From: Betaproteobacteria bacterium
GTDB taxonomy: Bacteria; Pseudomonadota; Gammaproteobacteria; Burkholderiales; SG8-41
NCBI GenBank assembly: GCA_016868035.1
Contig: VGID01000002.1
Location: 1-64,000, forward strand
Length of the DNA stretch: 64,000 nt
Direction: 5' to 3'
The notes below the pieces were generated by a model, which had not been told where the DNA came from, made no database searches, and saw nothing but the letters and a program-made list of their open reading frames with translations. Position numbers and translations under genes: made by a program. Below, one piece after another: positions 1 to 64,000 of the stretch. Position 1 is the stretch's first letter, and every line of letters begins with the position of its first letter.

Positions 1-76
1 CCTGCGACGCGCTCGCTCAATATGGAGTTTTTAGCCATGACCCACCCTCCACAAAAAACCAAAACCTTACTGCAAC

Positions 77-121
77 TGTTCTGCGAACGCTGATACATGG
101 GTGTTCTGCGAACGCTGATAC
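77..121. repeat. 20-bp direct repeat pair
   Basis: Two identical 20-bp copies lie at 77-96 and 102-121, separated by 5 bp, just left of the inverted heptad array at 128-201. The unit contains CGCTGATAC, which resembles the CGCCGATAC core of the longer motifs next to the arrays at 24.6 and 51.5 kb. In bases 1-76 I see no gene, only an 18-codon open frame (ATG at 37, stop at 91-93) that runs into the first copy. Confidence 0.8.
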
Positions 122-127
122 TTACCC

Positions 128-201
128 GGTAATGGGTAATGGGTGGACCACCATCGGCGATGAGCGTTCCTGCGCATCACCCATCACTCATTACCCATCA
201 A
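128..201. repeat. Inverted heptad-word array (locus A)
   Basis: The left arm (128-146) reads GGTAATG twice and then GGTGG. The right arm (174-201), read on the minus strand, gives GATGGGT, AATGAGT, GATGGGT. The arms face each other across about 27 bp, with the G-rich strand running inward from both sides. The same design occurs at 1981-2646, 24695-24763 and 51510-51608 with different words. It is non-coding and lies 8 bp from the 3' end of tRNA-Pro. Confidence 0.8.
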
Positions 202-208
202 CGGGAAG

Positions 209-286
209 TGGTCAGGGTGGTGAGATTCGAACTCACGACCTCCTGCGCCCAAGGCAGGTGCGCTACCAGGCTGCGCTACACCCTGA
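209..286 (-). tRNA. tRNA-Pro (UGG)
   Basis: Read on the minus strand this folds as a complete tRNA. It has a 7-bp acceptor stem pairing 280-286 with 212-218, a D arm, an anticodon stem CCTGC/GCAGG with loop CTTGGGC (anticodon TGG, 249-251), a TTCGAAT T-loop and an encoded CCA (209-211). It lies downstream of tRNA-Lys on the same strand, probably in one transcript. Confidence 0.95.
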
Positions 287-464
287 ATAAATCCGGGGCC
301 GGTCTCCGCTCCCCGGCTTTATTAATTGTACAGCAGGCGTGCCTTCGGAGACCTGGCGCTCGGTGAACGGCGGCCCGGCAGTCCGCTCGAGCCGACACAT
401 TCCGTCTGCCACAGCAAGTCGTCGTGGCCCGTGGATGTATAGGGGTTATATTCCGTTTGAATGT

Positions 465-502
465 AAGATTTCGTCGGGTGGCGCAGCACCCGACGAAATC
501 TT
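465..502. repeat. Perfect 16-bp-arm hairpin at the 3' end of tRNA-Lys
   Basis: Arms at 465-480 and 487-502 are perfect inverse complements around a 6-nt loop (GCGCAG). The outer edge overlaps the last base of the encoded CCA of tRNA-Lys. The sequence after it on the minus strand has no T tract, so it is not a classical terminator. It could be a REP-like palindrome, a processing hairpin, or an integration scar at a tRNA 3' end. The rest of 287-464 shows nothing I recognise. Confidence 0.75.
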
Positions 503-577
503 GGTAGGCCACCGGGGACTCGAACCCCGAACCAACGGATTAAGAGTCCGCTGCTCTACCAGTTGAGCTAGTGACCC
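502..577 (-). tRNA. tRNA-Lys (CUU)
   Basis: The minus strand gives a 7-bp acceptor stem GGGTCAC/GTGGCCT with a G-U first pair, a D arm GCTCAACTGGTAGAGC, and an anticodon stem GCGGA/TCCGT with loop CTCTTAA (anticodon CTT, 542-544). A CGGGG/CCCCG T stem with TTCGAGT follows, then encoded CCA at 502-504. Confidence 0.95.
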
Positions 578-646
578 GTTTCGGAGAGATCCTGCCTCAA
601 CGCGGCAGACGCATTACGCGATGACAAGCGTGCGGCAGGGGCGTTT

Positions 647-676
647 ATTTTCCTTCGGCACGCGTTCGAGCGTCAA
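647..676 (-). promoter_or_regulatory. Candidate sigma-70 promoter for the tRNA pair
   Basis: On the minus strand TTGACG (676-671) is followed after 18 bp by GAAAAT, about 70 bp upstream of the tRNA-Lys 5' end at 577. The -35 is good and the -10 weak. Assigned by sequence similarity and position only. Confidence 0.35.
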
Positions 677-758
677 CTGCAATCCGCACTGTGGACGCGC
701 GGCCTATGATGCGCGCCCATTCGGCTAGAATGCGGGCTGGTTTTTCCTTTTTCCGAAC

Positions 759-1970
759 ATGATGCGATCCAACTGGCGCACGCCGCTTGTGGTGCTCGTC
801 TGCAGCGGAGCGATCCTCACGCTCTCGCTCGGGGTACGCCACAACTTCGGCCTTTATCTGCAGCCGATGACGGTCGATCTCGACTGGACGCGGCAGACGT
901 TCGCGTTCGCCATCGCGATCCAGAACCTGCTCTACGGTCTCGCGACGCCGTTCGCGGGAATGATCGCGGACAAGTACGGGCCGCCGCGCGTGCTGATCGC
1001 GGGTACCCTCATCTACGCGCTGGGGCTCGCCCTGATGTCGTTTTCCACGACGGGCTGGGAATTCACGCTCAGCGCCGGCCTGCTCGTCGGGATCGGCGTC
1101 GCGTGCAGCGGGTTCTCCATCGTCTACGGCGCGATCGGGCGCGCCTACCCGCCGGAGAAACGCACGATGGCGCTGGGCGTGGCCGGGACCGCGGGCTCGT
1201 TTGGCCAGTTCATCATGCTGCCCTACGGCCAGACCCTGATCAATCTCATCGGTTGGCAGCAGGCACTGCTAATTCTCGCGGTCACGGTGCTCCTGATCCT
1301 GCCGCTGTCGGCCGCGTTGGTGGAGGACAAGCAGGCGCAGGCCGCGCAATTTCACAGGCAATCCATACCGGAAGCGCTGCGCGAGGCGTTGGGGCACAGC
1401 GGCTACGTGCTGCTGTGCTCGGGCTACCTCGTATGCGGGTTCCAGCTCATGTTCATCTCGGTGCACTTCCCGGCCTACCTCATTGACCAGCGCATGACGC
1501 CCGAAACCGGCATGGCGGCGCTCGCGCTGATCGGCCTGTTCAACATCTTCGGCAGCTATTTCTGGGGCTGGCTCGGAAACCGCCGCACCAAGAAGTACGT
1601 GCTCTCTGTGCTCTACTTCACGCGCGCGGTCGCGATCACGATTTTTATCGCGCTGCCGGTGACGCCGCTGTCGGTGTACTTATTCGGCGCGACGATCGGC
1701 TTTCTCTGGCTCGGCACCGTGCCCGTGACCAACGGGCTGATTGCCCATATCTTCGGCGTCAAGTATCTCTCCACGCTGGGCGGCATCGCTTTCCTGTTCC
1801 ACCAGGTCGGCAGCTTCCTCGGCGTGTGGATCGCGGCGTATCTCTTCGACTCGACGGGTTCGTACAACCTGATGTGGCTGCTCACCATCGCCATGGGGGT
1901 GCTCGCCGCGCTCATCAACCTGCCGATCAACGACCGGCAGATCGTGAGGCCGGTAGCCAAGCCTGCTTGA
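759..1970 (+). CDS. MFS transporter
   Basis: The 403-residue product has about 12 hydrophobic helices and a typical major facilitator layout. The loop after helix 2 carries the signature-like GMIADKYGPPRVL, and a longer charged central loop (near residues 185-205) separates two six-helix halves. The N-terminal NFGLYLQPMTVDLDWTR pattern resembles NarK/OFA/monocarboxylate-type MFS members, so a small organic anion is a reasonable substrate guess, but nothing fixes it. Two tandem ATGs (759, 762) are possible starts. It is convergent with the LysR gene at 2644-3606; the repeat-flanked S23-like gene lies between them. It sits at the inner membrane. Confidence 0.9.
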   Translation: MMRSNWRTPLVVLVCSGAILTLSLGVRHNFGLYLQPMTVDLDWTRQTFAFAIAIQNLLYGLATPFAGMIADKYGPPRVLIAGTLIYALGLALMSFSTTGWEFTLSAGLLVGIGVACSGFSIVYGAIGRAYPPEKRTMALGVAGTAGSFGQFIMLPYGQTLINLIGWQQALLILAVTVLLILPLSAALVEDKQAQAAQFHRQSIPEALREALGHSGYVLLCSGYLVCGFQLMFISVHFPAYLIDQRMTPETGMAALALIGLFNIFGSYFWGWLGNRRTKKYVLSVLYFTRAVAITIFIALPVTPLSVYLFGATIGFLWLGTVPVTNGLIAHIFGVKYLSTLGGIAFLFHQVGSFLGVWIAAYLFDSTGSYNLMWLLTIAMGVLAALINLPINDRQIVRPVAKPA

Positions 1971-1980
1971 TTTCGAAAAC

Positions 1981-2053
1981 CGTGACTGATGGAGCGTGAC
2001 TGGTACCGCGTGACTGGTACCGCGTGACTGGTACTGCGTGACTGGTACTGCGT
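1981..2053 (+). repeat. Left 14-bp tandem array
   Basis: Five 14-bp units: one variant (CGTGACTGATGGAG), two CGTGACTGGTACCG and two CGTGACTGGTACTG, followed by a decayed sixth beginning CGT. Each unit divides into two 7-mers. The array ends about 10 bp from the stop codon of the enclosed gene. Confidence 0.95.
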
Positions 2054-2062
2054 AATTCGCGC

Positions 2063-2434
2063 TCAGAGCGAGGAGCTACCCCGCCTGAATGAGTTGCGTA
2101 AAGAGTTCACAAGACGGCCGACCCGACGGACGCGGACCAGGATGTCGGTATCCTTTGCTAAGATTTTCAGGCGTTCGGCAAGCTCCAGTTGGGTCTCCAA
2201 CTCTGCCATTGATGCTGTCGCCACTCCAAGATATTGAAAGAATTCGCGGGAAGAGTTCCTCGCAGCGCCTTCAGCGATGTTTGACGGAATGGAAATTGCG
2301 GCGCGTCGCATCTGGGCTATGAGGCCGAACGCTTCCTCCTTCGGAAAGATCGAAGTCACGCGATAAACCGCCTCCACGAGATTCATGGCTTCCTGCCATG
2401 CAATCAGGTCTCGATGCGATTGCTCGCCAGCCAT
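2063..2434 (-). CDS. Four-helix bundle protein (S23 / 23S rRNA intervening-sequence protein family)
   Basis: The 123-residue product matches the S23/IVP four-helix-bundle family (PF05635, TIGR02436). It begins with HRDLIAWQEAMNLV and carries the family signature RRAAISIPSNIAEGA at residues 43-57, then REFFQYLGVATASMAELETQ-type helices and a basic tail. Relatives include proteins encoded in 23S rRNA intervening sequences and Avd of diversity-generating retroelements, small basic oligomers thought to bind nucleic acid. Their function outside those contexts is unknown. I prefer the ATG at 2434, which gives the usual family length. ATG 2461 is possible, and the longest frame would start inside the right array. 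No good ribosome site is seen. Its position between inverted arrays is the reason for interest. Confidence 0.85.
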   Translation of the reverse strand: MAGEQSHRDLIAWQEAMNLVEAVYRVTSIFPKEEAFGLIAQMRRAAISIPSNIAEGAARNSSREFFQYLGVATASMAELETQLELAERLKILAKDTDILVRVRRVGRLVNSLRNSFRRGSSSL

Positions 2435-2476
2435 GTCATCTATAACGGGCGACCGATCCATGGGTTTACATCTACT

Positions 2477-2646
2477 CACGCCCTATCAGTCACGCAGTAC
2501 CAGTCACGCCCTATCAGTCACGCAGTACCAGTCACGCCTTATCAGTCACGCAGTACCAGTCACGCCTTATCAGTCACGCAGTACCAGTCACGCCCTATCA
2601 GTCACGCAGTACCAGTCACGCCTTATCAGTCACGCAGTACCAGTCA
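2477..2646 (-). repeat. Right 14-bp tandem array (28-bp higher order)
   Basis: Twelve 14-bp units fill 2477-2644 in strict alternation. Read on the plus strand, type A (CACGCCCTATCAGT or CACGCCTTATCAGT) alternates with type B (CACGCAGTACCAGT), giving six 28-bp repeats. Type B is the reverse complement of the left-array unit. Copies are nearly identical, which implies recent expansion or homogenisation. The outer end supplies the LysR stop codon. Confidence 0.97.
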
Positions 2647-3606
2647 CGCCGCATCCGAGTCTCGGGCGGCTTCCGCGAGCAGCCATTCGCGGAACGCGGC
2701 AACGGCGGGGCGCGTCGCCGCGCCGCCGCTGCTCACCAGGTAATAGGCGGATTCGAGGGGCACGCGCAGCGCGAACGGCGTGATGAGTCGCGTCGCGTGC
2801 AGGTCGGCCTCGGCGAGCACCGGTATCGATGCAACGACGCCATGGCCTTCCGCCGCGGCCTCGAATGCGAGCACGGCATGGCTGAAATGGGAACCGCGGG
2901 TGACTTCCACGTCCTCGAGACCCGCGGCCGTGATCCACACCTCCCAGAACGAAACACCGTCGTACAGATCTCCGGTATCGTCGTGCAGCAGGAGCTGGTG
3001 CTTCAGGTTTGCGGGCGTAGTGAGCGGGTGCTTCGGCTGCGTCACCAGCTTCGGGCTGCAGATCGGCGTAACGCTGAGCGAGAGCAGCTTGTCCACGCGA
3101 TATCCCGGGTAGTTGCCGCGGCCGTACAGGATCGCCACGTCGGAATCTGCGAGCCACGCGTCGAGCGTGGTGCGCTCGGCGACCGCGCCGCGCCCCGCCT
3201 CGCTCACCTGGCGCAAGCGCGCCGAGACGCGTACGTCGGTCTCCGGATGCGCGTCGAGAAAACGGTGCAGGCGCGGCATCAGCCAGCGCGCCGCAAAGGA
3301 TGGCGCCGAACTCACCGTGAGCACGCCGGTGCCCCGGTGAGCGCGCAGCCGCTCCACTGCGTGCGCGATGCTCTCGAATCCCTCGCGGAGCCTGGGCAGG
3401 CAGGCACGCGCGGCGTCGGTAAGCTGCAGCGCGCGGTGCTGGCGGTGAAACAGCTGCACGCCCAGATGTTCCTCGAGCGCCTTGATCTGGTGACTGATCG
3501 CGGCCGGCGTCACGTTCAGCTCTGCCGCCGCCTTCTTCACGCTCAGATACCGCGCGACGGTCTCAAACGCCTTGAGAGCATTCAGCGGTGGTAGCCGGCT
3601 TGTCAT
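2644..3606 (-). CDS. LysR-family transcriptional regulator (GcvA-like)
   Basis: The 320-residue product has an N-terminal winged helix-turn-helix (about residues 5-64, LNALKAFETVARYLSVKKAA then LNVTPAAISHQIKALEEHLG) and a C-terminal periplasmic-binding-like effector domain. The opening PPLNALKAFE is typical of the GcvA group. It is divergent from the small gene at 3775. A palindrome lies 12 bp upstream of its start, so autoregulation is likely. The last codons run to the boundary of the 14-bp repeat array, and the TGA stop is formed by the repeat word CGTGACTGG. The native C-terminus may therefore have been changed by a few residues. Target genes and effector are unknown. Confidence 0.92.
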   Translation of the reverse strand: MTSRLPPLNALKAFETVARYLSVKKAAAELNVTPAAISHQIKALEEHLGVQLFHRQHRALQLTDAARACLPRLREGFESIAHAVERLRAHRGTGVLTVSSAPSFAARWLMPRLHRFLDAHPETDVRVSARLRQVSEAGRGAVAERTTLDAWLADSDVAILYGRGNYPGYRVDKLLSLSVTPICSPKLVTQPKHPLTTPANLKHQLLLHDDTGDLYDGVSFWEVWITAAGLEDVEVTRGSHFSHAVLAFEAAAEGHGVVASIPVLAEADLHATRLITPFALRVPLESAYYLVSSGGAATRPAVAAFREWLLAEAARDSDAA

Positions 3607-3617
3607 GAGATTATAGT

Positions 3618-3630
3618 TTAGATTATCTAA
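3618..3630. promoter_or_regulatory. Putative LysR box
   Basis: TTAGATTATCTAA is a perfect palindrome of the T-N11-A form bound by LysR proteins. It lies 12 bp upstream of the lysR start, in the 168-bp AT-rich region shared with the divergent small gene. A TATACT -10-like hexamer for the small gene is at 3689-3694. Confidence 0.5.
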
Positions 3631-3774
3631 TCCTTTGAATGATTATATATCAGCTATTGCAATGCAACAATCCGATCTCATCTTGGTCTATACTTACACG
3701 CAAAGTCAGTCAGATAGCGGATGATTCTATACGAAGCATCGAATTCCGCGATCGACACACACAGGAGTGTAGAG

Positions 3775-3972
3775 ATGAGAAAAGCTAAAGAAACAGGTCG
3801 TAATTCAGACATTTACGCGCGCATACGCAAGGCGCAGATGCCCGAGGCCGACCGCCAGAACGCAATCAGGGCGCTGCAACAGGCCGAGGCAATCGCCGAT
3901 GCGATGCTGTGGGTCCGGAACAAGATCGTGGCGCTCGGCACGCTGTTCCTGAAGCCCAGCCTCAAGCACTAA
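3775..3972 (+). CDS. Small hypothetical protein
   Basis: The 65-residue product starts at the ATG at 3775, preceded by AGGAG at 3763-3767 with 7-nt spacing; an upstream in-frame ATG at 3721 lacks such a site. It is basic at the N-terminus, then has a helical stretch (RQNAIRALQQAEAIADAMLW) and a C-terminal amphipathic or membrane-associating segment ending LKPSLKH. I do not recognise the family. A strong promoter-proximal Shine-Dalgarno and a very strong terminator downstream suggest a monocistronic, possibly abundant transcript. Confidence 0.65.
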   Translation: MRKAKETGRNSDIYARIRKAQMPEADRQNAIRALQQAEAIADAMLWVRNKIVALGTLFLKPSLKH

Positions 3973-3990
3973 GCGCACAACGGCTCCTTC

Positions 3991-4042
3991 AAACCGGGGT
4001 CCCCTCCTCCCCCCGGTTTACAGGCCGCGCCAATGCGGCCTG
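3991..4042 (+). repeat. Two consecutive hairpins downstream of the small gene
   Basis: AAACCGGGG (3991-3999) pairs with CCCCGGTTT (4011-4019). CAGGCCGC (4021-4028) pairs with GCGGCCTG (4035-4042). Together with the terminator stem that follows, three stems stack in 86 bp, which may stabilise the 3' end of the short mRNA. Confidence 0.7.
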
Positions 4043-4045
4043 CTG

Positions 4046-4076
4046 ACGCGGCGGTAACCCCGCCGCGTTTTTTTTT
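4046..4076 (+). terminator. Rho-independent terminator
   Basis: ACGCGGCGG (4046-4054) pairs with CCGCCGCGT (4060-4068) around a 5-nt loop and runs into an uninterrupted T tract ending at 4076. It ends the small gene at 3775-3972. Confidence 0.9.
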
Positions 4077-4174
4077 GCTGTCTTCAACGGTCGCGCCCGT
4101 GGACAGACCTCCACGCGCATTCGCGGCCGGCTGTTACCGCGGGAAAAGAAGCGGGTGAAAGAATCCCGGATCGG

Positions 4175-4771
4175 CTAGCGCCGCGGAGCCGCGGCGCTGA
4201 ATTCCGCGAGCATGACGTCGTTGAGCGCCCGGGGCATGCCCGGGATGCCGTGCTGCAGGACCTGCAGCATCTGCTGGCGCTGCTCCGCGGGAAGCTGCTC
4301 GTACTCGCGCCGCGCTTCCGTCGCGATCGCCTGCATCTCCTGCGCAGACAGCCTGCTCAACTGCCGGTGCGCGTCGCGCATCGCGATCGCCTGCCGCGTG
4401 AACTCCGTGATGATGGTGGCGCGCGCCGCTGCGTGCTTCGGGTCGTTGAGAATGCGCATCAGGCTCGCGTGCAGTTCCTCGCGCTGCTGCGCGCTCAAGT
4501 GCACGAAGCTCTCGTCCACGAGGCCCCTCAGCCACTGGCCTTCCGTCGCCGCGGGCGGCGCCGTGCGCGGCGCGGCGACCGGGGGAATGCCAACGGCTTT
4601 CGACTCCCGCCTGGCCGCTTCGACGCCGGATTCGATTGCCGAGGAGATGACCTGGTCGCGCAGCATGCGCAGCAGGAAAATCACCAGCGGATCGGCGGCG
4701 ACTGCCGCTGCGCACCAGATCGCGAGCAGAGCGGCGGCAAAGAGGCGCACGACTCCTGAACCGTTTCGCAC
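4175..4771 (-). CDS. Exported hypothetical protein
   Basis: The GTG at 4771 is preferred because GGGGGAAGG lies just upstream and the product then opens with a clean signal peptide (hydrophobic residues 9-21, probable cleavage after AAVA). A longer frame to 4876 has no such features. The 198-residue product continues as a helix-rich protein with many Gln/Arg/Glu. It contains a proline-rich linker near residues 65-75 and repeated QQR/QEMQ stretches that look coiled-coil forming. No known domain is recognised. It probably sits in the periplasm and has no obvious operon partner. Confidence 0.7.
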   Translation of the reverse strand: MRNGSGVVRLFAAALLAIWCAAAVAADPLVIFLLRMLRDQVISSAIESGVEAARRESKAVGIPPVAAPRTAPPAATEGQWLRGLVDESFVHLSAQQREELHASLMRILNDPKHAAARATIITEFTRQAIAMRDAHRQLSRLSAQEMQAIATEARREYEQLPAEQRQQMLQVLQHGIPGMPRALNDVMLAEFSAAAPRR

Positions 4772-4942
4772 TATGGCCTTCCCCCAAGGACGATGGATAC
4801 AGGTACTTTCTCTCAAAAATATAGCATCTTGCGGAAATGTCAAGCGATACGACAGGAACGATGTGACCGAATACACGGTTCCGAAACGTTTCTTCTGTTG
4901 CGGTGCCCCGTAATCCGCACGCGACGAAATCCCGATAACGGG

Positions 4943-6085
4943 CTAGACGCGATACGGGACGAATTGCCCGTCCCGGCGGAACGCTTCACGAGCGGACATG
5001 AGCTTCGTCTCGTCGACTTCGACCCCCAGACCAGGCCGCTCGATGCGGCCCCAGAGCGGACCGTCCCGGATCGCAAGAGGCTCCGTGAGAATGTCGCCCG
5101 CCATCATGGACTCGGTCTGCTGGTTGCCGGCGACCGCGTTCGGCACGCACAGCATCAGGTGTTGCCCGGCCGCGGCCGCCACCCCGAGCTCGCCATGGGT
5201 ATGCTTGCAAACGGCGAGCCCTTCGAGATGCGCGAGATGGCTCATGGTCATGAACCGCCGCAGCGTCCCCACCCAGTACGGGCCGAAGCAGAGGACGTCG
5301 GCGCAACGGCTGCGTATGATGCGCAACACGTCCACCTCGCGGCCGAGCGCCTCGTTTGCGGCGATGGCGCAGGGGACCCGGTTCCGGATTTCGAGCATGC
5401 TCTCCGGAAGGTCATGCGGGACCGGCGCTTCGCAGAAATCGATCTGGAACCGCCGGTCCCAGTCATTGAGCGTCCGGATCGCTTCGTTGACTGTCCACGC
5501 CTCGTTGCAGTCGATGCGGAGCTTTCGCTCGGGGCCGATCACGGCGCGCGCCGCCTCGAGCATCGCCTCTTCCTGCCGACGGTCGATTCCGGTCTTGAGA
5601 TAGAAAACCGAGTAGCCGCGCCGCACCGCGTCCCTGCACTGGCGCTCCACCTCTTCCGGTGTTCCCCGTTCCAAGTAGTAGAAGTAGTCCACGTGCTCGC
5701 GCCGGGCACCGCCAAGCAGCCTGTATACCGGCTGCTGCGCTTCCTTTCCACAGAGATCCCAAAGCGCCATGTCGATCCCCGCGAACGCGAAGTTGGCCGT
5801 GTGCATCCGCCGGTCCCATGTCCCGCGCTTGTAGTAATCGTGCGCCGCCTGCTCCCGCTCCCATGGATCCCTGCCCACGAGGAATGGCGCGGCGTAACGG
5901 ACAGCCTCTTCGACCGATATGGCGTTGGCGATATTGCCGCAGCTCTCGCCCCAGCCGAAGAGACCGTTGTCGGCGACGAGCTTCACGATCACCGACGTAA
6001 CACCGCTCCGGCGTATGCGCGAGCTCACCTCATCGTGCGTGTAGGGCACGTTCACGACGAACGTCTCGAGACTCGAGATTTTCAT
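4943..6085 (-). CDS. Mandelate racemase / muconate lactonizing enzyme family protein
   Basis: The 380-residue product has the enolase-superfamily layout of an N-terminal capping domain followed by a barrel. Metal ligands appear as D192 (IDCNEAW), E219 (CEAP) and E245 (ANEALG). The catalytic lysine is K164 in YLKTG, where the usual KxK has Tyr at the first position, and a KHTH motif lies at 294-297. It should abstract a proton alpha to a carboxylate; the substrate, perhaps a sugar acid or aromatic-derived acid, cannot be told. It is divergent from the sulfatase at 6308 and close to a Bug receptor, the usual layout of a small catabolic unit. Confidence 0.88.
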   Translation of the reverse strand: MKISSLETFVVNVPYTHDEVSSRIRRSGVTSVIVKLVADNGLFGWGESCGNIANAISVEEAVRYAAPFLVGRDPWEREQAAHDYYKRGTWDRRMHTANFAFAGIDMALWDLCGKEAQQPVYRLLGGARREHVDYFYYLERGTPEEVERQCRDAVRRGYSVFYLKTGIDRRQEEAMLEAARAVIGPERKLRIDCNEAWTVNEAIRTLNDWDRRFQIDFCEAPVPHDLPESMLEIRNRVPCAIAANEALGREVDVLRIIRSRCADVLCFGPYWVGTLRRFMTMSHLAHLEGLAVCKHTHGELGVAAAAGQHLMLCVPNAVAGNQQTESMMAGDILTEPLAIRDGPLWGRIERPGLGVEVDETKLMSAREAFRRDGQFVPYRV

Positions 6086-6307
6086 TGAACCCAGCTCCCG
6101 TCCAGCGCGTCATCCATGCATGCATCGCTGCTGGCGTGCCGCCAACTCGCCACCGGGCGGCGCAACGTCCAAGCGCAGTCTACACCAGATGCGCGGTGCG
6201 GCCGCCCTTCATGTCATAATTGCCGAGGTGCCTTCCCCGACGCTTCGTTTCGGGCGCCGGATAGTTTGCGCGCACGCTCATTCACGCGGCGCGAGCGTCA
6301 CGAAAAA

Positions 6308-7810
6308 ATGAAGCGCAGCATGGCCGATCGCCCCAACCTGATCTTCTTTCTCAGCGAAAACCACGCGAGGCACGTCGCCGGGTGCTACGGGCACCCCGTG
6401 GCGAGGACGCCGACCCTCGACCGCCTGGCGCAGCGCGGAACGGTATTCGACAACGCCTACTGCGCGAGCCCAATCTGCTGTCCCGCACGCGCGAGCATCG
6501 CGACGGGCCTCTATCCGCACCAGACGGGTTACTGGGAAAACTCGACCGCCTACGATGGACGCATTCCAACGTGGATGCACCGGCTGCGCGAGGCCGGCCA
6601 CGAGGTCACGGCGATCGGGAAGCTGCATTACCGGCGGACCGAGGACGACAACGGTTTCTCGGAGGAGATCCTGCCAATGCACATTGTGGGCGGGATCGGG
6701 GGGCTGCTCGGGCTGCTGCGGGGAAGCGGCGAGGAGCCGGTGCGCGCGGGTAACTGGGAGATGTACGTCGACGAGCTCGGCGCGGGGGAAACGTCCTACC
6801 AGCAATATGACCGCAAGATCACCGCTCACGCGGTCGACTGGCTCAAGGCGCGACGGCGAAACCCGGGCAAACCGTGGGCTTTGTGCGTGAACCACGTGAG
6901 CGCCCATCCGCCGTTCCGGGTTTCGCAACACCTGCTCGATCTCTATCCGCTCGAGCACGTGCCGGCGCCGGTCGCCTACCGGCCCGGCGAACGGCCGGCA
7001 CACCCCGCCGTGGAGCACTTGCGCCGGATCCTCGGGCAGAAAACTGCCCTGGACGAGATCACGCTAAAACGGATTGCCGCTGCATACTTCGCACTGATCA
7101 CGCACCTCGACGATCAGATCGGAAAGGTTCTGGCTGCCGCCGAGGAGGCGGGCCTGCTCGAGCGAACGCTGGTCATCTATTCGAGCGACCACGGCGACTG
7201 CTTCGGAAACCATTACATCCTCGGCAAATTCAACCTCTATGAACGCTCCGCGGGGGTTCCGCTGATCGTGTCCGGGCCCGGCGTTCCCTCGGGCACGCGC
7301 GTCGCACAAATCGCGTCGCACGTCGATCTGTTCCCGACGATCCTTGAGGTAATGGGGGTCGCGGGTGGCATTGGGCAGCACAAAGGCATTTCGTTGTGGC
7401 CCGCCATGCGCGGCCGCGAAGATTCCCGCACCGGATTCTCCGAGTATCATGGACTCGGCTCGAAGAACGCGGGGTACATGTTGCGGGATGGCAACATGAA
7501 GTTGATCTACCATGTCGGGATGCCAATGCAGCTCTACGATCTGCGCCGCGACCCGGATGAGAGGCGCGATCTCGGCGAAGATCGGCGGGCATCCGACATC
7601 CGGGCGACGCTCGAGCAAAAACTGCGTAAGCTCCTCGATCCGGAAGCGACTGATGCGCGTGCGAAGGCAGACCAGCGGCGCAAGGCGCAGGAATACGGCG
7701 GCACCGCCGCCATACTCAAGCGCGGAGGCATACCGTACACACCGCCGCCCGGCACGGAGCCGAGGTTCCTCCCGGTCACTGAGGAGCAGGCCAGGGGCGG
7801 CGGACAATAA
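6308..7810 (+). CDS. Type I (formylglycine) sulfatase
   Basis: The 500-residue product has the alkaline-phosphatase-superfamily sulfatase fold. The opening RPNLIFFLSENHARH contributes metal ligands, and the maturation motif C-x-P-x-R appears as C57-C-P-A-R61, the cysteine converted to formylglycine. A later YSSDHGDCFG motif supplies further metal ligands. No signal peptide is seen, so it is probably cytoplasmic and needs a formylglycine-generating enzyme from elsewhere. Starts at 6308 or 6320 are both plausible. It is followed after 53 bp by a Bug receptor in the same direction, which suggests uptake and desulfation of an organic sulfate ester. Confidence 0.9.
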   Translation: MKRSMADRPNLIFFLSENHARHVAGCYGHPVARTPTLDRLAQRGTVFDNAYCASPICCPARASIATGLYPHQTGYWENSTAYDGRIPTWMHRLREAGHEVTAIGKLHYRRTEDDNGFSEEILPMHIVGGIGGLLGLLRGSGEEPVRAGNWEMYVDELGAGETSYQQYDRKITAHAVDWLKARRRNPGKPWALCVNHVSAHPPFRVSQHLLDLYPLEHVPAPVAYRPGERPAHPAVEHLRRILGQKTALDEITLKRIAAAYFALITHLDDQIGKVLAAAEEAGLLERTLVIYSSDHGDCFGNHYILGKFNLYERSAGVPLIVSGPGVPSGTRVAQIASHVDLFPTILEVMGVAGGIGQHKGISLWPAMRGREDSRTGFSEYHGLGSKNAGYMLRDGNMKLIYHVGMPMQLYDLRRDPDERRDLGEDRRASDIRATLEQKLRKLLDPEATDARAKADQRRKAQEYGGTAAILKRGGIPYTPPPGTEPRFLPVTEEQARGGGQ

Positions 7811-7863
7811 GTGCGGCGGCAACGCGCGGCCCAAGGACGACGGAAAACGCAGGAGGTGCGGAT

Positions 7864-8841
7864 ATGCGAAATTCGAAGCTCAAGTTTTTCGTCGCCATTG
7901 CCGCATTGGGCGCGTGCGCGCTGACCGGTTCCGCCTACGCCCAGAAAAGGCCCTTCGCCGACCGCCCGATCCAGATTCTGGTCGGGTTTCCTGCCGGCGG
8001 CATATTCGACACCGTGAACCGGATCCTCATCAGCCGCATGTCCCCGGAGCTCGGCGTGCACATGATCCCCGTGCCCAGCCCGGGCGCCGGCGGCGCAATC
8101 GCGATGCAGAAGGTTGCGCGCGGCACGCCGGACGGCCATACCCTCATGCTGGTTCCATCGGCGACGCTGCTTGCGCGCCCACTGATGATGGGGCTCCCCG
8201 TCGACCACCGCGATTTTGCGCCGATCGCGACGGTCGCCATCAATTTCACCATGATCGCGGTAAAGCTCGACTCCCGCTGGAAGTCGGTCGACGACGTCAT
8301 ACGCGACGCACGCGCCAACCCGGGAAAGTACTCGTACGCGATCCCCGCCATCGGCGGCAACCCGCATTTCGCGATGGAACTCGTATCGCGGGCAGCCAAC
8401 ATCCGGGTCGTCCCGGTGCCATACCAAGGCAGCCCGCAAGCGATTGCCGCCGTCCTCGGCAACGAAACGGAGCTCGTGGTGACCGACAACACGCACCCGC
8501 AGATCCGCTCACTCGCAACACTGAACGCGAAGCGCAGCCCGTTCCAGCCGAACGTGCCGACCCTGCGCGAGCTCGGGTTCGACGTCGAGCTGTTCTCACG
8601 TTTCTCGCTGGTGGCACCGAAGGGAATCCCCGGCGCGGCAGTCAAGGCCCTCGAGCAAGCCGCGCGCACCGCGGTGGATGATCCCGAGGTGCGGCGCCTG
8701 CTCGAGCGCCAGCAACTGGAGCCGGTGTTCGAATCCGGGGCCGAGCTTGCGAAGATCTGGGAAAAGCAGGCGGTCATCTACAAGCAGCTGATCGAGGACC
8801 TGGGTCTGGCTCACCACCAGCAACGCAAGCCAGCCAAATAG
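7864..8841 (+). CDS. Bug/TctC-family tripartite tricarboxylate transporter receptor
   Basis: The 325-residue product has a signal peptide (cleavage near SAYA-QK) and the Bug pattern: an opening RPIQILVGFPAGG loop, then PSPGAGGAIAMQKVARGTPDGHTLML, and late VPTLRELGF. Bug proteins bind small carboxylates in the periplasm, usually through water contacts with the first loop. AGGAGG lies just upstream of the start. It follows the sulfatase, so its ligand may be the sulfatase substrate or product. No TctA/TctB membrane genes are nearby. Confidence 0.92.
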   Translation: MRNSKLKFFVAIAALGACALTGSAYAQKRPFADRPIQILVGFPAGGIFDTVNRILISRMSPELGVHMIPVPSPGAGGAIAMQKVARGTPDGHTLMLVPSATLLARPLMMGLPVDHRDFAPIATVAINFTMIAVKLDSRWKSVDDVIRDARANPGKYSYAIPAIGGNPHFAMELVSRAANIRVVPVPYQGSPQAIAAVLGNETELVVTDNTHPQIRSLATLNAKRSPFQPNVPTLRELGFDVELFSRFSLVAPKGIPGAAVKALEQAARTAVDDPEVRRLLERQQLEPVFESGAELAKIWEKQAVIYKQLIEDLGLAHHQQRKPAK

Positions 8842-8901
8842 CCCCCGGCGTGATGGTCGAGCCGCGCCGCGTGCGCCGGCACGCGTGATCCCAGGCAGGC
8901 A

Positions 8902-9528
8902 ATGGCATACAAGAAAATCGGCGACTACGGCGTGATCGGCGACGCGAACACGCTCGCTCTCGTCGGGCTCGATGGATCGCTCGACTGGATGTGCCTGCCC
9001 TGCACGGATTCGCGCCTGATGGCGGGCGGGGATGCCGCCGCCGTGACGCGGATCCGCCCGGTGCTGGAGACCCTCGCGCCGGCGCCGGACCGCGGTTGAG
9101 CGCATGTCGGCCCGGCCGGGGCGGGCCACTTCGTCAAGATGGTGCACAACGGCATCGAATACGGGCTCATGCAGGCCTACGCCGAGGGCTTCGAGCTGAT
9201 GGGCAGGAAAAAGGAGTTCGGGCTCGACCTCGCCGCCATCGCCGAGCCGTGGCGGCACGGCAGCGTCGTGCGCTCGTGGCTGCTCGACCTCGCCGCCCGC
9301 GCGCTCGCCCGTAACCGCGACCTGGCGGGCATCGCACCCTACGTGGCGGATTCCGGAGAAGGACGCTGGATGGCGCACGAAGCCGTCGAGCTCGGCTGCC
9401 CGCTGCCCGTGATCACGCTTGCGCTTCAGAACCGCTTCCGGTCTCAGGCGAAGGATGCTTTCGGCGACAAGCTGCTCGCGGCCATGCGCCAGCAGTTCGG
9501 CGGGCACGCGGTGAAGCGCGGGAGCTAG
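8902..9528 (+). pseudogene. gnd: GH15/trehalase-like N-terminus fused to truncated 6-phosphogluconate dehydrogenase
   Basis: The first 33 codons (KKIGDYGVIGDANTLALVG then DGSLDWMCLP) match the start of GH15 glucoamylase/trehalase-like proteins. The frame then jumps directly into the middle of a decarboxylating 6-phosphogluconate dehydrogenase (LMAGGDAAAV, then GPAGAGHFVKMVHNGIEYGL). This leaves the gnd C-terminal half without its NAD(P)-binding domain. An in-frame TGA at 9097-9099 stands where this enzyme normally has Trp (after APDRG). The fusion therefore reflects one deletion removing most of the GH15 gene and the front of gnd, plus a nonsense change. It sits directly upstream of the zwf remnant in the usual gnd-zwf-glk-pgl order. 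Confidence 0.85.
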
Positions 9529-9531
9529 GAC

Positions 9532-10406
9532 ATGGGCAACAGCGCGAACCATCCGGCGCGCGATGACCAACGGCCGCAACCCTGCGGGGTCGTGATCTTC
9601 GGCGCGACCGGCGATCTCGCGCAGCGCAAGCTGCTGCCGAGCCTCTTTCGGCTTGCCGCGCGCGGACTGCTCCCCGAGCAGTACTACGTACTGGGAGTCG
9701 GGCGCGAGGCGGGACGGGCGGCGGAGAAGGCGTTTCGCGAGCGCGTGCGGGAGGCGGCGGCCGACGCCGGCGCAGACGAAGGGGCCGCGAAAACGCTCCT
9801 CGACGCTTGCGCCTACATGGGCGGCGCGCTCGACGATGCGGCCCTGTACCGCGACATCGCCGGCAAGGTCGCCGCGATGGACGAGGCGCACGGCACCGGC
9901 GGCCGCCACCTCTATTACCTGGCGCTGCCCCCGGACCTGCATGCGACCGTCGTCGAAGGCCTCGGCGGCGCGAAGCTCACGCGCGAGGACTGGGATGCCA
10001 CGACATGGAACCGCGTCGTCGTCGAGAAGCCCTTCGGGCGCGACCTCGAGAGCGCGCGCGATCTCGACCGGCGCCTGCAGTCGGTGCTGCGCGAGCGGCA
10101 GATCTACCGCATCGACCATTCGTCGATTATCGAAGTGCGTTCGGCGGCGAGTCCCCGGAAGCCTACGAGCGGCTGCTGCTCGACTGCATGCTCGGCGACC
10201 AGACGCTGTTCGTGCGCACCGACGGCATGCAAGCGTGCTGGGCGCTCGTCACCGACGTGCTCCATACCTGGGAGGACGGAGAGAAGTGCGCGCGCTGCGT
10301 GATGGAAACCTATGCCGCCGGCTCGTGGGGACCGAAGTCCGCGGATGCCCTGCTCGCGGCCGACGGGCGGCACTGGGGCGCGCCGGAGCCGGGACAGAAA
10401 GGCTGA
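9532..10406 (+). pseudogene. zwf: Glucose-6-phosphate dehydrogenase remnant with large internal deletion
   Basis: The N-terminal 200 residues are normal G6PD: the nucleotide-binding VVIFGATGDLAQRKLLPSLF, then VVVEKPFGRDLESA and IYRIDH. At about 10120 the sequence jumps, in another frame, to the C-terminal end (YRSAFGGESPEAYERLLLDC, then YAAGSWGP). About 200 residues from the substrate and dimer domain are missing and the reading frame changes, so no active enzyme can be made. The intact glk starts 1 bp after the remnant's stop codon. Confidence 0.9.
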
Positions 10407-10407
10407 G

Positions 10408-11388
10408 ATGATGATACTGCTCGCGGCCGATCTCGGCGGCACCAAGTCGAACCTCTGGCTCTTCGAGCAGGACGGCGCGCGCCGCCGCATATTGAATGAA
10501 GCCACGCTCGCGAGCGCCGATCACGCGGATGCGTGCTCCGTCGTGCAGGCGTTTCTCGGGGATGCGCGCGTGGGCGCCGCCTCGGTGGCGATCGCCGGGC
10601 CCGTCGTGAACGGGCGCACCGAGACGCCCAACCTGCCGTGGGTCGTCGAGCAGGCGGGGCTCGCGCGGGCGCTCGGCACCAAGCGCGTGGAGTTGATCAA
10701 CGATCTCGTCGCCACGGCCTACGGCATCGCGGAACTGCCGCCGGATGCCCTGGCAACGCTCAACGAAGGCACGCCGTCGGCGGGAACCATCGCAGTGATC
10801 GCGGCCGGAACGGGGCTCGGCGAGGCGGTGCTGGTACACGCAGGCGGGCGCCAGATCGCGCTCGCCTCCGAAGGCGGGCACGCGGACTTCGCGCCGGGCG
10901 ACGAAGTGGAGATCGAACTGCTCCGGCACCTCGCCGCCCGGCACGGTCACGTCAGCTGGGAGCGGGTCGTGTCGGGACCGGGCCTGCACGCCATATACGA
11001 GTTCCTGGTCGAATCGGGCCGCGGAAAGCGCGCGCCCGGACTTGCCGCGCGCATGAAGGCCGGCGATCCGTCGGCCGCGATCGCGGATGCCGCGCTCGCC
11101 GGCGCCGATGCGACGGCGTCGGCCGCACTCGACCTCTTCGTGCGCGCCTACGGATCGGAAGCCGGCAACCTCGCGCTCAAGGTGCTCGCCACCGGCGGCG
11201 TCTACGTCGCCGGCGGCATCGCGCCGAAGATCCTTTCGCGCCTGCGCGCGGGCCTCTTCCTGCGCGGCTTCCTCGCCAAGGGGCGCCACTCCGATTTGCT
11301 CGGGCGCATGCCGGTGAAAGTCGTCCTCGAGCCGAAGACGGCGCTCTTCGGCGCCGCCCGGCGCGCGGCGGAGCTCGCGTCGACGTGA
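10408..11388 (+). CDS. glk: Glucokinase
   Basis: The 326-residue product phosphorylates glucose with ATP. It has the phosphate-binding LLAADLGGTKSNLWLF near residue 4, the ASVAIAGPVVNG segment, the sugar-contact LINDLVATAYG, the GTGLGEAV adenosine motif and a SEGGHADFAP metal/sugar region, all as in bacterial Glk (ROK-independent type). The start follows the zwf remnant by 1 bp, and its TGA overlaps the pgl GTG start (GTGA). It looks intact although its two upstream neighbours are broken. Confidence 0.93.
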   Translation: MMILLAADLGGTKSNLWLFEQDGARRRILNEATLASADHADACSVVQAFLGDARVGAASVAIAGPVVNGRTETPNLPWVVEQAGLARALGTKRVELINDLVATAYGIAELPPDALATLNEGTPSAGTIAVIAAGTGLGEAVLVHAGGRQIALASEGGHADFAPGDEVEIELLRHLAARHGHVSWERVVSGPGLHAIYEFLVESGRGKRAPGLAARMKAGDPSAAIADAALAGADATASAALDLFVRAYGSEAGNLALKVLATGGVYVAGGIAPKILSRLRAGLFLRGFLAKGRHSDLLGRMPVKVVLEPKTALFGAARRAAELAST

Positions 11389-12122
11389 CCACCGAAATCC
11401 GCCGCTACGCGACGGCAGCCGAGCTGGGTGAGGCAGCCGCCGCTTATTTTGCGGAAGCGGCGGGCGCAGCGGTAGCGGAGCGTGGGCGTTTTTGCGCGGC
11501 GCTCGCTGGCGGGCGCACCCCTGTCCTGCTCTATGGCGCGCTGCGCCGGTTACCGTGGCTCGAGGCGGTACCGTGGACGCACGTACATCTTTTCTGGGGC
11601 GACGAGCGCTGCGTTCCTTCCGGCCACCCGGAGAGCAATTACGGGCTGGCGCGCCGCGAGCTGCTCGACCGCGTTCCGATTCCCGCGGAAAACTTCCACC
11701 ACACTCCCGTCGAATCCGGCACACCCGCGCAGGCTGCGGCCGCGTGGGAGGCTGCGCTGCATGCGTTCTTCGGAAGCGGCACGGGAAAAGACGAATTCCC
11801 CGCCTTCGATCTCGTCATTCTCGGCATGGGCGCGGATGGCCACACGGCATCGCTCTTCCCGGGCGACGCGGCGCTCGAGGAAAAGAAACGCTGGGTGATG
11901 CCGGTATCCGCGCGGGGCGAGCCTGCCGTGGCGCGCCTGACGCTCACGCTGCCGGTCTTCAACCACGCGCGGCGCGCGCTCATCCTCGTCGCCGGGGCCG
12001 ACAAGCGGGAAACGTTCGAAGCGGCCACCGCGCGGCGCGAGTCCGCGCAAGATGCCTATCCGGCCGCGCGCATCCGCCCGCGCGGAACGTTGAGCTGGTT
12101 CTTTACCGAGGCGTCTGCGTAA
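11385..12122 (+). CDS. pgl: 6-phosphogluconolactonase
   Basis: The 245-residue product is of the DevB/NagB-like type. It has FCAALAGGRTPVLLYGAL, HLFWGDERCVP and the active-site LGMGADGHTASLFPG, all in normal order and spacing. The GTG start overlaps the glk stop, so translation is coupled. It hydrolyses 6-phosphogluconolactone, the product of Zwf, yet zwf and gnd next door are destroyed. It may be a gene awaiting decay or may serve functional copies elsewhere. Confidence 0.93.
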   Translation: MTTEIRRYATAAELGEAAAAYFAEAAGAAVAERGRFCAALAGGRTPVLLYGALRRLPWLEAVPWTHVHLFWGDERCVPSGHPESNYGLARRELLDRVPIPAENFHHTPVESGTPAQAAAAWEAALHAFFGSGTGKDEFPAFDLVILGMGADGHTASLFPGDAALEEKKRWVMPVSARGEPAVARLTLTLPVFNHARRALILVAGADKRETFEAATARRESAQDAYPAARIRPRGTLSWFFTEASA

Positions 12123-12172
12123 GCCGCTCGATCGCGGCGCCTGAGCAGGCCTCCCTCAGGCGCGCGATGGCG

Positions 12173-13150
12173 TCAGTCGCCCGTGATGCCCAGTTCTTTC
12201 ACCACGACCGCGAAGCGGTCGTTCTCGGACTTGACGAACTTCCTGAACTCTTCGGGCGAGCGGCTCACCATCACGCGCTGCCCGCCTTCCGTCAGCCGCT
12301 TCACCACGTCCGGATGCTCGAGGGTCTTGGTGGTCGCCGCAAAGACCTTCGCAACGACCTTCTGCGGCGTGCCCTTGGGCACGAAGATTCCCTGCCACGA
12401 GCCGACGGTCATGTCCTTGAAGCCCAGTTCCGGCATGGTCGGAACGTCGGGCAGTGCATCCACCCTCGACGGCGATACGACACCGAGCGCGCGCAGCCTT
12501 CCGCCCTTGACGAAGCCCACCGCGGTGGAGAACGTCACGAAGGCGGCCTGAACTTCCCCGGCAACCAATCCCGTGACCATCGGGCCCGCCCCTCCCTTGT
12601 ACGGAACGTGGACCATCTGGGTGCCCGTGAGCTTCATGAAGATCTCGGACTCGAGCCGGTTGATGCTGCTCGGCCCCGCCGAGCCGTAGTTGAGCTTGTT
12701 CGGATTGGCCTTCAAGTGCGCGACGAGCTCCTTCACGCTCTTCGCCGGCACCGAAGGATGGATGACCAGCACGCCGGGCACCTCGGCAACATTCGTCACC
12801 GCGATGAAGTCCTCCAGCGGCTTGAAGGGAAATTTCAAATAGATGTAGGGATTGATCGCCATCGCTCCGACGTTGCCGAGAAAGAGCGTGTGACCGTCGG
12901 GCGTCGCCCGCGCGGCCGCCTCCACGCCGATGTTGCCCGCCGCCCCGGGGCGGTTCTCCACGACCACCGTCTGCCCGAGAAGCTCCGAAAGCCGAGGCTG
13001 CATGATGCGCGCGACGAAATCGGACGCGCCGCCCGGCGCGAACGGCAGGATCATGCGGACCGGCCGGACCGGGTAGTCGGCCTGGGCCTGCAGCGCCCCC
13101 GCAGACAGGACAAAGACCAGCGACATTGCGATGCGGCTAAGACGTTTCAT
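12173..13150 (-). CDS. Bug/TctC-family receptor
   Basis: The 325-residue product has a signal peptide (cleavage near LQAQA), the YPVRPVRMILPFAPGGASD first loop, ENRPGAAGNIGVEAAARATP and VPTMPELGF motifs. It is transcribed divergently from the FCD-type GntR regulator at 13579, with two TGTATAC half-palindromes in between. It probably belongs to the ureide island that follows and may deliver a carboxylated ureide or related acid. Confidence 0.93.
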   Translation of the reverse strand: MKRLSRIAMSLVFVLSAGALQAQADYPVRPVRMILPFAPGGASDFVARIMQPRLSELLGQTVVVENRPGAAGNIGVEAAARATPDGHTLFLGNVGAMAINPYIYLKFPFKPLEDFIAVTNVAEVPGVLVIHPSVPAKSVKELVAHLKANPNKLNYGSAGPSSINRLESEIFMKLTGTQMVHVPYKGGAGPMVTGLVAGEVQAAFVTFSTAVGFVKGGRLRALGVVSPSRVDALPDVPTMPELGFKDMTVGSWQGIFVPKGTPQKVVAKVFAATTKTLEHPDVVKRLTEGGQRVMVSRSPEEFRKFVKSENDRFAVVVKELGITGD

Positions 13151-13247
13151 GGATGTCCTCCATCAGGAGCCGGTTGGAAAAAAACGCGTGGTGCGCGAGG
13201 CGGCGGCGTTCTCGTGGCTGCAGAACCGGCAATCGCGTGGAACATAT

Positions 13248-13278
13248 TGTATACATCCATGCGACATCGTTGTATACG
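13248..13278. promoter_or_regulatory. Putative GntR operator pair
   Basis: TGTATACA (13248-13255, perfect palindrome) and TGTATACG (13271-13278) lie 23 bp apart between the divergent Bug gene and GntR gene. GntR/FCD regulators often bind TTGTATACAA-like sites. The remainder of the 428-bp gap (13151-13578) is AT-richer around 13320-13360 and shows no gene. Confidence 0.45.
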
Positions 13279-13578
13279 AGATTCGCGGCGCCAAGGCGAG
13301 ACCGCGATCTGGATCCAACGCGACCAATACATCCTATCTTATTGATTAACCTTTATATTCTTAAAATGCGGCGCCCCGTGCGTGCCTACGCCCGTCTCGA
13401 TTTGGCCAACAGATTCAAGCACTAGGCACACAAAGTCCTATCAAATTGTATCCAGTTTGGCCGTTGTCTTGATATCATCGGTTCGTCCGTCGGTTCGATG
13501 TCCTGCCTGCAGGGGGCCGCGATCATGCGCGGGAGCCGGCCGCCGACGAACGACACGAGGCCGCTCTCCGGAGAAAAC

Positions 13579-14376
13579 ATGTCCATGCCTGCCATACCCT
13601 CCCCGGCGAGCAAGCCGCGGCTAAGGCCGCGGCTGGACCAGTTGAAACGCGCCGACAGGATCTACGGGCACGTGTTCGACGCGATCCTGGAGCAGCGCCT
13701 GCCCCCGGGAACCAAGCTCTCCGAAGAAGCGCTCGGCGAGATCTTCGGCGTGAGCCGCACGGTGATCCGCAAGACGCTGCTGCGGCTCGCCCACGAAGGC
13801 GTGATCAGCGTGCGCCACCATCACGGCGCGATGGTGGCGACGCCGTCGGCGGAGGACGCCCGCCAGATCCTCGAGGCGCGGCGCGTCGCCGAGCTTGCGA
13901 TCGTGCGGCAGGCGACCCGGATGATCACCCGCGAGCAGATCACGGAACTCCAGGATCTCGTCGCCGAGGAACGCGCGAGTTTCGAGCGCGGCGACCGCGG
14001 GACCGGGATCCGGCTGTCCGGGGAATTCCACATGCTGCTCGCACTCGTCGCCAACAACGCGCCGCTTGCCCACTTCGTCCGCGGCCTCATCTCCCAGACC
14101 TCCCTCATCATCAGCCAGTACGAGGTTCCCGGGAGCAACATCTGTTCCTACGACGAGCACGCGCAGCTCATCAAGGTGATCAGGGGCGGCGGCGAAGAGC
14201 AGGCCGTGCGGGCGATGGATGCGCATCTCGCGCACATCGGCGAGCGGCTCAACCTGGGCGCGGAAAAGGCGTCCACGGACCTGAGGGAGGTCTTCGCGCA
14301 CATCGTGAACGGCCCCGGGCGGCAACGGGCGCGAAGCGCCGCGGCCGCCGGCGCCGGGGAGAAGAAGCGCACGTGA
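13579..14376 (+). CDS. GntR-family regulator, FCD domain
   Basis: The 265-residue product has an N-terminal winged helix (about residues 25-90, LKRADRIYGHVFDAILEQRL, then LSEEALGEIFGVSRTVIRKT) and an FCD ligand domain (about 95-230) with the expected metal-binding histidines in EFHMLLA, DEHAQLI and DAHLAHI. The ATG at 13579 is chosen because GGAGAAAAC precedes it. Its TGA overlaps the GTG of the amidohydrolase that follows, so it is the first gene of the ureide operon and probably its repressor. Confidence 0.92.
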   Translation: MSMPAIPSPASKPRLRPRLDQLKRADRIYGHVFDAILEQRLPPGTKLSEEALGEIFGVSRTVIRKTLLRLAHEGVISVRHHHGAMVATPSAEDARQILEARRVAELAIVRQATRMITREQITELQDLVAEERASFERGDRGTGIRLSGEFHMLLALVANNAPLAHFVRGLISQTSLIISQYEVPGSNICSYDEHAQLIKVIRGGGEEQAVRAMDAHLAHIGERLNLGAEKASTDLREVFAHIVNGPGRQRARSAAAAGAGEKKRT

Positions 14377-15620
14377 GCCGCACGACGCTCTCCCCGGCCC
14401 GCATTCTGGAGCGCTGCGAGGCGCTCGCCGCGCTCACGGAGGAGGAAGGACGCCTTACGCGCACCTTCCTCAGCCCGCAACACCGTGCGGCGAGCGAGCT
14501 CGTCGGGCAATGGATGGCCGCGGCCGGGATGTCGGCGCGCGTCGACGCGATCGGCAATATCTGCGGCCGGCTCGAGGGCGAGCGTCCCGGGCTGCCGTGC
14601 CTGATGCTGGGCTCGCACCTCGACACCGTGCGCGACGCCGGCAAGTACGACGGGATGCTCGGGGTCGTCGCGGCGATCGAGTGCGTCGCCGACCTGCGCG
14701 GCCGCGGAACGAGGCTGCCGTTCGCCGTCGAGGTCATCGGATTTGCGGACGAGGAAGGCGTGCGGTTCGGCTCGACGCTGCTCGGCAGCCGCGCCGTCGC
14801 CGGCACGTTCCAGCCGGAAGTACTGGAAATCACCGACCGCGACGGCGTGAGCATGGCGCACGCCCTGCGCCGCGCGGGCCTCGACCCGGCCGCCATCCCG
14901 ACTGCAGCGCGCCGCCGCGGGGGCGTGCTCGCCTACGCCGAGCTCCACATCGAGCAGGGCCCGGTGCTGGAGGACGAAGGCCTGCCGGTCGGCGTGGTCA
15001 CCGCGATCAACGGCGCGACGCGGCTCGCCGTCGAGATCGCGGGCATGGCGGGGCACGCGGGCACCGTTCCCATGAACCTGCGCCGGGACGCGCTCGCCGC
15101 GGCTTCGGAGTGCGTTCTCGAGGTCGAGCGCATCTGCCGCGCGACGCCGGAGCTGGTCGGCACGGTGGGGCAGATCGAAGCGCGCCCCGGCGCGACCAAC
15201 GTGATTCCGGGCGCGGCGCGCTTCTCGGTGGATGTGCGCTCTCCCCGCGATGCCGAGCGCAGGGAGGCGGTGCGGAGCATTGAGTCCGCGATCCAGGACA
15301 TCGCCGCGCGCAGGAAGGTCAAAGCGACGATCACGCCGATGCACGAGGGGAAGACGGCTGCCTGCGCGCCGTGGCTCATGGAGCAGCTCGGCGCCGCGAT
15401 CGAGGCGGAAGCCCTGCCGGTACGCAAGCTCCCCAGCGGGGCCGGGCACGACGGCATGGCGATGGCGGAGCTTACCGACATCGGCATGCTGTTCGTGCGC
15501 TGCGAGCGCGGCATCAGCCATCACCCGGCCGAAGCCGTGACGCAGGCGGACGTCGAGACCGGTACGCGCGTGTTCCTGCGGTTCATCGAGAATTTCCGTC
15601 CTCATGGCGGCAAGAGCTGA
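14373..15620 (+). CDS. M20 Zn-dependent amidohydrolase (allantoate amidohydrolase / N-carbamoyl hydrolase family)
   Basis: The 415-residue product has the AllC/beta-ureidopropionase pattern. It shows LGSHLDTV (H82), KYDGMLGV (D93), the catalytic DEEG (127-129), AELHIEQGPVLE, GMAGHAGTVPM for the lid domain and SGAGHDGMAMA near the end. In this context the likely reaction is allantoate to ureidoglycine, CO2 and ammonia; N-carbamoyl amino acid hydrolysis is the alternative. The GTG start overlaps the regulator's stop, and its 3' end overlaps the next gene by 17 bp. Confidence 0.88.
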   Translation: MSRTTLSPARILERCEALAALTEEEGRLTRTFLSPQHRAASELVGQWMAAAGMSARVDAIGNICGRLEGERPGLPCLMLGSHLDTVRDAGKYDGMLGVVAAIECVADLRGRGTRLPFAVEVIGFADEEGVRFGSTLLGSRAVAGTFQPEVLEITDRDGVSMAHALRRAGLDPAAIPTAARRRGGVLAYAELHIEQGPVLEDEGLPVGVVTAINGATRLAVEIAGMAGHAGTVPMNLRRDALAAASECVLEVERICRATPELVGTVGQIEARPGATNVIPGAARFSVDVRSPRDAERREAVRSIESAIQDIAARRKVKATITPMHEGKTAACAPWLMEQLGAAIEAEALPVRKLPSGAGHDGMAMAELTDIGMLFVRCERGISHHPAEAVTQADVETGTRVFLRFIENFRPHGGKS

Positions 15621-16878
15621 AGATTCCGCGCGCGCGCGGGATGGAATCCGGCGCTTCCTCGCGAGCCGGCGCGAGGAGCAGGCGCGTTTCCTCGCCGCTC
15701 TCGTCAGGATCCCTTCGGACAACCCGCCGGGCGACTGCCATCCGCACGCCGAGAAGACCGCCGCCCTGCTCGAGCAGCTCGGCTTCAAGGTCGAGCGCTA
15801 CCCGGTCCCGGAAGCGCTCGTGCGCGAGAACGGCATGGTAAGCGCCACCAACCTCGTCGTGCGCGAGCGCTTCGGGGAAGGTCCGGTCATCGCGTGCAAC
15901 GCGCACGGCGACGTGGTGCCCCCGGGACTGGGCTGGAGCACGGATCCCTACGGCGCAGAGGTGCGGGACGGGCACATGTACGGGCGTGGCGTCGCGGTCT
16001 CCAAGTCCGATTTCGCCACCTACGCCTACGCGCTGCTTGCGCTGCGGCAGAGCGGGGCGCGTCTCAGGGGCTGTGTCGAGCTGCATTTCACCTACGACGA
16101 GGAAGCCGGCGGCGCGATCGGGCCGAAGCGGCTGATCGAAGAGAGAATCACGAAGCCGGATTTCGCGATCTGCGCGGGCTTCGCTTACGGGGTCACGACC
16201 GCCCACAACGGCTGCCTGCACCTCGAGGTCGAGGTCACCGGCAAGTCCGGGCACGCCGCCGACCCGGAAAAAGGACACGATGCGCTGGAAGCAGCGGTGG
16301 CGATCCTCTCCGATCTCTACGCCTACCGCAAGGCGCTCACCGCCACGCAGTCGTCGGTGCCGGGCATCGGCAGCCCGACGCTGGTGGTCGGCCTGATCTC
16401 GGGAGGCATCAACACCAACGTCGTTCCCGACCGCGTCGTGTTCCGGCTCGATCGCCGGATCATCCCGGACGAGAACCCGGCGGACGCGGAGCGCGCCATC
16501 ACCGCGCTGGTGCGGGAATCGGTGCGCAAGATGCCGGGCATCCGGGTCAACTCGCGCCGCATCCTTCTCGCCCGGCCCTTCGTCCGGCGCCCGGGCCAGG
16601 AGCACATGGTCAGCGCGATCGCACGCAACGCGCGGGAGGTCCTGGGCATCGAGGCCAAACCGCACGGCGTGCCGCTTTATACGGACGCGCGCCACTACAG
16701 CGAAACCGGGGTGCCCACCGTGCTCTACGGCGCCGGTCCCCGCACGCTCGAGGAAGCGAACGGCCACCGCGCGGACGAGCGGCTCAAGCTCGACGACCTC
16801 TACAAGGCGACGGAGGTCGTTGCGCTCTCCCTCTTCGACCTGCTGGAAGCACAAGGAACTCATGCGAAGCTCGCCTGA
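15604..16878 (+). CDS. M20 family ArgE/DapE-type deacylase
   Basis: The 424-residue product has a di-zinc aminoacylase pattern with HGDVVPPGLGWSTDP, DEEAGG and a lid-domain segment EVTGKSGHAAD. It overlaps both the gene before (17 bp) and the aminotransferase after (17 bp), so it is translated with them. It differs from the allantoate hydrolase-like neighbour and looks more like acetylornithine or succinyl-diaminopimelate deacylases. The true substrate, perhaps an N-acyl or N-carbamoyl intermediate of the ureide route, is not evident. Confidence 0.85.
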   Translation: MAARAEDSARARDGIRRFLASRREEQARFLAALVRIPSDNPPGDCHPHAEKTAALLEQLGFKVERYPVPEALVRENGMVSATNLVVRERFGEGPVIACNAHGDVVPPGLGWSTDPYGAEVRDGHMYGRGVAVSKSDFATYAYALLALRQSGARLRGCVELHFTYDEEAGGAIGPKRLIEERITKPDFAICAGFAYGVTTAHNGCLHLEVEVTGKSGHAADPEKGHDALEAAVAILSDLYAYRKALTATQSSVPGIGSPTLVVGLISGGINTNVVPDRVVFRLDRRIIPDENPADAERAITALVRESVRKMPGIRVNSRRILLARPFVRRPGQEHMVSAIARNAREVLGIEAKPHGVPLYTDARHYSETGVPTVLYGAGPRTLEEANGHRADERLKLDDLYKATEVVALSLFDLLEAQGTHAKLA

Positions 16879-18103
16879 TGAATTCGACGACCTCAACCCG
16901 TCCCCGGGGCTGCTGATGGGACCGGGGCCCGTCAACGCGGACCCGCGCGTGCTGCGCGCGATGAGCGCGCCGCTGCTCGGGCAGTTCGATCCGCAGTTCC
17001 GCGATTACATGCGGCAGACTTCCGGACTCTACCGGGAGGTGTTCCAGACCCGGAATCCATGGACGCTCCTCGTCGACGGCACCTCCCGTTCCGGGATCGA
17101 GGCCGCGCTCGTATCGTTGATCGAGCCGGGCGACCGCGTCCTCGTGCCCGTCTTCGGGCGCTTCGGCCATCTGAAGGTCGAGATCGCACGCCGCTGCGGC
17201 GCGGAGGTGCGCGGCGTCGAGATCGAATGGGGCTCGGTGTTCGACGCCGAGCGGCTGGAAAGGGAGGTGAAGGCGTTCCGGCCGATGCTCGTCGCGGTGA
17301 GCCACGGGGACACTTCGACGACCATGGCGCAGCCGCTGGACGGCCTCGGGGCGATCTGCCGCGCCCACGATGCCCTGCTCTATGTTGACGCCACCGCGAC
17401 GCTCGGCGGCATGGACCTCCCGGTGGACCGATGGCACCTCGACATCGTCAGCGCGGGGCTGCAGAAATGCCTCGGCGGCCCGTCGGGCATCGCCCCGCTC
17501 ACGCTCAACGCGCGCGCCGAGAGCCGAATCGTGCGCCGGCGCCATACCGAGCAGGGCCTGCGGAACGCGGACACCATGGATGGCGAAGGTCCGGTCATCC
17601 GGTCCAACTACTTCGACCTCGCCGGCATCATGGATTACTGGTCGGAGAAGGCGCTCAACCACCACACCGAGGCAACCACGATGCTCTACGGCGCGCGCGA
17701 GTGCGCGCGCATCCTCCTGAAGGAAGGCCTCGCGCACGCGTTCGCGCGGCACGACGCGGCCTCGCGCGCGATGGTCGCGGGGATCACCGCGATGGGCCTC
17801 AAACCCTTCGGCGACCCGCGGCACAAGATGGCCAACGTGACCGGCGTGTGCATTCCGGAGGGCGTGGACGGAGACAAGGTTCGCCGCGCGCTGCTCGAGG
17901 ACTTCCACATTGAGATCGGTACTTCGTTCGGGCCGCTGCACGGCCGCATCTGGCGCATCGGCGCCATGGGATACAACGCACGCAGGGACGCGGTGCTCGT
18001 CACGCTCGGCGCGCTGGAAGCCGTGCTCGCCGGCGAGGGCGTGATGCTGCCGCGCGGCGCGGCGGTGGACGCGGCGCGCGCCGCCTACCGCAGCGCGAAT
18101 TAA
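16862..18103 (+). CDS. Class V aminotransferase, PucG-like (ureidoglycine/alanine-glyoxylate)
   Basis: The 413-residue product is a PLP enzyme with the MGPGPVNADPRVL opening, VDGTSRSGIEAA phosphate-binding loop, D176 in VDATATLGG and the PLP lysine K202 in LQKCLGGPSG. PucG proteins transaminate (S)-ureidoglycine with glyoxylate; serine- or alanine-glyoxylate aminotransferases share this fold. Next to an allantoate amidohydrolase-like gene and allantoinases, the PucG role is the best fit. The ATG at 16862 follows AAGGAA. Confidence 0.87.
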   Translation: MRSSPDEFDDLNPSPGLLMGPGPVNADPRVLRAMSAPLLGQFDPQFRDYMRQTSGLYREVFQTRNPWTLLVDGTSRSGIEAALVSLIEPGDRVLVPVFGRFGHLKVEIARRCGAEVRGVEIEWGSVFDAERLEREVKAFRPMLVAVSHGDTSTTMAQPLDGLGAICRAHDALLYVDATATLGGMDLPVDRWHLDIVSAGLQKCLGGPSGIAPLTLNARAESRIVRRRHTEQGLRNADTMDGEGPVIRSNYFDLAGIMDYWSEKALNHHTEATTMLYGARECARILLKEGLAHAFARHDAASRAMVAGITAMGLKPFGDPRHKMANVTGVCIPEGVDGDKVRRALLEDFHIEIGTSFGPLHGRIWRIGAMGYNARRDAVLVTLGALEAVLAGEGVMLPRGAAVDAARAAYRSAN

Positions 18104-18152
18104 CCCGCGTATTCCTCATGTCCAGTCTCATGGTTTCACCGGGAGCATTTTC

Positions 18153-19064
18153 ATGAACGCCTATCCGCGCGACCTCGTCGGCTACGGCCGCAACCCGCCG
18201 CATGCCCAGTGGCCGGGAGAGTCCCGGCTCGCCCTGCAGATCGTGCTCAATTACGAGGAGGGCGGGGAGCACTGCGTGCTGCACGGGGACGAGCATTCCG
18301 AAGGCTTCTTGAACGAGATCATCGGCAGCCCCACGTTCCCGATGCGGCACATGACGGTGGAGTCCATCTACGAATACGGAAGTCGCGCCGGCTTCTGGCG
18401 GCTCATGCGCCTGTTCGAGAGCCGCCGCATTCCGATCACGGTGCTGGGCGTGTCGATGGCGCTCGAGCGCAATCCCGAGGCGGTTGCCGCGATGATCGAG
18501 GCAAAGCACGAGATCGCGTGCCACGGCCTGCGCTGGGTGAGCTACCAGCAGATGGACGAGGAGACCGAGCGCAAGCACATGCGCGAGGCGGTGGCGATCA
18601 TCAGGCGCATGACCGGCGCCGCGCCGCTCGGCTGGTACACCGGACGCGACAGCCCGAATACCCGGCGCCTCGTCGTCGAGCACGGGGGCTTTCTCTACGA
18701 CGCCGATTCGTACGCCGACGATCTCCCCTACTGGGTCGAAGTGAGCGGCAAGCAGCACCTCGTCGTGCCCTACACACTCGAGGCGAACGACATGCGCTTC
18801 AACATGTACCAGGGCTTCAACTCGGGCGACCAGTTCTACGCGTATCTGCGCGACACCTTCGACGTGCTCTACGCGGAAGGCGCGGACCGGCCCAAGATGA
18901 TGTCGGTCGGGCTGCACTGCCGGCTGGCGGGCCGGCCGGGACGCTTCGCCGCCCTGCAGCGTTTCCTCGATCATGTGCAGAAGCACGACAAGGTCTGGAT
19001 CTGCCGGCGCCTCGACATTGCCCGGCACTGGCACGCGCGCCACCCGCCGAAGCCACGAGCATGA
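18153..19064 (+). CDS. puuE: Polysaccharide deacetylase-fold allantoinase-like protein (PuuE family)
   Basis: The 303-residue product has the PuuE signature: an RDLVGYGRNPPHAQWP opening, LNYEEGGE, the YEYGSRAGFWRLMRL segment and ACHGLRWVSYQ with the NodB-type histidine. It ends with a GLHCRLAGRPGRFAAL C-terminus. PuuE proteins hydrolyse allantoin to allantoate without the metal chemistry of classical allantoinases. It is the fifth gene in the ureide operon, followed closely by a racemase. Other substrates (cyclic ureides) are possible because a second paralogue is encoded at 19869-20753. Confidence 0.85.
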   Translation: MNAYPRDLVGYGRNPPHAQWPGESRLALQIVLNYEEGGEHCVLHGDEHSEGFLNEIIGSPTFPMRHMTVESIYEYGSRAGFWRLMRLFESRRIPITVLGVSMALERNPEAVAAMIEAKHEIACHGLRWVSYQQMDEETERKHMREAVAIIRRMTGAAPLGWYTGRDSPNTRRLVVEHGGFLYDADSYADDLPYWVEVSGKQHLVVPYTLEANDMRFNMYQGFNSGDQFYAYLRDTFDVLYAEGADRPKMMSVGLHCRLAGRPGRFAALQRFLDHVQKHDKVWICRRLDIARHWHARHPPKPRA

Positions 19065-19098
19065 CGAGGACGACCCTTACGGAAGGAGAGGAAAGATC

Positions 19099-19851
19099 GT
19101 GAGACTACTGGTCATCAACGCCAACACGAGCACGAACATCACGGAACGCGTGGCGAAAGCCGCGCGCGCCGCGGCGAGCCCGGGAACCGAGATCGTGCCG
19201 GTGACCGGGACCTTCGGGGCGCGCGTCATCAGCACCCGCTCGGAAGGCGCCATCGCGACGCACGCCGCTGTCGAGCTCGCCGCAAAGCACTCAGGCCGCT
19301 GCGACGCCGTGATGATCGCGGTATCGCTCGACACCGGGCTTGGCGCGCTGCGCGAGCTGCTCTCGATCCCGGTCGTGGGCATGACCGAAGCGGCCTGCCT
19401 CATCGCCTGCACGCTGGGCACCCGGTTCGGCGTGGTGACGCTCGGCACGCGCACGATCCCGCTCTACGAGGAGCTCATCGCAGGCTACGGACTCGAGCGC
19501 AGGCTCGCGGGCGTGCGCGCGGTGGACATCGAGCCGCGGCATTACAACGAGATGGAGCGGATCGACCAGGGAGTGGCCGAGCTCGCCAACGCGCTCGTTG
19601 CCGGAAACGGTGCGGAAGTGATCGTGCTCGCGGGCGCCGCGATTGCGGGACGGCACGGGCCCTTGCAGGAGAAGCTGGGCGTCCCGGCGCTCGACGGGAC
19701 CGCGTGCGGCGTGCAGCTCGCCGAGCTGCTGGTCCGGCTCGGCCCGAAGAAACCGACTCGCGGAAGCTACGCGCGCCCCGGCCCGAAGGAAGTCGTGAAC
19801 GTGGATCCGGAACTGATCCGGTTTTTTTCGGAGCCGAACCGACCGGAGTGA
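19099..19851 (+). CDS. Aspartate/glutamate/hydantoin racemase family (allantoin/hydantoin racemase)
   Basis: The 250-residue product has the family's INANTSTNITERV opening, one catalytic cysteine in EAACLIACTLGTRFGVVTLG and the second in DGTACGVQLAELL. GTG at 19099 is preceded by GGAAGGAGAGGAAAG. With PuuE upstream, interconversion of allantoin enantiomers (HpxA-like) is likely; hydantoin racemase is the other reading and fits the hydantoinase at 22851-24284. Confidence 0.87.
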   Translation: MRLLVINANTSTNITERVAKAARAAASPGTEIVPVTGTFGARVISTRSEGAIATHAAVELAAKHSGRCDAVMIAVSLDTGLGALRELLSIPVVGMTEAACLIACTLGTRFGVVTLGTRTIPLYEELIAGYGLERRLAGVRAVDIEPRHYNEMERIDQGVAELANALVAGNGAEVIVLAGAAIAGRHGPLQEKLGVPALDGTACGVQLAELLVRLGPKKPTRGSYARPGPKEVVNVDPELIRFFSEPNRPE

Positions 19852-19868
19852 CCGCGCGCCGTGCGGCC

Positions 19869-20753
19869 TCAGCCGCTGCGCTCGATCCAGTAGCGCGCGA
19901 TCTCGTCGCGGCGCGCGATCCACGCGCCGCCCCGCTTCGCGATGTGGTTAAGCACGGCCTCGAGCGCCGCGATGCGCCCCGGCCGCCCGATGATGCGCAG
20001 GTGCAGCCCGATGGACAGCATCCGCGGTCCCGCCTTCCCTTCCCGCCACAGCCAGTCGTAGGCATCGTTCACGTAGGTCGCGAAATCCTCGCCCGTGACG
20101 TAGCGGTGCGTTCGGTGGAACTGCATGTCGTTGGTATCGAAGCTGTACGGCATCACGAGGTGCCGCCGACCCGCCACGTCGAGAAAATAAGGCAAATCGT
20201 CGTTGTAGGCGTCGCTGTCGTAGAGGAACCCTCCCTCCTCGACCAGCAGGCGGCGAGTGTTCTCCGAGGCGGCCGAGCGCGTGTGCCAGCCGACCGGCCG
20301 CTTGCCGGTAGCCGCCTCGATCGCGCGCACCGTGCGCGCGATGCGCTCGCGCTCCTCCTGCTCCGTGAGGCCCTGGTGCGACTCCCAGCGGTAGCCGTGC
20401 GCGGAGACCTCGTGCCCGCGATCGCTCGCGTCCTTCGCGAGCCACGGCGACACCTCCACCGCGCGCCCGCACGAGCTCAGCGTCGCCCGGGCGCCGAAGC
20501 CGTCGAGCACCTCCATGATCCGCCAGTAGCCCGCGCGGGTGCCGTACTCGTAGTGGCTCTCCATGCACGGGTCCGGGCGCTGCACGAACTCCTCGGAGAT
20601 CTCGTGGTGGGATTCGTTCCGCGGGTCGCCGCCGGAAACCGTGAATTCCGCGCCCTCCTCGTAGTTGATCACGATGGAAACCGCGACCCTGGCTGCGTCC
20701 GGCCACCGTATTTCGGGAGGACGCCCGCTGTAGCCGCGAAAATCCCGTGGCAT
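19869..20753 (-). CDS. Second PuuE-like polysaccharide deacetylase
   Basis: The 294-residue product is a paralogue of the one at 18153. It opens RDFRGYSGRPPEIRWP and continues with INYEEGAE, HYEYGTRAGYWRIMEVL, SAHGYRWESHQG and GLHLRIIGRPGRIAAL. It is on the opposite strand, convergent with the racemase, and heads a Bug-Bug-hydantoinase series only by proximity. Two diverged copies suggest two ring substrates or two stereoisomers. Confidence 0.85.
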   Translation of the reverse strand: MPRDFRGYSGRPPEIRWPDAARVAVSIVINYEEGAEFTVSGGDPRNESHHEISEEFVQRPDPCMESHYEYGTRAGYWRIMEVLDGFGARATLSSCGRAVEVSPWLAKDASDRGHEVSAHGYRWESHQGLTEQEERERIARTVRAIEAATGKRPVGWHTRSAASENTRRLLVEEGGFLYDSDAYNDDLPYFLDVAGRRHLVMPYSFDTNDMQFHRTHRYVTGEDFATYVNDAYDWLWREGKAGPRMLSIGLHLRIIGRPGRIAALEAVLNHIAKRGGAWIARRDEIARYWIERSG

Positions 20754-20793
20754 GAACCCGTTCCTTTCCTTCCTTGTTGCGCCGCGCCGGCGA

Positions 20794-21771
20794 CTAATCG
20801 ATCCGCGCGCCGGAGGCCTTGACGAGCCTGCCCATTTTCTCGGTTTCCGCTTTCACGAAGGCGGTGAATTCGTCCGCGCTCATCGCCAGGGGCTCGGCAC
20901 CCTGCTTGCCCAGGACCTCTCTTACTTCCGGCAGGCTCAGGATCCGCCGCACTTCGGCGTTGAGCTTGACGGTGAGGCCCTTCGGCAGCCTGGCGGGGCC
21001 GAACATCCCCCACCACGACTCGAACGCATAACCCTTGATCCCGAGCTCGGCGAGCGTCGGGACGTCGGGCAGCGCCGGCGAGCGCTTGGGCGTGCACACC
21101 GCGAGGACCCGGATGCGCTTGTCCTGCTGGAGCGGCACGACGTTGATGACCGGAGGAAACATGAGATCGATGCTGCCCCCGAGCAGATCGGTGATGGCGG
21201 GAGCGTTCCCCTTGTACGGTACGTGGAGCATGTCCACCCCGGCCGTCAGCTTGAAGAGCTCCGCCGCGAGGTGCAGGGTGCTGCCGGCGCCCGCGGAGCC
21301 GAACTTGAGCTGCCCCGGCTTCGACTTCGCGAGCTGCACCAGCTCGGAGACGGTCTTCGCCGGCACGTTGGCATTCACGATGAGCACGTTCGAGATCGCC
21401 GCGACCGGCGCGATCGAGGTGAAATCCTTCAACGTGTCGTACGGGAGCTTTGCGTAGAGGCTCGCGTTGATCGCGTGCGACGAGGACGTCACCAGCAGCG
21501 TGTGCCCGTCGGGCGCCGCCTTCGCGACGACCTCGGAGCCCACGATCCCGCCCGCGCCGGTGCGGTTGTCCACGATCGCCTGCTGGCCCCAGCTCTCGGT
21601 CAGGCGGTGGGCGATCACGCGCGCGAGGATGTCGGCCGCGCCGCCCGGCGCGAACGGCACGACCATGCGCAGCGGCCGGCCGGGATATTCCTGCGCGTGC
21701 GCCGCTCCCGCAAACGGAACCAGCAGCGCGGCGCAAAGCGCTGCCCTGACGATCGGTGTGTATTCGATCAT
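20794..21771 (-). CDS. Bug/TctC-family receptor
   Basis: The 325-residue product has a signal peptide cleaved near AHAQE, RPLRMVVPFAPGGAADILAR, DNRTGAGGIVGSEVVAKAAP and VPTLAELGI motifs. It lies 40 bp upstream of the PuuE-like gene on the same strand and 84 bp downstream of another Bug gene, forming a minus-strand series of hydantoinase, Bug, Bug, PuuE-like. Confidence 0.93.
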   Translation of the reverse strand: MIEYTPIVRAALCAALLVPFAGAAHAQEYPGRPLRMVVPFAPGGAADILARVIAHRLTESWGQQAIVDNRTGAGGIVGSEVVAKAAPDGHTLLVTSSSHAINASLYAKLPYDTLKDFTSIAPVAAISNVLIVNANVPAKTVSELVQLAKSKPGQLKFGSAGAGSTLHLAAELFKLTAGVDMLHVPYKGNAPAITDLLGGSIDLMFPPVINVVPLQQDKRIRVLAVCTPKRSPALPDVPTLAELGIKGYAFESWWGMFGPARLPKGLTVKLNAEVRRILSLPEVREVLGKQGAEPLAMSADEFTAFVKAETEKMGRLVKASGARID

Positions 21772-21855
21772 GGCCTCCTCCTTTCTTGTTCATGCCGTCC
21801 CAGCCCGTGCATGCGCGCCGGGCGTCGCACCCCGCTGCACATCCAACGGGGCATT

Positions 21856-22827
21856 CTACCCCCCGACGCCCGATGCCTTCAGAAGCTTGCCGAGCTTCGC
21901 GACCTCGCTCTTGATCAGTGCGTCGAAATCCGCGGGCTTCGTGATCAGGGGCTGCGCGCCCTGGCTCGTGAGCCGCGTCTTCACGTCGGGATTTTCAAGC
22001 GCGCGAGCGATGTGCTGGTTGAGCCTGTTGATGATCGGCCGCGGAGTGCCGGCCGGAGCGATGATTCCGAACCACGGAGTGAACTCGAAACCGGGGAGCC
22101 CCGTCTCCGCGATCGTCGGAACGTTGGGGAACGCCATCGAACGCTGGGTCGTGGTGACCGCGACCGCGAGCAGCCGCCCGTCGTCGGTGAACGGCTTGGC
22201 CGAGTTGACGGGAACGAAGGTCATGTCGACCCTGCGGCCGAGCACCTCCGCGAGCCCGTCCGCCGGGCCCTTGAACGGCACGTGCAGGATCTCGATGCCC
22301 GCCATGGTCTTGAACAGCTCGCCGGTGAGGTGCGTGGCCGTGCCGCTGCCCGATGAGGCGAAGCTCAGCTTGCCCGGGGCCGACTTCGCACGCTCGATCG
22401 TATCCTTCACGGACTTCATCCCGGCCGCCGGATGCACGATCAGCACGTACGGAACGATCGCCATCGTGGCCACGCCGGAGAAGTCCCGGACGGTGTCGTA
22501 CGGGAGATTCTTGTAATAGGTGGCGTTGATCGCGTGGCTCGAGGAGGCGATGAACAGCGTGTAGCCGTCGGCGGCAGACTTGGCGACGATGCCCGCCCCG
22601 ATCGTGCCGCCCGCGCCTGCGCGATTATCGACGATGAACTGCCGGCCGAGATCCTCCGTGAGCTTCTGCCCTACGACCCGTGCGAGGATGTCCGCCGAGC
22701 CGCCCGGCGAGAACCCGACGACGACGCGCACCGGCTTCGTCGGATAGGCCTGGGCGTGCGCCGGGAACCCGGCAAGAATGGCAAAGATGGAAACCGCCTG
22801 AACGACGCCGCGTGCCTTAGCGTTCAT
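21856..22827 (-). CDS. Bug/TctC-family receptor
   Basis: The 323-residue product begins at the ATG at 22827, preceded by GGAGGTG. It has a signal peptide (cleavage near AHAQA), KPVRVVVGFSPGGSADILAR, DNRAGAGGTIGAGIVAKSAA and VPTIAETGLPG. It follows the hydantoinase by 23 bp and so is probably co-transcribed with it; a cyclic ureide or its acid product is a plausible ligand. Confidence 0.93.
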   Translation of the reverse strand: MNAKARGVVQAVSIFAILAGFPAHAQAYPTKPVRVVVGFSPGGSADILARVVGQKLTEDLGRQFIVDNRAGAGGTIGAGIVAKSAADGYTLFIASSSHAINATYYKNLPYDTVRDFSGVATMAIVPYVLIVHPAAGMKSVKDTIERAKSAPGKLSFASSGSGTATHLTGELFKTMAGIEILHVPFKGPADGLAEVLGRRVDMTFVPVNSAKPFTDDGRLLAVAVTTTQRSMAFPNVPTIAETGLPGFEFTPWFGIIAPAGTPRPIINRLNQHIARALENPDVKTRLTSQGAQPLITKPADFDALIKSEVAKLGKLLKASGVGG

Positions 22828-22850
22828 TTCACACCTCCTGCCGGTTGTCG

Positions 22851-24284
22851 TTACCGGCTGACTGTGCGGGCCGGTTTCGGCCGTGCGGGATCCGGTAGCT
22901 CGCACTTCAGGAAGCGGCCGCGCCCCGGCTTGCCGGTCACACGGCCATTGTCCCATACGACCTCGCCCCGCGAGAGCGTGGTTACGGGCCATCCCTTCAC
23001 TTTGATGCCCTCGTAGGGCGTGTAATCCACGTTGTGATGCAGCACGGAATTGGTTATCGTCACTTCCTTGTTTGGGTCCCACACCGCGATGTCCGCGTCG
23101 GCGCCGATGGCGATCGTGCCCTTGCGCGGGTAGAGCCCGTACATCTTGGCCGGGTCGGTCGCCGTGAGCGCGACGAAGCGGTTGAGGCTGATGCGCCCGC
23201 CGCCCACGCCCGCCGAGTAGAGCAGCGGCATGCGCGTCTCCACCCCCGGGATGCCGTTCGGAATGTAGCGGAAGGCGACGTCCCTGCCGCCGAGCTTCTT
23301 GCCCTTCGGATCCTCGTAGCGAAACGGGGCGTGGTCCGAGGACACGATATTGAACAACCCGTCGGCGAGCCCGTCCCACACCGCCTCCTGGCTGGCCTTG
23401 TCGCGCGGAGGCGGGCTGCACACGCACTTGGCGCCCTCGAAGCCCTCGCCCTCGAGGTCCCCGGCGGTTAGAAAGAGATATTGCGGACAGGTCTCCGCGT
23501 AGATCCTCATGCCCCGCGCGCGCGCCCAGCGGATCTGCTCGATCGCCTCCGGGCCCGATACGTGCACGATCAATATCGGCACGTCCACGAGCTCCGAGAG
23601 CATGATCGCCCGGTGCGTCGCCTCGCGCTCGATCGCCGGCGGGTGCGAGGCCGCGTGGTATTTGGGCGCCGTCTTGCCGGCGCGCTCGAGCAGCTCCGTG
23701 AGCCAGCCGATGGAATCCGAGTTCTCCGCGTGCACCATGGTGAGCGCGCCTTCGCGGCGCGCGAGCGCCAGCACGTCGAGCATCTGGCGGTCGTTGAGCC
23801 GCACGCGGTCGTAGGTCATGTAGACCTTGAACGAGGTGCAGCCCTGCCGGAAGAGCTCGGGCAGCTCCTCGCGCAGCACGGTCTCGGTGGGGTCGCTCAC
23901 GATCAGGTGAAAGGCGTAATCCACGACCGCCTTCCCGCTCGCGCGGCGGTGGTAGTCCTCCACCGCGGCCATCAGCGACTGGCCCTTCTCCTGCGCGGCG
24001 AACGGAATCACGGTGGTGGTGCCCCCGCACGCGGCCGATCGCGTCCCGCTCTCGAAATCGTCCGCCATCTGCACGCCACCCGGCATCGGCTGGTCGAGAT
24101 GGACGTGCGCATCCACCCCGCCCGGCAGGACGAGCTTGCGCGCAGCGTCGACCTCGATCGCGCCCTTGCCGAGCTCGCGCGCGAGCGCCACCACTTTGCC
24201 CCCGGCGATGCCGACGTCGCACTGCATGACATCGGACGCGGTGGCGACCGTACCGTTACGGATCACGACATCGTAACCGCCCAT
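22851..24284 (-). CDS. hydA: Dihydropyrimidinase / D-hydantoinase
   Basis: The 477-residue product is a cyclic amidohydrolase. Metal ligands are H60 and H62 (DAHVHLD), carboxylated K153 (SFKVYMTYD), H185 (MVHAE), H241 (VHVSG) and D317 (SSDHAPF), all in normal order; family length is about 460-490. It opens dihydropyrimidine or 5-substituted hydantoin rings to N-carbamoyl acids. Allantoinase activity is less likely because of the FKVYMTYD pattern. It leads the Bug-containing minus-strand series and fits the neighbouring racemase and N-carbamoyl hydrolase-like gene. Confidence 0.92.
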   Translation of the reverse strand: MGGYDVVIRNGTVATASDVMQCDVGIAGGKVVALARELGKGAIEVDAARKLVLPGGVDAHVHLDQPMPGGVQMADDFESGTRSAACGGTTTVIPFAAQEKGQSLMAAVEDYHRRASGKAVVDYAFHLIVSDPTETVLREELPELFRQGCTSFKVYMTYDRVRLNDRQMLDVLALARREGALTMVHAENSDSIGWLTELLERAGKTAPKYHAASHPPAIEREATHRAIMLSELVDVPILIVHVSGPEAIEQIRWARARGMRIYAETCPQYLFLTAGDLEGEGFEGAKCVCSPPPRDKASQEAVWDGLADGLFNIVSSDHAPFRYEDPKGKKLGGRDVAFRYIPNGIPGVETRMPLLYSAGVGGGRISLNRFVALTATDPAKMYGLYPRKGTIAIGADADIAVWDPNKEVTITNSVLHHNVDYTPYEGIKVKGWPVTTLSRGEVVWDNGRVTGKPGRGRFLKCELPDPARPKPARTVSR

Positions 24285-24358
24285 CTACTTTCCTCGCTCT
24301 ATCCGAAAGGGCCTAACGATACCAGAATCCCGTGCGTCCCCATCGGTGCGCCTCGTAC

Positions 24359-24562
24359 CTACATCATCCGGCGCGGGCCCCACTGCCAGTCGAACATGCC
24401 GCCGAACATCAGGCCCAGCACCGCGGACGTAACGGAACCGATGACGATCAGGATGACGATCGCCGGGATCGCCGCGAGCGCCCACTTGACCATCAGCACG
24501 ACCATGGACCAGAAGGGAATCTTGATGTCGGTGACCACGACCTGCCCCGAGTTGCCTTCCAT
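24359..24562 (-). CDS. Small membrane protein
   Basis: The 67-residue product has a hydrophobic core (residues 17-57) that can form one long or two short membrane helices, then ends in a Trp/Arg tail (MFDWQWGPRRMM). AGGAGG is placed 6 nt before the ATG, so it is very likely translated. No family recognised. It sits 74 bp downstream of the region containing the hydantoinase start, on the same strand. Confidence 0.7.
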   Translation of the reverse strand: MEGNSGQVVVTDIKIPFWSMVVLMVKWALAAIPAIVILIVIGSVTSAVLGLMFGGMFDWQWGPRRMM

Positions 24563-24645
24563 GCACGCCTCCTGTGAGGATTCCCGCCGGCGGCGCCGGC
24601 GCGGTTACACTAGAACATATCTCAAAAATCAGAGAACATCATCAG

Positions 24646-24763
24646 CCGTAGATAAATGCGGATACACGCCGATCAGAACTCAGGAGGCGTGAGCAGTAAG
24701 CAGTGGGCGGTAAGCGCCGGAGACCGACGCCCCCCTCTCCGCTTACCACTTACCGCTTACCGG
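24646..24763. repeat. Composite repeat: 30-bp motif plus inverted heptad arrays (locus B)
   Basis: A 30-bp motif (24646-24675, core GATACACGCCGATCA) matches 27 of 30 bases of the motif at 51476-51505. It is followed by a left array at 24695-24717 (AGTAAGC, AGTGGGC, GGTAAGC). A right array at 24739-24763 reads, on the minus strand, GGTAAGC, GGTAAGT, GGTAAGC. The G-rich strands converge inward across a 21-bp spacer. The right arm ends 7 bp before the ATG of the HMCES/YedK gene and leaves no room for a Shine-Dalgarno. Confidence 0.88.
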
Positions 24764-24770
24764 ATTCTCC

Positions 24771-25448
24771 ATGTGCGGACGCTACACCATTACGAAGTCG
24801 CGGCTGGAGGCGGCCGAGCGCGCGCTCGCAAAACTGATTGAGTACCGCTGGCCCGACCTTCCGCCCCGCTACAACACCAGCCCCGGGACCGAAATTCCCG
24901 TCATCCGGCTCGATCCGGAGCGCGGCGCGGACCTCGTCCGGCTCAAATGGGGCCTGCTGCCGTACTGGTCGAAGGAATCGACGATCCGCTACAGCACCAT
25001 AAACGCGATGGCCGAGACCGTCGAAAAAAAGCCGAGCTACCGCGTGCCGTTCCGCAAACGCCGCTGCCTGATCCCGGCCGACGGCTGGTACGAGTGGCAG
25101 AAGCTGCCGAAGGGAAAGCAAAAATGGTGGCTGAGCCTGAAGGACGGAGCCGATTTCTGCTTCGCGGGCTTGTGGGACCGCTGGCACCGGGGCGACGACG
25201 CGATCGAGTCGTGCACCATCATCGTGACCGACGCCGCCGAGAGCGTGCGCCACATCCACGACCGCATGCCGGTGATCCTGGCGCCGCGCAACTACGAGTT
25301 CTGGCTGGATCCCGGCGTCGAGGAGGTGCCGGCGCTGAAGGCGCTGCTCAGGCCCGCTCCCGGCGCGTCCATCTCCGCGCACGCCGTCGCAAATCCCCCG
25401 CGCCCGCGCGACGACGACGCGTCTCTCGTGAAGCCGTTTGCGGCGTAA
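24771..25448 (+). CDS. SOS response-associated peptidase (HMCES/YedK family)
   Basis: The 225-residue product is an SRAP-domain protein. It has catalytic C2 (MCGRYT, exposed after Met removal), N35 (PPRYNTSPG), E108 (ADGWYEW) and H163 (HDRMPVIL), which form the thiazolidine crosslink to abasic sites in single-stranded DNA and later resolve it. The length is normal and the start is fixed by the obligatory MCGR. The initiation region is formed by repeat locus B, so its expression signals may come from the repeat or translation may be leaderless. Confidence 0.93.
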   Translation: MCGRYTITKSRLEAAERALAKLIEYRWPDLPPRYNTSPGTEIPVIRLDPERGADLVRLKWGLLPYWSKESTIRYSTINAMAETVEKKPSYRVPFRKRRCLIPADGWYEWQKLPKGKQKWWLSLKDGADFCFAGLWDRWHRGDDAIESCTIIVTDAAESVRHIHDRMPVILAPRNYEFWLDPGVEEVPALKALLRPAPGASISAHAVANPPRPRDDDASLVKPFAA

Positions 25449-25455
25449 CGCTCCG

Positions 25456-26571
25456 CTACGGGCGCCGGAAATCTTCCATGGAGCGCGCGTGCTGCCCGTC
25501 GCGCCGCTTCAGCGCGTGGGTGACGGAGCGCGTGGCGCCGAAGGTCGGGATGTAGGCCGAGTGCTTGCCGGCGCCACCGATCACGACGAGGATGATGTCC
25601 TCCGGCTTCTGCACCGTGTAGACGAGCGCGTCCATGCCCGCATTCGCGTAGCGCTCCTTCCAGGTGACGCGCAGGCGGCGCTCGATGTTCTCCTTCGAGA
25701 ACTTCCCAACGGGCAGATTCGCGTGCTCCTGCAGGAAGCGCTTCGCGTCCGTCTTGGAAAATCCCCCGCTTGCCACCGTGGCGGCATGCTCCGGCGCCAT
25801 CACGACCACCGGCTGCGCGGTGTAAAACACGTCGTTCGCCCCGGCGATCCCCATGGTACCGGCGATCGTGGTCAGTATGCCCTCGGCGCTGAGACTCTCG
25901 TGATCGTTGACGTTGTGCGGGCATTCCGCGCCCACCACGGTGACCGTGCTCGTCTCCGCGGGAAAGCCGCGCTCGACGTGCAGCGGCTCCCACGGGCTTT
26001 CCGCCTCGTTCTCCGCGGCGAGATAGGAATACTTGGACGGGGCGCCAAAGGTGGACATGTCGCCCGAGCCCGGAGTCGCACCGCCGATATTGAGCAGCGC
26101 AAGCCGGATCGCGCGTCCGATCGTCGCGTTGGCCCGGTGTCCCGGCCCGAACGCGTTGTGCCCCGAGTTGATGTCGAGCTCGCGCGCAACGGGCCCGTTG
26201 ACGATGACGAGAGGTGCACACAGGTGCGTGGTCGCCTGCACCGCGTAGAGGTTGAACGGCTCCTCGCACATCGCCTCGATTGCGAGTTGGAGCAGCGGAA
26301 AATACCGCGGCTCGCAGCCCGCCATCACGGCGTTGGCCGCCAGCCGCAGCGGCGTCGCCTCGCCGTAGCGCGGGGCGATCTTCGCCACCGGCTCGTCCAA
26401 CGGGCGGTCGCAGTAGGCGAGCATCCCGCGCACCCGCTCGGCGGTCGGAGGCACGATCGGCAGGCCATCGCCCCAGCCGCGCTCGCGCACGAGCGCATTC
26501 ACTGCGTCGAAGTCGTCCTCGGCTTCGATCGCTGCGCCCGGGGCCTCGAGGAGTTCCGCAATCCCGGTCAT
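25456..26571 (-). CDS. Conserved protein translationally coupled to UGSC selenoprotein
   Basis: The ATG at 26571 overlaps the stop of the UGSC gene (ATGA), so the two are translated together. The 371-residue product has no signal peptide. Notable segments are GWGDGLPIVPPTAERV near residue 32, conserved-looking cysteines in MAGCEPRY, MCEEPFN, HLCAPLV and AECPHNVND, and a C-terminal ILVVIGGAGKHSAY. I do not recognise an enzymatic fold. Its genetic coupling to a redox-type selenoprotein points to a shared complex or pathway. A longer upstream frame is not supported. Confidence 0.75.
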   Translation of the reverse strand: MTGIAELLEAPGAAIEAEDDFDAVNALVRERGWGDGLPIVPPTAERVRGMLAYCDRPLDEPVAKIAPRYGEATPLRLAANAVMAGCEPRYFPLLQLAIEAMCEEPFNLYAVQATTHLCAPLVIVNGPVARELDINSGHNAFGPGHRANATIGRAIRLALLNIGGATPGSGDMSTFGAPSKYSYLAAENEAESPWEPLHVERGFPAETSTVTVVGAECPHNVNDHESLSAEGILTTIAGTMGIAGANDVFYTAQPVVVMAPEHAATVASGGFSKTDAKRFLQEHANLPVGKFSKENIERRLRVTWKERYANAGMDALVYTVQKPEDIILVVIGGAGKHSAYIPTFGATRSVTHALKRRDGQHARSMEDFRRP

Positions 26572-27107
26572 GCGCGACGCTCCTTCACCAGCTCGATCAG
26601 CCGGGGAGTCGCCACCGCCGCGCGTTCCTTCACCGCTTCCAGCGCGAGCCCGCCCAGCGGATGCGGGATCACGACGAGCGGCAGGTCCGGCACGCCGAAC
26701 ACGCGCGCCTGGTTCTTCCCGAGCGCGAGAAACGGATCCGAGCAGACGACCGCGGTCACGAGGCCGCGTTTTCTGAGTTCCGCCATGTCGTGGACACTCC
26801 ACGACGTGCAGGAGCCTCAGTCGGCCATCGCGCTGACGACGAAATCAGCCTCCGTGGCAAGGCGATCGAGGATATCGGCGGGCGCCGGCAGGCTCACACT
26901 GCCCTTGCGCAGCGACACCACCGAGGCAACGGGGAGCGCGGACTGGATACCCTCCGCGATGAAGCGCAGCAGGTGGTCCGCGTTGCCCTTGCTGTTGTCG
27001 AGGATGCCGAGACGCAGCCCGCCCGCCGCGAGCCGGCGTTGCGCCGCGGCGCCGGCCGTCTCGGGCGCCGGGGCTTCCGGCACCACCAAGAGTATTTTCT
27101 CGCTCAT
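26568..27107 (-). CDS. UGSC-family selenoprotein (in-frame UGA = Sec97)
   Basis: A 96-codon frame from the ATG at 27107 (AGGAGC just upstream) ends at TGA 26819-26817. The same frame continues for 82 codons to 26568. Reading the TGA as selenocysteine gives ...VVSAMAD-U-GSCTSWSVHDMAEL..., the Sec-Gly-Ser-Cys motif that names the UGSC (seleno)protein family, whose homologues have Cys or Sec there. A hairpin directly follows the UGA. The redox motif U97-G-S-C100 suggests a thiol/selenol redox role. Automated callers would split this into two frames, the second starting at 26786. Requires selABCD elsewhere in the genome. Confidence 0.85.
26787..26805 (-). promoter_or_regulatory. Candidate bacterial SECIS hairpin
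   Basis: Eleven nucleotides after the UGA, GTCGTGGA and TCCACGAC form a perfect 8-bp stem with a 3-nt GUG loop, inside the coding region. The apical loop begins 19 nt after the UGA and has a G at the first loop position. This agrees with the loose consensus for bacterial SECIS elements (apical G, about 16-37 nt from UGA). Confidence 0.7.
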
Positions 27108-27227
27108 CGTTTGCTCCTGCTCTTTTCTGTCGCACGTCGCCCGCCGGGACGCGACCAGCCGGGCTGCGCGTCCGACTCTAGCTCATGTGCCGAGTGCCTG
27201 CAACGCCAGGGGGGTGCGCCGCGCGCG

Positions 27228-27252
27228 AAAAAAAACGCGCCCCGGCGCCGGG
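27228..27252 (-). terminator. Possible terminator after the molybdoenzyme gene
   Basis: On the minus strand the palindrome CCCGGCGCCGGG (27252-27241) is followed by GCGCG and eight Ts (27235-27228), about 40-65 bp past the stop codon at 27294. The stem has almost no loop, so the fold is uncertain. Confidence 0.35.
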
Positions 27253-27293
27253 TCGGAGCGGGGGCACGATGCGCGAAAAGAAGCGCGAGCCGG

Positions 27294-29984
27294 TTAGATG
27301 ATGTGCCTCGGCTTCAGCGTCATGCTGGTGAAGGAGCGCTTGTACGGCGACTCTCCGAGCTTGGTGAGCACGCCGCGGCCCAGCTTGTAGCGGTAGTTGT
27401 TGGTCATCGGGTCGGGCACCGCGTGGCACACCGCGTTCGCCGGCGCGCTGGGGTAGTTGAAATTCGCCATCGCAACCCCCTCGCGGATCTCCTCGGACAC
27501 GACCGCCACCGCGACGAACTGCCCCTCGGTCGTCTTGATGTGCCCGTTCTTGAGCAGCGTGTTGAAGTTGAGGTCCTCGTCCTTCACCCCGGTCGGCTCG
27601 CCGGTCTGCACGTACACCGTGTCGTTGTGCACCTGCACGAAGTCGCCGCCCTCGACGCCGCGCTTTCTGGCGTCGTTCGGGTGGACCACGATGAACGGGT
27701 ACGGCCAGCGCTGCGCGAGGTAGGGCTTTCTCAGGTCGTCGAACCCCGACTGCCAGGTCTCGTTCACGCGCCCGTTCGTGATCCAGATCTCGCCCTTCTC
27801 GGAGCGCGGCTTGATCGCGTCGTAAAACTGGATCCAGCCGGGAAAGTTCCACGGGCTCTTGAGCAGCACCGCCTTGCCGCTGTGGGTATTGAACGCGTAC
27901 AGCCATTGGCGGTGCACTTCCTGGCCCTCGATCTCGCCCCAGTCGTTGGCCGGGTCGTGCAGGCGCGGCGTGCCGACGAGCTTGCCGTCGCGTATGCGGA
28001 TCGGCGTCTGGATGCCATCGGTGCCGTAGGTGCGCAGCAACTCGTGGCCACGCTGCTTTTCGGCCCTCGCCTTGACGACGAGCGGCTGGTAGTTGAGCAC
28101 GCCGCCGCGGCCTAAGCGCGCCGCCTCCTCGAATATCTCGTTCGAGTCCTTCCAGTCGTAGCCGGCAAAGCCCATCTTCTGCGCGAACTTCGCCACCGCC
28201 CACCAGTCGGGCTTCGCCTCGCCGGGCGGATCGTAGAACTTCGCGTACAGCCGCAGCCGGCGCTCGGAGTTGCAGCGCGTGAAGTCCTCCTCGCCCCACG
28301 TCGCCGCCGGCAGCACGATGTCGGCGATTTGCGTGCCGATCGGCTCCACGGGGTAGATGTCGGAATCCACGAAGATCATGCCACCCGAGTCCACCCGCTT
28401 CTTTAGCACCTCGAAGATCGCCTTGCGGTCGAGGTTCGAGATCTGGTTCGGGTTGCCGCGCGTCATGCGGTAGGCCGCATCGGCCAGCTCCTGCGAAGCC
28501 AGCATCGCGGCGAACCACGTCGTGCCGAACACCCACGCGAACTTGAGCTTGCCGTCGATCATCCAGCGGTCGAGGTTGAAGCTCTTCTTGCGCCGCCCGG
28601 GGTACTTCTCCGGATTGAGCCAACCCGATCCGCCGCCGGCGCTCATCATGCCGCGCTGATGCCCGCCGCCGCGCGAGATGACGCGCCCGGCCCGGTTGCC
28701 CGCGCCGCAGATCAGCGCCAGCGCGGAGAACGAGGTCGTGTTCATGTAGTTGTTGGACCAGTAGTTGCCCTTCTCCAGCATGAACGAGGTCTTCGGATGC
28801 TGGCCGTCCGGCAGCGGCTTCGCGATCATCTCCGCGCAGCGGCGGATGTCCTCCGCCCTGAGCCCCGTGATCTTCGCGGCATTTTCGACCCTGTGCTCGT
28901 CGCGCCCGAGGATGAACTTCTGGTAGTCGGGCCAGTCGCTCTGCCAGGTGCCCCACGTGGTGCGCCACTGCCAGCCGGTGTTGCGCGTGCCCCGGCCGTA
29001 GCCCGAGTCCACCTCCCAGCGGTTCGCGACCCACCGGTCGAGGAACGCCTGGTCCTGCCACTTGTTCTCGATGATGATGCGCGCGAGAGCGTTGTGCAGC
29101 AGCGTGTCGGTGCCGGGGATGATCGGCAGCCACAGCCCGCCGTTCTTCACCCCGTAGGCGACGCCGGCGGTCTTGTGCGGCGTCACGAAGATCAGCTTCT
29201 TGCCGGGGTTCGCCCCCTTCATGATCCACTCGGTGAACAGCGCGGTCTTGGTCTCGTACGGATCCACCCCGGACATGAACGCGACGTCGCACATCCCCCA
29301 GTCCTCGTAGGAGGCGGCGAACGAGTCGATTCCCGCGTCATCGAGGCCCGCGGCGTCGTTGGTGTTCGAGCACTTGTCGTGCGGCGCGATCGCCGGCGTG
29401 CCGATCGTGCTCATGCCGAGCTTGGTGATCGCGTAGGTGTTCTCGAAGTACTGGTACGAGTACATCTTGATGCCCCACGCGTGCTCGCCGTACTGCTTCA
29501 GGATGTACTTCGAGATGTCGGCCATCACCTCGGTCGCGAGCTCCCACGACGCCGGCATGAGCGTTCCGCGCACGCGTATCATCGGGTAGAGCAGGCGCTC
29601 GGAGGTGCGGTTCTCCGGGTTGTAGCATTTCTGCGCCAGCGTGCCGCCGCGGATCGAGTGCGCGCCGTTCGTGTTCACGACCTTGGTCTCGAAATCGGGC
29701 AGCACCACGACGTGGTGCGGCTTGCCCCTGTGGCGCACGATGTTGTGCTGGCTCGGGCTCACCCACGGGCGCAGCACGCCCTGGTACGGGAAATCGGTCT
29801 TGAGCGCGTTTTCCGCGGCGCGCATGCCGCCCTCGGACCCGACCGGCCAGCGGTAGACCTTGTAGCCGCACGCGACGGTGCAGTAGTCGCACGCGGTGGT
29901 CAGCACCTCGGCGCTGCGCGGGGGCAGCGGCACATGGTCCTTCGCATAAATCGCAAACGTGCTTCCAAAATCCTTCTCAGCCAT
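27294..29984 (-). CDS. idrA: AioA/IdrA-family molybdopterin oxidoreductase, iodate reductase-like catalytic subunit
   Basis: The 896-residue product belongs to the arsenite oxidase branch of the DMSO reductase family. Cys32-X2-Cys35-X3-Cys39-X70-Ser110 is exactly the AioA [3Fe-4S] pattern with Ser as the fourth position, and SIRGGTLAQK follows. No Sec, Cys or Ser Mo ligand loop typical of formate dehydrogenase or Nap is seen. Upstream in the operon are a Rieske subunit and two di-heme cytochrome c peroxidases, the gene content of dissimilatory iodate reductase (idrABP1P2). A true arsenite oxidase (AioA) is the main alternative, but the peroxidase pair is not part of aio loci. Probably periplasmic with its TAT-exported partner. 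Confidence 0.72.
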   Translation of the reverse strand: MAEKDFGSTFAIYAKDHVPLPPRSAEVLTTACDYCTVACGYKVYRWPVGSEGGMRAAENALKTDFPYQGVLRPWVSPSQHNIVRHRGKPHHVVVLPDFETKVVNTNGAHSIRGGTLAQKCYNPENRTSERLLYPMIRVRGTLMPASWELATEVMADISKYILKQYGEHAWGIKMYSYQYFENTYAITKLGMSTIGTPAIAPHDKCSNTNDAAGLDDAGIDSFAASYEDWGMCDVAFMSGVDPYETKTALFTEWIMKGANPGKKLIFVTPHKTAGVAYGVKNGGLWLPIIPGTDTLLHNALARIIIENKWQDQAFLDRWVANRWEVDSGYGRGTRNTGWQWRTTWGTWQSDWPDYQKFILGRDEHRVENAAKITGLRAEDIRRCAEMIAKPLPDGQHPKTSFMLEKGNYWSNNYMNTTSFSALALICGAGNRAGRVISRGGGHQRGMMSAGGGSGWLNPEKYPGRRKKSFNLDRWMIDGKLKFAWVFGTTWFAAMLASQELADAAYRMTRGNPNQISNLDRKAIFEVLKKRVDSGGMIFVDSDIYPVEPIGTQIADIVLPAATWGEEDFTRCNSERRLRLYAKFYDPPGEAKPDWWAVAKFAQKMGFAGYDWKDSNEIFEEAARLGRGGVLNYQPLVVKARAEKQRGHELLRTYGTDGIQTPIRIRDGKLVGTPRLHDPANDWGEIEGQEVHRQWLYAFNTHSGKAVLLKSPWNFPGWIQFYDAIKPRSEKGEIWITNGRVNETWQSGFDDLRKPYLAQRWPYPFIVVHPNDARKRGVEGGDFVQVHNDTVYVQTGEPTGVKDEDLNFNTLLKNGHIKTTEGQFVAVAVVSEEIREGVAMANFNYPSAPANAVCHAVPDPMTNNYRYKLGRGVLTKLGESPYKRSFTSMTLKPRHII

Positions 29985-30005
29985 GATCTTTCTCCCGGTA
30001 TCCGT

Positions 30006-30587
30006 TCAGGCCGCGCGCGGGTTCACGACGTTGCGGCTGAACCCGTAGATGAGTCCCATCACCCCGACGGCCAAGATGTCGTTGCCCTGCGTCTCGAGCA
30101 CGATCTGCGGCAGGCTCTCGGTCGCGTGCCCGGAGATGACCATGCCGTGCCGCGTGAGGTCGAACGTCGTCAGATGTAGCGGGCACGCGCCCAGAATCTG
30201 GTGCTCCGGCTTGTAGGTGCCGTGCAGCGGTCCGCCCTGGTGCGGGCAGATCAGGTTGAACGCGACGACGTCCGAGCCCGGCCCCACCCCGCCGCCGCCC
30301 GGCACGCCCATCTTGACCAGCATGTTCTGCACCTGCGGATACGGGTAGGTGAAATTGACCGGCTTGCCCGTCGCGAGCGCCGAGAGCGTGCCGACTTTCT
30401 GGCGCGGATAGCTCGCCCTCAACGCGAACTGCGGCTTGCCCTGGGCGGCGGTGAGGCCGGGGATGGCGCCGAGCGCGACCACGGTGACCGTCGCCCCCCC
30501 TGCGAGCAGGAAACTGCGGCGGTTCATGCAGACCCCGCCTTCCCGGTCCTCGCCGTGCTCGTGCGGTTTCATGGTTTGCTGACTCAT
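30006..30587 (-). CDS. idrB: Rieske [2Fe-2S] subunit, AioB/IdrB-like
   Basis: The 193-residue product has a TAT signal (R23-R24 in MNRRSFLLAGG) and a hydrophobic stretch to about residue 48. Its Rieske motif is C114-P-H116-X18-C135-P-L-H138 (ICPHQGG and GACPLHL). It is encoded 21 bp upstream of the molybdoenzyme gene and should carry electrons between that subunit and a periplasmic cytochrome, co-exporting the catalytic subunit. A start at the internal Met21 just before the RR motif is possible. Confidence 0.8.
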   Translation of the reverse strand: MSQQTMKPHEHGEDREGGVCMNRRSFLLAGGATVTVVALGAIPGLTAAQGKPQFALRASYPRQKVGTLSALATGKPVNFTYPYPQVQNMLVKMGVPGGGGVGPGSDVVAFNLICPHQGGPLHGTYKPEHQILGACPLHLTTFDLTRHGMVISGHATESLPQIVLETQGNDILAVGVMGLIYGFSRNVVNPRAA

Positions 30588-30597
30588 CTCGTTCTCC

Positions 30598-31797
30598 TTA
30601 CTTCATCACGGCGTACGGGGGAAGCTTCGGCGCATCCATCAGCAGCGGCTTGTCCGAGCTCAGCGCCTCGAGGAACCCGACCAGATCCTTCCGCTCCTGA
30701 TCGGAGAGGCCGAGCGGCCTGATCAGCGGGCTCTTGTTCGGGGCATTGCCCCCGCCCTTGTTGTAGAAGTCCACCACCTCGTCCAGCGTGTAGAACACGC
30801 CGTTGTGCATGTAGGGCGCGGTGTACTTGAGCTCGCGCACGCTCGGCGTGCGGAACTTGCCGATGTCCTTCGGATTCTTGGTGTTGTAGTACTGCCCCAT
30901 GTCGATCAGCGCGTTGCGGTACGTGTCCTCGGTCACGCCCTTCTGGTACTGCTGCCAGCGGTGCGTGATCTGCAGCAACGGATCGCTGTTGAACTGCTCG
31001 TTCGGGGGGACGCCGAGCGCATGGAAGCGCTGGTCGGACCCGAGCGGCCCGTTGTGGCACTGCAGGCAGCCCGCCTTGCCGTTGTAGAGCGCCATGCCGC
31101 GCAGCTGCGAGTCATTCAACGCCTCCTTGTCGCCCATCATGTAGCGGTCGAAGGGCACCTGCCGCGCGTCGGAAACGATGGTGCGCTGGAACGCCGCAAT
31201 CGCCTGCCACGCGTGGGTGATGCGCGGCCAATCGGTGCCGAACACCTTGCGGAAGCGCTCGACGTAGTCGGGAACGAACCGCAGGCGCATCTCCATCATC
31301 GCCGTGTCGCCGTTGCCGGCGACCGCCCCCTCGGCTGCGGCCGGCGCCTGCGCTTCGAGGCTCGTCACGTTGCCTTCCCAGAACAGCTTGTTGTAATAGG
31401 CGCTGTTCAGGATCGTCTGCGAATTGCGCCAGTGCCGGGTGCCCGGGTAGCCGCGCGAGATCTCGGCGGCATCGCCCCAGCCCATGCCCGGCTCGTGGCA
31501 CACCACGCACGGCGTGCTCTTGTCGCCCGAGAGGCGCGTGTCCCAGAACAGCATCTTTCCGAGCTCGACCTTTTCCGGCGACATCGGGTTGTCCGCCGGC
31601 ACGGGCACGGGCGGAAGCGGGCCGAGCGGTGGAAACGTCTTCGGTTGCGCGGCCTTCGGCTGCGCGGCCTTGGCGGCCGCCTTCGCCGCCTTCGCGTCCT
31701 GCGCGGTGGCGTCGGTCGCGGGCGCGACGGCCAGCGCGAGCAACGCCGCGCCGATCGCCGAGGCGGCGAGGCTCAGTCTTAGCACAGTGCCTTTCAT
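30598..31797 (-). CDS. Di-heme cytochrome c peroxidase (IdrP-like)
   Basis: The 399-residue product has a signal peptide, an Ala/Lys/Pro-rich linker (residues 33-60) and two heme c motifs, C97VVCH101 and C244LQCH248, in the MauG/CcpA layout. C-terminal LKYTAPYMHNGVF is typical of this group. In idr loci two such proteins (P1 and P2) are thought to detoxify peroxide or hypoiodous intermediates formed during iodate reduction. It lies 10 bp upstream of the Rieske gene. Confidence 0.85.
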   Translation of the reverse strand: MKGTVLRLSLAASAIGAALLALAVAPATDATAQDAKAAKAAAKAAQPKAAQPKTFPPLGPLPPVPVPADNPMSPEKVELGKMLFWDTRLSGDKSTPCVVCHEPGMGWGDAAEISRGYPGTRHWRNSQTILNSAYYNKLFWEGNVTSLEAQAPAAAEGAVAGNGDTAMMEMRLRFVPDYVERFRKVFGTDWPRITHAWQAIAAFQRTIVSDARQVPFDRYMMGDKEALNDSQLRGMALYNGKAGCLQCHNGPLGSDQRFHALGVPPNEQFNSDPLLQITHRWQQYQKGVTEDTYRNALIDMGQYYNTKNPKDIGKFRTPSVRELKYTAPYMHNGVFYTLDEVVDFYNKGGGNAPNKSPLIRPLGLSDQERKDLVGFLEALSSDKPLLMDAPKLPPYAVMK

Positions 31798-31808
31798 GTG
31801 TTGCGCTC

Positions 31809-32936
31809 CTAGTTCTTGCCGAGGTTGCGCGGCTTGTACGGGGGCGATTTCGGGACGTCGACCTTGACGGGCTCGCCGCTCATGGTCTCGAGGAACGCGA
31901 CGAGCGCCTTCTTCTCGGCGGCGGTCAGACCGAGGCCTTTCAGCACGCTTCCCTTGCCGCCGCCCTTGTCATAGAAATCCACGACCTCCGCGAGCGTCGC
32001 GAAAACACCGTTGTGCATGTACGGCGCGGTGTACTTGAGCTCGCGCAGGCTCGGCGTGAGGAACATCCCGCGGTGCCGATCGTCCTTGGTGATCGCGTAG
32101 AGCCCGACGTCGGTGCGCGCGTTCATGTAGTTCGGCATGCCCTGCGTCGAGTAATGGCGCAGCATCGTGATCGCGCGCAGCGGGTCGTTCCACACCTCCG
32201 GGTTCTCGGGAACGCCGGTGCGGTGGAACCTGCCGTCCGAGGCGAGCGGCCCGTTGTGGCAGGCGATGCAGCCGGCCTTGCCCTTGTACAAAACGTGGCC
32301 TTCCTTCGCCTCGGCGCCGATCGCGCCCTGGTCGCCCTTCAGGAAGCGGTCGATCGGCGCGTTGCGCGAGGTGAGGGTCCGCACGAAATCGCCGACGATG
32401 CCGAACATCGCCGGCCCGTAGGGGTCGGAGCCCTTGCCGAAGATCTCGGTCCACATCGCCACGTACTCGGGCACCTGCTTCAGGCGCTGCTGGATGATGC
32501 GCCCGTCGGACTGCATGAAGTGGCCCTCGGTCACCTTGTCGCGCACCAGCGTGCCGAGATCGGTGCCGTCGAGCCGGCCGTCCCACATGAAGCGGTCGCG
32601 GAACACGGCGTTGACGACGGTGGGCGCGTTGCGGAAGTACTCCGATCCCGGGTACGCCTTCGACAGCGGCTGGCCGTCGGCCCACCCGTTCTCGGGCTTG
32701 TGGCAGGTGGCGCACGAAATCGCGGCATCTCCGGAGAGCCGCGCGTCGAAAAAGAGGTAACGCCCGAGCTCGGCGCGCCGCTTGTCAAACTTGGCCTCCG
32801 GCAGCGGCGCGAGATCGGGCGCCTTTCCGGACTGGGCGTGCGAATCGCCCTGCGGGGCGAGGAGCGCCGCGGCGCCCGCAATCAGCCCCGCGGCCGCGAG
32901 CGCGCGGAGCAGCGTCTTTTGTGCTGTCTGTATCAT
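31809..32936 (-). CDS. Di-heme cytochrome c peroxidase (IdrP-like, second copy)
   Basis: The 375-residue product is a diverged paralogue of the next gene. It has a signal peptide, heme motifs C75ATCH79 and C223IACHN228, and the conserved LKYTAPYMHNGVF. Separated from the next gene by 11 bp. Tandem non-identical peroxidases directly before a Rieske/molybdoenzyme pair are the strongest contextual argument for an iodate-reductase-type locus. Confidence 0.85.
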   Translation of the reverse strand: MIQTAQKTLLRALAAAGLIAGAAALLAPQGDSHAQSGKAPDLAPLPEAKFDKRRAELGRYLFFDARLSGDAAISCATCHKPENGWADGQPLSKAYPGSEYFRNAPTVVNAVFRDRFMWDGRLDGTDLGTLVRDKVTEGHFMQSDGRIIQQRLKQVPEYVAMWTEIFGKGSDPYGPAMFGIVGDFVRTLTSRNAPIDRFLKGDQGAIGAEAKEGHVLYKGKAGCIACHNGPLASDGRFHRTGVPENPEVWNDPLRAITMLRHYSTQGMPNYMNARTDVGLYAITKDDRHRGMFLTPSLRELKYTAPYMHNGVFATLAEVVDFYDKGGGKGSVLKGLGLTAAEKKALVAFLETMSGEPVKVDVPKSPPYKPRNLGKN

Positions 32937-33041
32937 CGCCTGGCTTTCCTGATCAATGAAGCAATGCGATTAAGGTTATCCTGGGGGTTGGAATCGCTCT
33001 TGATCCAGGTCAAGCGATCTCGGCCCCCGCCGCCTGCCGCA

Positions 33042-33761
33042 TCAGCGCGAGAATTCAAACGCGGCGCTCACGGTGTCGCCGCCCTTGACGGTCACCTTGG
33101 CGCTGCGCTCGCCCAGGATCGGGTGCCAGGCCTTGAGCTCGTACTCGCCCGGGGGCACGTTGTCGATCGCGAACGAGCCGTCGTCCCGCGTCACCGCCAG
33201 GTACGGGTTGTCGGCCGCGAAGGCCCAGGCGTGCATGAAGTCATGGGCGTCGCACTCGATCTTCACCACATTCGAGCGGCGCATCTTGATCGGCTGGCGC
33301 ATGTCGCCCTTGTCCGGCTGGCCGACGTTGAACATCGTCCGGCGCACCGTTCCGATCATCTCGTAGGTGTGGATGTTGTGAAGCACGGGGTCGGAGTTGC
33401 GGATGGTGAGTTCGGCATCCTTGCGCACGATGAGCACGCCGGGGACGAAGGTGCAGCCCTTCTGGTCAAGAAGCGGCTTCTCCGCCTCGCCCCATGGCTT
33501 GCCCTTGTCCACCTTGGCGAGGTAGACCACCGCGTTTCTCAGGTTGCCGCCCTTGACGGCCACGTCGACGACTTCCCGCGTGCCCGTGCCGCAGACCTTG
33601 TTGTCCTTGGTGATCTGGATGCGCCTGGGCTCGGGCACCGCGCCCTTGAAGCTGACCTTGCCCGCGATCTGGCCCCCGCCGGACACGGTGGCGACCTCGT
33701 AGGCAAATGACGGGGCCGCGAACAGCGCCGCGATCCCCACGCAAACCGTCTTTCGAATCAT
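33042..33761 (-). CDS. Periplasmic cupredoxin/carboxypeptidase-regulatory-like protein
   Basis: The 239-residue product has a signal peptide (cleavage near SFAYE) and two parts. The first is a cupredoxin-like beta domain with LHNIHTYEMIGTVRRTMFN and ECDAHDFMHAWAFA, where His, Cys and Met residues could bind copper. The second is a C-terminal VPPGEYELKAWHPILGE segment typical of carboxypeptidase-regulatory-like beta sandwiches. Proteins of this type are often annotated methylamine utilization protein. AAGGAGG lies just before the ATG. It is the first gene behind the sigma-54 promoter of the iodate-reductase-like operon, so an electron-carrier or metal-related role is inferred. Confidence 0.75.
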   Translation of the reverse strand: MIRKTVCVGIAALFAAPSFAYEVATVSGGGQIAGKVSFKGAVPEPRRIQITKDNKVCGTGTREVVDVAVKGGNLRNAVVYLAKVDKGKPWGEAEKPLLDQKGCTFVPGVLIVRKDAELTIRNSDPVLHNIHTYEMIGTVRRTMFNVGQPDKGDMRQPIKMRRSNVVKIECDAHDFMHAWAFAADNPYLAVTRDDGSFAIDNVPPGEYELKAWHPILGERSAKVTVKGGDTVSAAFEFSR

Positions 33762-33831
33762 GAGCTGCCTCCTTATGAAACGCAGGAACTTGAAGGGAGC
33801 ATGAACACCGCTTCCATTCGTCGAACTTCCA

Positions 33832-33847
33832 AGCAACAGGCGTGCCA
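33832..33847 (-). promoter_or_regulatory. Sigma-54 promoter (idr-like operon)
   Basis: The minus strand reads TGGCACG-CCTG-TTGCT, a near-perfect -24/-12 consensus with GG and GC 10 bp apart. It lies about 70 bp upstream of the cupredoxin-like gene and leaves a leader of roughly 60 nt. Confidence 0.85.
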
Positions 33848-33923
33848 TGAGAAATCGCGGCCACGCGCACGGGATTCCCCCCGCAAGCACGGCGATCCGC
33901 AGCGCTCGCGGCACCTGAGCGTT

Positions 33924-33938
33924 GGTCAAAATCTGACC
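33924..33938. promoter_or_regulatory. Enhancer palindrome GGTCA-N5-TGACC (idr-like operon)
   Basis: GGTCA-AAATC-TGACC is a perfect inverted repeat 77 bp upstream of the sigma-54 promoter. The same palindrome occurs at 44232-44246, 78 bp from another sigma-54 promoter. A weak second site (GATCG-N5-TGATC, 33944-33958) lies 20 bp away, the same spacing as the second site at 44252. Likely bound by the NtrC-type regulator at 44268-45665. Confidence 0.7.
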
Positions 33939-34080
33939 GGGGTGATCGGAATATGATCGCGGCGAGGCGGAGCACGGCGCCGCTTTGCCCGCCTCCAGCC
34001 CGTGCCCGGGGCGTGCCGCGCGGAGGGCACAGCTCTTGCTAGAGCCTGTCCGGACCGCTGCACGAACAACCGATGAATCC

Positions 34081-35490
34081 ATGAAAAACCACGCGGAGGT
34101 GGTGATCGTCGGGGCCGGAATCTCGGGCCTGACGGCAGCCTACGCCCTTGCGCGCCGCGGGCGCGACGTGCTGGTGCTGGAGCGCCGCGGGGCGGCCGGC
34201 GGGCGGATCCGCACGGAGCGCTGCGGGGGTTTTCTGCTCGAGCACGGTCCGAACGCGATGATCTCCCCGGCCGCCGGCGCGGAAGACCTCATCGCCGCGC
34301 TCGGGCTGCGCGACGAGCGGGCGGCCCGCTCCGATCGCGTGCGCCGCCGCTATCTCGTGCGCGATGGGGAGGCCCGCGCGCTCGCGCTGGATCCGCTGCG
34401 CTTCTTCGCCTCGGGGTATTTCTCCCTGGCGGGACGGCTGCGCCTGCTCGCCGAGCCGTTCGTCGCGCCGCGGCACGACGACGAGTCGGTCGCGCAGTTC
34501 GCGCGCCGCCGCTTCGGGCGCGAGATCTGCGACTACCTGTTCGATCCCCTGGTCGGCGGCCTCTACGCGGGCGATGCGGAGCGGCTGAGCATCTCCGCGA
34601 TGTTTCCGCAATTAAAGCGGCTCGAGCGCGAGCACGGCTCGGTGATCCGCGGGATCGCGACCGCGCGCCGCAAAAGCCAGGGCGCGTTCGACCCGCGGCG
34701 GCGCAGCCTGTTCTCGTTTCGCGGCGGCATGGAAGCGCTCCCGGCGGCGCTCGCCGATTCGCTCTCTGGCCGCGTGGCTCTTGACACGCGACTCGAGCAA
34801 ATCGAGCCGTTGCGCCGCGGCGGATTCCGGCTGAAAGTGCGCCATCGCGACGCTCCGGCGACGCTCGTCGCGGAAAACATCGTGCTCGCATTGCCCGCGT
34901 ACGCGGCCGCGCGAGCGGTCGCCAGCCTCGATGCCGATGCCGCTCACGCCCTCGCGCAGATCGAGCATCCCCCGCTGGCGCTTGCTTACCTCGGCTACGA
35001 AGCGCGGGCCGTATCGCATCCGCTCGACGGACTCGGGGTGCTCATGCCGGGGGCGGAGCGGCGCTCCGTGCTCGGGATCATCTTCTCCTCCACCGTCTTT
35101 CCCGGCCGCGCTCCGGACGGGCACGCACTGCTCACCGCGTATGTCGGGGGCGCGCGCCAGCCCGCGCTCGCATTGCTGCCGCCCGAAGAACTGATCGCGA
35201 CCTGTCACGCGGAGGCGGCAGCGCTGCTCGGGGCACGCCGGCAACCGGCGTTCGCGCGGGTGCATTACTGGCGTAGCGGGCTGCCGCAGCCGGCGCTCGG
35301 ACACGCCGCGCGCGTGGAGGCGATCCGGGCGCTGGAAGCGCGCTGCCCGGGCTTGTTCATAACGGGAAATTACCTCGGGGGTGTTTCGACCGCCGCCTGC
35401 ATCGACTCCGCGCTCGAAGTCGCGGAGCGCGTGCGTCCTGGCAGCGCACTCAGCGACACGCACCCGCTGCGCGCGGCAGCCGGTGCCTGA
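34081..35490 (+). CDS. Protoporphyrinogen oxidase (HemG/HemY-type FAD enzyme)
   Basis: The 469-residue product begins with the Rossmann FAD motif VVIVGAGISGLTAAYALARRG and a second nucleotide region GRIRTERCGGFLLEHGPNA. It ends with the FAD-binding GLFITGNYLGGVSTAACIDS segment typical of protoporphyrinogen oxidases (HemY/PPOX, 450-480 residues). It oxidises protoporphyrinogen IX in heme synthesis. It is divergent from the idr-like operon and convergent with a radical SAM gene, amid heme-rich operons, so local heme supply for the cytochromes is inferred. The ATG at 34081 lacks a strong ribosome site. Confidence 0.82.
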   Translation: MKNHAEVVIVGAGISGLTAAYALARRGRDVLVLERRGAAGGRIRTERCGGFLLEHGPNAMISPAAGAEDLIAALGLRDERAARSDRVRRRYLVRDGEARALALDPLRFFASGYFSLAGRLRLLAEPFVAPRHDDESVAQFARRRFGREICDYLFDPLVGGLYAGDAERLSISAMFPQLKRLEREHGSVIRGIATARRKSQGAFDPRRRSLFSFRGGMEALPAALADSLSGRVALDTRLEQIEPLRRGGFRLKVRHRDAPATLVAENIVLALPAYAAARAVASLDADAAHALAQIEHPPLALAYLGYEARAVSHPLDGLGVLMPGAERRSVLGIIFSSTVFPGRAPDGHALLTAYVGGARQPALALLPPEELIATCHAEAAALLGARRQPAFARVHYWRSGLPQPALGHAARVEAIRALEARCPGLFITGNYLGGVSTAACIDSALEVAERVRPGSALSDTHPLRAAAGA

Positions 35491-35493
35491 CCA

Positions 35494-36750
35494 TCATCCC
35501 CGAGGAATACCCCGCGATGCTGCAAACGGCATCGGCGGGCGGTGGGCGCGCATGAACTCCACCGTGATGGACGTGACGGCCTCACGCCCCGCCGCCTGCT
35601 CCAGTCGCTCGCGCACGCGCGCACGCACGAAAGCGGGGATGCGCGCGAGCAGCGCTTCGGCTTCCGGCTCCCATGAAACGGCCTGGGCCGGGATCTGCGC
35701 TTGCCACACCTCCGGCCGGACGCCCGGCGCGGCCTGATAGCGGCACTTGGAGTCCTCGGCCAGCAGATCGCCGTGCTGCGCGAGCGCCCGCGCGCGGCAG
35801 CCGCCGCAGCTGACACGATAGTCGCACCCGCCGCATTTCCCGCCCGGCAGCTCGCCGCGCAGCCGCGCGAATGAGCGGCCTGTCTCCCAGATCTCGCGCA
35901 GCGGCGTCGAGAGCAGGTCGCCCGCCGGCTCCGGGATGTACGGGCACGGCGTCACCCTGCCTTGCGGCGTGATGCGGAAATAACTTCGTCCCGCAAGGCA
36001 CGCGCTCGACCAGCCCGCGTAGCCGCCGGCGCCCTCGCCCGCGTGCAGGCCGAGCAGGCGGCGCAGGTACGGCGCGCAGCGCGCGCGCACCATCATGCCG
36101 GGCCGCGCAGCCTGCAGCCGCACGATCGCGAGCAGCGCCTCTTCGTAGGCTGCTGGCGGGAGATCCGTCTGCGTCACGCCGCGCCCGGTGCACACGAGGA
36201 AGAAGAAATTGAGCGCCATCGCCCCCACGTCTTGCGCGAGGTCGGAGAGCGCCTCGAGTTCGCCGCGGTTCTCCGCGAACAGCGTTGCCTGTAGCTGCAC
36301 GGCCAGGCCGACCGCACGCGCTGCGCGCGCACCGGCAAGCGCGCGCTCCCACGCACCCGCGACCCCGCGCAGCCGGTCGTGGAACGCGGCCGAGGCCGAA
36401 TCCACGCTGATCCCGACTCCCGCGGCCCCCGCGGCCTTCAGCGCCGATGCGTGCCTCGCATCGAGCGCGACTCCGTTGGTGCCGATCACCGGCATGAGCC
36501 CCAGCGCCGCCGCCCGTTCCACCAGTTGGGTGAGATCGCGCCGCAGCAGCGGCTCGCCGCCCGTCAGCACCAGCATCGCGCCCGGCGCCACCTCGCTCAC
36601 CTGGCGCAGCACCTCGAGCGCCGCGCTGGTGGAAAGCTCACCGGGAGCCTCGCGCCGGCGGGCGACCGCGTCCAGATAGCAGTGGCCGCACGCGAGGTTG
36701 CACACCTGCGTGAGGTTCCACGAAACGATTTGTGCGGCGGCGGCCGGCAT
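35494..36750 (-). CDS. Radical SAM/SPASM protein with C-terminal PCP-reductase-like domain
   Basis: The 418-residue product has the radical SAM cluster motif CNLACGHC (C-X3-C-X2-C) at the N-terminus, LTGGEPLLR for SAM, and a SPASM-like cysteine cluster (TPCPYI, then KCGGCDYRVSCGGCRA). It ends in a 45-residue domain (WEPEAEALLARIPAFVRARV) like the small PCP reductase domain (PF08369). NirJ/AhbC/AhbD heme-modifying enzymes share this architecture, and a hemG-like gene lies 3 bp away on the other strand, so a heme or heme d1 role is plausible but unproven. It is the last gene of the bd-like oxidase operon. Confidence 0.8.
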   Translation of the reverse strand: MPAAAAQIVSWNLTQVCNLACGHCYLDAVARRREAPGELSTSAALEVLRQVSEVAPGAMLVLTGGEPLLRRDLTQLVERAAALGLMPVIGTNGVALDARHASALKAAGAAGVGISVDSASAAFHDRLRGVAGAWERALAGARAARAVGLAVQLQATLFAENRGELEALSDLAQDVGAMALNFFFLVCTGRGVTQTDLPPAAYEEALLAIVRLQAARPGMMVRARCAPYLRRLLGLHAGEGAGGYAGWSSACLAGRSYFRITPQGRVTPCPYIPEPAGDLLSTPLREIWETGRSFARLRGELPGGKCGGCDYRVSCGGCRARALAQHGDLLAEDSKCRYQAAPGVRPEVWQAQIPAQAVSWEPEAEALLARIPAFVRARVRERLEQAAGREAVTSITVEFMRAHRPPMPFAASRGIPRG

Positions 36751-36755
36751 CGCTG

Positions 36756-38177
36756 TCAGCCGAGCTGGGCCGCGACCGTCTGCTGCGCCGCGTCCACCAG
36801 CTCCGCGGTGACGGCGGGCATCTTGAGGCCGCGCGCCATCTTCTCGATGCGCAACCGCGCGTGGTTGCGCACGGTCTCCTGGCCGATGCGCTCCAGCCGC
36901 GCGAGAGCGTCGGCCTCCCAGCGGATCGCCTCGCCGGCCGGCGCCGTCTCCCGCCCGCGCTTGTTCGTAAACGGGCACTTGGCGCCGCTCCCCGCGCCCG
37001 GCATCAGCGAGCCCAGGCACGCATCGATCACGTCGGAGGTGACCATCGTGTGCCCTCGCTCCGCGGCAAAGCGCAGGATCGCCTTGCGCGCGAGACCCTG
37101 CACGAACTCCGGCACCCGCCCCATCCGCGCTTCGGCCTCCACAGTCCACGACATCGTCGTCTCGGCAATCGTGTCGAACGCAGGCTGCCACTCCCGTGCC
37201 GACAGCAGCAGGTTGCACGGCGCGAGCCGCAGCAGGTTCTCGGTGAGGCTGCCGAGATCCATCCCGTCCCCGGAGTGGACGCCGGTGCGGCCGAGCACCA
37301 GCAGCCACGGTTTCGCCTCGCGGGCGTAACGCAGCACCTGCTCGAGGGGCTTCCCCGCGAGCAGCCGCGTGGTGAGGGTCACCCCCTCCTCCGCCGCGAC
37401 CCGGGCAGCGACATCGAGGTGGCCCTGGTAGATGCGCGCGATGCCCGAATCGATGATCTCCTCGTGCAGCCGCTCCTGCTCCTTGAACCGGAACACGCTC
37501 GCCGCCTGAGGCGAGAGCACTCCCGCGATGCTGTTGAACGCAACGTAATGGAACTGCGGATCGAACGCGGCGACCGCTTCGACCGGACGGCCGTAGAGCC
37601 GCGCGAGCCCCAGCGCGGTCTTCAGGCCGCCGTAGGACCGGGGGCTGCCGTCGAGCGCCACCGCGATGGGGCCGTCGCCGCCGCCGTTCGCGTCGCGCAC
37701 GACGACGAGGTCGCGGTCGATGCGGCGGGCCACGCGCTCGCACACGCTGCCGAGCTGCGAGCATTCGACGGCGCCGAGCCCGAGCGCGCCCATCACCACG
37801 AGGTCGTAGTCTCCCGCGCCGATGTCCTCGACGAGCCCCTGCCAGTTCTTGCCCTCGAGCGCGACGCGCGCGCAGCCGAGCCCGGCGTCTGCGCACATCC
37901 GCTCGAACACGTCGAGATAGGAATCCGAGATGAGCTGCAGCCCGCGGGTGATGAGGTCGTCGTGGATGTCGCGCTGCTCGACGAGCTTCTCTTCCCTGAG
38001 ATAGGGCTCGGGCAGGCCGGCTTCCATCTGCCGGAAGCGCCGGTCGTGCAGCTTCGCGGCGTAGACGTGGCTGCCGGTCAGCTGCGCGCCGGTGTGCCTG
38101 GCATGCGCGATGGCCATCTCTGCGCCGCGCAGCGAGTGCGCGGAGTTGTCGAGCGGGACGTAGATCGAGCGGTACAT
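36756..38177 (-). CDS. Tandem universal stress protein with two PCP-reductase-like domains
   Basis: The 473-residue product has two Usp domains. The first opens YRSIYVPLDNSAHSLRGAEMA and contains LVVMGALGLGAVE; the second begins IAVALDGSPRSYGGLKTAL and contains LLVLGRTGVHSG. These are followed by two copies of a short helical domain like PF08369 (TVEAEARMGRVPEFVQGLAR and WEADALARLERIGQETVRNH). The same domain ends the radical SAM protein 5 bp downstream, so the two may interact. GGGAGG precedes the ATG. Function unknown; probably a cytoplasmic nucleotide-binding factor for cofactor or cytochrome maturation. Confidence 0.8.
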   Translation of the reverse strand: MYRSIYVPLDNSAHSLRGAEMAIAHARHTGAQLTGSHVYAAKLHDRRFRQMEAGLPEPYLREEKLVEQRDIHDDLITRGLQLISDSYLDVFERMCADAGLGCARVALEGKNWQGLVEDIGAGDYDLVVMGALGLGAVECSQLGSVCERVARRIDRDLVVVRDANGGGDGPIAVALDGSPRSYGGLKTALGLARLYGRPVEAVAAFDPQFHYVAFNSIAGVLSPQAASVFRFKEQERLHEEIIDSGIARIYQGHLDVAARVAAEEGVTLTTRLLAGKPLEQVLRYAREAKPWLLVLGRTGVHSGDGMDLGSLTENLLRLAPCNLLLSAREWQPAFDTIAETTMSWTVEAEARMGRVPEFVQGLARKAILRFAAERGHTMVTSDVIDACLGSLMPGAGSGAKCPFTNKRGRETAPAGEAIRWEADALARLERIGQETVRNHARLRIEKMARGLKMPAVTAELVDAAQQTVAAQLG

Positions 38178-38191
38178 GGGTCCTCCCTTCG

Positions 38192-38812
38192 CTAGCGGGG
38201 TCGTTCCTTCAGAATGGCGCGCACGGAGCGCGTGATTTGCTTCACGGGGGTGCCCGTGCCGTGGAACTCGACCCGGTTCATGCCGTCGCGGTCGATCACG
38301 ATATAGACGCTGTTGTGGACGAAGTCCCCGCGCGGGGCCGGACGGACGACGATGCCGTAGTCTTCGGCGACCCGCGCTGCTTCCTTCAGGTTGCCGGTGA
38401 GCACGCTCCAGCGCGCGGGATCGAGGCCGCGCTCCCTGGCGTAGATTGCGAGCCGCTCCGGCGTGTCGCGCGCCGGGTCCACCGTGATGCCCACGAAGCG
38501 CACGTGGGCGCGCTCGGCGTCCGCGAGCTGGTCCTCGACGCCCTTCATCACGGTGAGGAGCAAGGGGCATACGTCGGTGCACTGCGTGTAGAGGAACGTC
38601 ATCACGACGACGCGCCCGCGGAAATCCGCGAGCGTGGCGCGCCGGCCTCGCTGGTCGGTGAGCGTGAAGCCCGGGGCGGGCTCGTTGACGACGAGCCGGT
38701 TGAAGTCGCCGCCCTTCGCGGACTTGCCGTGCGCGAAGAGCGTGACCGGCGCGAGCGCAAAGGTGACGAGCACGGCGAGCGCGGCCGCCCATGCCCTCGT
38801 TGGCGTGAACAT
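38192..38812 (-). CDS. SCO1/SenC-family copper/thiol protein
   Basis: The 206-residue product has a signal anchor (residues 8-27) and a thioredoxin-like domain with the SCO copper motif C78-T-D-V-C82 (YTQCTDVCPL) and the distal H166 (DFVHNSVY). SCO proteins deliver copper or maintain thiols during assembly of heme-copper oxidases and related enzymes. It follows three tandem copies of a 105-bp intergenic unit and precedes the Usp gene by 14 bp. Starts at GTG 38821 or ATG 38812. Confidence 0.9.
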   Translation of the reverse strand: MFTPTRAWAAALAVLVTFALAPVTLFAHGKSAKGGDFNRLVVNEPAPGFTLTDQRGRRATLADFRGRVVVMTFLYTQCTDVCPLLLTVMKGVEDQLADAERAHVRFVGITVDPARDTPERLAIYARERGLDPARWSVLTGNLKEAARVAEDYGIVVRPAPRGDFVHNSVYIVIDRDGMNRVEFHGTGTPVKQITRSVRAILKERPR

Positions 38813-38825
38813 GCCGTTCACCCGC

Positions 38826-39140
38826 GCCGCCTCTGAACCAATGTGTTCATGATCAATCTCCCCGTCGGCGGCCCGGCCGCGTTCACGGTCACATCCCCCA
38901 AAAGGGGGCCCCTGTTCCTCGCTCACGCGCGCCGCCTCTGAACCAATGTGTTCATGATCAATCTCCCCGTCGGCGGCCCGGCCGCGTTCACGGTCACATC
39001 CCCCAAGAGGGGGCCCCTGTTCCTCGCTCACGCGCGCCGCCTCTAAACCAATGTGTTCATGATCAATCTCCCCGTCGGCGGCCCGGCCGCGTTCACGGTC
39101 ACATCCCCCAAGAGGGGGCCCCTGTTCCTCGCTCACGCGG
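38826..39140 (-). repeat. 105-bp intergenic unit in three tandem copies
   Basis: Three near-identical 105-bp units (38826-38930, 38931-39035, 39036-39140) fill the gap between the cytochrome/EB_dh gene and SCO1. On the minus strand each contains a CCCCC-4 nt-GGGGG hairpin, a GGGGAG ribosome site and ATG AAC ACA TTG GTT, a short leader frame of about ten codons. In the first transcribed copy (39036-39140) a TAG ends it after five. Each unit begins with the TGAGCGAGG that contains the upstream gene's stop codon, so the whole intergenic region was triplicated. Confidence 0.95.
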
Positions 39141-40680
39141 CCACCCCTTTCCTGCGGCGCAGCTGTCGCAGCAGCCAGATCTCGCCGCCCACGGTCGCGA
39201 GCCCGAGCACGAGCGGCCACAGATAAGCGGTAACCGGCGTGGGCAGCTCGGCAATTACGTAGTACCACGCCGAGACCGCCATCTTGAGTCCCTCCTCGCC
39301 CGCGTCGCCATCGCGCAGGTGGAAGGCGACCGGAACGAACCTGCCCGGCTCGAAGCGGAGAGCGTCTTTTGATTCCGGGACGAGCGCGCGCCGGAAGATC
39401 ACGCGGTATTGCCCGTCGCGGTAGGTCCCTTCCGCGGCGATCCCGCCGTCCCGCTCCTCGCGCAACCGGTCCGCCCCCTCGGCGATGAGGCGCGTGAGGC
39501 CCTTTCCGGCGTTCCATCGCCACAGCTCGACCGGATTCTTGCGGTCGCCGAGCACGAAATAGGGCCGCTCGTCCCCGGTGTCGGGGCGCGCGGGGAACTG
39601 CAGCTCCACCTCGTCGGCGGGCTTTGCGCCTCCGCGATTGTGCGTGCCATCGTCCCATTCGACGAGAATCGCGATCTCGCGCCCGTTGTAGAGGGCGCGC
39701 GCCGTGATGACATCGTGCGCGGGCGTGAACCAGCGCGGCTCGATGATGATCTGCCCGGCGAGGAGGAAGTCCACATACCCGGCCTTCTCCCACGCGGCCG
39801 CCCACGGGTCTGCGGGAATCGCGCCGGCGTGAAAGCGCGCCTTGAGGACGTGTCCGGTCTTCTGCGAGCGCACGAGGCTTTTCACGTAGGCCGCAAGCGC
39901 CCAGCGGTCCTCCGCGGCCGGGATCGCGTCCACAAACGAGGGCATCGGCGTGCCGTTGAAGCCCGTGGTGAAGGTGCGGTAGATGTCCTCCACGCGGTCT
40001 CCCGCGCGGAAGCGCCAGCCCTTGGTGAAGTTCACCGGCCGGATCGGGAAGCCCCAGTCGTCCTTCATCTGGTCGGCGGAGGTGCCGTCGCCGCGCCCGT
40101 ACTGGCCGTGGCACTGCCCGCATTTCTTCGACTCGTAGAGGTCCTTGCCGCGTGCGAGCAGCTCGGGCGTGATTCTCGGCGGCGAGCCCACCGCGATGCG
40201 CGCCTTCTGCGGCTCGTCCCTGAAGAGGTCGAGCACGTCGAAGGTTTTCACCTGGTGCACGAGTTGCCAGCGCTCGGCCTCGGAGAGGTATTTCTTCCAC
40301 GGCGGCATCGAGGTGCCGGGCAGCCCCTCGCTGATCGCCCGGTAGAGATCCTGGTCGGTGGGAAGCTGCCCGGTGGGGGTGCTGCGCACCTTATAGAGCG
40401 CGAGCGTGAAATCGCGCGGGCGCGGATAGACGAGATCCGCCGCCGGCCCGTCGCCCTTGCCTTGCTCGCCGTGGCATTGCGCGCAGTGCCGCTCGTAGAG
40501 CGCCTTGCCGGCCGCCGGGTCCGCGGCCACCGGCGCCGGCTTCACCGGCTCCATCTTCACCTCGGGCCGCGGCGGCGCCGCGAACACGCCCGCGGCGAGC
40601 GCAGCGCACGCGGCGAGCGTCGCCGCGAGATAGTGGCGCCGGCTCCGGCGTTCAGTGCTTCGCATGCGAAACCGCCTCAT
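39133..40680 (-). CDS. Di-heme cytochrome c with ethylbenzene-dehydrogenase-like heme b domain
   Basis: The 515-residue product has a signal peptide and two cytochrome c domains, C66AQCH70 and C187GQCH191, each followed by a late Met-rich ligand segment. A beta-rich region (about residues 265-470, IIIEPRWFTPAHDVITARAL) like the EB_dh heme b domain (PF09459) follows. It ends in one C-terminal membrane helix with a basic tail. It probably links periplasmic electron carriers to the membrane complex encoded upstream. Its start overlaps the previous cytochrome gene by 29 bp. Confidence 0.83.
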   Translation of the reverse strand: MRRFRMRSTERRSRRHYLAATLAACAALAAGVFAAPPRPEVKMEPVKPAPVAADPAAGKALYERHCAQCHGEQGKGDGPAADLVYPRPRDFTLALYKVRSTPTGQLPTDQDLYRAISEGLPGTSMPPWKKYLSEAERWQLVHQVKTFDVLDLFRDEPQKARIAVGSPPRITPELLARGKDLYESKKCGQCHGQYGRGDGTSADQMKDDWGFPIRPVNFTKGWRFRAGDRVEDIYRTFTTGFNGTPMPSFVDAIPAAEDRWALAAYVKSLVRSQKTGHVLKARFHAGAIPADPWAAAWEKAGYVDFLLAGQIIIEPRWFTPAHDVITARALYNGREIAILVEWDDGTHNRGGAKPADEVELQFPARPDTGDERPYFVLGDRKNPVELWRWNAGKGLTRLIAEGADRLREERDGGIAAEGTYRDGQYRVIFRRALVPESKDALRFEPGRFVPVAFHLRDGDAGEEGLKMAVSAWYYVIAELPTPVTAYLWPLVLGLATVGGEIWLLRQLRRRKGVAA

Positions 40681-41413
40681 CCCAGGTGCGCGGCGTGGAC
40701 CCGGAAGCGTCGTAGATATAGAGGATTACCTTCCACATCTCGTCCTCGGTGAGAAAGTTCTGCCACACCGGCATCGCGGAATTCCAGGGCGTCGCCCCCT
40801 TCGGCAGCCCGCGCCCGCCGGTCGCCACGCGCCAGAACACGTACGATTCCTGCAGCATGGATATCGTGCCGACGTCGCGGAAGTTGCCGGGGATCGGCAG
40901 GAACGCGCCCGCGAAATGACCGTCGCCCGCGAGCGTGTCGCCGTGGCAGAAGAAGCAATTGCGGAAGTAGACCGTCTTGCCCTCGGCGATCCGCTTGCGA
41001 AGCTCCGGCCCGGTTGAGCGCAGCGGATTTGCGAGCCCGGCGACCTCCATCCGCTTGCCGTGCAGCGGGAAGCTCGCCGGCGGCTCCGGGTGCACCACGC
41101 GCGCCTCGAACGGCGCATCTGCCGAGGGCACGACGCGCTGGTAGGTGACCCACGCGACCGCGGCCGGAATTGCGACGAGCACCACGACCTGCACGGCGCG
41201 CGGCGCCTCTCCCGTGAACACGGACCGGATCGGCGCGACGAAATGGGCAAATCGCGCCTCGTTCGCCGCCACGAAGATCAGCGTCCCGATGACGGTGAGC
41301 ACCATGTACATGGTGACGACGCTGGTGGGCACCGGGGGCGAGACGAGGAGCTTCAGGCCGGCGTAGACCGCGGCCCAGATCAGCACGGTGATGGAGAACG
41401 CGAATCGCTGCAT
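40652..41413 (-). CDS. Membrane-anchored mono-heme cytochrome c
   Basis: The 253-residue product has three membrane helices (about residues 3-24, 33-50, 73-91), then a periplasmic cytochrome c domain with C153FFCH157 and MPVWQNFLTEDEMW as the distal region. ATG overlaps the preceding gene's TGA (TGATG). Likely an electron conduit to or from the bd-like oxidase subunit encoded two genes upstream. Confidence 0.85.
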   Translation of the reverse strand: MQRFAFSITVLIWAAVYAGLKLLVSPPVPTSVVTMYMVLTVIGTLIFVAANEARFAHFVAPIRSVFTGEAPRAVQVVVLVAIPAAVAWVTYQRVVPSADAPFEARVVHPEPPASFPLHGKRMEVAGLANPLRSTGPELRKRIAEGKTVYFRNCFFCHGDTLAGDGHFAGAFLPIPGNFRDVGTISMLQESYVFWRVATGGRGLPKGATPWNSAMPVWQNFLTEDEMWKVILYIYDASGSTPRTWDEAVSHAKH

Positions 41414-42312
41414 CAGGGCGCCTCCCCGCGGCGCCGGCGGCGCGACGCCGTGGCGACGGCAACGAGCATGCCGAGGTTGAACACGAGCACGATGAGGCCG
41501 AGCCGCATGCCCTCGTGCGAGAAGGGCGAGGCCGCGCCGGTGGCCGAGTACGACTTGCCGGCGAGCCCCGCGAGATAGGCCACCATCTCGTGACGGTCGC
41601 CCTCGGGGACCGCGCGTCCGAGCTCGGCGGGCATGATGCCCGCCTGGTAGCCGGGCGTCGTCCAGATCCCGGGCTCGATGATCTTGCGCAGCAGCTCGGC
41701 AGGCTCGCGGGCGGCGGCCGAGCGGGTGATGTCCGGCCCGAGCTCGCCGCCTTCGCCTTCCACCTTGTGGCAGGCGAGGCAGCCGTGCTGCGCCAGCAAC
41801 GTCTTGCCCCGGTGCACCGGGCCGCCGGGCTTCGCTGCGGCGAGATCTTCCTGCGCCACCTTGACCGTCACCTCGGAGCCGCCCAGCACCTGCAGGTAGG
41901 CAACCACCGCCTTCACTTCCGCCATGGTGAGGTTGGCGGGCGGCTTCAGCGCCGAGGGCATCATCTTCGGGTAATCGGGCACGACGTAAGCGTCGGGGTC
42001 CACGAGCGACTCGACGAGGTAGGCTTCCGCGCTCATCCCCGGCTTGCGCGTTGCCGCCTTCGCCGTGCTCTGGCGCAGATCCGGGCCCCGGTCGTTGCCG
42101 CGCTCGGTCACCTTGTGGCAGACGAGGCAACCGCCCTTGCCGCGCGCGAGCTCTTCTCCGATCGCCGCGAGTTCCTCGCCCGGGGTCGCCGTGCCGATCA
42201 CCTTCTTCGCCGGCGGGTGCTCTTCGAATTGCGGCACGAGCTGGCCGACGTACGAAAAGATCCCCACCACGACGAAAACGAACAACACGATGCGCGCGAA
42301 GGTCCCCGCCAT
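41413..42312 (-). CDS. Di-heme membrane cytochrome c
   Basis: The 299-residue product has an N-terminal membrane helix (residues 7-24), two cytochrome c domains (C62LVCH66 and C178LACH182) and a C-terminal membrane helix (about 268-288) with an arginine-rich tail. It is tightly packed after the bd-like oxidase gene (1-bp gap). Two anchored hemes suggest it takes electrons from the quinol/bd-like protein or from soluble cytochromes. Confidence 0.87.
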   Translation of the reverse strand: MAGTFARIVLFVFVVVGIFSYVGQLVPQFEEHPPAKKVIGTATPGEELAAIGEELARGKGGCLVCHKVTERGNDRGPDLRQSTAKAATRKPGMSAEAYLVESLVDPDAYVVPDYPKMMPSALKPPANLTMAEVKAVVAYLQVLGGSEVTVKVAQEDLAAAKPGGPVHRGKTLLAQHGCLACHKVEGEGGELGPDITRSAAAREPAELLRKIIEPGIWTTPGYQAGIMPAELGRAVPEGDRHEMVAYLAGLAGKSYSATGAASPFSHEGMRLGLIVLVFNLGMLVAVATASRRRRRGEAP

Positions 42313-42313
42313 G

Positions 42314-44074
42314 CTATGCCCCCGCGCGCGCCGACCCGTGGCGCGCGGCCATCCAGAACACCATCGCCACCAGCGCGAAGAATACGAGCACGATGAAGGA
42401 CACGATCAGCGTGGCGTGGCCGTGGGTCATGGTGTAGGCATGGGCGCTCTCGTCCATCACGCGCCCGTAGACGTGCCAGTACTGGCGGATCCCCGACCGG
42501 ATGTAGCCCATGAGGCCCATCAGCCAGGTGAACGCGATCGCGAGAAAAAACAGCCCGTACTGGGCGCGCGCCGGGATATCGCCCCAGCGGATGGCGCCGA
42601 TCTCGCGCGCGCCCCTCAGCATCGGGATGTCGATCGCGACGAACACCGTCATCGCGGCGAGCACCGCGAGCACCTGGTATACGGAGAAACCGATGCGCAC
42701 GTTCGACGGCACGTAATAGCTGTAGACGCCGTAATAGAGGACGACCGCGCCGGCCACGGCGATCGCCGCTGCCTGCACGGCCTTGGCCGTGGCCGCCCAC
42801 GGCACGACGGGCACCCGGTTCGCCCTCCGGTAGAGCATGAAGGCGAGGAAGGTGGTGAGGATCATGAGATTCACCGCCGTGTTCTTGGCCGCCATGACGC
42901 CGAACAACCCCAGGAACGGGTGGTGGGAGCCGCCCATCGCGGTCATCTCCGCCCCGGTGGCGATGATCGAGCGCGGCGTCGCCCACACGATGAATCCGAG
43001 GGTCAGCACGAGCATCATCGGCCCCTGGAACCGGACGTAGCGCTCGGCGCCCGGGATGCGCCCCATGCCGAGCCAGAGGTAGAAGTTCGCCCCGAAGAAG
43101 AGCGAGCCGATCAGCATCGCCTGCAGGATCCACAGCCAGGAGAAGCCCCCGCCCATCATCGAGACGCCCATCTGCTCGCTGAACTGGTAGATCTCGCGCC
43201 CGAGCCAGTAGCCGGCGAAGGGCAGCGGGATGAACGCGGCGATCGCGATGAACGAGCCGACGTAGCCCATCCAGTCGAAACGCGCGCGCTCCTCGGCGCT
43301 CGTCGCGGCGAGAAAGCGCACCGCCGCGTAGGCGGCGACGATCGCCCCGCCGAAAGCGACGTTCGCGAGCAGCCGGTGCACGTTGATCGGCATCCAGGTG
43401 TGATTGTTGATCGCCGCCCAGAGGCTCGTGAGGTTTCCCATCTCGTCGAGGCCGGCGGGGCTCATCATGAAGGTCACCCAGATGTCGGCGACGAAGAGCA
43501 GCGCCGTGCCGACGATGTTCACGAGCGCCCCCAGCAGGAGGTGCCAGCGCTTGCGCGCGCCCTGCAGGATGTCCCAGGTGAACCAGTAGAGGTAGGCGAA
43601 GAGCACCTCGGTGAAGATCAACGCGACGTAGAGGGCCCAGGTCGGCTTGAAGAGCTTGCTGAGATAGCCCGTGAACTTCGGATAGAGCACGAGCAGCAGC
43701 ACGAGCAGCAGGCAGCCGAGCGCCGCCGTCAACGTGTAGGCCATCGCGAGGAGCTTCGTGAACTCGCGCGCGAGATCGTCGTAGCGGCGCTCCTTCGTGA
43801 CGACGCCGACAATCTCGGTGATGAACGCGAAGATCGGCACGCCCAGCACGAAGGCGGCGAACATGAGGTGCAGCTCGGCGACGATCCATACCGCGGTGCG
43901 GTTGCCGAGCACGGGCAGCGCGCGGTAGTCGGCGGGGTTCAACACCGAGGCGAGCCCCTGCGCCGCAAGGTAAGTCGCGACGAGCAGCACCGATATCTTC
44001 AGGATGCCTTTCCAGGTGCCCTTCAACGCATCCACGAGCGCCGCGTCCGCGCCCGCCGTCTTGGCCTGAGGCAA
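42314..44074 (-). CDS. Cytochrome bd ubiquinol oxidase subunit I-like protein
   Basis: The product has about 13-14 membrane helices with CydA-type features: the AELHLMFAAFVLG helix, KLLAMAYTLTAALGC, FTEVLFAYLYWFTWDILQG and NNHTWMPINVHRLLAN. No CydB gene follows; cytochromes c come instead, as in bd-like oxidoreductases of other bacteria. The longest frame starts at 44143, but that codon lies inside the sigma-54 promoter and would be upstream of the mRNA start. I choose TTG 44074, preceded by GGAGGA, giving 586 residues. First gene of the operon 44074-35494. Confidence 0.8.
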   Translation of the reverse strand: MPQAKTAGADAALVDALKGTWKGILKISVLLVATYLAAQGLASVLNPADYRALPVLGNRTAVWIVAELHLMFAAFVLGVPIFAFITEIVGVVTKERRYDDLAREFTKLLAMAYTLTAALGCLLLVLLLVLYPKFTGYLSKLFKPTWALYVALIFTEVLFAYLYWFTWDILQGARKRWHLLLGALVNIVGTALLFVADIWVTFMMSPAGLDEMGNLTSLWAAINNHTWMPINVHRLLANVAFGGAIVAAYAAVRFLAATSAEERARFDWMGYVGSFIAIAAFIPLPFAGYWLGREIYQFSEQMGVSMMGGGFSWLWILQAMLIGSLFFGANFYLWLGMGRIPGAERYVRFQGPMMLVLTLGFIVWATPRSIIATGAEMTAMGGSHHPFLGLFGVMAAKNTAVNLMILTTFLAFMLYRRANRVPVVPWAATAKAVQAAAIAVAGAVVLYYGVYSYYVPSNVRIGFSVYQVLAVLAAMTVFVAIDIPMLRGAREIGAIRWGDIPARAQYGLFFLAIAFTWLMGLMGYIRSGIRQYWHVYGRVMDESAHAYTMTHGHATLIVSFIVLVFFALVAMVFWMAARHGSARAGA

Positions 44075-44138
44075 GATGTCCGTCCTCCGTGTATGGCGCC
44101 GCGAGTCCGCCGGCGCCTGTTCTTGATGCGGGGAGCCT

Positions 44139-44154
44139 TGCACTAACCATGCCA
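44139..44154 (-). promoter_or_regulatory. Sigma-54 promoter (bd-like/cytochrome operon)
   Basis: The minus strand reads TGGCATG-GTTA-GTGCA, matching the -24/-12 consensus with correct GG-N10-GC spacing. It lies about 65 bp upstream of the TTG start with GGAGGA. Confidence 0.75.
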
Positions 44155-44231
44155 GCGCAACGGGCGCGCGGGCGCGCCCATGAATGACGGCTCTTTCCCG
44201 CGCGCCGGTGCATACCGCGGCACCGCCGGGT

Positions 44232-44266
44232 GGTCAGAAACTGACCGCCGCGGTCAACGCGTTACC
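44232..44266. promoter_or_regulatory. Tandem enhancer palindromes for the NtrC-type regulator
   Basis: GGTCA-GAAAC-TGACC (44232-44246) is perfect, and GGTCA-ACGCG-TTACC (44252-44266) has one mismatch. Their centres are 20 bp apart, two helical turns, as expected for cooperative NtrC-family binding. The first is 78 bp from the sigma-54 promoter at 44139-44154 and identical in half-sites to that of the idr-like operon. Confidence 0.7.
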
Positions 44267-44267
44267 A

Positions 44268-45657
<1,390 letters not shown>

Positions 45658-45665
<8 letters not shown>

Positions 45666-48057
45666 GCGCCGCCTCCGCCAGGCGCGTGGTGCCCGCCGCC
45701 TCGCGCAACTGCCGCAGCTCGCGGGCATCCAGCGGCGCGATCGGCCAGACGAGCTCGAAGGTGGTGCCCTTCCCCGGCTTGCTCTTCACGTAGATGTCCG
45801 CCCCGTGCATCACGGCAATCTTCTTCACCACCGCGAGCCCGAGCCCGGAGCCGAGCCGCCGCGTCGTGAAGAACGGCTCGAAAATGCGTGGCAGCACTTC
45901 CGGCTCGATGCCCGGCCCGGTATCGCGCACGCACACGCGCATCCGCGGGAGCTCGCCCTCGAGGTCCTCGCTGTGCCCGATGCCCGCGCACATGCCGATC
46001 TCGATGCGCCCTCCTTCGGGCATCGCCTGCACGGCGTTGATCACGAGGTTCAGCAGCACCTGCTTCAGCTGGCCCGGGTCGGCCCAGAGCGCGGGCACCC
46101 GTTCGCCGCACGGCGCGTAGCGGATGACCACCCCGCGCGAGGTCGCTTCCTTGCGCGTCCAGAGCAGCACGTCCTCCAGCGCCGACTCGAGCCGGCACGC
46201 GACCGGATGCATCTCCTGGGGCGCGGCGAACCCGTGGAACGTGCGCAGGAACTCCGCGAGCCGGTTCACCTCGCCGTGGATGCGCTCGAGAGCGGAGCGC
46301 TGGTCGGCCGGAAGCGTGTCCTGCTCCAGCAGCATCTGCACCACCGCCTTCATCCCGGCGAGCGGATTGCCGATTTCGTGCGCGAGCCCCATCGCCAGCT
46401 CGCCCATCGTGGTCATTTTTTCCATCTGGAACATGTGACGGTCGAGCTCCCGCCGGTGCTCCTGCAGCCTGCGCTCCTCGCTCACGTCGCGCACCACGAC
46501 GATGAACCCCTCGGGGCTGCCCCTGGGGGCGACCGCGGCAACGCTCGCGGACAGCGTGTGTCCCGCATGCACGAATTCGAGCGGCTGCGCCCCCCGGAGC
46601 CGGGCCCCCGCCCCGGCCGCGAACGCACCCCAGGCCTCCCAGAACTCCGAAAAGCGCCTGCCGACGAGGGCTGCGCCGCCCCCGAGCAGCCGCTCGGCCG
46701 CGCTGTTCGCCAGCTCGATCGCGCCGTCCGGGCCGAGCGCGAGGATGCCATCCGCCGTGCTCTCGATCACCATCGCGAGATTCCTGCGCTCGCGCTCGAG
46801 CGCGGCGGTCCGCGCGCCGACCTCGGCCTCGAGGCGCTCCTTCTGGTCCGCGAGCCCCTGATAGAAGCGCTCGAGCTGTGCTGCCATCGAATTGAAGCGG
46901 GCCCCGAGTTCGGTGATCTCGTCGCCCCCCCGGATCTCGACGCGGTTGGAAAAGTTGCCGCGCGCGATCTCCTCGGTCTCGTTCTTGAGCAGCGTGAGCG
47001 GCCGCAGCAGGTGGCGCGACAGGGCGTAGCCGCCGAGCGCGGTGGCCGTAAGGCAAAGCCCGAGCACGCCGTAGAGCAGGTAGAGATTGAACACCGCTTC
47101 GAACAGGCGCGCACGCGGATAGGTGGAAGCAACCGCCCAGTCCATCGCACTGTCGGTGCGCTCGGAGAGCGTGGTGCCGACCACGATCGGCGCAAACGCG
47201 ACGATCCAGTCGCCGATCACCTCGGCGCCGTGCGTCCCCTGCAGGATCCGGGCGAGCAGCGGCCGGGACAGAAGCGGCACCAGCGCTTCGGCTGATTCCA
47301 TCGTGAGCGTGCCCGAGCCCGCTTCCCGCGCGCCGCGCGAGAGGTAGAAGCCGGAGTGGTCAAAGAGGTATGCGATGCCGCCGCGCACTCCGGCCATCTC
47401 CTGGATCTGCTCGAGGATGACTTCAGCGTGCACGTTGATCACGAGCAGGCCGCGCTTGTGGCCCTTGCGGTCGGCGATCGGCGTCGCGAAGCGGATCACG
47501 GGACGCTCCGGAATCTCGACCTTGCCGTGCTCGATATTCAGGTCGAGCCGCGAAACGTAGACCTGCCCCGGCTCGTGGCTGAAGCCCTCGTTGAAGTAGT
47601 AGCGCCCCGCCTTGTTCTGCAGCTCGTGCTCCGGCACGACGTAGATGCGGTCGTCGCGGCGATCCACGCGCACCACCTCCATCCCCGATTCATCCAGAAC
47701 ACGAACCTGGTACGCATGATGGTAGGAGCGGGCAAAAGTCGCGTAGTCGCGCTCGAGTCGCTGGCGCGCGGCAGGCGCCACGCCGCCGCCGCCGGCGAGG
47801 TTGTTGGCCAGGTCGTGGAGCAGCGGCGAGCTCGCGAGGTAGATGATCTCGCGCGTAACCTGGTCGAGCAGGCGTGCGATCCCCGTTGCGCGGCTCGTCA
47901 CCTCATGGTCCAGGTGGCGCAGCGTCTCCTGCTTCAACGCGTCGAGGGAGTAGTAGATGCCGATCAGGCCGGCCGCCGTGACGGGCACCGCCGCCGCGAT
48001 CAGGAAGGCCGCGTAGGTCTTTGCCGCGAGCCCGCGGAAATGACGCAGAATCCTCAA
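45658..48057 (-). CDS. Membrane sensor histidine kinase
   Basis: The roughly 799-residue product has a first membrane helix, a long periplasmic dCache-like sensory region with YYFNEGFSHEPGQVYVSRLD, a second membrane helix, a HAMP domain (LLKNETEEIARGNFSNRVEI) and a PAS domain. These are followed by a HisKA domain with MGLAHEIGNPLAGMK and an HATPase domain (LNLVINAVQAMPEGG, DTGPGI, GSGLGLAVV). It overlaps the response regulator gene by 8 bp. The start is uncertain: TTG 48057 has AGGTAGG before it, while the frame opens at 48096. The signal may be a respiratory substrate or intermediate in the periplasm. Confidence 0.9.
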
Positions 48058-48850
48058 GTGCCTACCTCGGACCGCCCAGAGGGCGCCGTGCGGCAACCGT
48101 TTTGAACACGCTCATCAGGTGGCTCCGCCCCGAACATAGACGCTCCGGGACGGCGCCGAATTGATCTACCGCAAAGAAAACCGCCGGCGGGCCGGGGCGG
48201 TTGCCACGAAATGCGGGCGCCGGCCCCATACCGAGCGCGGGCGGAATGTCGTGGGCGGCGCGAGGCTCGCCCGAGGCGGACTGCGCGGAACCGGGACGCA
48301 GGCCGAGCGTGTGCTGCGCGCTGCGTTCCGGACCGAACCCGGCATGGGTCGCTCCGCGTAGCCGCAAAGCGCGCGTACGCCGGTCTCGTCCGCGCGCGCG
48401 ATACTGCAGGTACCCGTCGGCTGCGCGAAGAGGCTGTGCGTCTGCACCGGAGCCGCCCGACCACGCGGCAGCTCACGGCAACAAAAAGTCTTTTTAATCA
48501 ATTACAAGCGGTATAAACCTCCCGCGCGGACGCAAGCGGGACCACCTGAGGGGCGCCGGGCCGGCCCTGCGCCTCGCACCGGCGGCGTTGCGCCGGACCG
48601 AGACCCGGGCGCGCGGCACGAGGGCGGGCAGGTGGCGTCTCCAGCCTGTATTTCAAACAGAAACCGGGAAGTAGCCAGCGCAAAGGAAAAAAGCTCTGGT
48701 ATGATTCTCGCGCAGCAGGGGTATCGGCAGCCGGATCCGCTGGATAAGGCTGCAACGACACGACCGGAACACGCGATACAGCGTGATGAGCCTCATGAGG
48801 AGACCCCGGATGTTGGGCAGGAAGGTGCGGGCAGGGAGCGCGAAACCGGC
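48058..48850. other. Gene-free gap between sensor kinase and DUF2062 gene
   Basis: Several short frames cross this 793-bp stretch, for example 48062-48367 on the minus strand. None has a ribosome site or recognisable protein, and their composition is that of chance frames in GC-rich DNA. An AT-richer patch at 48486-48520 may hold the promoter of the minus-strand kinase operon. Confidence 0.5.
48698..48706 (+). promoter_or_regulatory. Extended -10 promoter candidate
   Basis: TGG-TATGAT is an extended -10 element (TGn followed by a 5/6 TATAAT match), about 145 bp upstream of the DUF2062 gene. The -35 region (AGCGCA) is poor. Confidence 0.4.
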
Positions 48851-49387
48851 ATGAAGCGCCACGTCGCGCGCTTCATGCCTGCATCGCCTCAAGCGCTTGC
48901 CAGCAATCGCGTACTCAGCCGGTTCGAGCCCTGGCTTTCGCACCCGGAGTTGTGGCGCATGCGCCGGCGCACGGTGGCCGCCGGCGCGGCGATCGGCGTC
49001 TTCTTCGCCTTCATCATACCGGTAGGACAGATACCGTTCGCGGCGCTGGTCGCGATGGTGTTGCGCGTGAATATCCCGGTGGCGTGCCTCGCCACGTTCG
49101 TCAACACGCCCCTTACGTTCGGCCCGGTGTACTACGCCGCCTACGTGGTCGGCGGGCTCCTGCTCGGCGACCGTCCAAAGACCTATGCATTTTCCGAGGG
49201 CCTGGTCGAGGACATCGGCTGGTTCATGCAGTTCATCGCGTGGGTCCACGACCTCGGCCCGGCGCTCGTCGTCGGCACGATCCTGTTCTCGGTGTTCGGC
49301 GCGCTGATCGCCTACGCCTCGGTGGCGATGGGATGGCGCATCTCGGTAGCGGCGCGCTGGCGGCGCAGGAAAGCCGCGCGCGCCTGA
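48851..49387 (+). CDS. DUF2062 membrane protein
   Basis: The 178-residue product opens with a short basic region, then RFEPWLSHPELWRMRRRTVA, typical of DUF2062. Three to four membrane segments follow, including AAIGVFFAFIIPVGQIPFAA, NTPLTFGPVYYAAYVVGGLL and GTILFSVFGALIAYASVAMG, and a basic tail. Function is not established; it is an inner-membrane protein. The ATG at 48851 gives the usual family length; the upstream frame from 48632 has no homology to the family. Confidence 0.85.
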   Translation: MKRHVARFMPASPQALASNRVLSRFEPWLSHPELWRMRRRTVAAGAAIGVFFAFIIPVGQIPFAALVAMVLRVNIPVACLATFVNTPLTFGPVYYAAYVVGGLLLGDRPKTYAFSEGLVEDIGWFMQFIAWVHDLGPALVVGTILFSVFGALIAYASVAMGWRISVAARWRRRKAARA

Positions 49388-49463
49388 AGCGGCGCCGCCG
49401 CCGAAAACACGATCCGCAAAGCCCTTCTGTTCTTCGACCGCGGCGTCCCGCCGCGCGCGCTTT

Positions 49464-51506
49464 TCAGTCGAGTTTCACTGCCTGCACGCGCGCCGGCCAC
49501 GTGCCGCGCTCGATCGCCTTGGCGCCCTCGAAGATAACGTAGCTCTGGCGGCCGTAATGCGGCAGCGGCCGCACGAGCGCCGCGAGCGAGGCTCCATCCC
49601 GCGCCGAAACGGCCGCAATCGTCGCGCCGTCGGGGCGGCTCGCCGTCCACGCCTGCGCCGAGCCCTTGCCGCGCACGGCGCCGGGGCGCGCCGGCAATCC
49701 GTGCCGCTCGAGCCACGCGTCCACGTCGTCGTGCAGTCCGATCACCAGCGCGGGCGCCGCCGGGAGCCGGTCGGAGGACGAGACCGTTTTCGGCGTGTGG
49801 TCGTGGAGCCTCGCAGCGAGCGCCTTGGCTGCGGCGCGCGCCTCTCCCTCCTGCGGCAGCAGCACCGTCACTGTCGTCCGGTCCACCATGACCTCGCGCA
49901 GAATCGGCGGCGCCTCATCGGGCGCGAGGCGCCGGAAGAGCCGCAGCTTCGGATCGAGCGCCACTTCCAGCGGCCGGGAGCGCACCTCGAGCGTGAACCT
50001 CTGGCGCCCGCGCTCGAGATCGAGCTCCCGGATCTCCTCGCCCGCCTCGGTGCGCACCGCGATCGGCACGCGCAGGCGGTACGCGGGCTCCGGCTGCGCG
50101 AGCGTCACTGTCACGCGGAAACCGGCGCCCGAGCGCGCGTGCGCCGCCTCGGCGATGCGCACGGACGGCGCGCCGGTCCGTTTGAGCCATTGCTCGAAGA
50201 AGACGCGCAGGTTCTGTCCCGACGCGACCTCCAATGCGCGCCGCAGATCCGCCCACGAGGCGACGCGGAAACGCTGCTCGCGCCAGAACTCCCGGATGCC
50301 GCGGTCGAAGGCTTCGCGCCCGATGAGGTCGCGCAGCATCAGGAACACCATCGCCGCCTTGTTGTAGCCCACGATTTGCGAGGCGCCGTGCGTGCGCGAA
50401 GTGAATGCGGCGAGCGGCGCGTCCTGCGCGGGCGGCAGCGCGGCGAAATCGCGCAGCCATGCAAGCCGCATTTCGCGCGCGGCGTCGGCGCCCTCGCGCT
50501 CCTGGTACGCGTAATCGGCCATGAACGTGGTCAGCCCCTCGGACCAGTTGCCGCGCGCGTAATCGGGATAGACGCCGTTGCCCCACCAGTTGTGCAGCAC
50601 TTCGTGCCCGAGCGAGGTCGCGCGGATGAACGGCAACCGCAGCACCTCGACGCCGAGATAAGTCAGGGTGGGCATCCCGAAACCCGTTGGCGTCGGGCTC
50701 GAGACCACGCTGAACTCGGTGAACGGGTACTCGCCGATCCAGGATTCGTAGAGCTCGATGTAGCCGGCCACCGAATCGAGGTACGCGCTCGCCAGCTCCG
50801 CCACCTGCGGGTGGAAATAGGTGCGAAGCGCAATCGGCCTGCCGCCCGCGCCGCGCATCGTCCTCGACTCGACGCGGTAGGGCCCCGCCATGAGGTCGAT
50901 GCCCTCGGCGGGGAACGGAAACTCGAAGCGCGCGCGGTAGCGCCCCTCCGACTCGGACTCCTCCACGAGCCGTCCCGCGACCAGCCCGCGGCTCCCCTGC
51001 GGCAGCTCGAGCGCGACCCGGTAACGCGCCAGCGCGCCGGAGACGCGCGGATACCAGCCGCTCGAATCGGGCAGGAAGGTTCCCTCGGCTCCGCTCACCG
51101 GATCGCCGGCGAGAAGCACCTGCCGGTGATCGAGCGACGCCTCGAGCGGCGCGAGCGTGCCGCGCCAATCGATTTCGATCCGGCGTGATGCGCCGCGCCC
51201 GCCGGCAAGGCGCCAGGTGCGCAACGCGCCCGCCTCCGCGCTGCCTGCACCGAGAGGCGTGCCGTCCGCGAGCACCCGCGTCACCTCGAAGCGGCGGGCG
51301 AGCGCGAGCGTCAGCGGACCGCGGGCGCTCGCGGTGATGACGCTGCGCCCTTCGATGCTGCGCGCCACCGGGTCGATGCGCACGGTGATGTCGTATTCGA
51401 CTGCGGCGGCGCCCGCACCCGCGGCATGGAGCAGCACCACGGCCGATATTGAAAGCCGGCAATAAAAATCGGCAACCGCAGATAAACGCCGATACACGCC
51501 GATCAT
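49464..51506 (-). CDS. M1-family (gluzincin) metallopeptidase-like protein
   Basis: The product (about 680 residues) has the zinc site HEVLHNWWGN with the downstream glutamate in NWSEGLTTFMADY, as in M1 aminopeptidases and related peptidases. A beta-rich N-terminal domain and a C-terminal region with a PDZ-like segment (PLEVALDPKLRLFRRLAPDE) flank it. The signal peptide region MIGVYRRLSAVADFYCRLS is encoded by the 30-bp repeat motif at 51476-51505, so the ATG at 51506 lies inside repeat locus C. The native start may have been replaced. It probably acts in the periplasm or at the envelope. Confidence 0.85.
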   Translation of the reverse strand: MIGVYRRLSAVADFYCRLSISAVVLLHAAGAGAAAVEYDITVRIDPVARSIEGRSVITASARGPLTLALARRFEVTRVLADGTPLGAGSAEAGALRTWRLAGGRGASRRIEIDWRGTLAPLEASLDHRQVLLAGDPVSGAEGTFLPDSSGWYPRVSGALARYRVALELPQGSRGLVAGRLVEESESEGRYRARFEFPFPAEGIDLMAGPYRVESRTMRGAGGRPIALRTYFHPQVAELASAYLDSVAGYIELYESWIGEYPFTEFSVVSSPTPTGFGMPTLTYLGVEVLRLPFIRATSLGHEVLHNWWGNGVYPDYARGNWSEGLTTFMADYAYQEREGADAAREMRLAWLRDFAALPPAQDAPLAAFTSRTHGASQIVGYNKAAMVFLMLRDLIGREAFDRGIREFWREQRFRVASWADLRRALEVASGQNLRVFFEQWLKRTGAPSVRIAEAAHARSGAGFRVTVTLAQPEPAYRLRVPIAVRTEAGEEIRELDLERGRQRFTLEVRSRPLEVALDPKLRLFRRLAPDEAPPILREVMVDRTTVTVLLPQEGEARAAAKALAARLHDHTPKTVSSSDRLPAAPALVIGLHDDVDAWLERHGLPARPGAVRGKGSAQAWTASRPDGATIAAVSARDGASLAALVRPLPHYGRQSYVIFEGAKAIERGTWPARVQAVKLD

Positions 51507-51608
51507 TCCGGTGATGAGTGACGGGTGATGAGTGATGGGCGATAGGCTATTAACCCCTGTGCACACCAATCCATTTCCCATTCACCATTCACTATTCACC
51601 ATTCACCG
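51476..51608. repeat. Composite repeat: 30-bp motif plus inverted heptad arrays (locus C)
   Basis: The 30-bp motif (51476-51505) is 27/30 identical to that at 24646-24675 and made of 10-nt words (GATAAACGCC, GATACACGCC). The left array 51510-51546 reads GGTGATG, AGTGACG, GGTGATG, AGTGATG, GGCGATA. The right array 51577-51608, on the minus strand, reads GGTGAAT, GGTGAAT, AGTGAAT, GGTGAAT. G-rich strands point inward across a 30-bp spacer. The outer end lies 5 bp from the stop codon of the ChaN-PDZ gene, and the motif encodes the start of the M1 peptidase gene. Confidence 0.9.
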
Positions 51609-51612
51609 TTGT

Positions 51613-52803
51613 TCACGGCGCCAGCGCCGGAAATTTCGCCGTGATCTCCACCGTGGCGTCCTGGCGCCTCACCTTCAACGGCAGCCACGTGCCGGGCGCC
51701 TGGCGCTGCACCGCGTCGGAAACGTCGGTCATGCGCTTCACCGCGAGCCCCGCGATCTCCGTGATCACGTCACCGTCGCGGATGCCGGCCGCCTCGGCGA
51801 TGCTGCCCTTCTGCACCTCGACGATGCGCACGCTGTCCTGTGCGAGCTCGATGCGGATGCCGAGCCGCTGGCGCGGCCGCGCGGGGGAAACGGGCGCCGC
51901 GACGCCGAATACCGCGTCGGCGATCCCGGCCACGAGCTCCCGGCACTCCCTGTCCCGGTCCCAGGGCAGCAACGTGGCGACGTCCGTGACACCGAGGTCC
52001 TTGAGCTGGTGCGGGACACCGTAGCCGTGCACGATGTGGCCTCCGCCCATGATGCCGACGACGAGCGGCCGGCCCGGGCGGGCGAGCGCCGCGTGCAATC
52101 GTTGCGCCATCGCACGGTCCCACAGCTGCTGGCTCTCGACGAAGCGCCGGAAGTCCGGATCATCGCGGCCGGCTTCGGGCTTCTTGCTGCCCTCGCGCTC
52201 GTGCTCCCGGTAGACCGGAAGCAGGTAGTCGAGGTAGGCCGTGCTCGGCGCGGCGGGGCGCGTCACGCCCTCGCGTTCGCCCTCCGGCACCGCGTCGAAA
52301 CCCCTGGCGGCGGCCTCGCGGCGCAGCCGATCGTCGATGTTGAGCGCCACCATCGGGATCCGGTTCATGCGCGCGAAATGAAACAGGGGAAGATAGAGGT
52401 TCGGATCCATGCGCCAGACGTTGCGCCAGTCGGAGGCCCCGAGAAACTCCGCCTCGGAGAGTTCCCCCGCCACCCAGCGGTCGAGCGCTTTTTGCACCCG
52501 GCGCGGAAACATCTCGAAGCCGATCGCCATCTCGGGCCGGATCGCGTGCAACGCCGCGAGCATCTGCAGCTGCCAGCGGTGATGCTCGGCGCTCTCGTGG
52601 CGCTCGCCGAGCAGCACCACCGAGCGCTTTGCCGCGCGCGCGACGACTTCGGCGCCCGGGAGCCGCGCTCCGCCGGGAAGGACCCAGCCCCCCACCGGCA
52701 CGCAGTCCGCGCGCGGCTTCTCGCCGGGCTTCGCCTGCGCCCACGCCGCGCTCGACGCGGCGAGAAACACGAGCAGGACGATGCCGCGGAACCCGGTGTT
52801 CAT
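51613..52803 (-). CDS. ChaN-family protein with C-terminal PDZ domain
   Basis: The 396-residue product has a signal peptide (cleavage near AWAQA) and a ChaN/haem-binding uptake Tiki-like domain: VVLLGERHESAEHHRWQLQM, AIGFEMFPRRVQ and VVGIMGGGHIVHGYG. A PDZ domain ends it (about residues 310-395, GIRIELAQDSVRIVEVQKGS and AAGIRDGDVITEI). ChaN proteins are linked to iron or heme handling. Its TGA is followed at once by the repeat array of locus C, so its 3' end may have been fixed by the array. Confidence 0.85.
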   Translation of the reverse strand: MNTGFRGIVLLVFLAASSAAWAQAKPGEKPRADCVPVGGWVLPGGARLPGAEVVARAAKRSVVLLGERHESAEHHRWQLQMLAALHAIRPEMAIGFEMFPRRVQKALDRWVAGELSEAEFLGASDWRNVWRMDPNLYLPLFHFARMNRIPMVALNIDDRLRREAAARGFDAVPEGEREGVTRPAAPSTAYLDYLLPVYREHEREGSKKPEAGRDDPDFRRFVESQQLWDRAMAQRLHAALARPGRPLVVGIMGGGHIVHGYGVPHQLKDLGVTDVATLLPWDRDRECRELVAGIADAVFGVAAPVSPARPRQRLGIRIELAQDSVRIVEVQKGSIAEAAGIRDGDVITEIAGLAVKRMTDVSDAVQRQAPGTWLPLKVRRQDATVEITAKFPALAP

Positions 52804-52836
52804 GAGATGACGGTCCGCCGGCCGGTCGGCCGCGCC

Positions 52837-53877
52837 CTAGCCCTCGGCGGGAACGCCGTTCCCCGGCCCCCTCACGCGCACGAACGTCGTCCGCTTGGTG
52901 AGTTCCTTCAGCTTGCGCGCGCCAACGTAGGTGCACGCGGAGCGCACGCCACCCAGGATTTCCTGCACGGTGTTGGCGACCGGGCCGCGATATTCGACGA
53001 GGATCTCCTTGCCCTCGGACGCGCGGTACTGGGCGACACCGCCCGCGTACTTCTCCATCGCCGCGCGCGAACTCATGCCGTAGAAAGGCTTGTATTGCCT
53101 GCCGGCGCGTTTCACGATCTTGCCGGCGCATTCGTCGTGGCCGGCGAGCATCCCGCCCAGCATCACGAAATCCGCCCCGCCGCCGAAGGCCTTCGCGAGA
53201 TCGCCCGGCGTGGCGCAGCCGCCGTCGGCGCAGATTCGGCCCTCGAGCCCGTGCGCGGCGTCCGCGCACTCGATCACCGCCGAGAGCTGCGGGTAGCCGA
53301 CGCCGGTCATGTCGCGCGTGGTGCAGACCGAGCCCGGGCCGATGCCGACCTTGACGATGTCGGCGCCGCACAGGATCAGCTCCTCGGTCATCTCGCCGGT
53401 GACGACGTTGCCGGCCATGATGGTCATTTTCGGGTAGGCCTCCCGGAAATTCTCGACGAACTTCACGAAGCCTTCCGTGTATCCGTTGGCGACGTCTATG
53501 CATACGTATTCGATCGCCTCGCCCACGCGCCCGATTACGCGCTCGAACTTTTCCCGGTCGGCCTTCGTGATGCCCATCGAATAGAACGCGTTCGACTTCA
53601 CCTTCAGGGACCGGAAGAAACCGGCGAGCTCTTTCTCACCGTAGTGCTTGTGCAGCGCGACCGAAAGGCCGTAGGGCGCGAGCGCGAGCGCCATCTCGAA
53701 GGTGCCCACGGTGTCCATGTTCGCGGCGATGATCGGTATGCCGCGATACTTGCGCTGCGAGTGCTTGAACGTGAACTCGCGGTGGATGTCCACCTCCGCG
53801 CGCGAGGGCAGCGCCGAGCGCTTCGGGCGGATCAGCACGTCCCTGAAATCGAGCTTGATGTCGCGGTCTATGTGCAT
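52837..53877 (-). CDS. guaC: GMP reductase
   Basis: The 346-residue product is a full-length IMPDH/GMPR-family enzyme without CBS domains. The catalytic loop [20 protein letters not shown] has C185, and IICADGG-type phosphate binding and [13 protein letters not shown] are present. It carries out NADPH-dependent deamination of GMP to IMP. The repeat-linked ChaN-PDZ gene follows on the same strand 33 bp downstream. Confidence 0.95.
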
Positions 53878-53934
53878 GGCCGAGTGTTCCGGGCTTGTCA
53901 GCGGATAATCCCCTGATTCTACCCGGCGCGCCCT

Positions 53935-54909
53935 CTAGTCGATCTTGAGGTTCAATTTCTTCAGTATCTTTCCGTTCACGTCCATCTCGCGCCGGATGTA
54001 GGCATCGAACTCCGCCGGGGTCATCGCCGCCGGTGTGAGGCCCAGCCGGCCCAGCGGCTCTTTTACCTCCGGGAGCTGCAGCGCGCGCGCGAACTCGGCG
54101 CTCAGCCGGTCGATCGCGCCCCGCGGCGCGCCCGCGCGCGCGACCGCGCCGAACCAGTTGATCGCGTCGAATCCGGGGTACCCCGACTCGGCGATAGTGG
54201 GGACGTTGGGCAGCGCCTCGGTGCGCGTTGCGGAGGTTACGGCGATCGCGCGCATCTTGCCGGAGGGGATGTGCGGCGAGCAGTCGAGGACGTTTCCGAC
54301 CAGCATGCTCGTGTGCCCGCCGAGCACCGCCGTCATCGCCGGGGCGCCCCCGCCGTAGGGCACCACGATGATATCAATTTTTGCGGCGTCCTTGAACATC
54401 TCGCCCGCGAGGCGCCCGCCGCCGATCACGCTTGCGACGCCCCACGTCAGCTCGCCCGGGCGCGCACGCGCGAGCGCGACGAGCTCCTTGACCGTCTTCA
54501 CGGGCAGCGACGGGTGCACGCAGATGATGAGCGGGTTATACGCGATGCGCGTGACCCCGGAGAAGTCCTTCAGGGGATCGAACGGCAGCTTCGCCTGAAC
54601 GAACGGATTGACGGTGAAGCTCGGGGCCATGAAGAGCAGCGTGTGCCCGTCGGCGGGCGCGCGCGCGACCAGCTCGCCGCCGATCACGGTGTTGGCGCCG
54701 GGCCGGTTCTCGATGACGACGCTCTGGCCGAGCGCCTTGCTCATCGCCGGGGCCACCGTGCGCGCGAGCGTGTCCACCGTGCCGCCGGGCGGGAACGGCA
54801 CCACGAAGCGCACGGCCTTCGCCGGGAATTCCTGCGCGGGGGCGGGCAGCGCGCAAAACGACAGGACGGCCAGTAACGCGGACGCGGAACGCTGGAACCC
54901 AGGGATCAT
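53935..54909 (-). CDS. Bug/TctC-family receptor
   Basis: The 324-residue product has a signal peptide (near APAQE), KAVRFVVPFPPGGTVDTLAR, ENRPGANTVIGGELVARAPA and VPTIAESGYPG. It stands alone, with a perfect 11-bp-arm palindrome 54 bp upstream of its start and no obvious enzyme partner in the same direction. Confidence 0.93.
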   Translation of the reverse strand: MIPGFQRSASALLAVLSFCALPAPAQEFPAKAVRFVVPFPPGGTVDTLARTVAPAMSKALGQSVVIENRPGANTVIGGELVARAPADGHTLLFMAPSFTVNPFVQAKLPFDPLKDFSGVTRIAYNPLIICVHPSLPVKTVKELVALARARPGELTWGVASVIGGGRLAGEMFKDAAKIDIIVVPYGGGAPAMTAVLGGHTSMLVGNVLDCSPHIPSGKMRAIAVTSATRTEALPNVPTIAESGYPGFDAINWFGAVARAGAPRGAIDRLSAEFARALQLPEVKEPLGRLGLTPAAMTPAEFDAYIRREMDVNGKILKKLNLKID

Positions 54910-54962
54910 CGCAGTCTCTCCTTCCTGTTCGCATCACCCGGGATGGGCGGCGATCGGGGACA

Positions 54963-54987
54963 CTAGAACCTATGAAATAGGTTCTAG
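54963..54987. promoter_or_regulatory. Perfect palindrome upstream of a Bug gene
   Basis: CTAGAACCTAT-GAA-ATAGGTTCTAG is a perfect inverted repeat with 11-bp arms and a 3-bp centre. Its position, 54 bp before the start of the minus-strand Bug gene, and its lack of a T tract favour an operator over a terminator. The rest of the 344-bp gap 54910-55253 shows no gene. Confidence 0.6.
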
Positions 54988-55253
54988 CCTACCATCTGCC
55001 GCACCGGCCCGGAGGCCCGGGCGCGATGTGGCACCGATATTTTCGCGCAGCGTGCGCCGTCGGCCTCCGCGCTCTACAATCGGCGGACCGAGGCGCTACG
55101 GGCGGGCCGCCGTCTACCGGCCGGTCCGATGCCCGTGCTGCAGCATCGGTGGAGAGTCGAACGCAGGCATGAGACTCGACCGGGACGGTGAAGGCAGCCG
55201 AAAACACCCGTCTGCCGGACCGCAATGCAACCCAGACCCTGAAGGAGAAAATC

Positions 55254-55544
55254 ATGTCCACATTCATCAGTCTTCTGAGCTTCACCGACCAGGGCATCCG
55301 CAACATCAAGGATTCGCCAAAGCGGGCGGAAGCCTTCAAGGAGATGGCCAACAAGCTCGGCGTCAAGGTCAAGGCGATCTACTGGACCCTCGGCCATTAC
55401 GACCTGGTCATCGTCATGGATGGAAAGGATGAAGCGGTCACATCCGCGTTGCTCAAGGCCGGTTCTCTCGGCAACATACGCAGCGAGACGTTACGCGCAT
55501 TCTCCGAGGCGGAGATCGGCCCGATCATCGGCAACGCCAGCTAG
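55254..55544 (+). CDS. GYD-domain protein
   Basis: The 96-residue product starts at the ATG at 55254, behind AAGGAGAAAATC. It matches the GYD domain (PF08734): FISLLSFTDQGIRNIKDSPK, LGVKVKAIYWTLGHYDLVIV and IRSETLRAFSEAE. A small cytoplasmic ferredoxin-like-fold protein of unknown function, often encoded singly. Confidence 0.9.
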   Translation: MSTFISLLSFTDQGIRNIKDSPKRAEAFKEMANKLGVKVKAIYWTLGHYDLVIVMDGKDEAVTSALLKAGSLGNIRSETLRAFSEAEIGPIIGNAS

Positions 55545-55755
55545 CGAATGTAGCATCCGGCGTCGTTATGGGGATTGTGTGCGGATCGCGCCGCCTCCGC
55601 GATCCGTGCATCCCTTCCTCGTCGGTCGGTGGCCCGACCCGTAGCTCCCCATGGCAGGGCGCCCGACGCAGCGACGGAACGCCCATGCACGGCTTGTCGT
55701 CAGAGGTAGAATCCAGACTCGGTCGCGGGGCAGAAACGCGACTAACGGAGACAAG

Positions 55756-56919
55756 ATGGACGAAACTCTCGCGCACCGCACGGCCGGGCCGCGCGCCCAG
55801 AGTGACGCAGCGTCCCTGAGAATCGCGCGCATCGAGGCCATACCCGTCGCGCTGCCCCTCAGGAAACCCGTAGTAATGGCCGGGGAGCGCATCGACCGCG
55901 CATATAACCTCCTCGTGAGAGTCGCGTCCGAAAACGGCCTCACGGGCTGGGGCGAGGCGGCTTCCGCCCCGCTCATGACCGGCGACGTGCTGCCGGGCAT
56001 GGTCGCGGCAGTAAACGATCATCTCGCCCCTCTGGTGACGGGACAGGATGCGCTACGGCGCGCGGAGCTGGCGCAGCGCTGCGCCCATGCATTGCTCCAC
56101 AACACCGGGGCAAAGTGCGCGGTCGACATGGCGATCAACGACCTGGTGGGGCATCACCTGGGCGTCTCTCTTGCCGATCTGTTCGGAGGTAGCCTGCGCG
56201 AGACGTTGCAGCCCATGTATCTGCTGGGCAACCCGAAGGTCGAGGATGATATCGCGGAGGCCAAGGGCAAGCTGGACGAGGGTTGGTCTTTCTTCAAACT
56301 CAAGATTGGCATCAAGCACCCCCTCGAAGAAGCGCGTGCGGCAATCGAGATTCGACGCCATCTCGGCGACGGGGTGGCGCTCTGCGCGGACGCCAACATG
56401 GGCATGACGTTCGCCCATGCGCGCCTTTTCGCCGAGCGTGCACAGGAAGCGAATCTGCTGTTCATGGAGCAACCCTTGCATAGCGATGACGCCGACGGCA
56501 TGGCGGAGCTTGCCAGGGTGAGCCCCATCCCGCTCAATGGGGACGAGTCCATCGGTAGCCTGGCGAGCCTGCTGTCGCTGCATCGCAGCGGCGCGATTCA
56601 AGGCGCCAATATCAAGACGATCAAGATGGGGGGAATTTCCCCCACCGTGCAGGCAATGTCGGTGTGCGGTGCGCTTGGCCTTCGAATCAACCTGGCGGGC
56701 AAGGTCGCCGAATCGAGTATCGCCGCGGCAGCGATTGTGCAGCTCGGATGCGTAGCGCCCAACCTGGACTGGGGGCTGAATATCACCAATCACTACCTTG
56801 CGGAGGACCTTACGGATGCACCGCTTACCATCGAGCGCGGGACGGTCTCCCGGCCGCGCGAGCCGGGCTTGGGAATAAGGGTCAGCGAATCAAGAGTGAA
56901 TCGCCTTCGCTTGAAGTAG
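55756..56919 (+). CDS. Mandelate racemase / muconate lactonizing enzyme family protein
   Basis: The 387-residue product has the canonical KxK motif K181-L-K183 (FFKLKIG), metal ligands D212 (ADANMGM), E238 (MEQP) and E264 (GDESIG) and further barrel lysines at 287 and 290. This is the muconate cycloisomerase/dipeptide epimerase-like pattern and differs from the enzyme at 4943-6085. GGAGACAAG precedes the ATG. It is convergent with a Bug receptor gene 19 bp away, suggesting a linked uptake and conversion pair. Confidence 0.9.
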   Translation: MDETLAHRTAGPRAQSDAASLRIARIEAIPVALPLRKPVVMAGERIDRAYNLLVRVASENGLTGWGEAASAPLMTGDVLPGMVAAVNDHLAPLVTGQDALRRAELAQRCAHALLHNTGAKCAVDMAINDLVGHHLGVSLADLFGGSLRETLQPMYLLGNPKVEDDIAEAKGKLDEGWSFFKLKIGIKHPLEEARAAIEIRRHLGDGVALCADANMGMTFAHARLFAERAQEANLLFMEQPLHSDDADGMAELARVSPIPLNGDESIGSLASLLSLHRSGAIQGANIKTIKMGGISPTVQAMSVCGALGLRINLAGKVAESSIAAAAIVQLGCVAPNLDWGLNITNHYLAEDLTDAPLTIERGTVSRPREPGLGIRVSESRVNRLRLK

Positions 56920-56938
56920 CGTCGCGGCAACTAAGAAA

Positions 56939-57910
56939 CTAGTCCGCCTTCACGTTCGCCTGCCGCGCGACCTTCGCCCATTTGACGAGGTCGCGCTGCA
57001 GTACTGCCGCGAACTCTTCACTGGTGCTGCCGACCGGCTCCGCGCCCAGGGCGGCGAATTGATCCTTCATGCCTGGATCGCGGACGGCCTTCACCACTTC
57101 GTTCTGTATTCGACGCACGACTTCAGCCGGCGTCCCGGCCGGACCGAAGATCCCGTACCACGATCCCAGCTCGAACCCCTTCAGGCCTGCTTCGGAAACG
57201 GTCGGTATTTCGGGCATCAGCGCGGAACGCTTGACGGAACCGATGCCGAGCGCGCGAAGTTGCCTGTTCCGGATAAAGGGCGCGGAGGCGGTAATCGAAT
57301 TCCATGTCATCGTCACGTAGCCGGAGATCGTATCGAGCGTCGCGGGCGGCAAGCCTTTGTATGGCACGTGTACGCCCTTGATGCCCGCCATCAGGTTGAA
57401 CAGCTCGAAACCGAGGTGCGAGGAGCTGCCTGTTCCGGAAGAGGCATAGGTGAGCTGTCCGGGCCGTGCCTTGGCAAACGCGATCAACTCCTTGAGGTTC
57501 GCTACGGGCAACGAGGGATGGACGAGCAGGACGAAGGGCGATTCTCCGACGAGCGAGATGGCAGCGAAATCCTTGAGCGAATCGTACGGCAGCTTGGAGA
57601 ACACCGCGGGATTCGTCGTGTGGGTGCCGGTCGTACCCATCAGCAAGGTATATCCGTCCGGCGCGGAGCGGGCCACGACCTCGGATCCGATGATGCCGGA
57701 TGCGCCGGCGCGATTGTCCACCACGAACGTCTGGCCCATGTTCTCGCCAAGCTTGCGGCCTATGAGACGGGCGAATATGTCGGCCCCGCCGCCCGCCGGA
57801 AACGGAACGATGAACCGGATGGGTTTTGCCGGATAAGACTGTGCCCATGCCGCCCCATGCAGGGAAACAGCCGCGAAAAAAGCCGCGATGGCAACGAGTC
57901 TCAGGCGCAC
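56939..57910 (-). CDS. Bug/TctC-family receptor
   Basis: The 323-residue product has a signal peptide (near AWAQS), KPIRFIVPFPAGGGADIFAR, DNRAGASGIIGSEVVARSAP and IPTVSEAGLKG. It is encoded next to the enolase-superfamily gene and followed (on the other side) by an oxidoreductase on the same strand. Confidence 0.93.
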   Translation of the reverse strand: MRLRLVAIAAFFAAVSLHGAAWAQSYPAKPIRFIVPFPAGGGADIFARLIGRKLGENMGQTFVVDNRAGASGIIGSEVVARSAPDGYTLLMGTTGTHTTNPAVFSKLPYDSLKDFAAISLVGESPFVLLVHPSLPVANLKELIAFAKARPGQLTYASSGTGSSSHLGFELFNLMAGIKGVHVPYKGLPPATLDTISGYVTMTWNSITASAPFIRNRQLRALGIGSVKRSALMPEIPTVSEAGLKGFELGSWYGIFGPAGTPAEVVRRIQNEVVKAVRDPGMKDQFAALGAEPVGSTSEEFAAVLQRDLVKWAKVARQANVKAD

Positions 57911-58045
57911 AGTAACCCTCCTTCTTGATCCGATTACGATCGCTCAACGCATGCGAAACTGCTGCGCTACCGAACCGGAAATCTATTTATGACGTAACTA
58001 TTGTTCTCCGCCGCAAGGCACGCGTGCAGGGCGGAAACAGCGCGC

Positions 58046-58933
58046 TCATGATCCACTGCGCCGGGCGATCGCTTCGGCTATGGCTGCATTATCCCATGGC
58101 CCTTCGCCCTGCCGCATGCAGTCCTCAAGCAGCTCCGCGTACACGGTCGCGAAAGGAAGTTCCTGGCGCGCCGCGCGAGCCTGCTCGAGCATGAGCCGGA
58201 AATCCTTGAGACTCTGATCAACACGGCTCTGCGGCTCCCGATATTCCCTGCGCGCCATGAGCGGGCCCTTGATGTCCATCGCCTGGGAATATGCCGCCGA
58301 TCCGCGCGCCACCTCCAGGAATGCCGATCGGTCGAGTCCGAGCCGTTCCGCAAAAACGAGCCCTTCGGCAACCGCGGCACGGTTGAGGCCGAGGATCAGA
58401 TTCACGGCGAGCTTCGCGCGCGAGCCGCTTCCCACGCTGCCCAGATAGTAGCGGCGCGGGCAAATGGCATCGAGCACCTGCGCGGTCCGCTCCATCAACG
58501 TGCGGTCGCCGCCGACGAGCCCTACGCCCTCGCCTGCGGCCACTTGCCGGCTCGTTCCGGAGATCGGAACTTCGAGGAGCAGGGTGCCACGGGGGCCCAC
58601 GCGGGCGGCAAGCGCGGCGAGGCGGTCCGGATCGCAGGTGCTCGTGCAGATCAGGACGCGAGTACCCTGCGTATCCGCGAGCGCCTCGAGCACGCCGCCC
58701 GCGCCTTCGACCACCTGCTCGACCTGGTCGGTCGTGAAGACCGCGAGCACCATCGTGTCGCAAGCCCGGGCGACTTCCGCGATCGACGCGGCCGGCTGCG
58801 CGCCGACGACCGCGACGGCGGCAACTTTCTCCGAATCGACGTCGTACGCAAGCACGTCGAAACGTGCCTGCGCGAGACGCCGCGCACACGCCGTCCCCAT
58901 CAACCCGCAGCCGATAACCCCGACTCGTCCCAT
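58046..58933 (-). CDS. NAD(P)-dependent oxidoreductase, beta-hydroxyacid dehydrogenase family
   Basis: The 295-residue product from the ATG at 58933 has the Rossmann motif VGVIGCGLMGTACARRL, the substrate-region EVPISGTSRQVAAGEG (usually GAPVSGG in the family) and the catalytic lysine helix GSRAKLAVNLILGLNRAAVAE. It belongs to the 3-hydroxyisobutyrate/tartronate semialdehyde reductase group. The substrate is unknown. A TTG start at 58960 is also open. Confidence 0.87.
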   Translation of the reverse strand: MGRVGVIGCGLMGTACARRLAQARFDVLAYDVDSEKVAAVAVVGAQPAASIAEVARACDTMVLAVFTTDQVEQVVEGAGGVLEALADTQGTRVLICTSTCDPDRLAALAARVGPRGTLLLEVPISGTSRQVAAGEGVGLVGGDRTLMERTAQVLDAICPRRYYLGSVGSGSRAKLAVNLILGLNRAAVAEGLVFAERLGLDRSAFLEVARGSAAYSQAMDIKGPLMARREYREPQSRVDQSLKDFRLMLEQARAARQELPFATVYAELLEDCMRQGEGPWDNAAIAEAIARRSGS

Positions 58934-59137
58934 TGCTGCCCAATCGCTGACCGGAGGCAAATCGAATACAAGCTTTTAACAGCTTCGTGGAATGCTTCAG
59001 CAGGATTTTTCAGTATATCCATTCAAGGCAGCGCAGGCTACGCTACCGGCTGCCAGGAACCTACGTCGGGGCCGAAGAGTGATCGAGTCTGGTTGAGCCG
59101 GGCCTTTGCTCCCTTACGACGCCGGCGCCACGCGCGG

Positions 59138-60361
59138 TCAACTCCGCTGCGCCTCGAGCGGGCGCAGGAGCGGCATCAGGTAAATGAGTCCCAGCACCGG
59201 GCCGATCGCGAGCGGCACGAACAGGTACGCGGGAGGCACGATCGCCGCAAGCTCATTGAGCAACTGGATACTGACGATGGAAATCGCGAAGCCGATGCAG
59301 TTCGCGATGGTGAGCGCCGATCCGACGAGCGCCTTCGGGGCATTCTGCGCATTCAGGGTGGAGAACTGCGGCGAGTCCCCGACCACGACGATCCCCCAGA
59401 ACACGAGGAACGCGAGAAAGACAGGCGTGGGCGCGAAGAACAGGAGCGGCGAGATCGCGCAGCACACGCCCGAGGAGAGCAGCTGCGCGAACGCAACCGG
59501 CGCGCTACCGGTTCGCAACGAGACCAATCCGCCCCCGGCGCAGCCGAAGAAGCCCGCGGCGATGACGCAGAACGCCCAGAACGGAATGTTCAGGGCATCC
59601 CCCGCGCCCTGGGCGAGATGCGCGGCAAGCACCACCGGGACGAACGCCCAGAAGGCGTAGAGCTCCCACATGTGGCCGAAATAGCCGAACGCAGAGGCGC
59701 GAAACAGCCGTGAGCGGAAGATCACGGCCAGCGCGGCGGGATCGAATTTCGTGCCTTTCGTCAGGTGCGGGCCGTCGGGCACGAGCAGCAGCATCGAAAC
59801 GCCTCCCAACACGGCGATGCCGGAGACCGACATCGTGACCCCCTCCCACGGGAAGGTCTGCCCCATGCCTTTCAGCAGATGCGGGAACGCGGTGCCCAGC
59901 ACCAGTGCGCCCGCCAGGAAGCCGATCGCATTGCCGAGGTCGCGCTGGTACCAGCCCGACGCGATCTTCATTCCGACCGGGTAGACGCCCGCAAGAAAAA
60001 ATCCGGTCAGGAAACGGAACGCCAGCAGCGAGCCGAAGCCGTCCGGAAGCAGGTAGATGCCGAGGTTCGCGAGCGCGCCGAGCAACGAGCACGCGAAGAA
60101 AACCTTGCGCGGCGAGAACCGGTCGGAGATCGCGAAGAACGCGAAGGTCAGCGTCCCCGTGATGAACCCGAGCTGGACGGCGGAGGTGACGTAGCCCAGC
60201 GCGTCATCCGCGAGCCCCCACTGCTGCTGCAGGTCCCCGAGCACCGCGTTGCCGGCGAACCACAGCGAGGTGCCGGCGAACTGCGAAAAGATGATGACGA
60301 AGAGGATCCAGGGCGGGCGCGCTGCCGCGCCCGCCGGATGGCTAGCTGGTGGATCGGCCAT
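59138..60361 (-). CDS. MFS transporter
   Basis: The product (about 407 residues from the ATG at 60361, with GGGGAG 5 nt upstream) has 12 hydrophobic helices. It has ISDRFSPRKVFF after helix 2 and FLTGFFLAGVYPVGMKIASG in helix 5. It resembles cyanate/nitrate-type or YnfM-like MFS members. Substrate unknown; no obvious partner gene. The plus-strand gene at 60519 is divergent. Confidence 0.88.
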   Translation of the reverse strand: MADPPASHPAGAAARPPWILFVIIFSQFAGTSLWFAGNAVLGDLQQQWGLADDALGYVTSAVQLGFITGTLTFAFFAISDRFSPRKVFFACSLLGALANLGIYLLPDGFGSLLAFRFLTGFFLAGVYPVGMKIASGWYQRDLGNAIGFLAGALVLGTAFPHLLKGMGQTFPWEGVTMSVSGIAVLGGVSMLLLVPDGPHLTKGTKFDPAALAVIFRSRLFRASAFGYFGHMWELYAFWAFVPVVLAAHLAQGAGDALNIPFWAFCVIAAGFFGCAGGGLVSLRTGSAPVAFAQLLSSGVCCAISPLLFFAPTPVFLAFLVFWGIVVVGDSPQFSTLNAQNAPKALVGSALTIANCIGFAISIVSIQLLNELAAIVPPAYLFVPLAIGPVLGLIYLMPLLRPLEAQRS

Positions 60362-60518
60362 CATTCTCCCCTTCGACGAACTCGCTCCCCGGCTGCAAAA
60401 GACCCCTCGAAGACCCGAGTATACCAATCGGAGAACCACCGCCCGGGAACAGCGGGCGTCTTTACGAGGCGTGGAAGGCAGGCGAAACTACTCGCCGGTT
60501 GCCGCCGAGGAGCGAACG

Positions 60519-60866
60519 GTGAAGGAAACGAAATATCTATACACGCTGCAGAACGATCCCCTGCTCACGTACTACGCGAACGCCGGACACAACCCTCCCA
60601 AGCTCGGGAACTGGTGCGGCGGCGCGGCTGCGGTGGCCGCACTGGGCGGCGGCGTCGGGCTCGCGGGAGACACCAACCTGCTCATCGCCTACGTGGTGAC
60701 CTTCACCCTCGTCGTGTACGTCTACGTCCACAAGCTGCAGCAGGAATGGGTACGCGGCGAGTACGCCGCGCGCATCGCGCAGAAGGAGTATCTTGTCAAC
60801 CTCGAGCGCTGGATCCACGAGGTCGAGCAGCGAGGAGTCGAGCTGCCCGATCGGCCAGCGCAGTGA
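60519..60866 (+). CDS. Small membrane protein
   Basis: The 115-residue product begins at GTG 60519 behind CGAGGAG. Two adjacent hydrophobic segments (about residues 31-48 and 52-70) are followed by a charged amphipathic helix (LQQEWVRGEYAARIAQKEYL). I do not recognise the family. It is divergent from the MFS gene. Confidence 0.65.
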   Translation: MKETKYLYTLQNDPLLTYYANAGHNPPKLGNWCGGAAAVAALGGGVGLAGDTNLLIAYVVTFTLVVYVYVHKLQQEWVRGEYAARIAQKEYLVNLERWIHEVEQRGVELPDRPAQ

Positions 60867-60994
60867 GAATACGTTACAGGATGGGGCAAGTCCATGTGAA
60901 GAAAATGTGAACCCGGCTCCATTTCCAACGTTAGCGACGCGTATCGTGTCGCCGGATTTCGCACTCGGGTCATGGTGCGCGGCGTCTTCGGTGA

Positions 60995-61412
60995 TCCGCA
61001 AGCACGAGTGGTTACGCTCGTGCGGCGCTCAAAAAAACTCTCTGTGGGGCCTGCGGCCGAGCGCATTGCGCTTGGTACGACCGCACGGTGCGCCGTGCGC
61101 GCGATCTGCCGTGCGGGGACTCGCGGGTGTATGTCGAGTTCGAGGTCAGGCGCGTCGATTGCCGGGTCTGTGGTACGGTGAAACGCGAGCGCCTGGGGTT
61201 TCTCGCCGACAACCCGTTCTATACCAAGCGCTTCGCCCACTACGTGGGCCAGCGCTGCCGCAGTTCCAGCATCCGGGACGTGGCCAAGGAACTGCGGCTG
61301 GACTGGCACACGGTCAAGGAATTGGACAAAGAATACATGCGCGCTCAACTGGCGCGAGCGCCCAAGCCGGCTCCGGCAGTGATTGGCATTGACGAACTCT
61401 CGGTGAGAAAGG
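60995..61412 (+). pseudogene. ISL3-family transposase remnant
   Basis: One frame from about 60995 gives a zinc-finger region (KKTLCGACGRAHC and VDCRVCGTVKRE), then FAHYVGQRCRSSSIRDVAKE, a helix-turn-helix-like region, and IGIDELSVRK, the start of the DDE domain of ISL3 transposases. The frame has a stop at 60992 and no good start. After SVRK the homology ends at about 61412, so the catalytic domain is missing. No inverted repeats were recognised. It abuts the Bug gene at 61449. Confidence 0.75.
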
Positions 61413-61448
61413 TTCTAGTCTGTTCCAACCGCGCACGCCCCCGGGCGC

Positions 61449-62414
61449 TCACTCCGCCTTGGCGCCGGATTCCTTCACCGCCTTGCCGAATCGCGCGATC
61501 TCGGAGCGGATCCGCGCACCGAATTCCTCCGGCGTTCCACCGAGCGGATCCACGCCCATCTCGACCAGGCGCTTGCTGATCTCGGGCGAGCGCACGATGC
61601 GGGTCACGTCGGAGGCGATCTTGTTGACGATCGGCTTCGGCGTCTTGGCCGGCGCAACGATGCCGGTCCAGTTGCCCATCACGAACTCCTTGTAGCCCTG
61701 CTCGGTGAGCGTGGGCACGTCGGGAATGAACGGATGGCGCTGCTCCGTCAGGGAGCCGATCACGCGCAGCTTGCCCCCCTTCGTGTGCGGGAGCAGCTCC
61801 GGAATCGCGTTGACCATGATGTGCGCGTGCCCCGAGATGAGCTCGGGGACCGCGGGGCCCGCGCCCTTGTACGGCACGTGCGTCGCGTCGATCCTGGTCG
61901 CGACCTTGAACATCTCCATGGAAAGGTGGCTGATGACTCCGATGCCGCCGGAAGCGTAGATGAGGCGGTTCTTCTTCGCCCAGTCGATGAGCTCCGCGAC
62001 GTTCCTGGGAGGGATGCCGCCGTGCACGACCATGATGAGGGGCGAGTTGCCGAGCACGACGACCGGTGTCAGATCGCGCTCCAGGCTGTAGTCGAGCTTG
62101 GAGTAGAGCGTCTGCGAAATGGTGTGCGCGGTGCTGATGTTCATGAACGTGTAGCCATCGGCGGTCGCCCTCGACACCAGGCCCGCCGCCAGATTCCCGC
62201 CCGCGCCCGGCCGGTTGTCCACGACCACCGGCTGGCCCCACGACTCGTTGAGCTTCTGGCCCACGATGCGCGCCATGATGTCGTTGATCCCGCCCGGCGG
62301 GAACGCCACGACGTAACGAACGGGACGGGTCGGGTATTCGGCCGCGCTCAACGCGCCCGCGAGCAGGCTGCCCACCAACGCTCCCGCGATCCCCCAAACT
62401 TTGACGATCATCAT
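61449..62414 (-). CDS. Bug/TctC-family receptor
   Basis: The 321-residue product has a signal peptide (near LSAAE), RPVRYVVAFPPGGINDIMAR, DNRPGAGGNLAAGLVSRATA and VPTLTEQGYKE. It is encoded 127 bp downstream of a hydantoinase B gene end on the same strand, so a hydantoin- or oxoproline-type acid could be the ligand. The ISL3 remnant lies next to its 3' end. Confidence 0.93.
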   Translation of the reverse strand: MMIVKVWGIAGALVGSLLAGALSAAEYPTRPVRYVVAFPPGGINDIMARIVGQKLNESWGQPVVVDNRPGAGGNLAAGLVSRATADGYTFMNISTAHTISQTLYSKLDYSLERDLTPVVVLGNSPLIMVVHGGIPPRNVAELIDWAKKNRLIYASGGIGVISHLSMEMFKVATRIDATHVPYKGAGPAVPELISGHAHIMVNAIPELLPHTKGGKLRVIGSLTEQRHPFIPDVPTLTEQGYKEFVMGNWTGIVAPAKTPKPIVNKIASDVTRIVRSPEISKRLVEMGVDPLGGTPEEFGARIRSEIARFGKAVKESGAKAE

Positions 62415-62541
62415 TGCCCCTCCTCCATGACGGTAGTCTTAGGTTTGCGTCTTGCCCGGTGATTGTCGCTCAACCGGCCAAGCGTCACAACGTACGCGGC
62501 CTACGCCGCCGTGGACCCGCGCGCGCGGCGCGGCACCGGTT

Positions 62542-64000
62542 CTACACGCGTCCCTCGCTCAGGTCGCGTTCCTGCGCCTCTCGATCGCGCTCCTCGGGCG
62601 GCCCGTAACCGCCGCCTGCGGGCGTCATGATGCGCAGCACCGAGCCGCGCGGCAGCCGGACGTCGGCCGCGGCCGACTGCAGCCTGCGCTCCCCGGGCAT
62701 GCCGGGGTTCAGCACGAACGCGCCCGTTGCGCCATCCTTGCCGCCCGCCATGCCTTTCGCCGCAACGTGCTGGCGCTCGGAAGACAGGCTCACAACGATG
62801 TCGTCCGCCAGCACGCGGTAGTCACGGATCACCCCCGCTCCGCCGCGGTACCGGCCCGCCCCGCCCGAGCCTTCCCGTAGCGCATAGCGCTCGATGCGAA
62901 AGGGATACACGTGCTCGAGCGCTTCCACCGGAAGGTTGGACGAGCCGGAGGCGTGCACGCGCACGCCGTCCACGCCGTCGCGGCCCGCGCGCGCGCCGTA
63001 GCCGCCCGCAAGGGTCTCATAGTTGACGAAGTACGAACCCGTGCGCGGATCGGTACCCGACAGCACGTAGAGATGATGCGGCCCGCACCCCGCGAGCGCC
63101 TTGTCGGGCATCGCCTGCGAGAGCGCCTGCGCGATCACGTCGCCCAGCACGCTCGCCGATATCGAGCGGCAGCCGATCGCCGCCGGCGGCACCGGCCCCA
63201 CCACGCTGCCCGGCGGTGCGCTCACGTGCAGCGTGCGATAGTAGCCCGCGTTGGCCGGCACCTCCGGGTCGAGCAGCGTCTTCGCCACCGTGTAGATCGT
63301 CGCGAGCAGCGCGCGGTACGGGATGTTGCGCGCGGAGAGCAGCTGCGGATCGGAGCCCGTGAAATCGAAATCGAGGCGGCCGGTTCCCACCGTGAGCCTG
63401 AGGCCGATCCGCGCGACGCTTCCCTCGGTGTTGCCGTCGAGAAAATCCTCGGCCTCGAAGGTGCCCCTCGGCAGCCGCCCGATCGCCGCGCGGAACCGCC
63501 TCTCCGTGAAGTCGAGATAGGCGGCGATGTTCGCTTCGGTCTCCTTCACGCCGTAGCGGCGGAAGAGCTGGAGCACGCCGCGCGTGCCCACGGTATTCGC
63601 CGCGAACTGCGCCTGCAGGTCTCCGCTTCTTTCCTCGGGCGTGCGCGAGTTGAGCAGCAGCACTTCGCTCACGTCGCGGTTGAGCTTGCCCCGGAGCAGG
63701 ATGCGCACCGGCGGGATGCGGATGCCTTCCTGGTAGATCGACTGGCACACCGCCGCCTCCGACCCCGGAACCATGCCGCCGACGTCCGCATGGTGCGCGA
63801 TGTTCGCGACGTAGGCGACGATTCTGCGGCCCATGAACACCGGCGCGATCACGTTGATGTCGGGTAGATGGGTGCCGCCGCCGTTGTAGGGGTCGTTGGC
63901 GATGAACATGTCGCCCGGACGGATTTCGGACTCCGGATAGCGCTTGAGGATCTCGTCCACCGCGCCGACCATCGAGCCCAGATGGATCGGCACGCGCTGG
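62542..64000 (-). CDS. hyuB: Hydantoinase B / oxoprolinase family protein (partial)
   Basis: The frame is open to the right edge of the window, so the N-terminus is missing; about 486 residues are present. Features are GDMFIANDPYNGGGTHLPDI, ANIAHHADVGGMVPG, DFDFTGSDPQ and a glycine-rich C-terminus (GGAGRYRGGAGVIRDY, TPAGGGYGPPEERD), characteristic of the HyuB subunit of ATP-dependent N-methylhydantoinase or acetone/acetophenone carboxylase-like complexes. The partner HyuA should lie beyond the window. Confidence 0.92.
   Translation of the reverse strand, partial: QRVPIHLGSMVGAVDEILKRYPESEIRPGDMFIANDPYNGGGTHLPDINVIAPVFMGRRIVAYVANIAHHADVGGMVPGSEAAVCQSIYQEGIRIPPVRILLRGKLNRDVSEVLLLNSRTPEERSGDLQAQFAANTVGTRGVLQLFRRYGVKETEANIAAYLDFTERRFRAAIGRLPRGTFEAEDFLDGNTEGSVARIGLRLTVGTGRLDFDFTGSDPQLLSARNIPYRALLATIYTVAKTLLDPEVPANAGYYRTLHVSAPPGSVVGPVPPAAIGCRSISASVLGDVIAQALSQAMPDKALAGCGPHHLYVLSGTDPRTGSYFVNYETLAGGYGARAGRDGVDGVRVHASGSSNLPVEALEHVYPFRIERYALREGSGGAGRYRGGAGVIRDYRVLADDIVVSLSSERQHVAAKGMAGGKDGATGAFVLNPGMPGERRLQSAAADVRLPRGSVLRIMTPAGGGYGPPEERDREAQERDLSEGRV

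Follow-up and report, generated by a model that had tools for sequence, protein, structure and literature searches.

Iodate respiration contributes one step to the global iodine cycle and could be of use in cleaning up radioiodine. On the control of this process, the available parts of the literature searched do not go beyond noting a regulator gene nearby: in Azoarcus DN11, genes for a σ54 regulator (atoC) and a kinase (atoS) were already reported upstream of idr (available sections of PMC10149662). For the related arsenite oxidase, AioR and an RpoN site are described as needed for aioBA (available sections of PMC7533571). Here we describe, in a stretch of 64,000 nucleotides (the window), a putative σ54-dependent two-component regulon for iodate respiration, which occurs mostly in Betaproteobacteria. 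Judged from sequence, its core (regulator, sites, σ54 promoters and idr) has a probability of about 0.82. The binding site, the promoters and a co-regulated bd-like operon were not found reported in the available parts of the literature searched on iodate/idr regulation. The names IdrR and IdrS are introduced in this analysis.

Gene Content of the Locus

The first gene of the idr operon, all of which is on the minus strand, is X0 (33042-33761). It encodes a probable exported protein with a carboxypeptidase-regulatory-like domain, by eye a possible cupredoxin, for which a PDB sequence search returned no informative relative. The adjacent genes of two di-heme peroxidases of the MauG/CCP family, P2 (31809-32936) and P1 (30598-31797), each with two CXXCH motifs, are followed by those of the Rieske subunit IdrB (30006-30587) and the molybdopterin catalytic subunit IdrA (27294-29984). 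IdrB contains the Rieske motif CXHX18CX2H and the RR motif of a TAT signal, the Pfam TAT_signal match being under the cut-off. IdrA contains CX2CX3CX70S, shares 75% identity with its counterpart in Denitromonas iodatirespirans IR-12 and 28-30% with AioA-type proteins, and falls with the IR-12 protein within one 36-row clade. On this identity and clade membership, the operon called idr-like in an earlier note on this DNA is by homology an idr operon, encoding a predicted iodate reductase. Divergent from it, on the plus strand, is a gene for a protoporphyrinogen-oxidase (HemY)-like FAD enzyme (PPOX-like; 34081-35490; 2ivd, E 2.2e-78).

The bd-like operon, also on the minus strand, starts with a gene for a CydA-like (cytochrome bd subunit I-like) membrane protein (42314-44074, predicted TTG start). 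It further encodes c-type cytochromes with two (41413-42312), one (40652-41413) and two CXXCH motifs (39133-40680, with an ethylbenzene-dehydrogenase-type heme domain), a Usp + PCP_red protein (36756-38792) and a radical SAM/SPASM protein with a PCP_red domain (35494-36750), whose best NCBIfam matches, NirJ2 and AhbD, were below cut-off. An AlphaFold model of the CydA-like protein (mean pLDDT 69.9) matched bd subunit I in Foldseek with a probability of 1.00; because the TM-scores were low (best 0.57, target-normalised), no residue-level claim is made from the model. The protein shares with CydA this fold match, the N-terminal half and the equivalents of His21 and Glu108 of the Geobacillus enzyme, whereas Tyr replaces the equivalent of Glu101 in all 19 aligned sequences and the C-terminal half is unaligned. 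We take these three positions to be conserved heme-region residues of cytochrome bd. No CydB was present among the ORFs examined in the bd-like cluster, and the single CydB identified genome-wide comes after a separate full-length CydA on contig 63. An ordinary bd oxidase was rejected, given that this CydA-CydB pair lies elsewhere. Its sequence marks the bd-like protein as related to CydA but divergent, and as separate from the ordinary CydAB of the genome; hence it need not be an oxidase.

The response regulator IdrR (44268-45665, minus strand, start from homology) has a receiver, an AAA+ σ54 activator and a Fis-type HTH domain. The sensor histidine kinase IdrS (45658-48096, minus strand, approximate start with homology from ~48051) has a periplasmic PF21623/dCache-type domain followed by HAMP, PAS, HisKA and HATPase domains. 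The earlier note placed an NtrC-type regulator and its kinase beside the sites, which is the case at the bd-like operon; the idr promoter is ~10 kb off. An RpoN-type domain is encoded in the same genome.

Promoters and Palindromic Sites

Two -24/-12 promoters had been proposed, and both exist on the minus strand: that of the idr operon at 33832-33847 (TGGCACGCCTGTTGCT, read from 33847 to 33832) with 0 mismatches and that of the bd-like operon at 44139-44154 (TGGCATGGTTAGTGCA, read from 44154 to 44139) with two mismatches. A divergent σ54 promoter on the plus strand (34025-34040, GGGCACAGCTCTTGCT), absent from the earlier note, precedes the PPOX-like gene, so that the proposed regulon of two operons keeps both of its promoters and grows to three. 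This divergent promoter was found at 9 of 9 X0-type loci having the PPOX-like gene and in 0.8% of shuffles. With up to two mismatches, the σ54 promoter pattern is not enriched in the window (15 vs. 22.9 expected).

Exact GGTCA-N5-TGACC palindromes, to which no strand is assigned, are located where they had been claimed, at 33924-33938, a predicted upstream activating site common to the idr operon and the divergent PPOX-like gene, and at 44232-44246, upstream of the bd-like operon. The gaps from promoter to upstream palindrome are 76 bp (idr) and 77 bp (bd-like); the spacing is matched as proposed, the earlier values of 77 and 78 bp being coordinate differences. The proposed outer sites, likewise without strand, are also present, each 20 bp outside its palindrome: a weaker one at 33944-33958 (7/10) and one at 44252-44266 (9/10). 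A distance of 20 bp is the commonest spacing between paired sites in relatives. The genome scan suggested earlier found three exact palindromes vs. ~4 expected from base composition; the sole further copy was rejected as an additional target because it is inside a coding ORF, TctC-like by eye. Palindromes with at most one mismatch occur at three places in the window vs. 1.26 expected, a weak enrichment that 15 of 100 shuffles reached.

Neither the palindrome nor the promoter is rare alone; their combination, however, is not chance, because the composite is unique to two places in this genome and relatives keep the same arrangement. A degenerate composite pattern matched the genome twice, both times at these promoters (reversed control, 1), and a stricter one also twice (reversed control, 0). 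Among regulator-bearing genomes, 28 in all, two whose regulators are at 49-50% were omitted; in the other 26 the composite gave 19 matches (18 distinct promoters in 15 genomes; reversed control, 1). All 19 are at idr or bd-like operons, and thus the regulon looks dedicated. An extra composite match in one relative (G132, contig 49) was taken as chance, there being no idr or bd-like gene at that place; by eye, a VapC-like ORF and glmS are near it. In a sample of 300 genomes from the order, the background is too high for the composite to be diagnostic alone: the loose pattern matched 111 genomes, with an untallied control that matched many too, and the stricter pattern matched 25 places in 24 genomes (control, 14). 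Idr or bd-like operons account for 4 of these 25 places and other loci for 21. The sample included 5 regulator-bearing genomes, only 3 of which matched.

Conservation and Co-occurrence with the Regulator

The architecture of sites and promoters is conserved and co-occurs with the regulator. Among 90 idr or bd-like promoters, and with thresholds fixed after a first look at the data, the σ54 element was present at 38 of 38 regulator-linked promoters and 0 of 52 others, and a palindrome of at least 8/10 at 35 of 38 and 0 of 52, respectively. The palindromes, whose loss from relatives retaining the operons and the regulator would have told against the earlier note, are therefore largely kept. A promoter was called regulator-linked if its locus contains a close regulator; for X0-type idr promoters and L136, a close regulator at another place in the genome also counted. 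Sequences with <200 bp upstream and loci without a visible first gene were left out, and L011, the same genome as L130, was omitted from the 2 × 2 table; three locus pairs share a contig, judged by its length (L030/L188, L077/L190 and L060/L191). L043 and L071 were counted among the 49 rows without regulator because none is beside those idr copies, although their genomes do carry it. Shuffled sequences were positive in 0 of 50 cases for each of 91 promoters, and GGTCA-N5-TGACC was joint top among 10,240 palindromic dyads (28 of 38 regulator-linked promoters vs. 1 of 52 others). The Fisher p of 3e-21 for the association ignores shared descent, since on the IdrA tree the correlation amounts to one gain (1 change, 1 independent pair); the independent-pair comparison, with its one pair, has no power.

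A palindrome of at least 8/10 was missing at three regulator-linked promoters that have the σ54 element (L017 of Azonexus, L025 and L139), and in the validated Denitromonas strain the sites reach 8/10 only. The element was absent at the second idr copies of two regulator-bearing genomes (L043 and L071) and at three loci with 47-50% regulators (L074, L085 and L099). Two of the latter three regulators share the HTH core. The regulators of the loci studied here form one clade in a quick tree with few outgroups, among them one paralogue from the window's own genome, and two AioR-type rows.

Proposed Regulon and Alternatives

We infer that IdrS would sense a periplasmic signal, probably iodate or one of its reduction products, and phosphorylate IdrR. 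The regulator would bind tandem GGTCA-RTTTY-TGACC sites, most of which lie 50-110 bp upstream of a -24/-12 element, and would activate RpoN polymerase at three promoters. The predicted targets are the X0-P2-P1-idrB-idrA operon, the divergent PPOX-like gene, served by the same sites, and the operon for the CydA-like protein, the c-type cytochromes and the heme-related proteins; the latter two may supply electron-transfer partners and heme to the reductase. The dedicated sensor system for both operons that the earlier note predicted gains support from the conservation of sites and promoters with the regulator. More speculatively, IdrS might be a dedicated periplasmic iodate sensor that switches on a new type of respiratory chain, in which electrons would pass from a CydA-derived, non-oxidase quinol dehydrogenase through c-type cytochromes, perhaps with X0, to IdrAB, with its own heme-supply genes in the same regulon. 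If that were true, bc1 and alternative complex III would be joined by a third quinol-to-cytochrome-c route, the CydA-like/cytochrome module.

A general signal (low oxygen, nitrate, redox or heme state), with the iodate genes as part of the response, would leave the core of the regulon intact and compete on the signal alone. We consider it unlikely, although the ligand of the PF21623/dCache-type sensor domain is not known, the regulon includes heme-related genes and a CydA-like protein, and Roseovarius reduces iodate mainly under static conditions (available sections of PMC11445184): the 19 of 19 composite matches at idr or bd-like operons argue against it, as does the induction of idrA by 0.1 μM iodate in Roseovarius azorensis, described in the same sections for a locus without this regulator and site. 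It is quite improbable that the kinase-regulator pair controls the bd-like operon only and that another σ54 activator with a similar site serves the idr promoter. The position of the regulator, directly before the bd-like operon and ~10 kb from the idr promoter in the window, would fit such control, but a 57-64% identical regulator was found in 14 genomes without the bd-like operon, and where the locus shows it in such genomes, it immediately precedes idr, the two being separated by a site of this kind; furthermore, the next-best match to the regulator in the window's own genome is only 42% identical.

Two further explanations are also hard to credit. Palindromes arising by chance or belonging to another DNA-binding protein, with coincidental σ54 promoters, would agree with the ~4 exact copies expected per genome, the weak enrichment in the window and the unenriched promoter pattern at two mismatches, and are highly improbable in view of the co-occurrence with the regulator, the conservation and the places where the composite falls in regulator-bearing genomes. 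An arsenite oxidase under AioXSR-like control is suggested by the NCBIfam names of the subunits (arsenite_ox_L/S, above cut-off) and by AioSR being likewise a σ54 pair (available sections of PMC7533571). This identity was rejected, as very improbable, on the IdrA identities (28-30% to AioA-type proteins vs. 75% to Denitromonas IdrA), the clade and the neighbors: di-heme peroxidase genes are present, whereas AioA neighborhoods are described without them (available sections of PMC8692401), the regulator is outside the branch of two AioR-type proteins, and no AioX-type periplasmic binding protein was found among the ORFs beside the kinase that were examined with Pfam.

Comparison with Known Systems

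For iodate respiration, the IdrS-IdrR regulon proposed here would comprise a kinase, a regulator with its predicted binding site and three target promoters; the idr part is testable in isolates (Denitromonas and Azoarcus). It would also link iodate reduction with a CydA-like/cytochrome operon that is uncharacterised, and the system could serve as an iodate reporter. With NtrC/ZraR/AtoC-type σ54 response regulators it has in common the domain order, palindromic tandem upstream sites and -24/-12 promoters, while IdrR is below the equivalog cut-offs of the NCBIfam families (25 listed of the 118 matched). In AioXSR/aioBA of Agrobacterium and Rhizobium NT-26, too, a kinase-regulator pair that depends on σ54 is found next to a Rieske/molybdenum oxyanion enzyme of a related kind. 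IdrR, however, is 36-38% identical to AioR, is on another branch, has a different HTH and carries GAFTDA where one AioR has GAFTGA, and its putative targets, unlike aioBA, are idr and a cytochrome operon. The idrABP1P2 loci of D. iodatirespirans IR-12, Azoarcus DN11 and Pseudomonas SCT encode the same enzyme family with the same motifs; X0, the PPOX-like gene and the bd-like operon are additional features of the type of locus found in the window.

Sigma-54 Promoters and Palindromic Sites

Both exact palindromes of the sequence GGTCA-N5-TGACC that an earlier note had placed at 33924-33938 and 44232-44246 were found there by sequence scan, as were the two -24/-12 promoters at 33832-33847 and 44139-44154, which are oriented leftward on the minus strand. 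Each palindrome is accompanied by a weaker copy 20 bp farther from the promoter (33944-33958 and 44252-44266). The palindrome-promoter spacing, given in the note as 77 and 78 bp, is 76 and 77 intervening bases. The genes for the response regulator (44268-45665; here IdrR) and the sensor kinase (45658-48096; here IdrS) lie directly upstream of the bd-like operon, and an RpoN-type domain is encoded in the same genome. The regulon proposed by the earlier note was limited to two operons, and this limit did not hold, because a third, divergent sigma-54 promoter at 34025-34040 faces a protoporphyrinogen-oxidase (PPOX)-like gene (34081-35490) that runs rightwards between the two operons. Such a facing element (score ≥0.89; 12-49 bp ahead of the approximate gene start) was present in all nine loci with the divergent gene, the window included, and in 0.8% of trials with shuffled sequences. 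Thus, one set of sites probably serves two divergent sigma-54 promoters.

Neither the palindrome nor the promoter pattern was enriched alone when window and genome counts were compared with expectation. Three exact palindromes were found in 3.9 Mb vs. about four expected, palindrome enrichment at the level of the window was weak, and the window had fewer matches to the promoter pattern than expected when two mismatches were allowed. The case rests on the combination of the elements and on their conservation. A genome scan for palindromes near sigma-54 promoters returned exactly the two reported places, both with a composite in which 60-90 bases separate a degenerate palindrome from TGGC-N8-TGC (2 places; reversed control, 1) and with a stricter composite containing TGGCAY-N6-TGC (2 matches; reversed control, 0). 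The third genomic palindrome was rejected as a target, as it falls inside an ORF that is TctC-like by eye.

Conservation and Co-occurrence with the Regulator

In each of 91 promoters belonging to idr or CydA-like operons, we looked for a sigma-54 element (score ≥0.85 with GG and GC) and for a palindrome (≥8/10) some 25-165 bp upstream of it; dinucleotide shuffles scored in 0 of 50 trials for each promoter. With one duplicate genome left out, and with thresholds chosen once much of this data set had already been inspected, the sigma-54 element was found in 38/38 regulator-linked promoters and both elements in 35/38, in agreement with the predicted conservation, and neither was found in the 52 others (49 without an adjacent regulator and three with a distant regulator of 47-50% identity). 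Because shared descent is strong, with a single change of the trait on the IdrA tree and one independent pair, the Fisher p of 3e-21 for the association between regulator and elements is not to be read literally. In an unguided search of 10,240 palindromic dyads (≤1 mismatch), GGTCA-N5-TGACC ranked joint first (28/38 vs. 1/52); the overlapping dyad CGGTC-N7-GACCG equaled it at 28/38, but also occurred in 4/52 of the other promoters.

In 26 whole regulator-bearing genomes, the stricter composite gave 19 matches in 15 genomes (reversed control, 1), representing 18 distinct promoters because two matches overlap, and all 19 lay between the regulator and its target operon or ahead of X0. In the remaining 11 genomes, the promoter lay outside the sequence viewed, or its sites or spacings departed from the stricter pattern. 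Among 300 genomes of the order, the stricter composite matched 25 places in 24 genomes (reversed control, 14), of which four were idr or bd-like promoters (two in the window's own genome and one each in relatives G132 and G218) and 21 were elsewhere; three of the five regulator-bearing genomes in this sample were matched. At that background rate, about two off-target matches would be expected in the 26 genomes, and none was seen.

The consensus of 61 sites (each ≥8/10) was GGTCA-RTTTY-TGACC, whose A/T-rich center lay outside the selection criterion. Site-promoter distances ranged from 32 to 159 bp and were 50-110 bp for 51 of the 61, with 8 of the 17 CydA-like-operon sites at 75-78 bp; the gap was again exactly 77 in G132, which belongs to a different family. 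The commonest spacings between neighboring sites were 20 bp (16 cases), 19 bp (8), 15 bp (7) and 34 bp (4). In the validated Denitromonas strain, the sigma-54 element is good, but the sites, at 112 and 146 bp, reach only 8/10.

Regulator and Kinase

The 30 close regulators formed one clade (SH-aLRT, 97) with two AioR-type proteins outside it, in a rapidly built tree that has long branches and few outgroups. Their sigma-54-contact loop reads GAFTDA in 29 of the 30, the window's regulator included, and GAFTSA in one; one of the two AioR-type proteins has GAFTGA and the other GAFSGA. The helix-turn-helix motifs NK[TS] and TLR are kept in 30/30 and also in two relatives of 49-50% identity, so the helix-turn-helix core does not explain the absence of the site from the loci of the latter. 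The kinase sensor region matches PF21623 and is 43-63% identical to those of 12 other kinases.

The idr and bd-like Operons

The leftward operon at 33761-27294 encodes X0, two MauG/CCP di-haem peroxidases (P2 and P1), a Rieske subunit (IdrB) and a molybdopterin subunit (IdrA). Its description as idr-like was borne out: the molybdopterin subunit shares 75% identity with the IdrA protein of a demonstrated iodate reducer, Denitromonas iodatirespirans IR-12 (PMC8692401), 72% with an Azonexus plasmid protein, and 28-30% with AioA-type proteins. In a FastTree of 86 rows, it falls within a 36-row clade containing Denitromonas IdrA; the neighboring 13-row clade includes Roseovarius azorensis and Notoacmeibacter marinus, for both of which iodate reduction has been reported (PMC11445184). 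Both IdrA and IdrB have the cluster motifs described for Azoarcus DN11 (PMC10149662). IdrA relatives (57-59%) were also seen on contigs labeled as Euryarchaeota and Omnitrophica (L072 and L073), and second idr copies without a sigma-54 element (L071 and L043) in genomes that have the regulator.

In the bd-like operon (44074-35494), the gene for a CydA-like protein is followed by genes for three c-type cytochromes, a Usp/PCP_red protein and a radical SAM protein resembling NirJ2/AhbD. The N-terminal half of the CydA-like protein keeps equivalents of His21 and Glu108 of the Geobacillus enzyme, which, together with Glu101, we take to be conserved haem-region residues. The equivalent of Glu101 is Tyr in all 19 aligned sequences, the protein matches the Pfam CydA model over about half its length (69 bits), and contig 63 of the same genome separately encodes CydB along with an ordinary, full-length CydA (537 bits). 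These observations argue against an ordinary bd oxidase; an electron-transfer role fits. The PPOX-like gene and its divergent promoter, considered alongside the proteins with radical SAM and PCP_red domains, suggest a dedicated haem supply. In-frame stops interrupt the CydA-like gene at about 9601 of locus L011 in the metagenome assembly of G132.

Distribution in Relatives

An IdrA profile search of named genomes gave at least 459 relatives, of which the best 80 were used. Among these, the order kinase-regulator-P2-P1-B-A occurs in Denitromonas, Azoarcus, Aromatoleum, Undibacterium and an Azonexus plasmid, among others, and the regulators there share 57-64% identity with that of the window. 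At E 1e-120, the regulator was matched in 28 of 43 genomes from the same best 80; at E 1e-40, a CydA-like protein was found in 18 of the 43. The CydA-like gene was found in 11/11 genomes with a 73-77% regulator, in 1/15 with a 57-64% regulator (G306, a Magnetococcales assembly), and as relatives of 49-59% in six genomes without a regulator match. In the 300-genome sample, four had the CydA-like gene, six IdrA and three both. The carriers are mostly Betaproteobacteria. Among the exceptions are a gammaproteobacterial assembly in which the arrangement is complete (L031), the Magnetococcales assembly (bd-like promoter, L138) and a plasmid of Thiothrix that encodes both regulator and kinase (L018; promoter outside view). 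At two Rokubacteria idr loci (L057 and L058), which lack both the site and a close regulator, CydA-like and cytochrome genes come directly after idrA, so the functional link between idr and CydA-like genes may be older than the sigma-54 control.

The Azonexus hydrophilus plasmid (L017, 11312-33937) carries the entire kinase-regulator-idr set near IS21 and Tn7-like transposition genes, a setting consistent with a mobile idr island. The plasmid retains the sigma-54 element, and its sites look by eye to have drifted to a GGTTA-N5-type palindrome.

Proposed Mechanism and Known Systems

Cis-elements, their conservation, their co-occurrence with the regulator and the idr homology are observed; on this basis, IdrS would sense iodate or a product of iodate and phosphorylate IdrR, which, on the tandem sites, would activate three promoters served by RpoN polymerase. 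The least certain step is the part played by the CydA-like operon. In the literature covered on iodate or idr regulation, most of it outside subscription journals, we found nothing further on the site, the promoters or the bd-like operon. For Azoarcus DN11, a regulator gene and a kinase gene upstream of idr have already been published (PMC10149662). We rate the idr system as a sigma-54 two-component regulon of known type with new targets, resembling AioXSR, whose sigma-54 control over a related oxyanion enzyme is established (PMC7533571).
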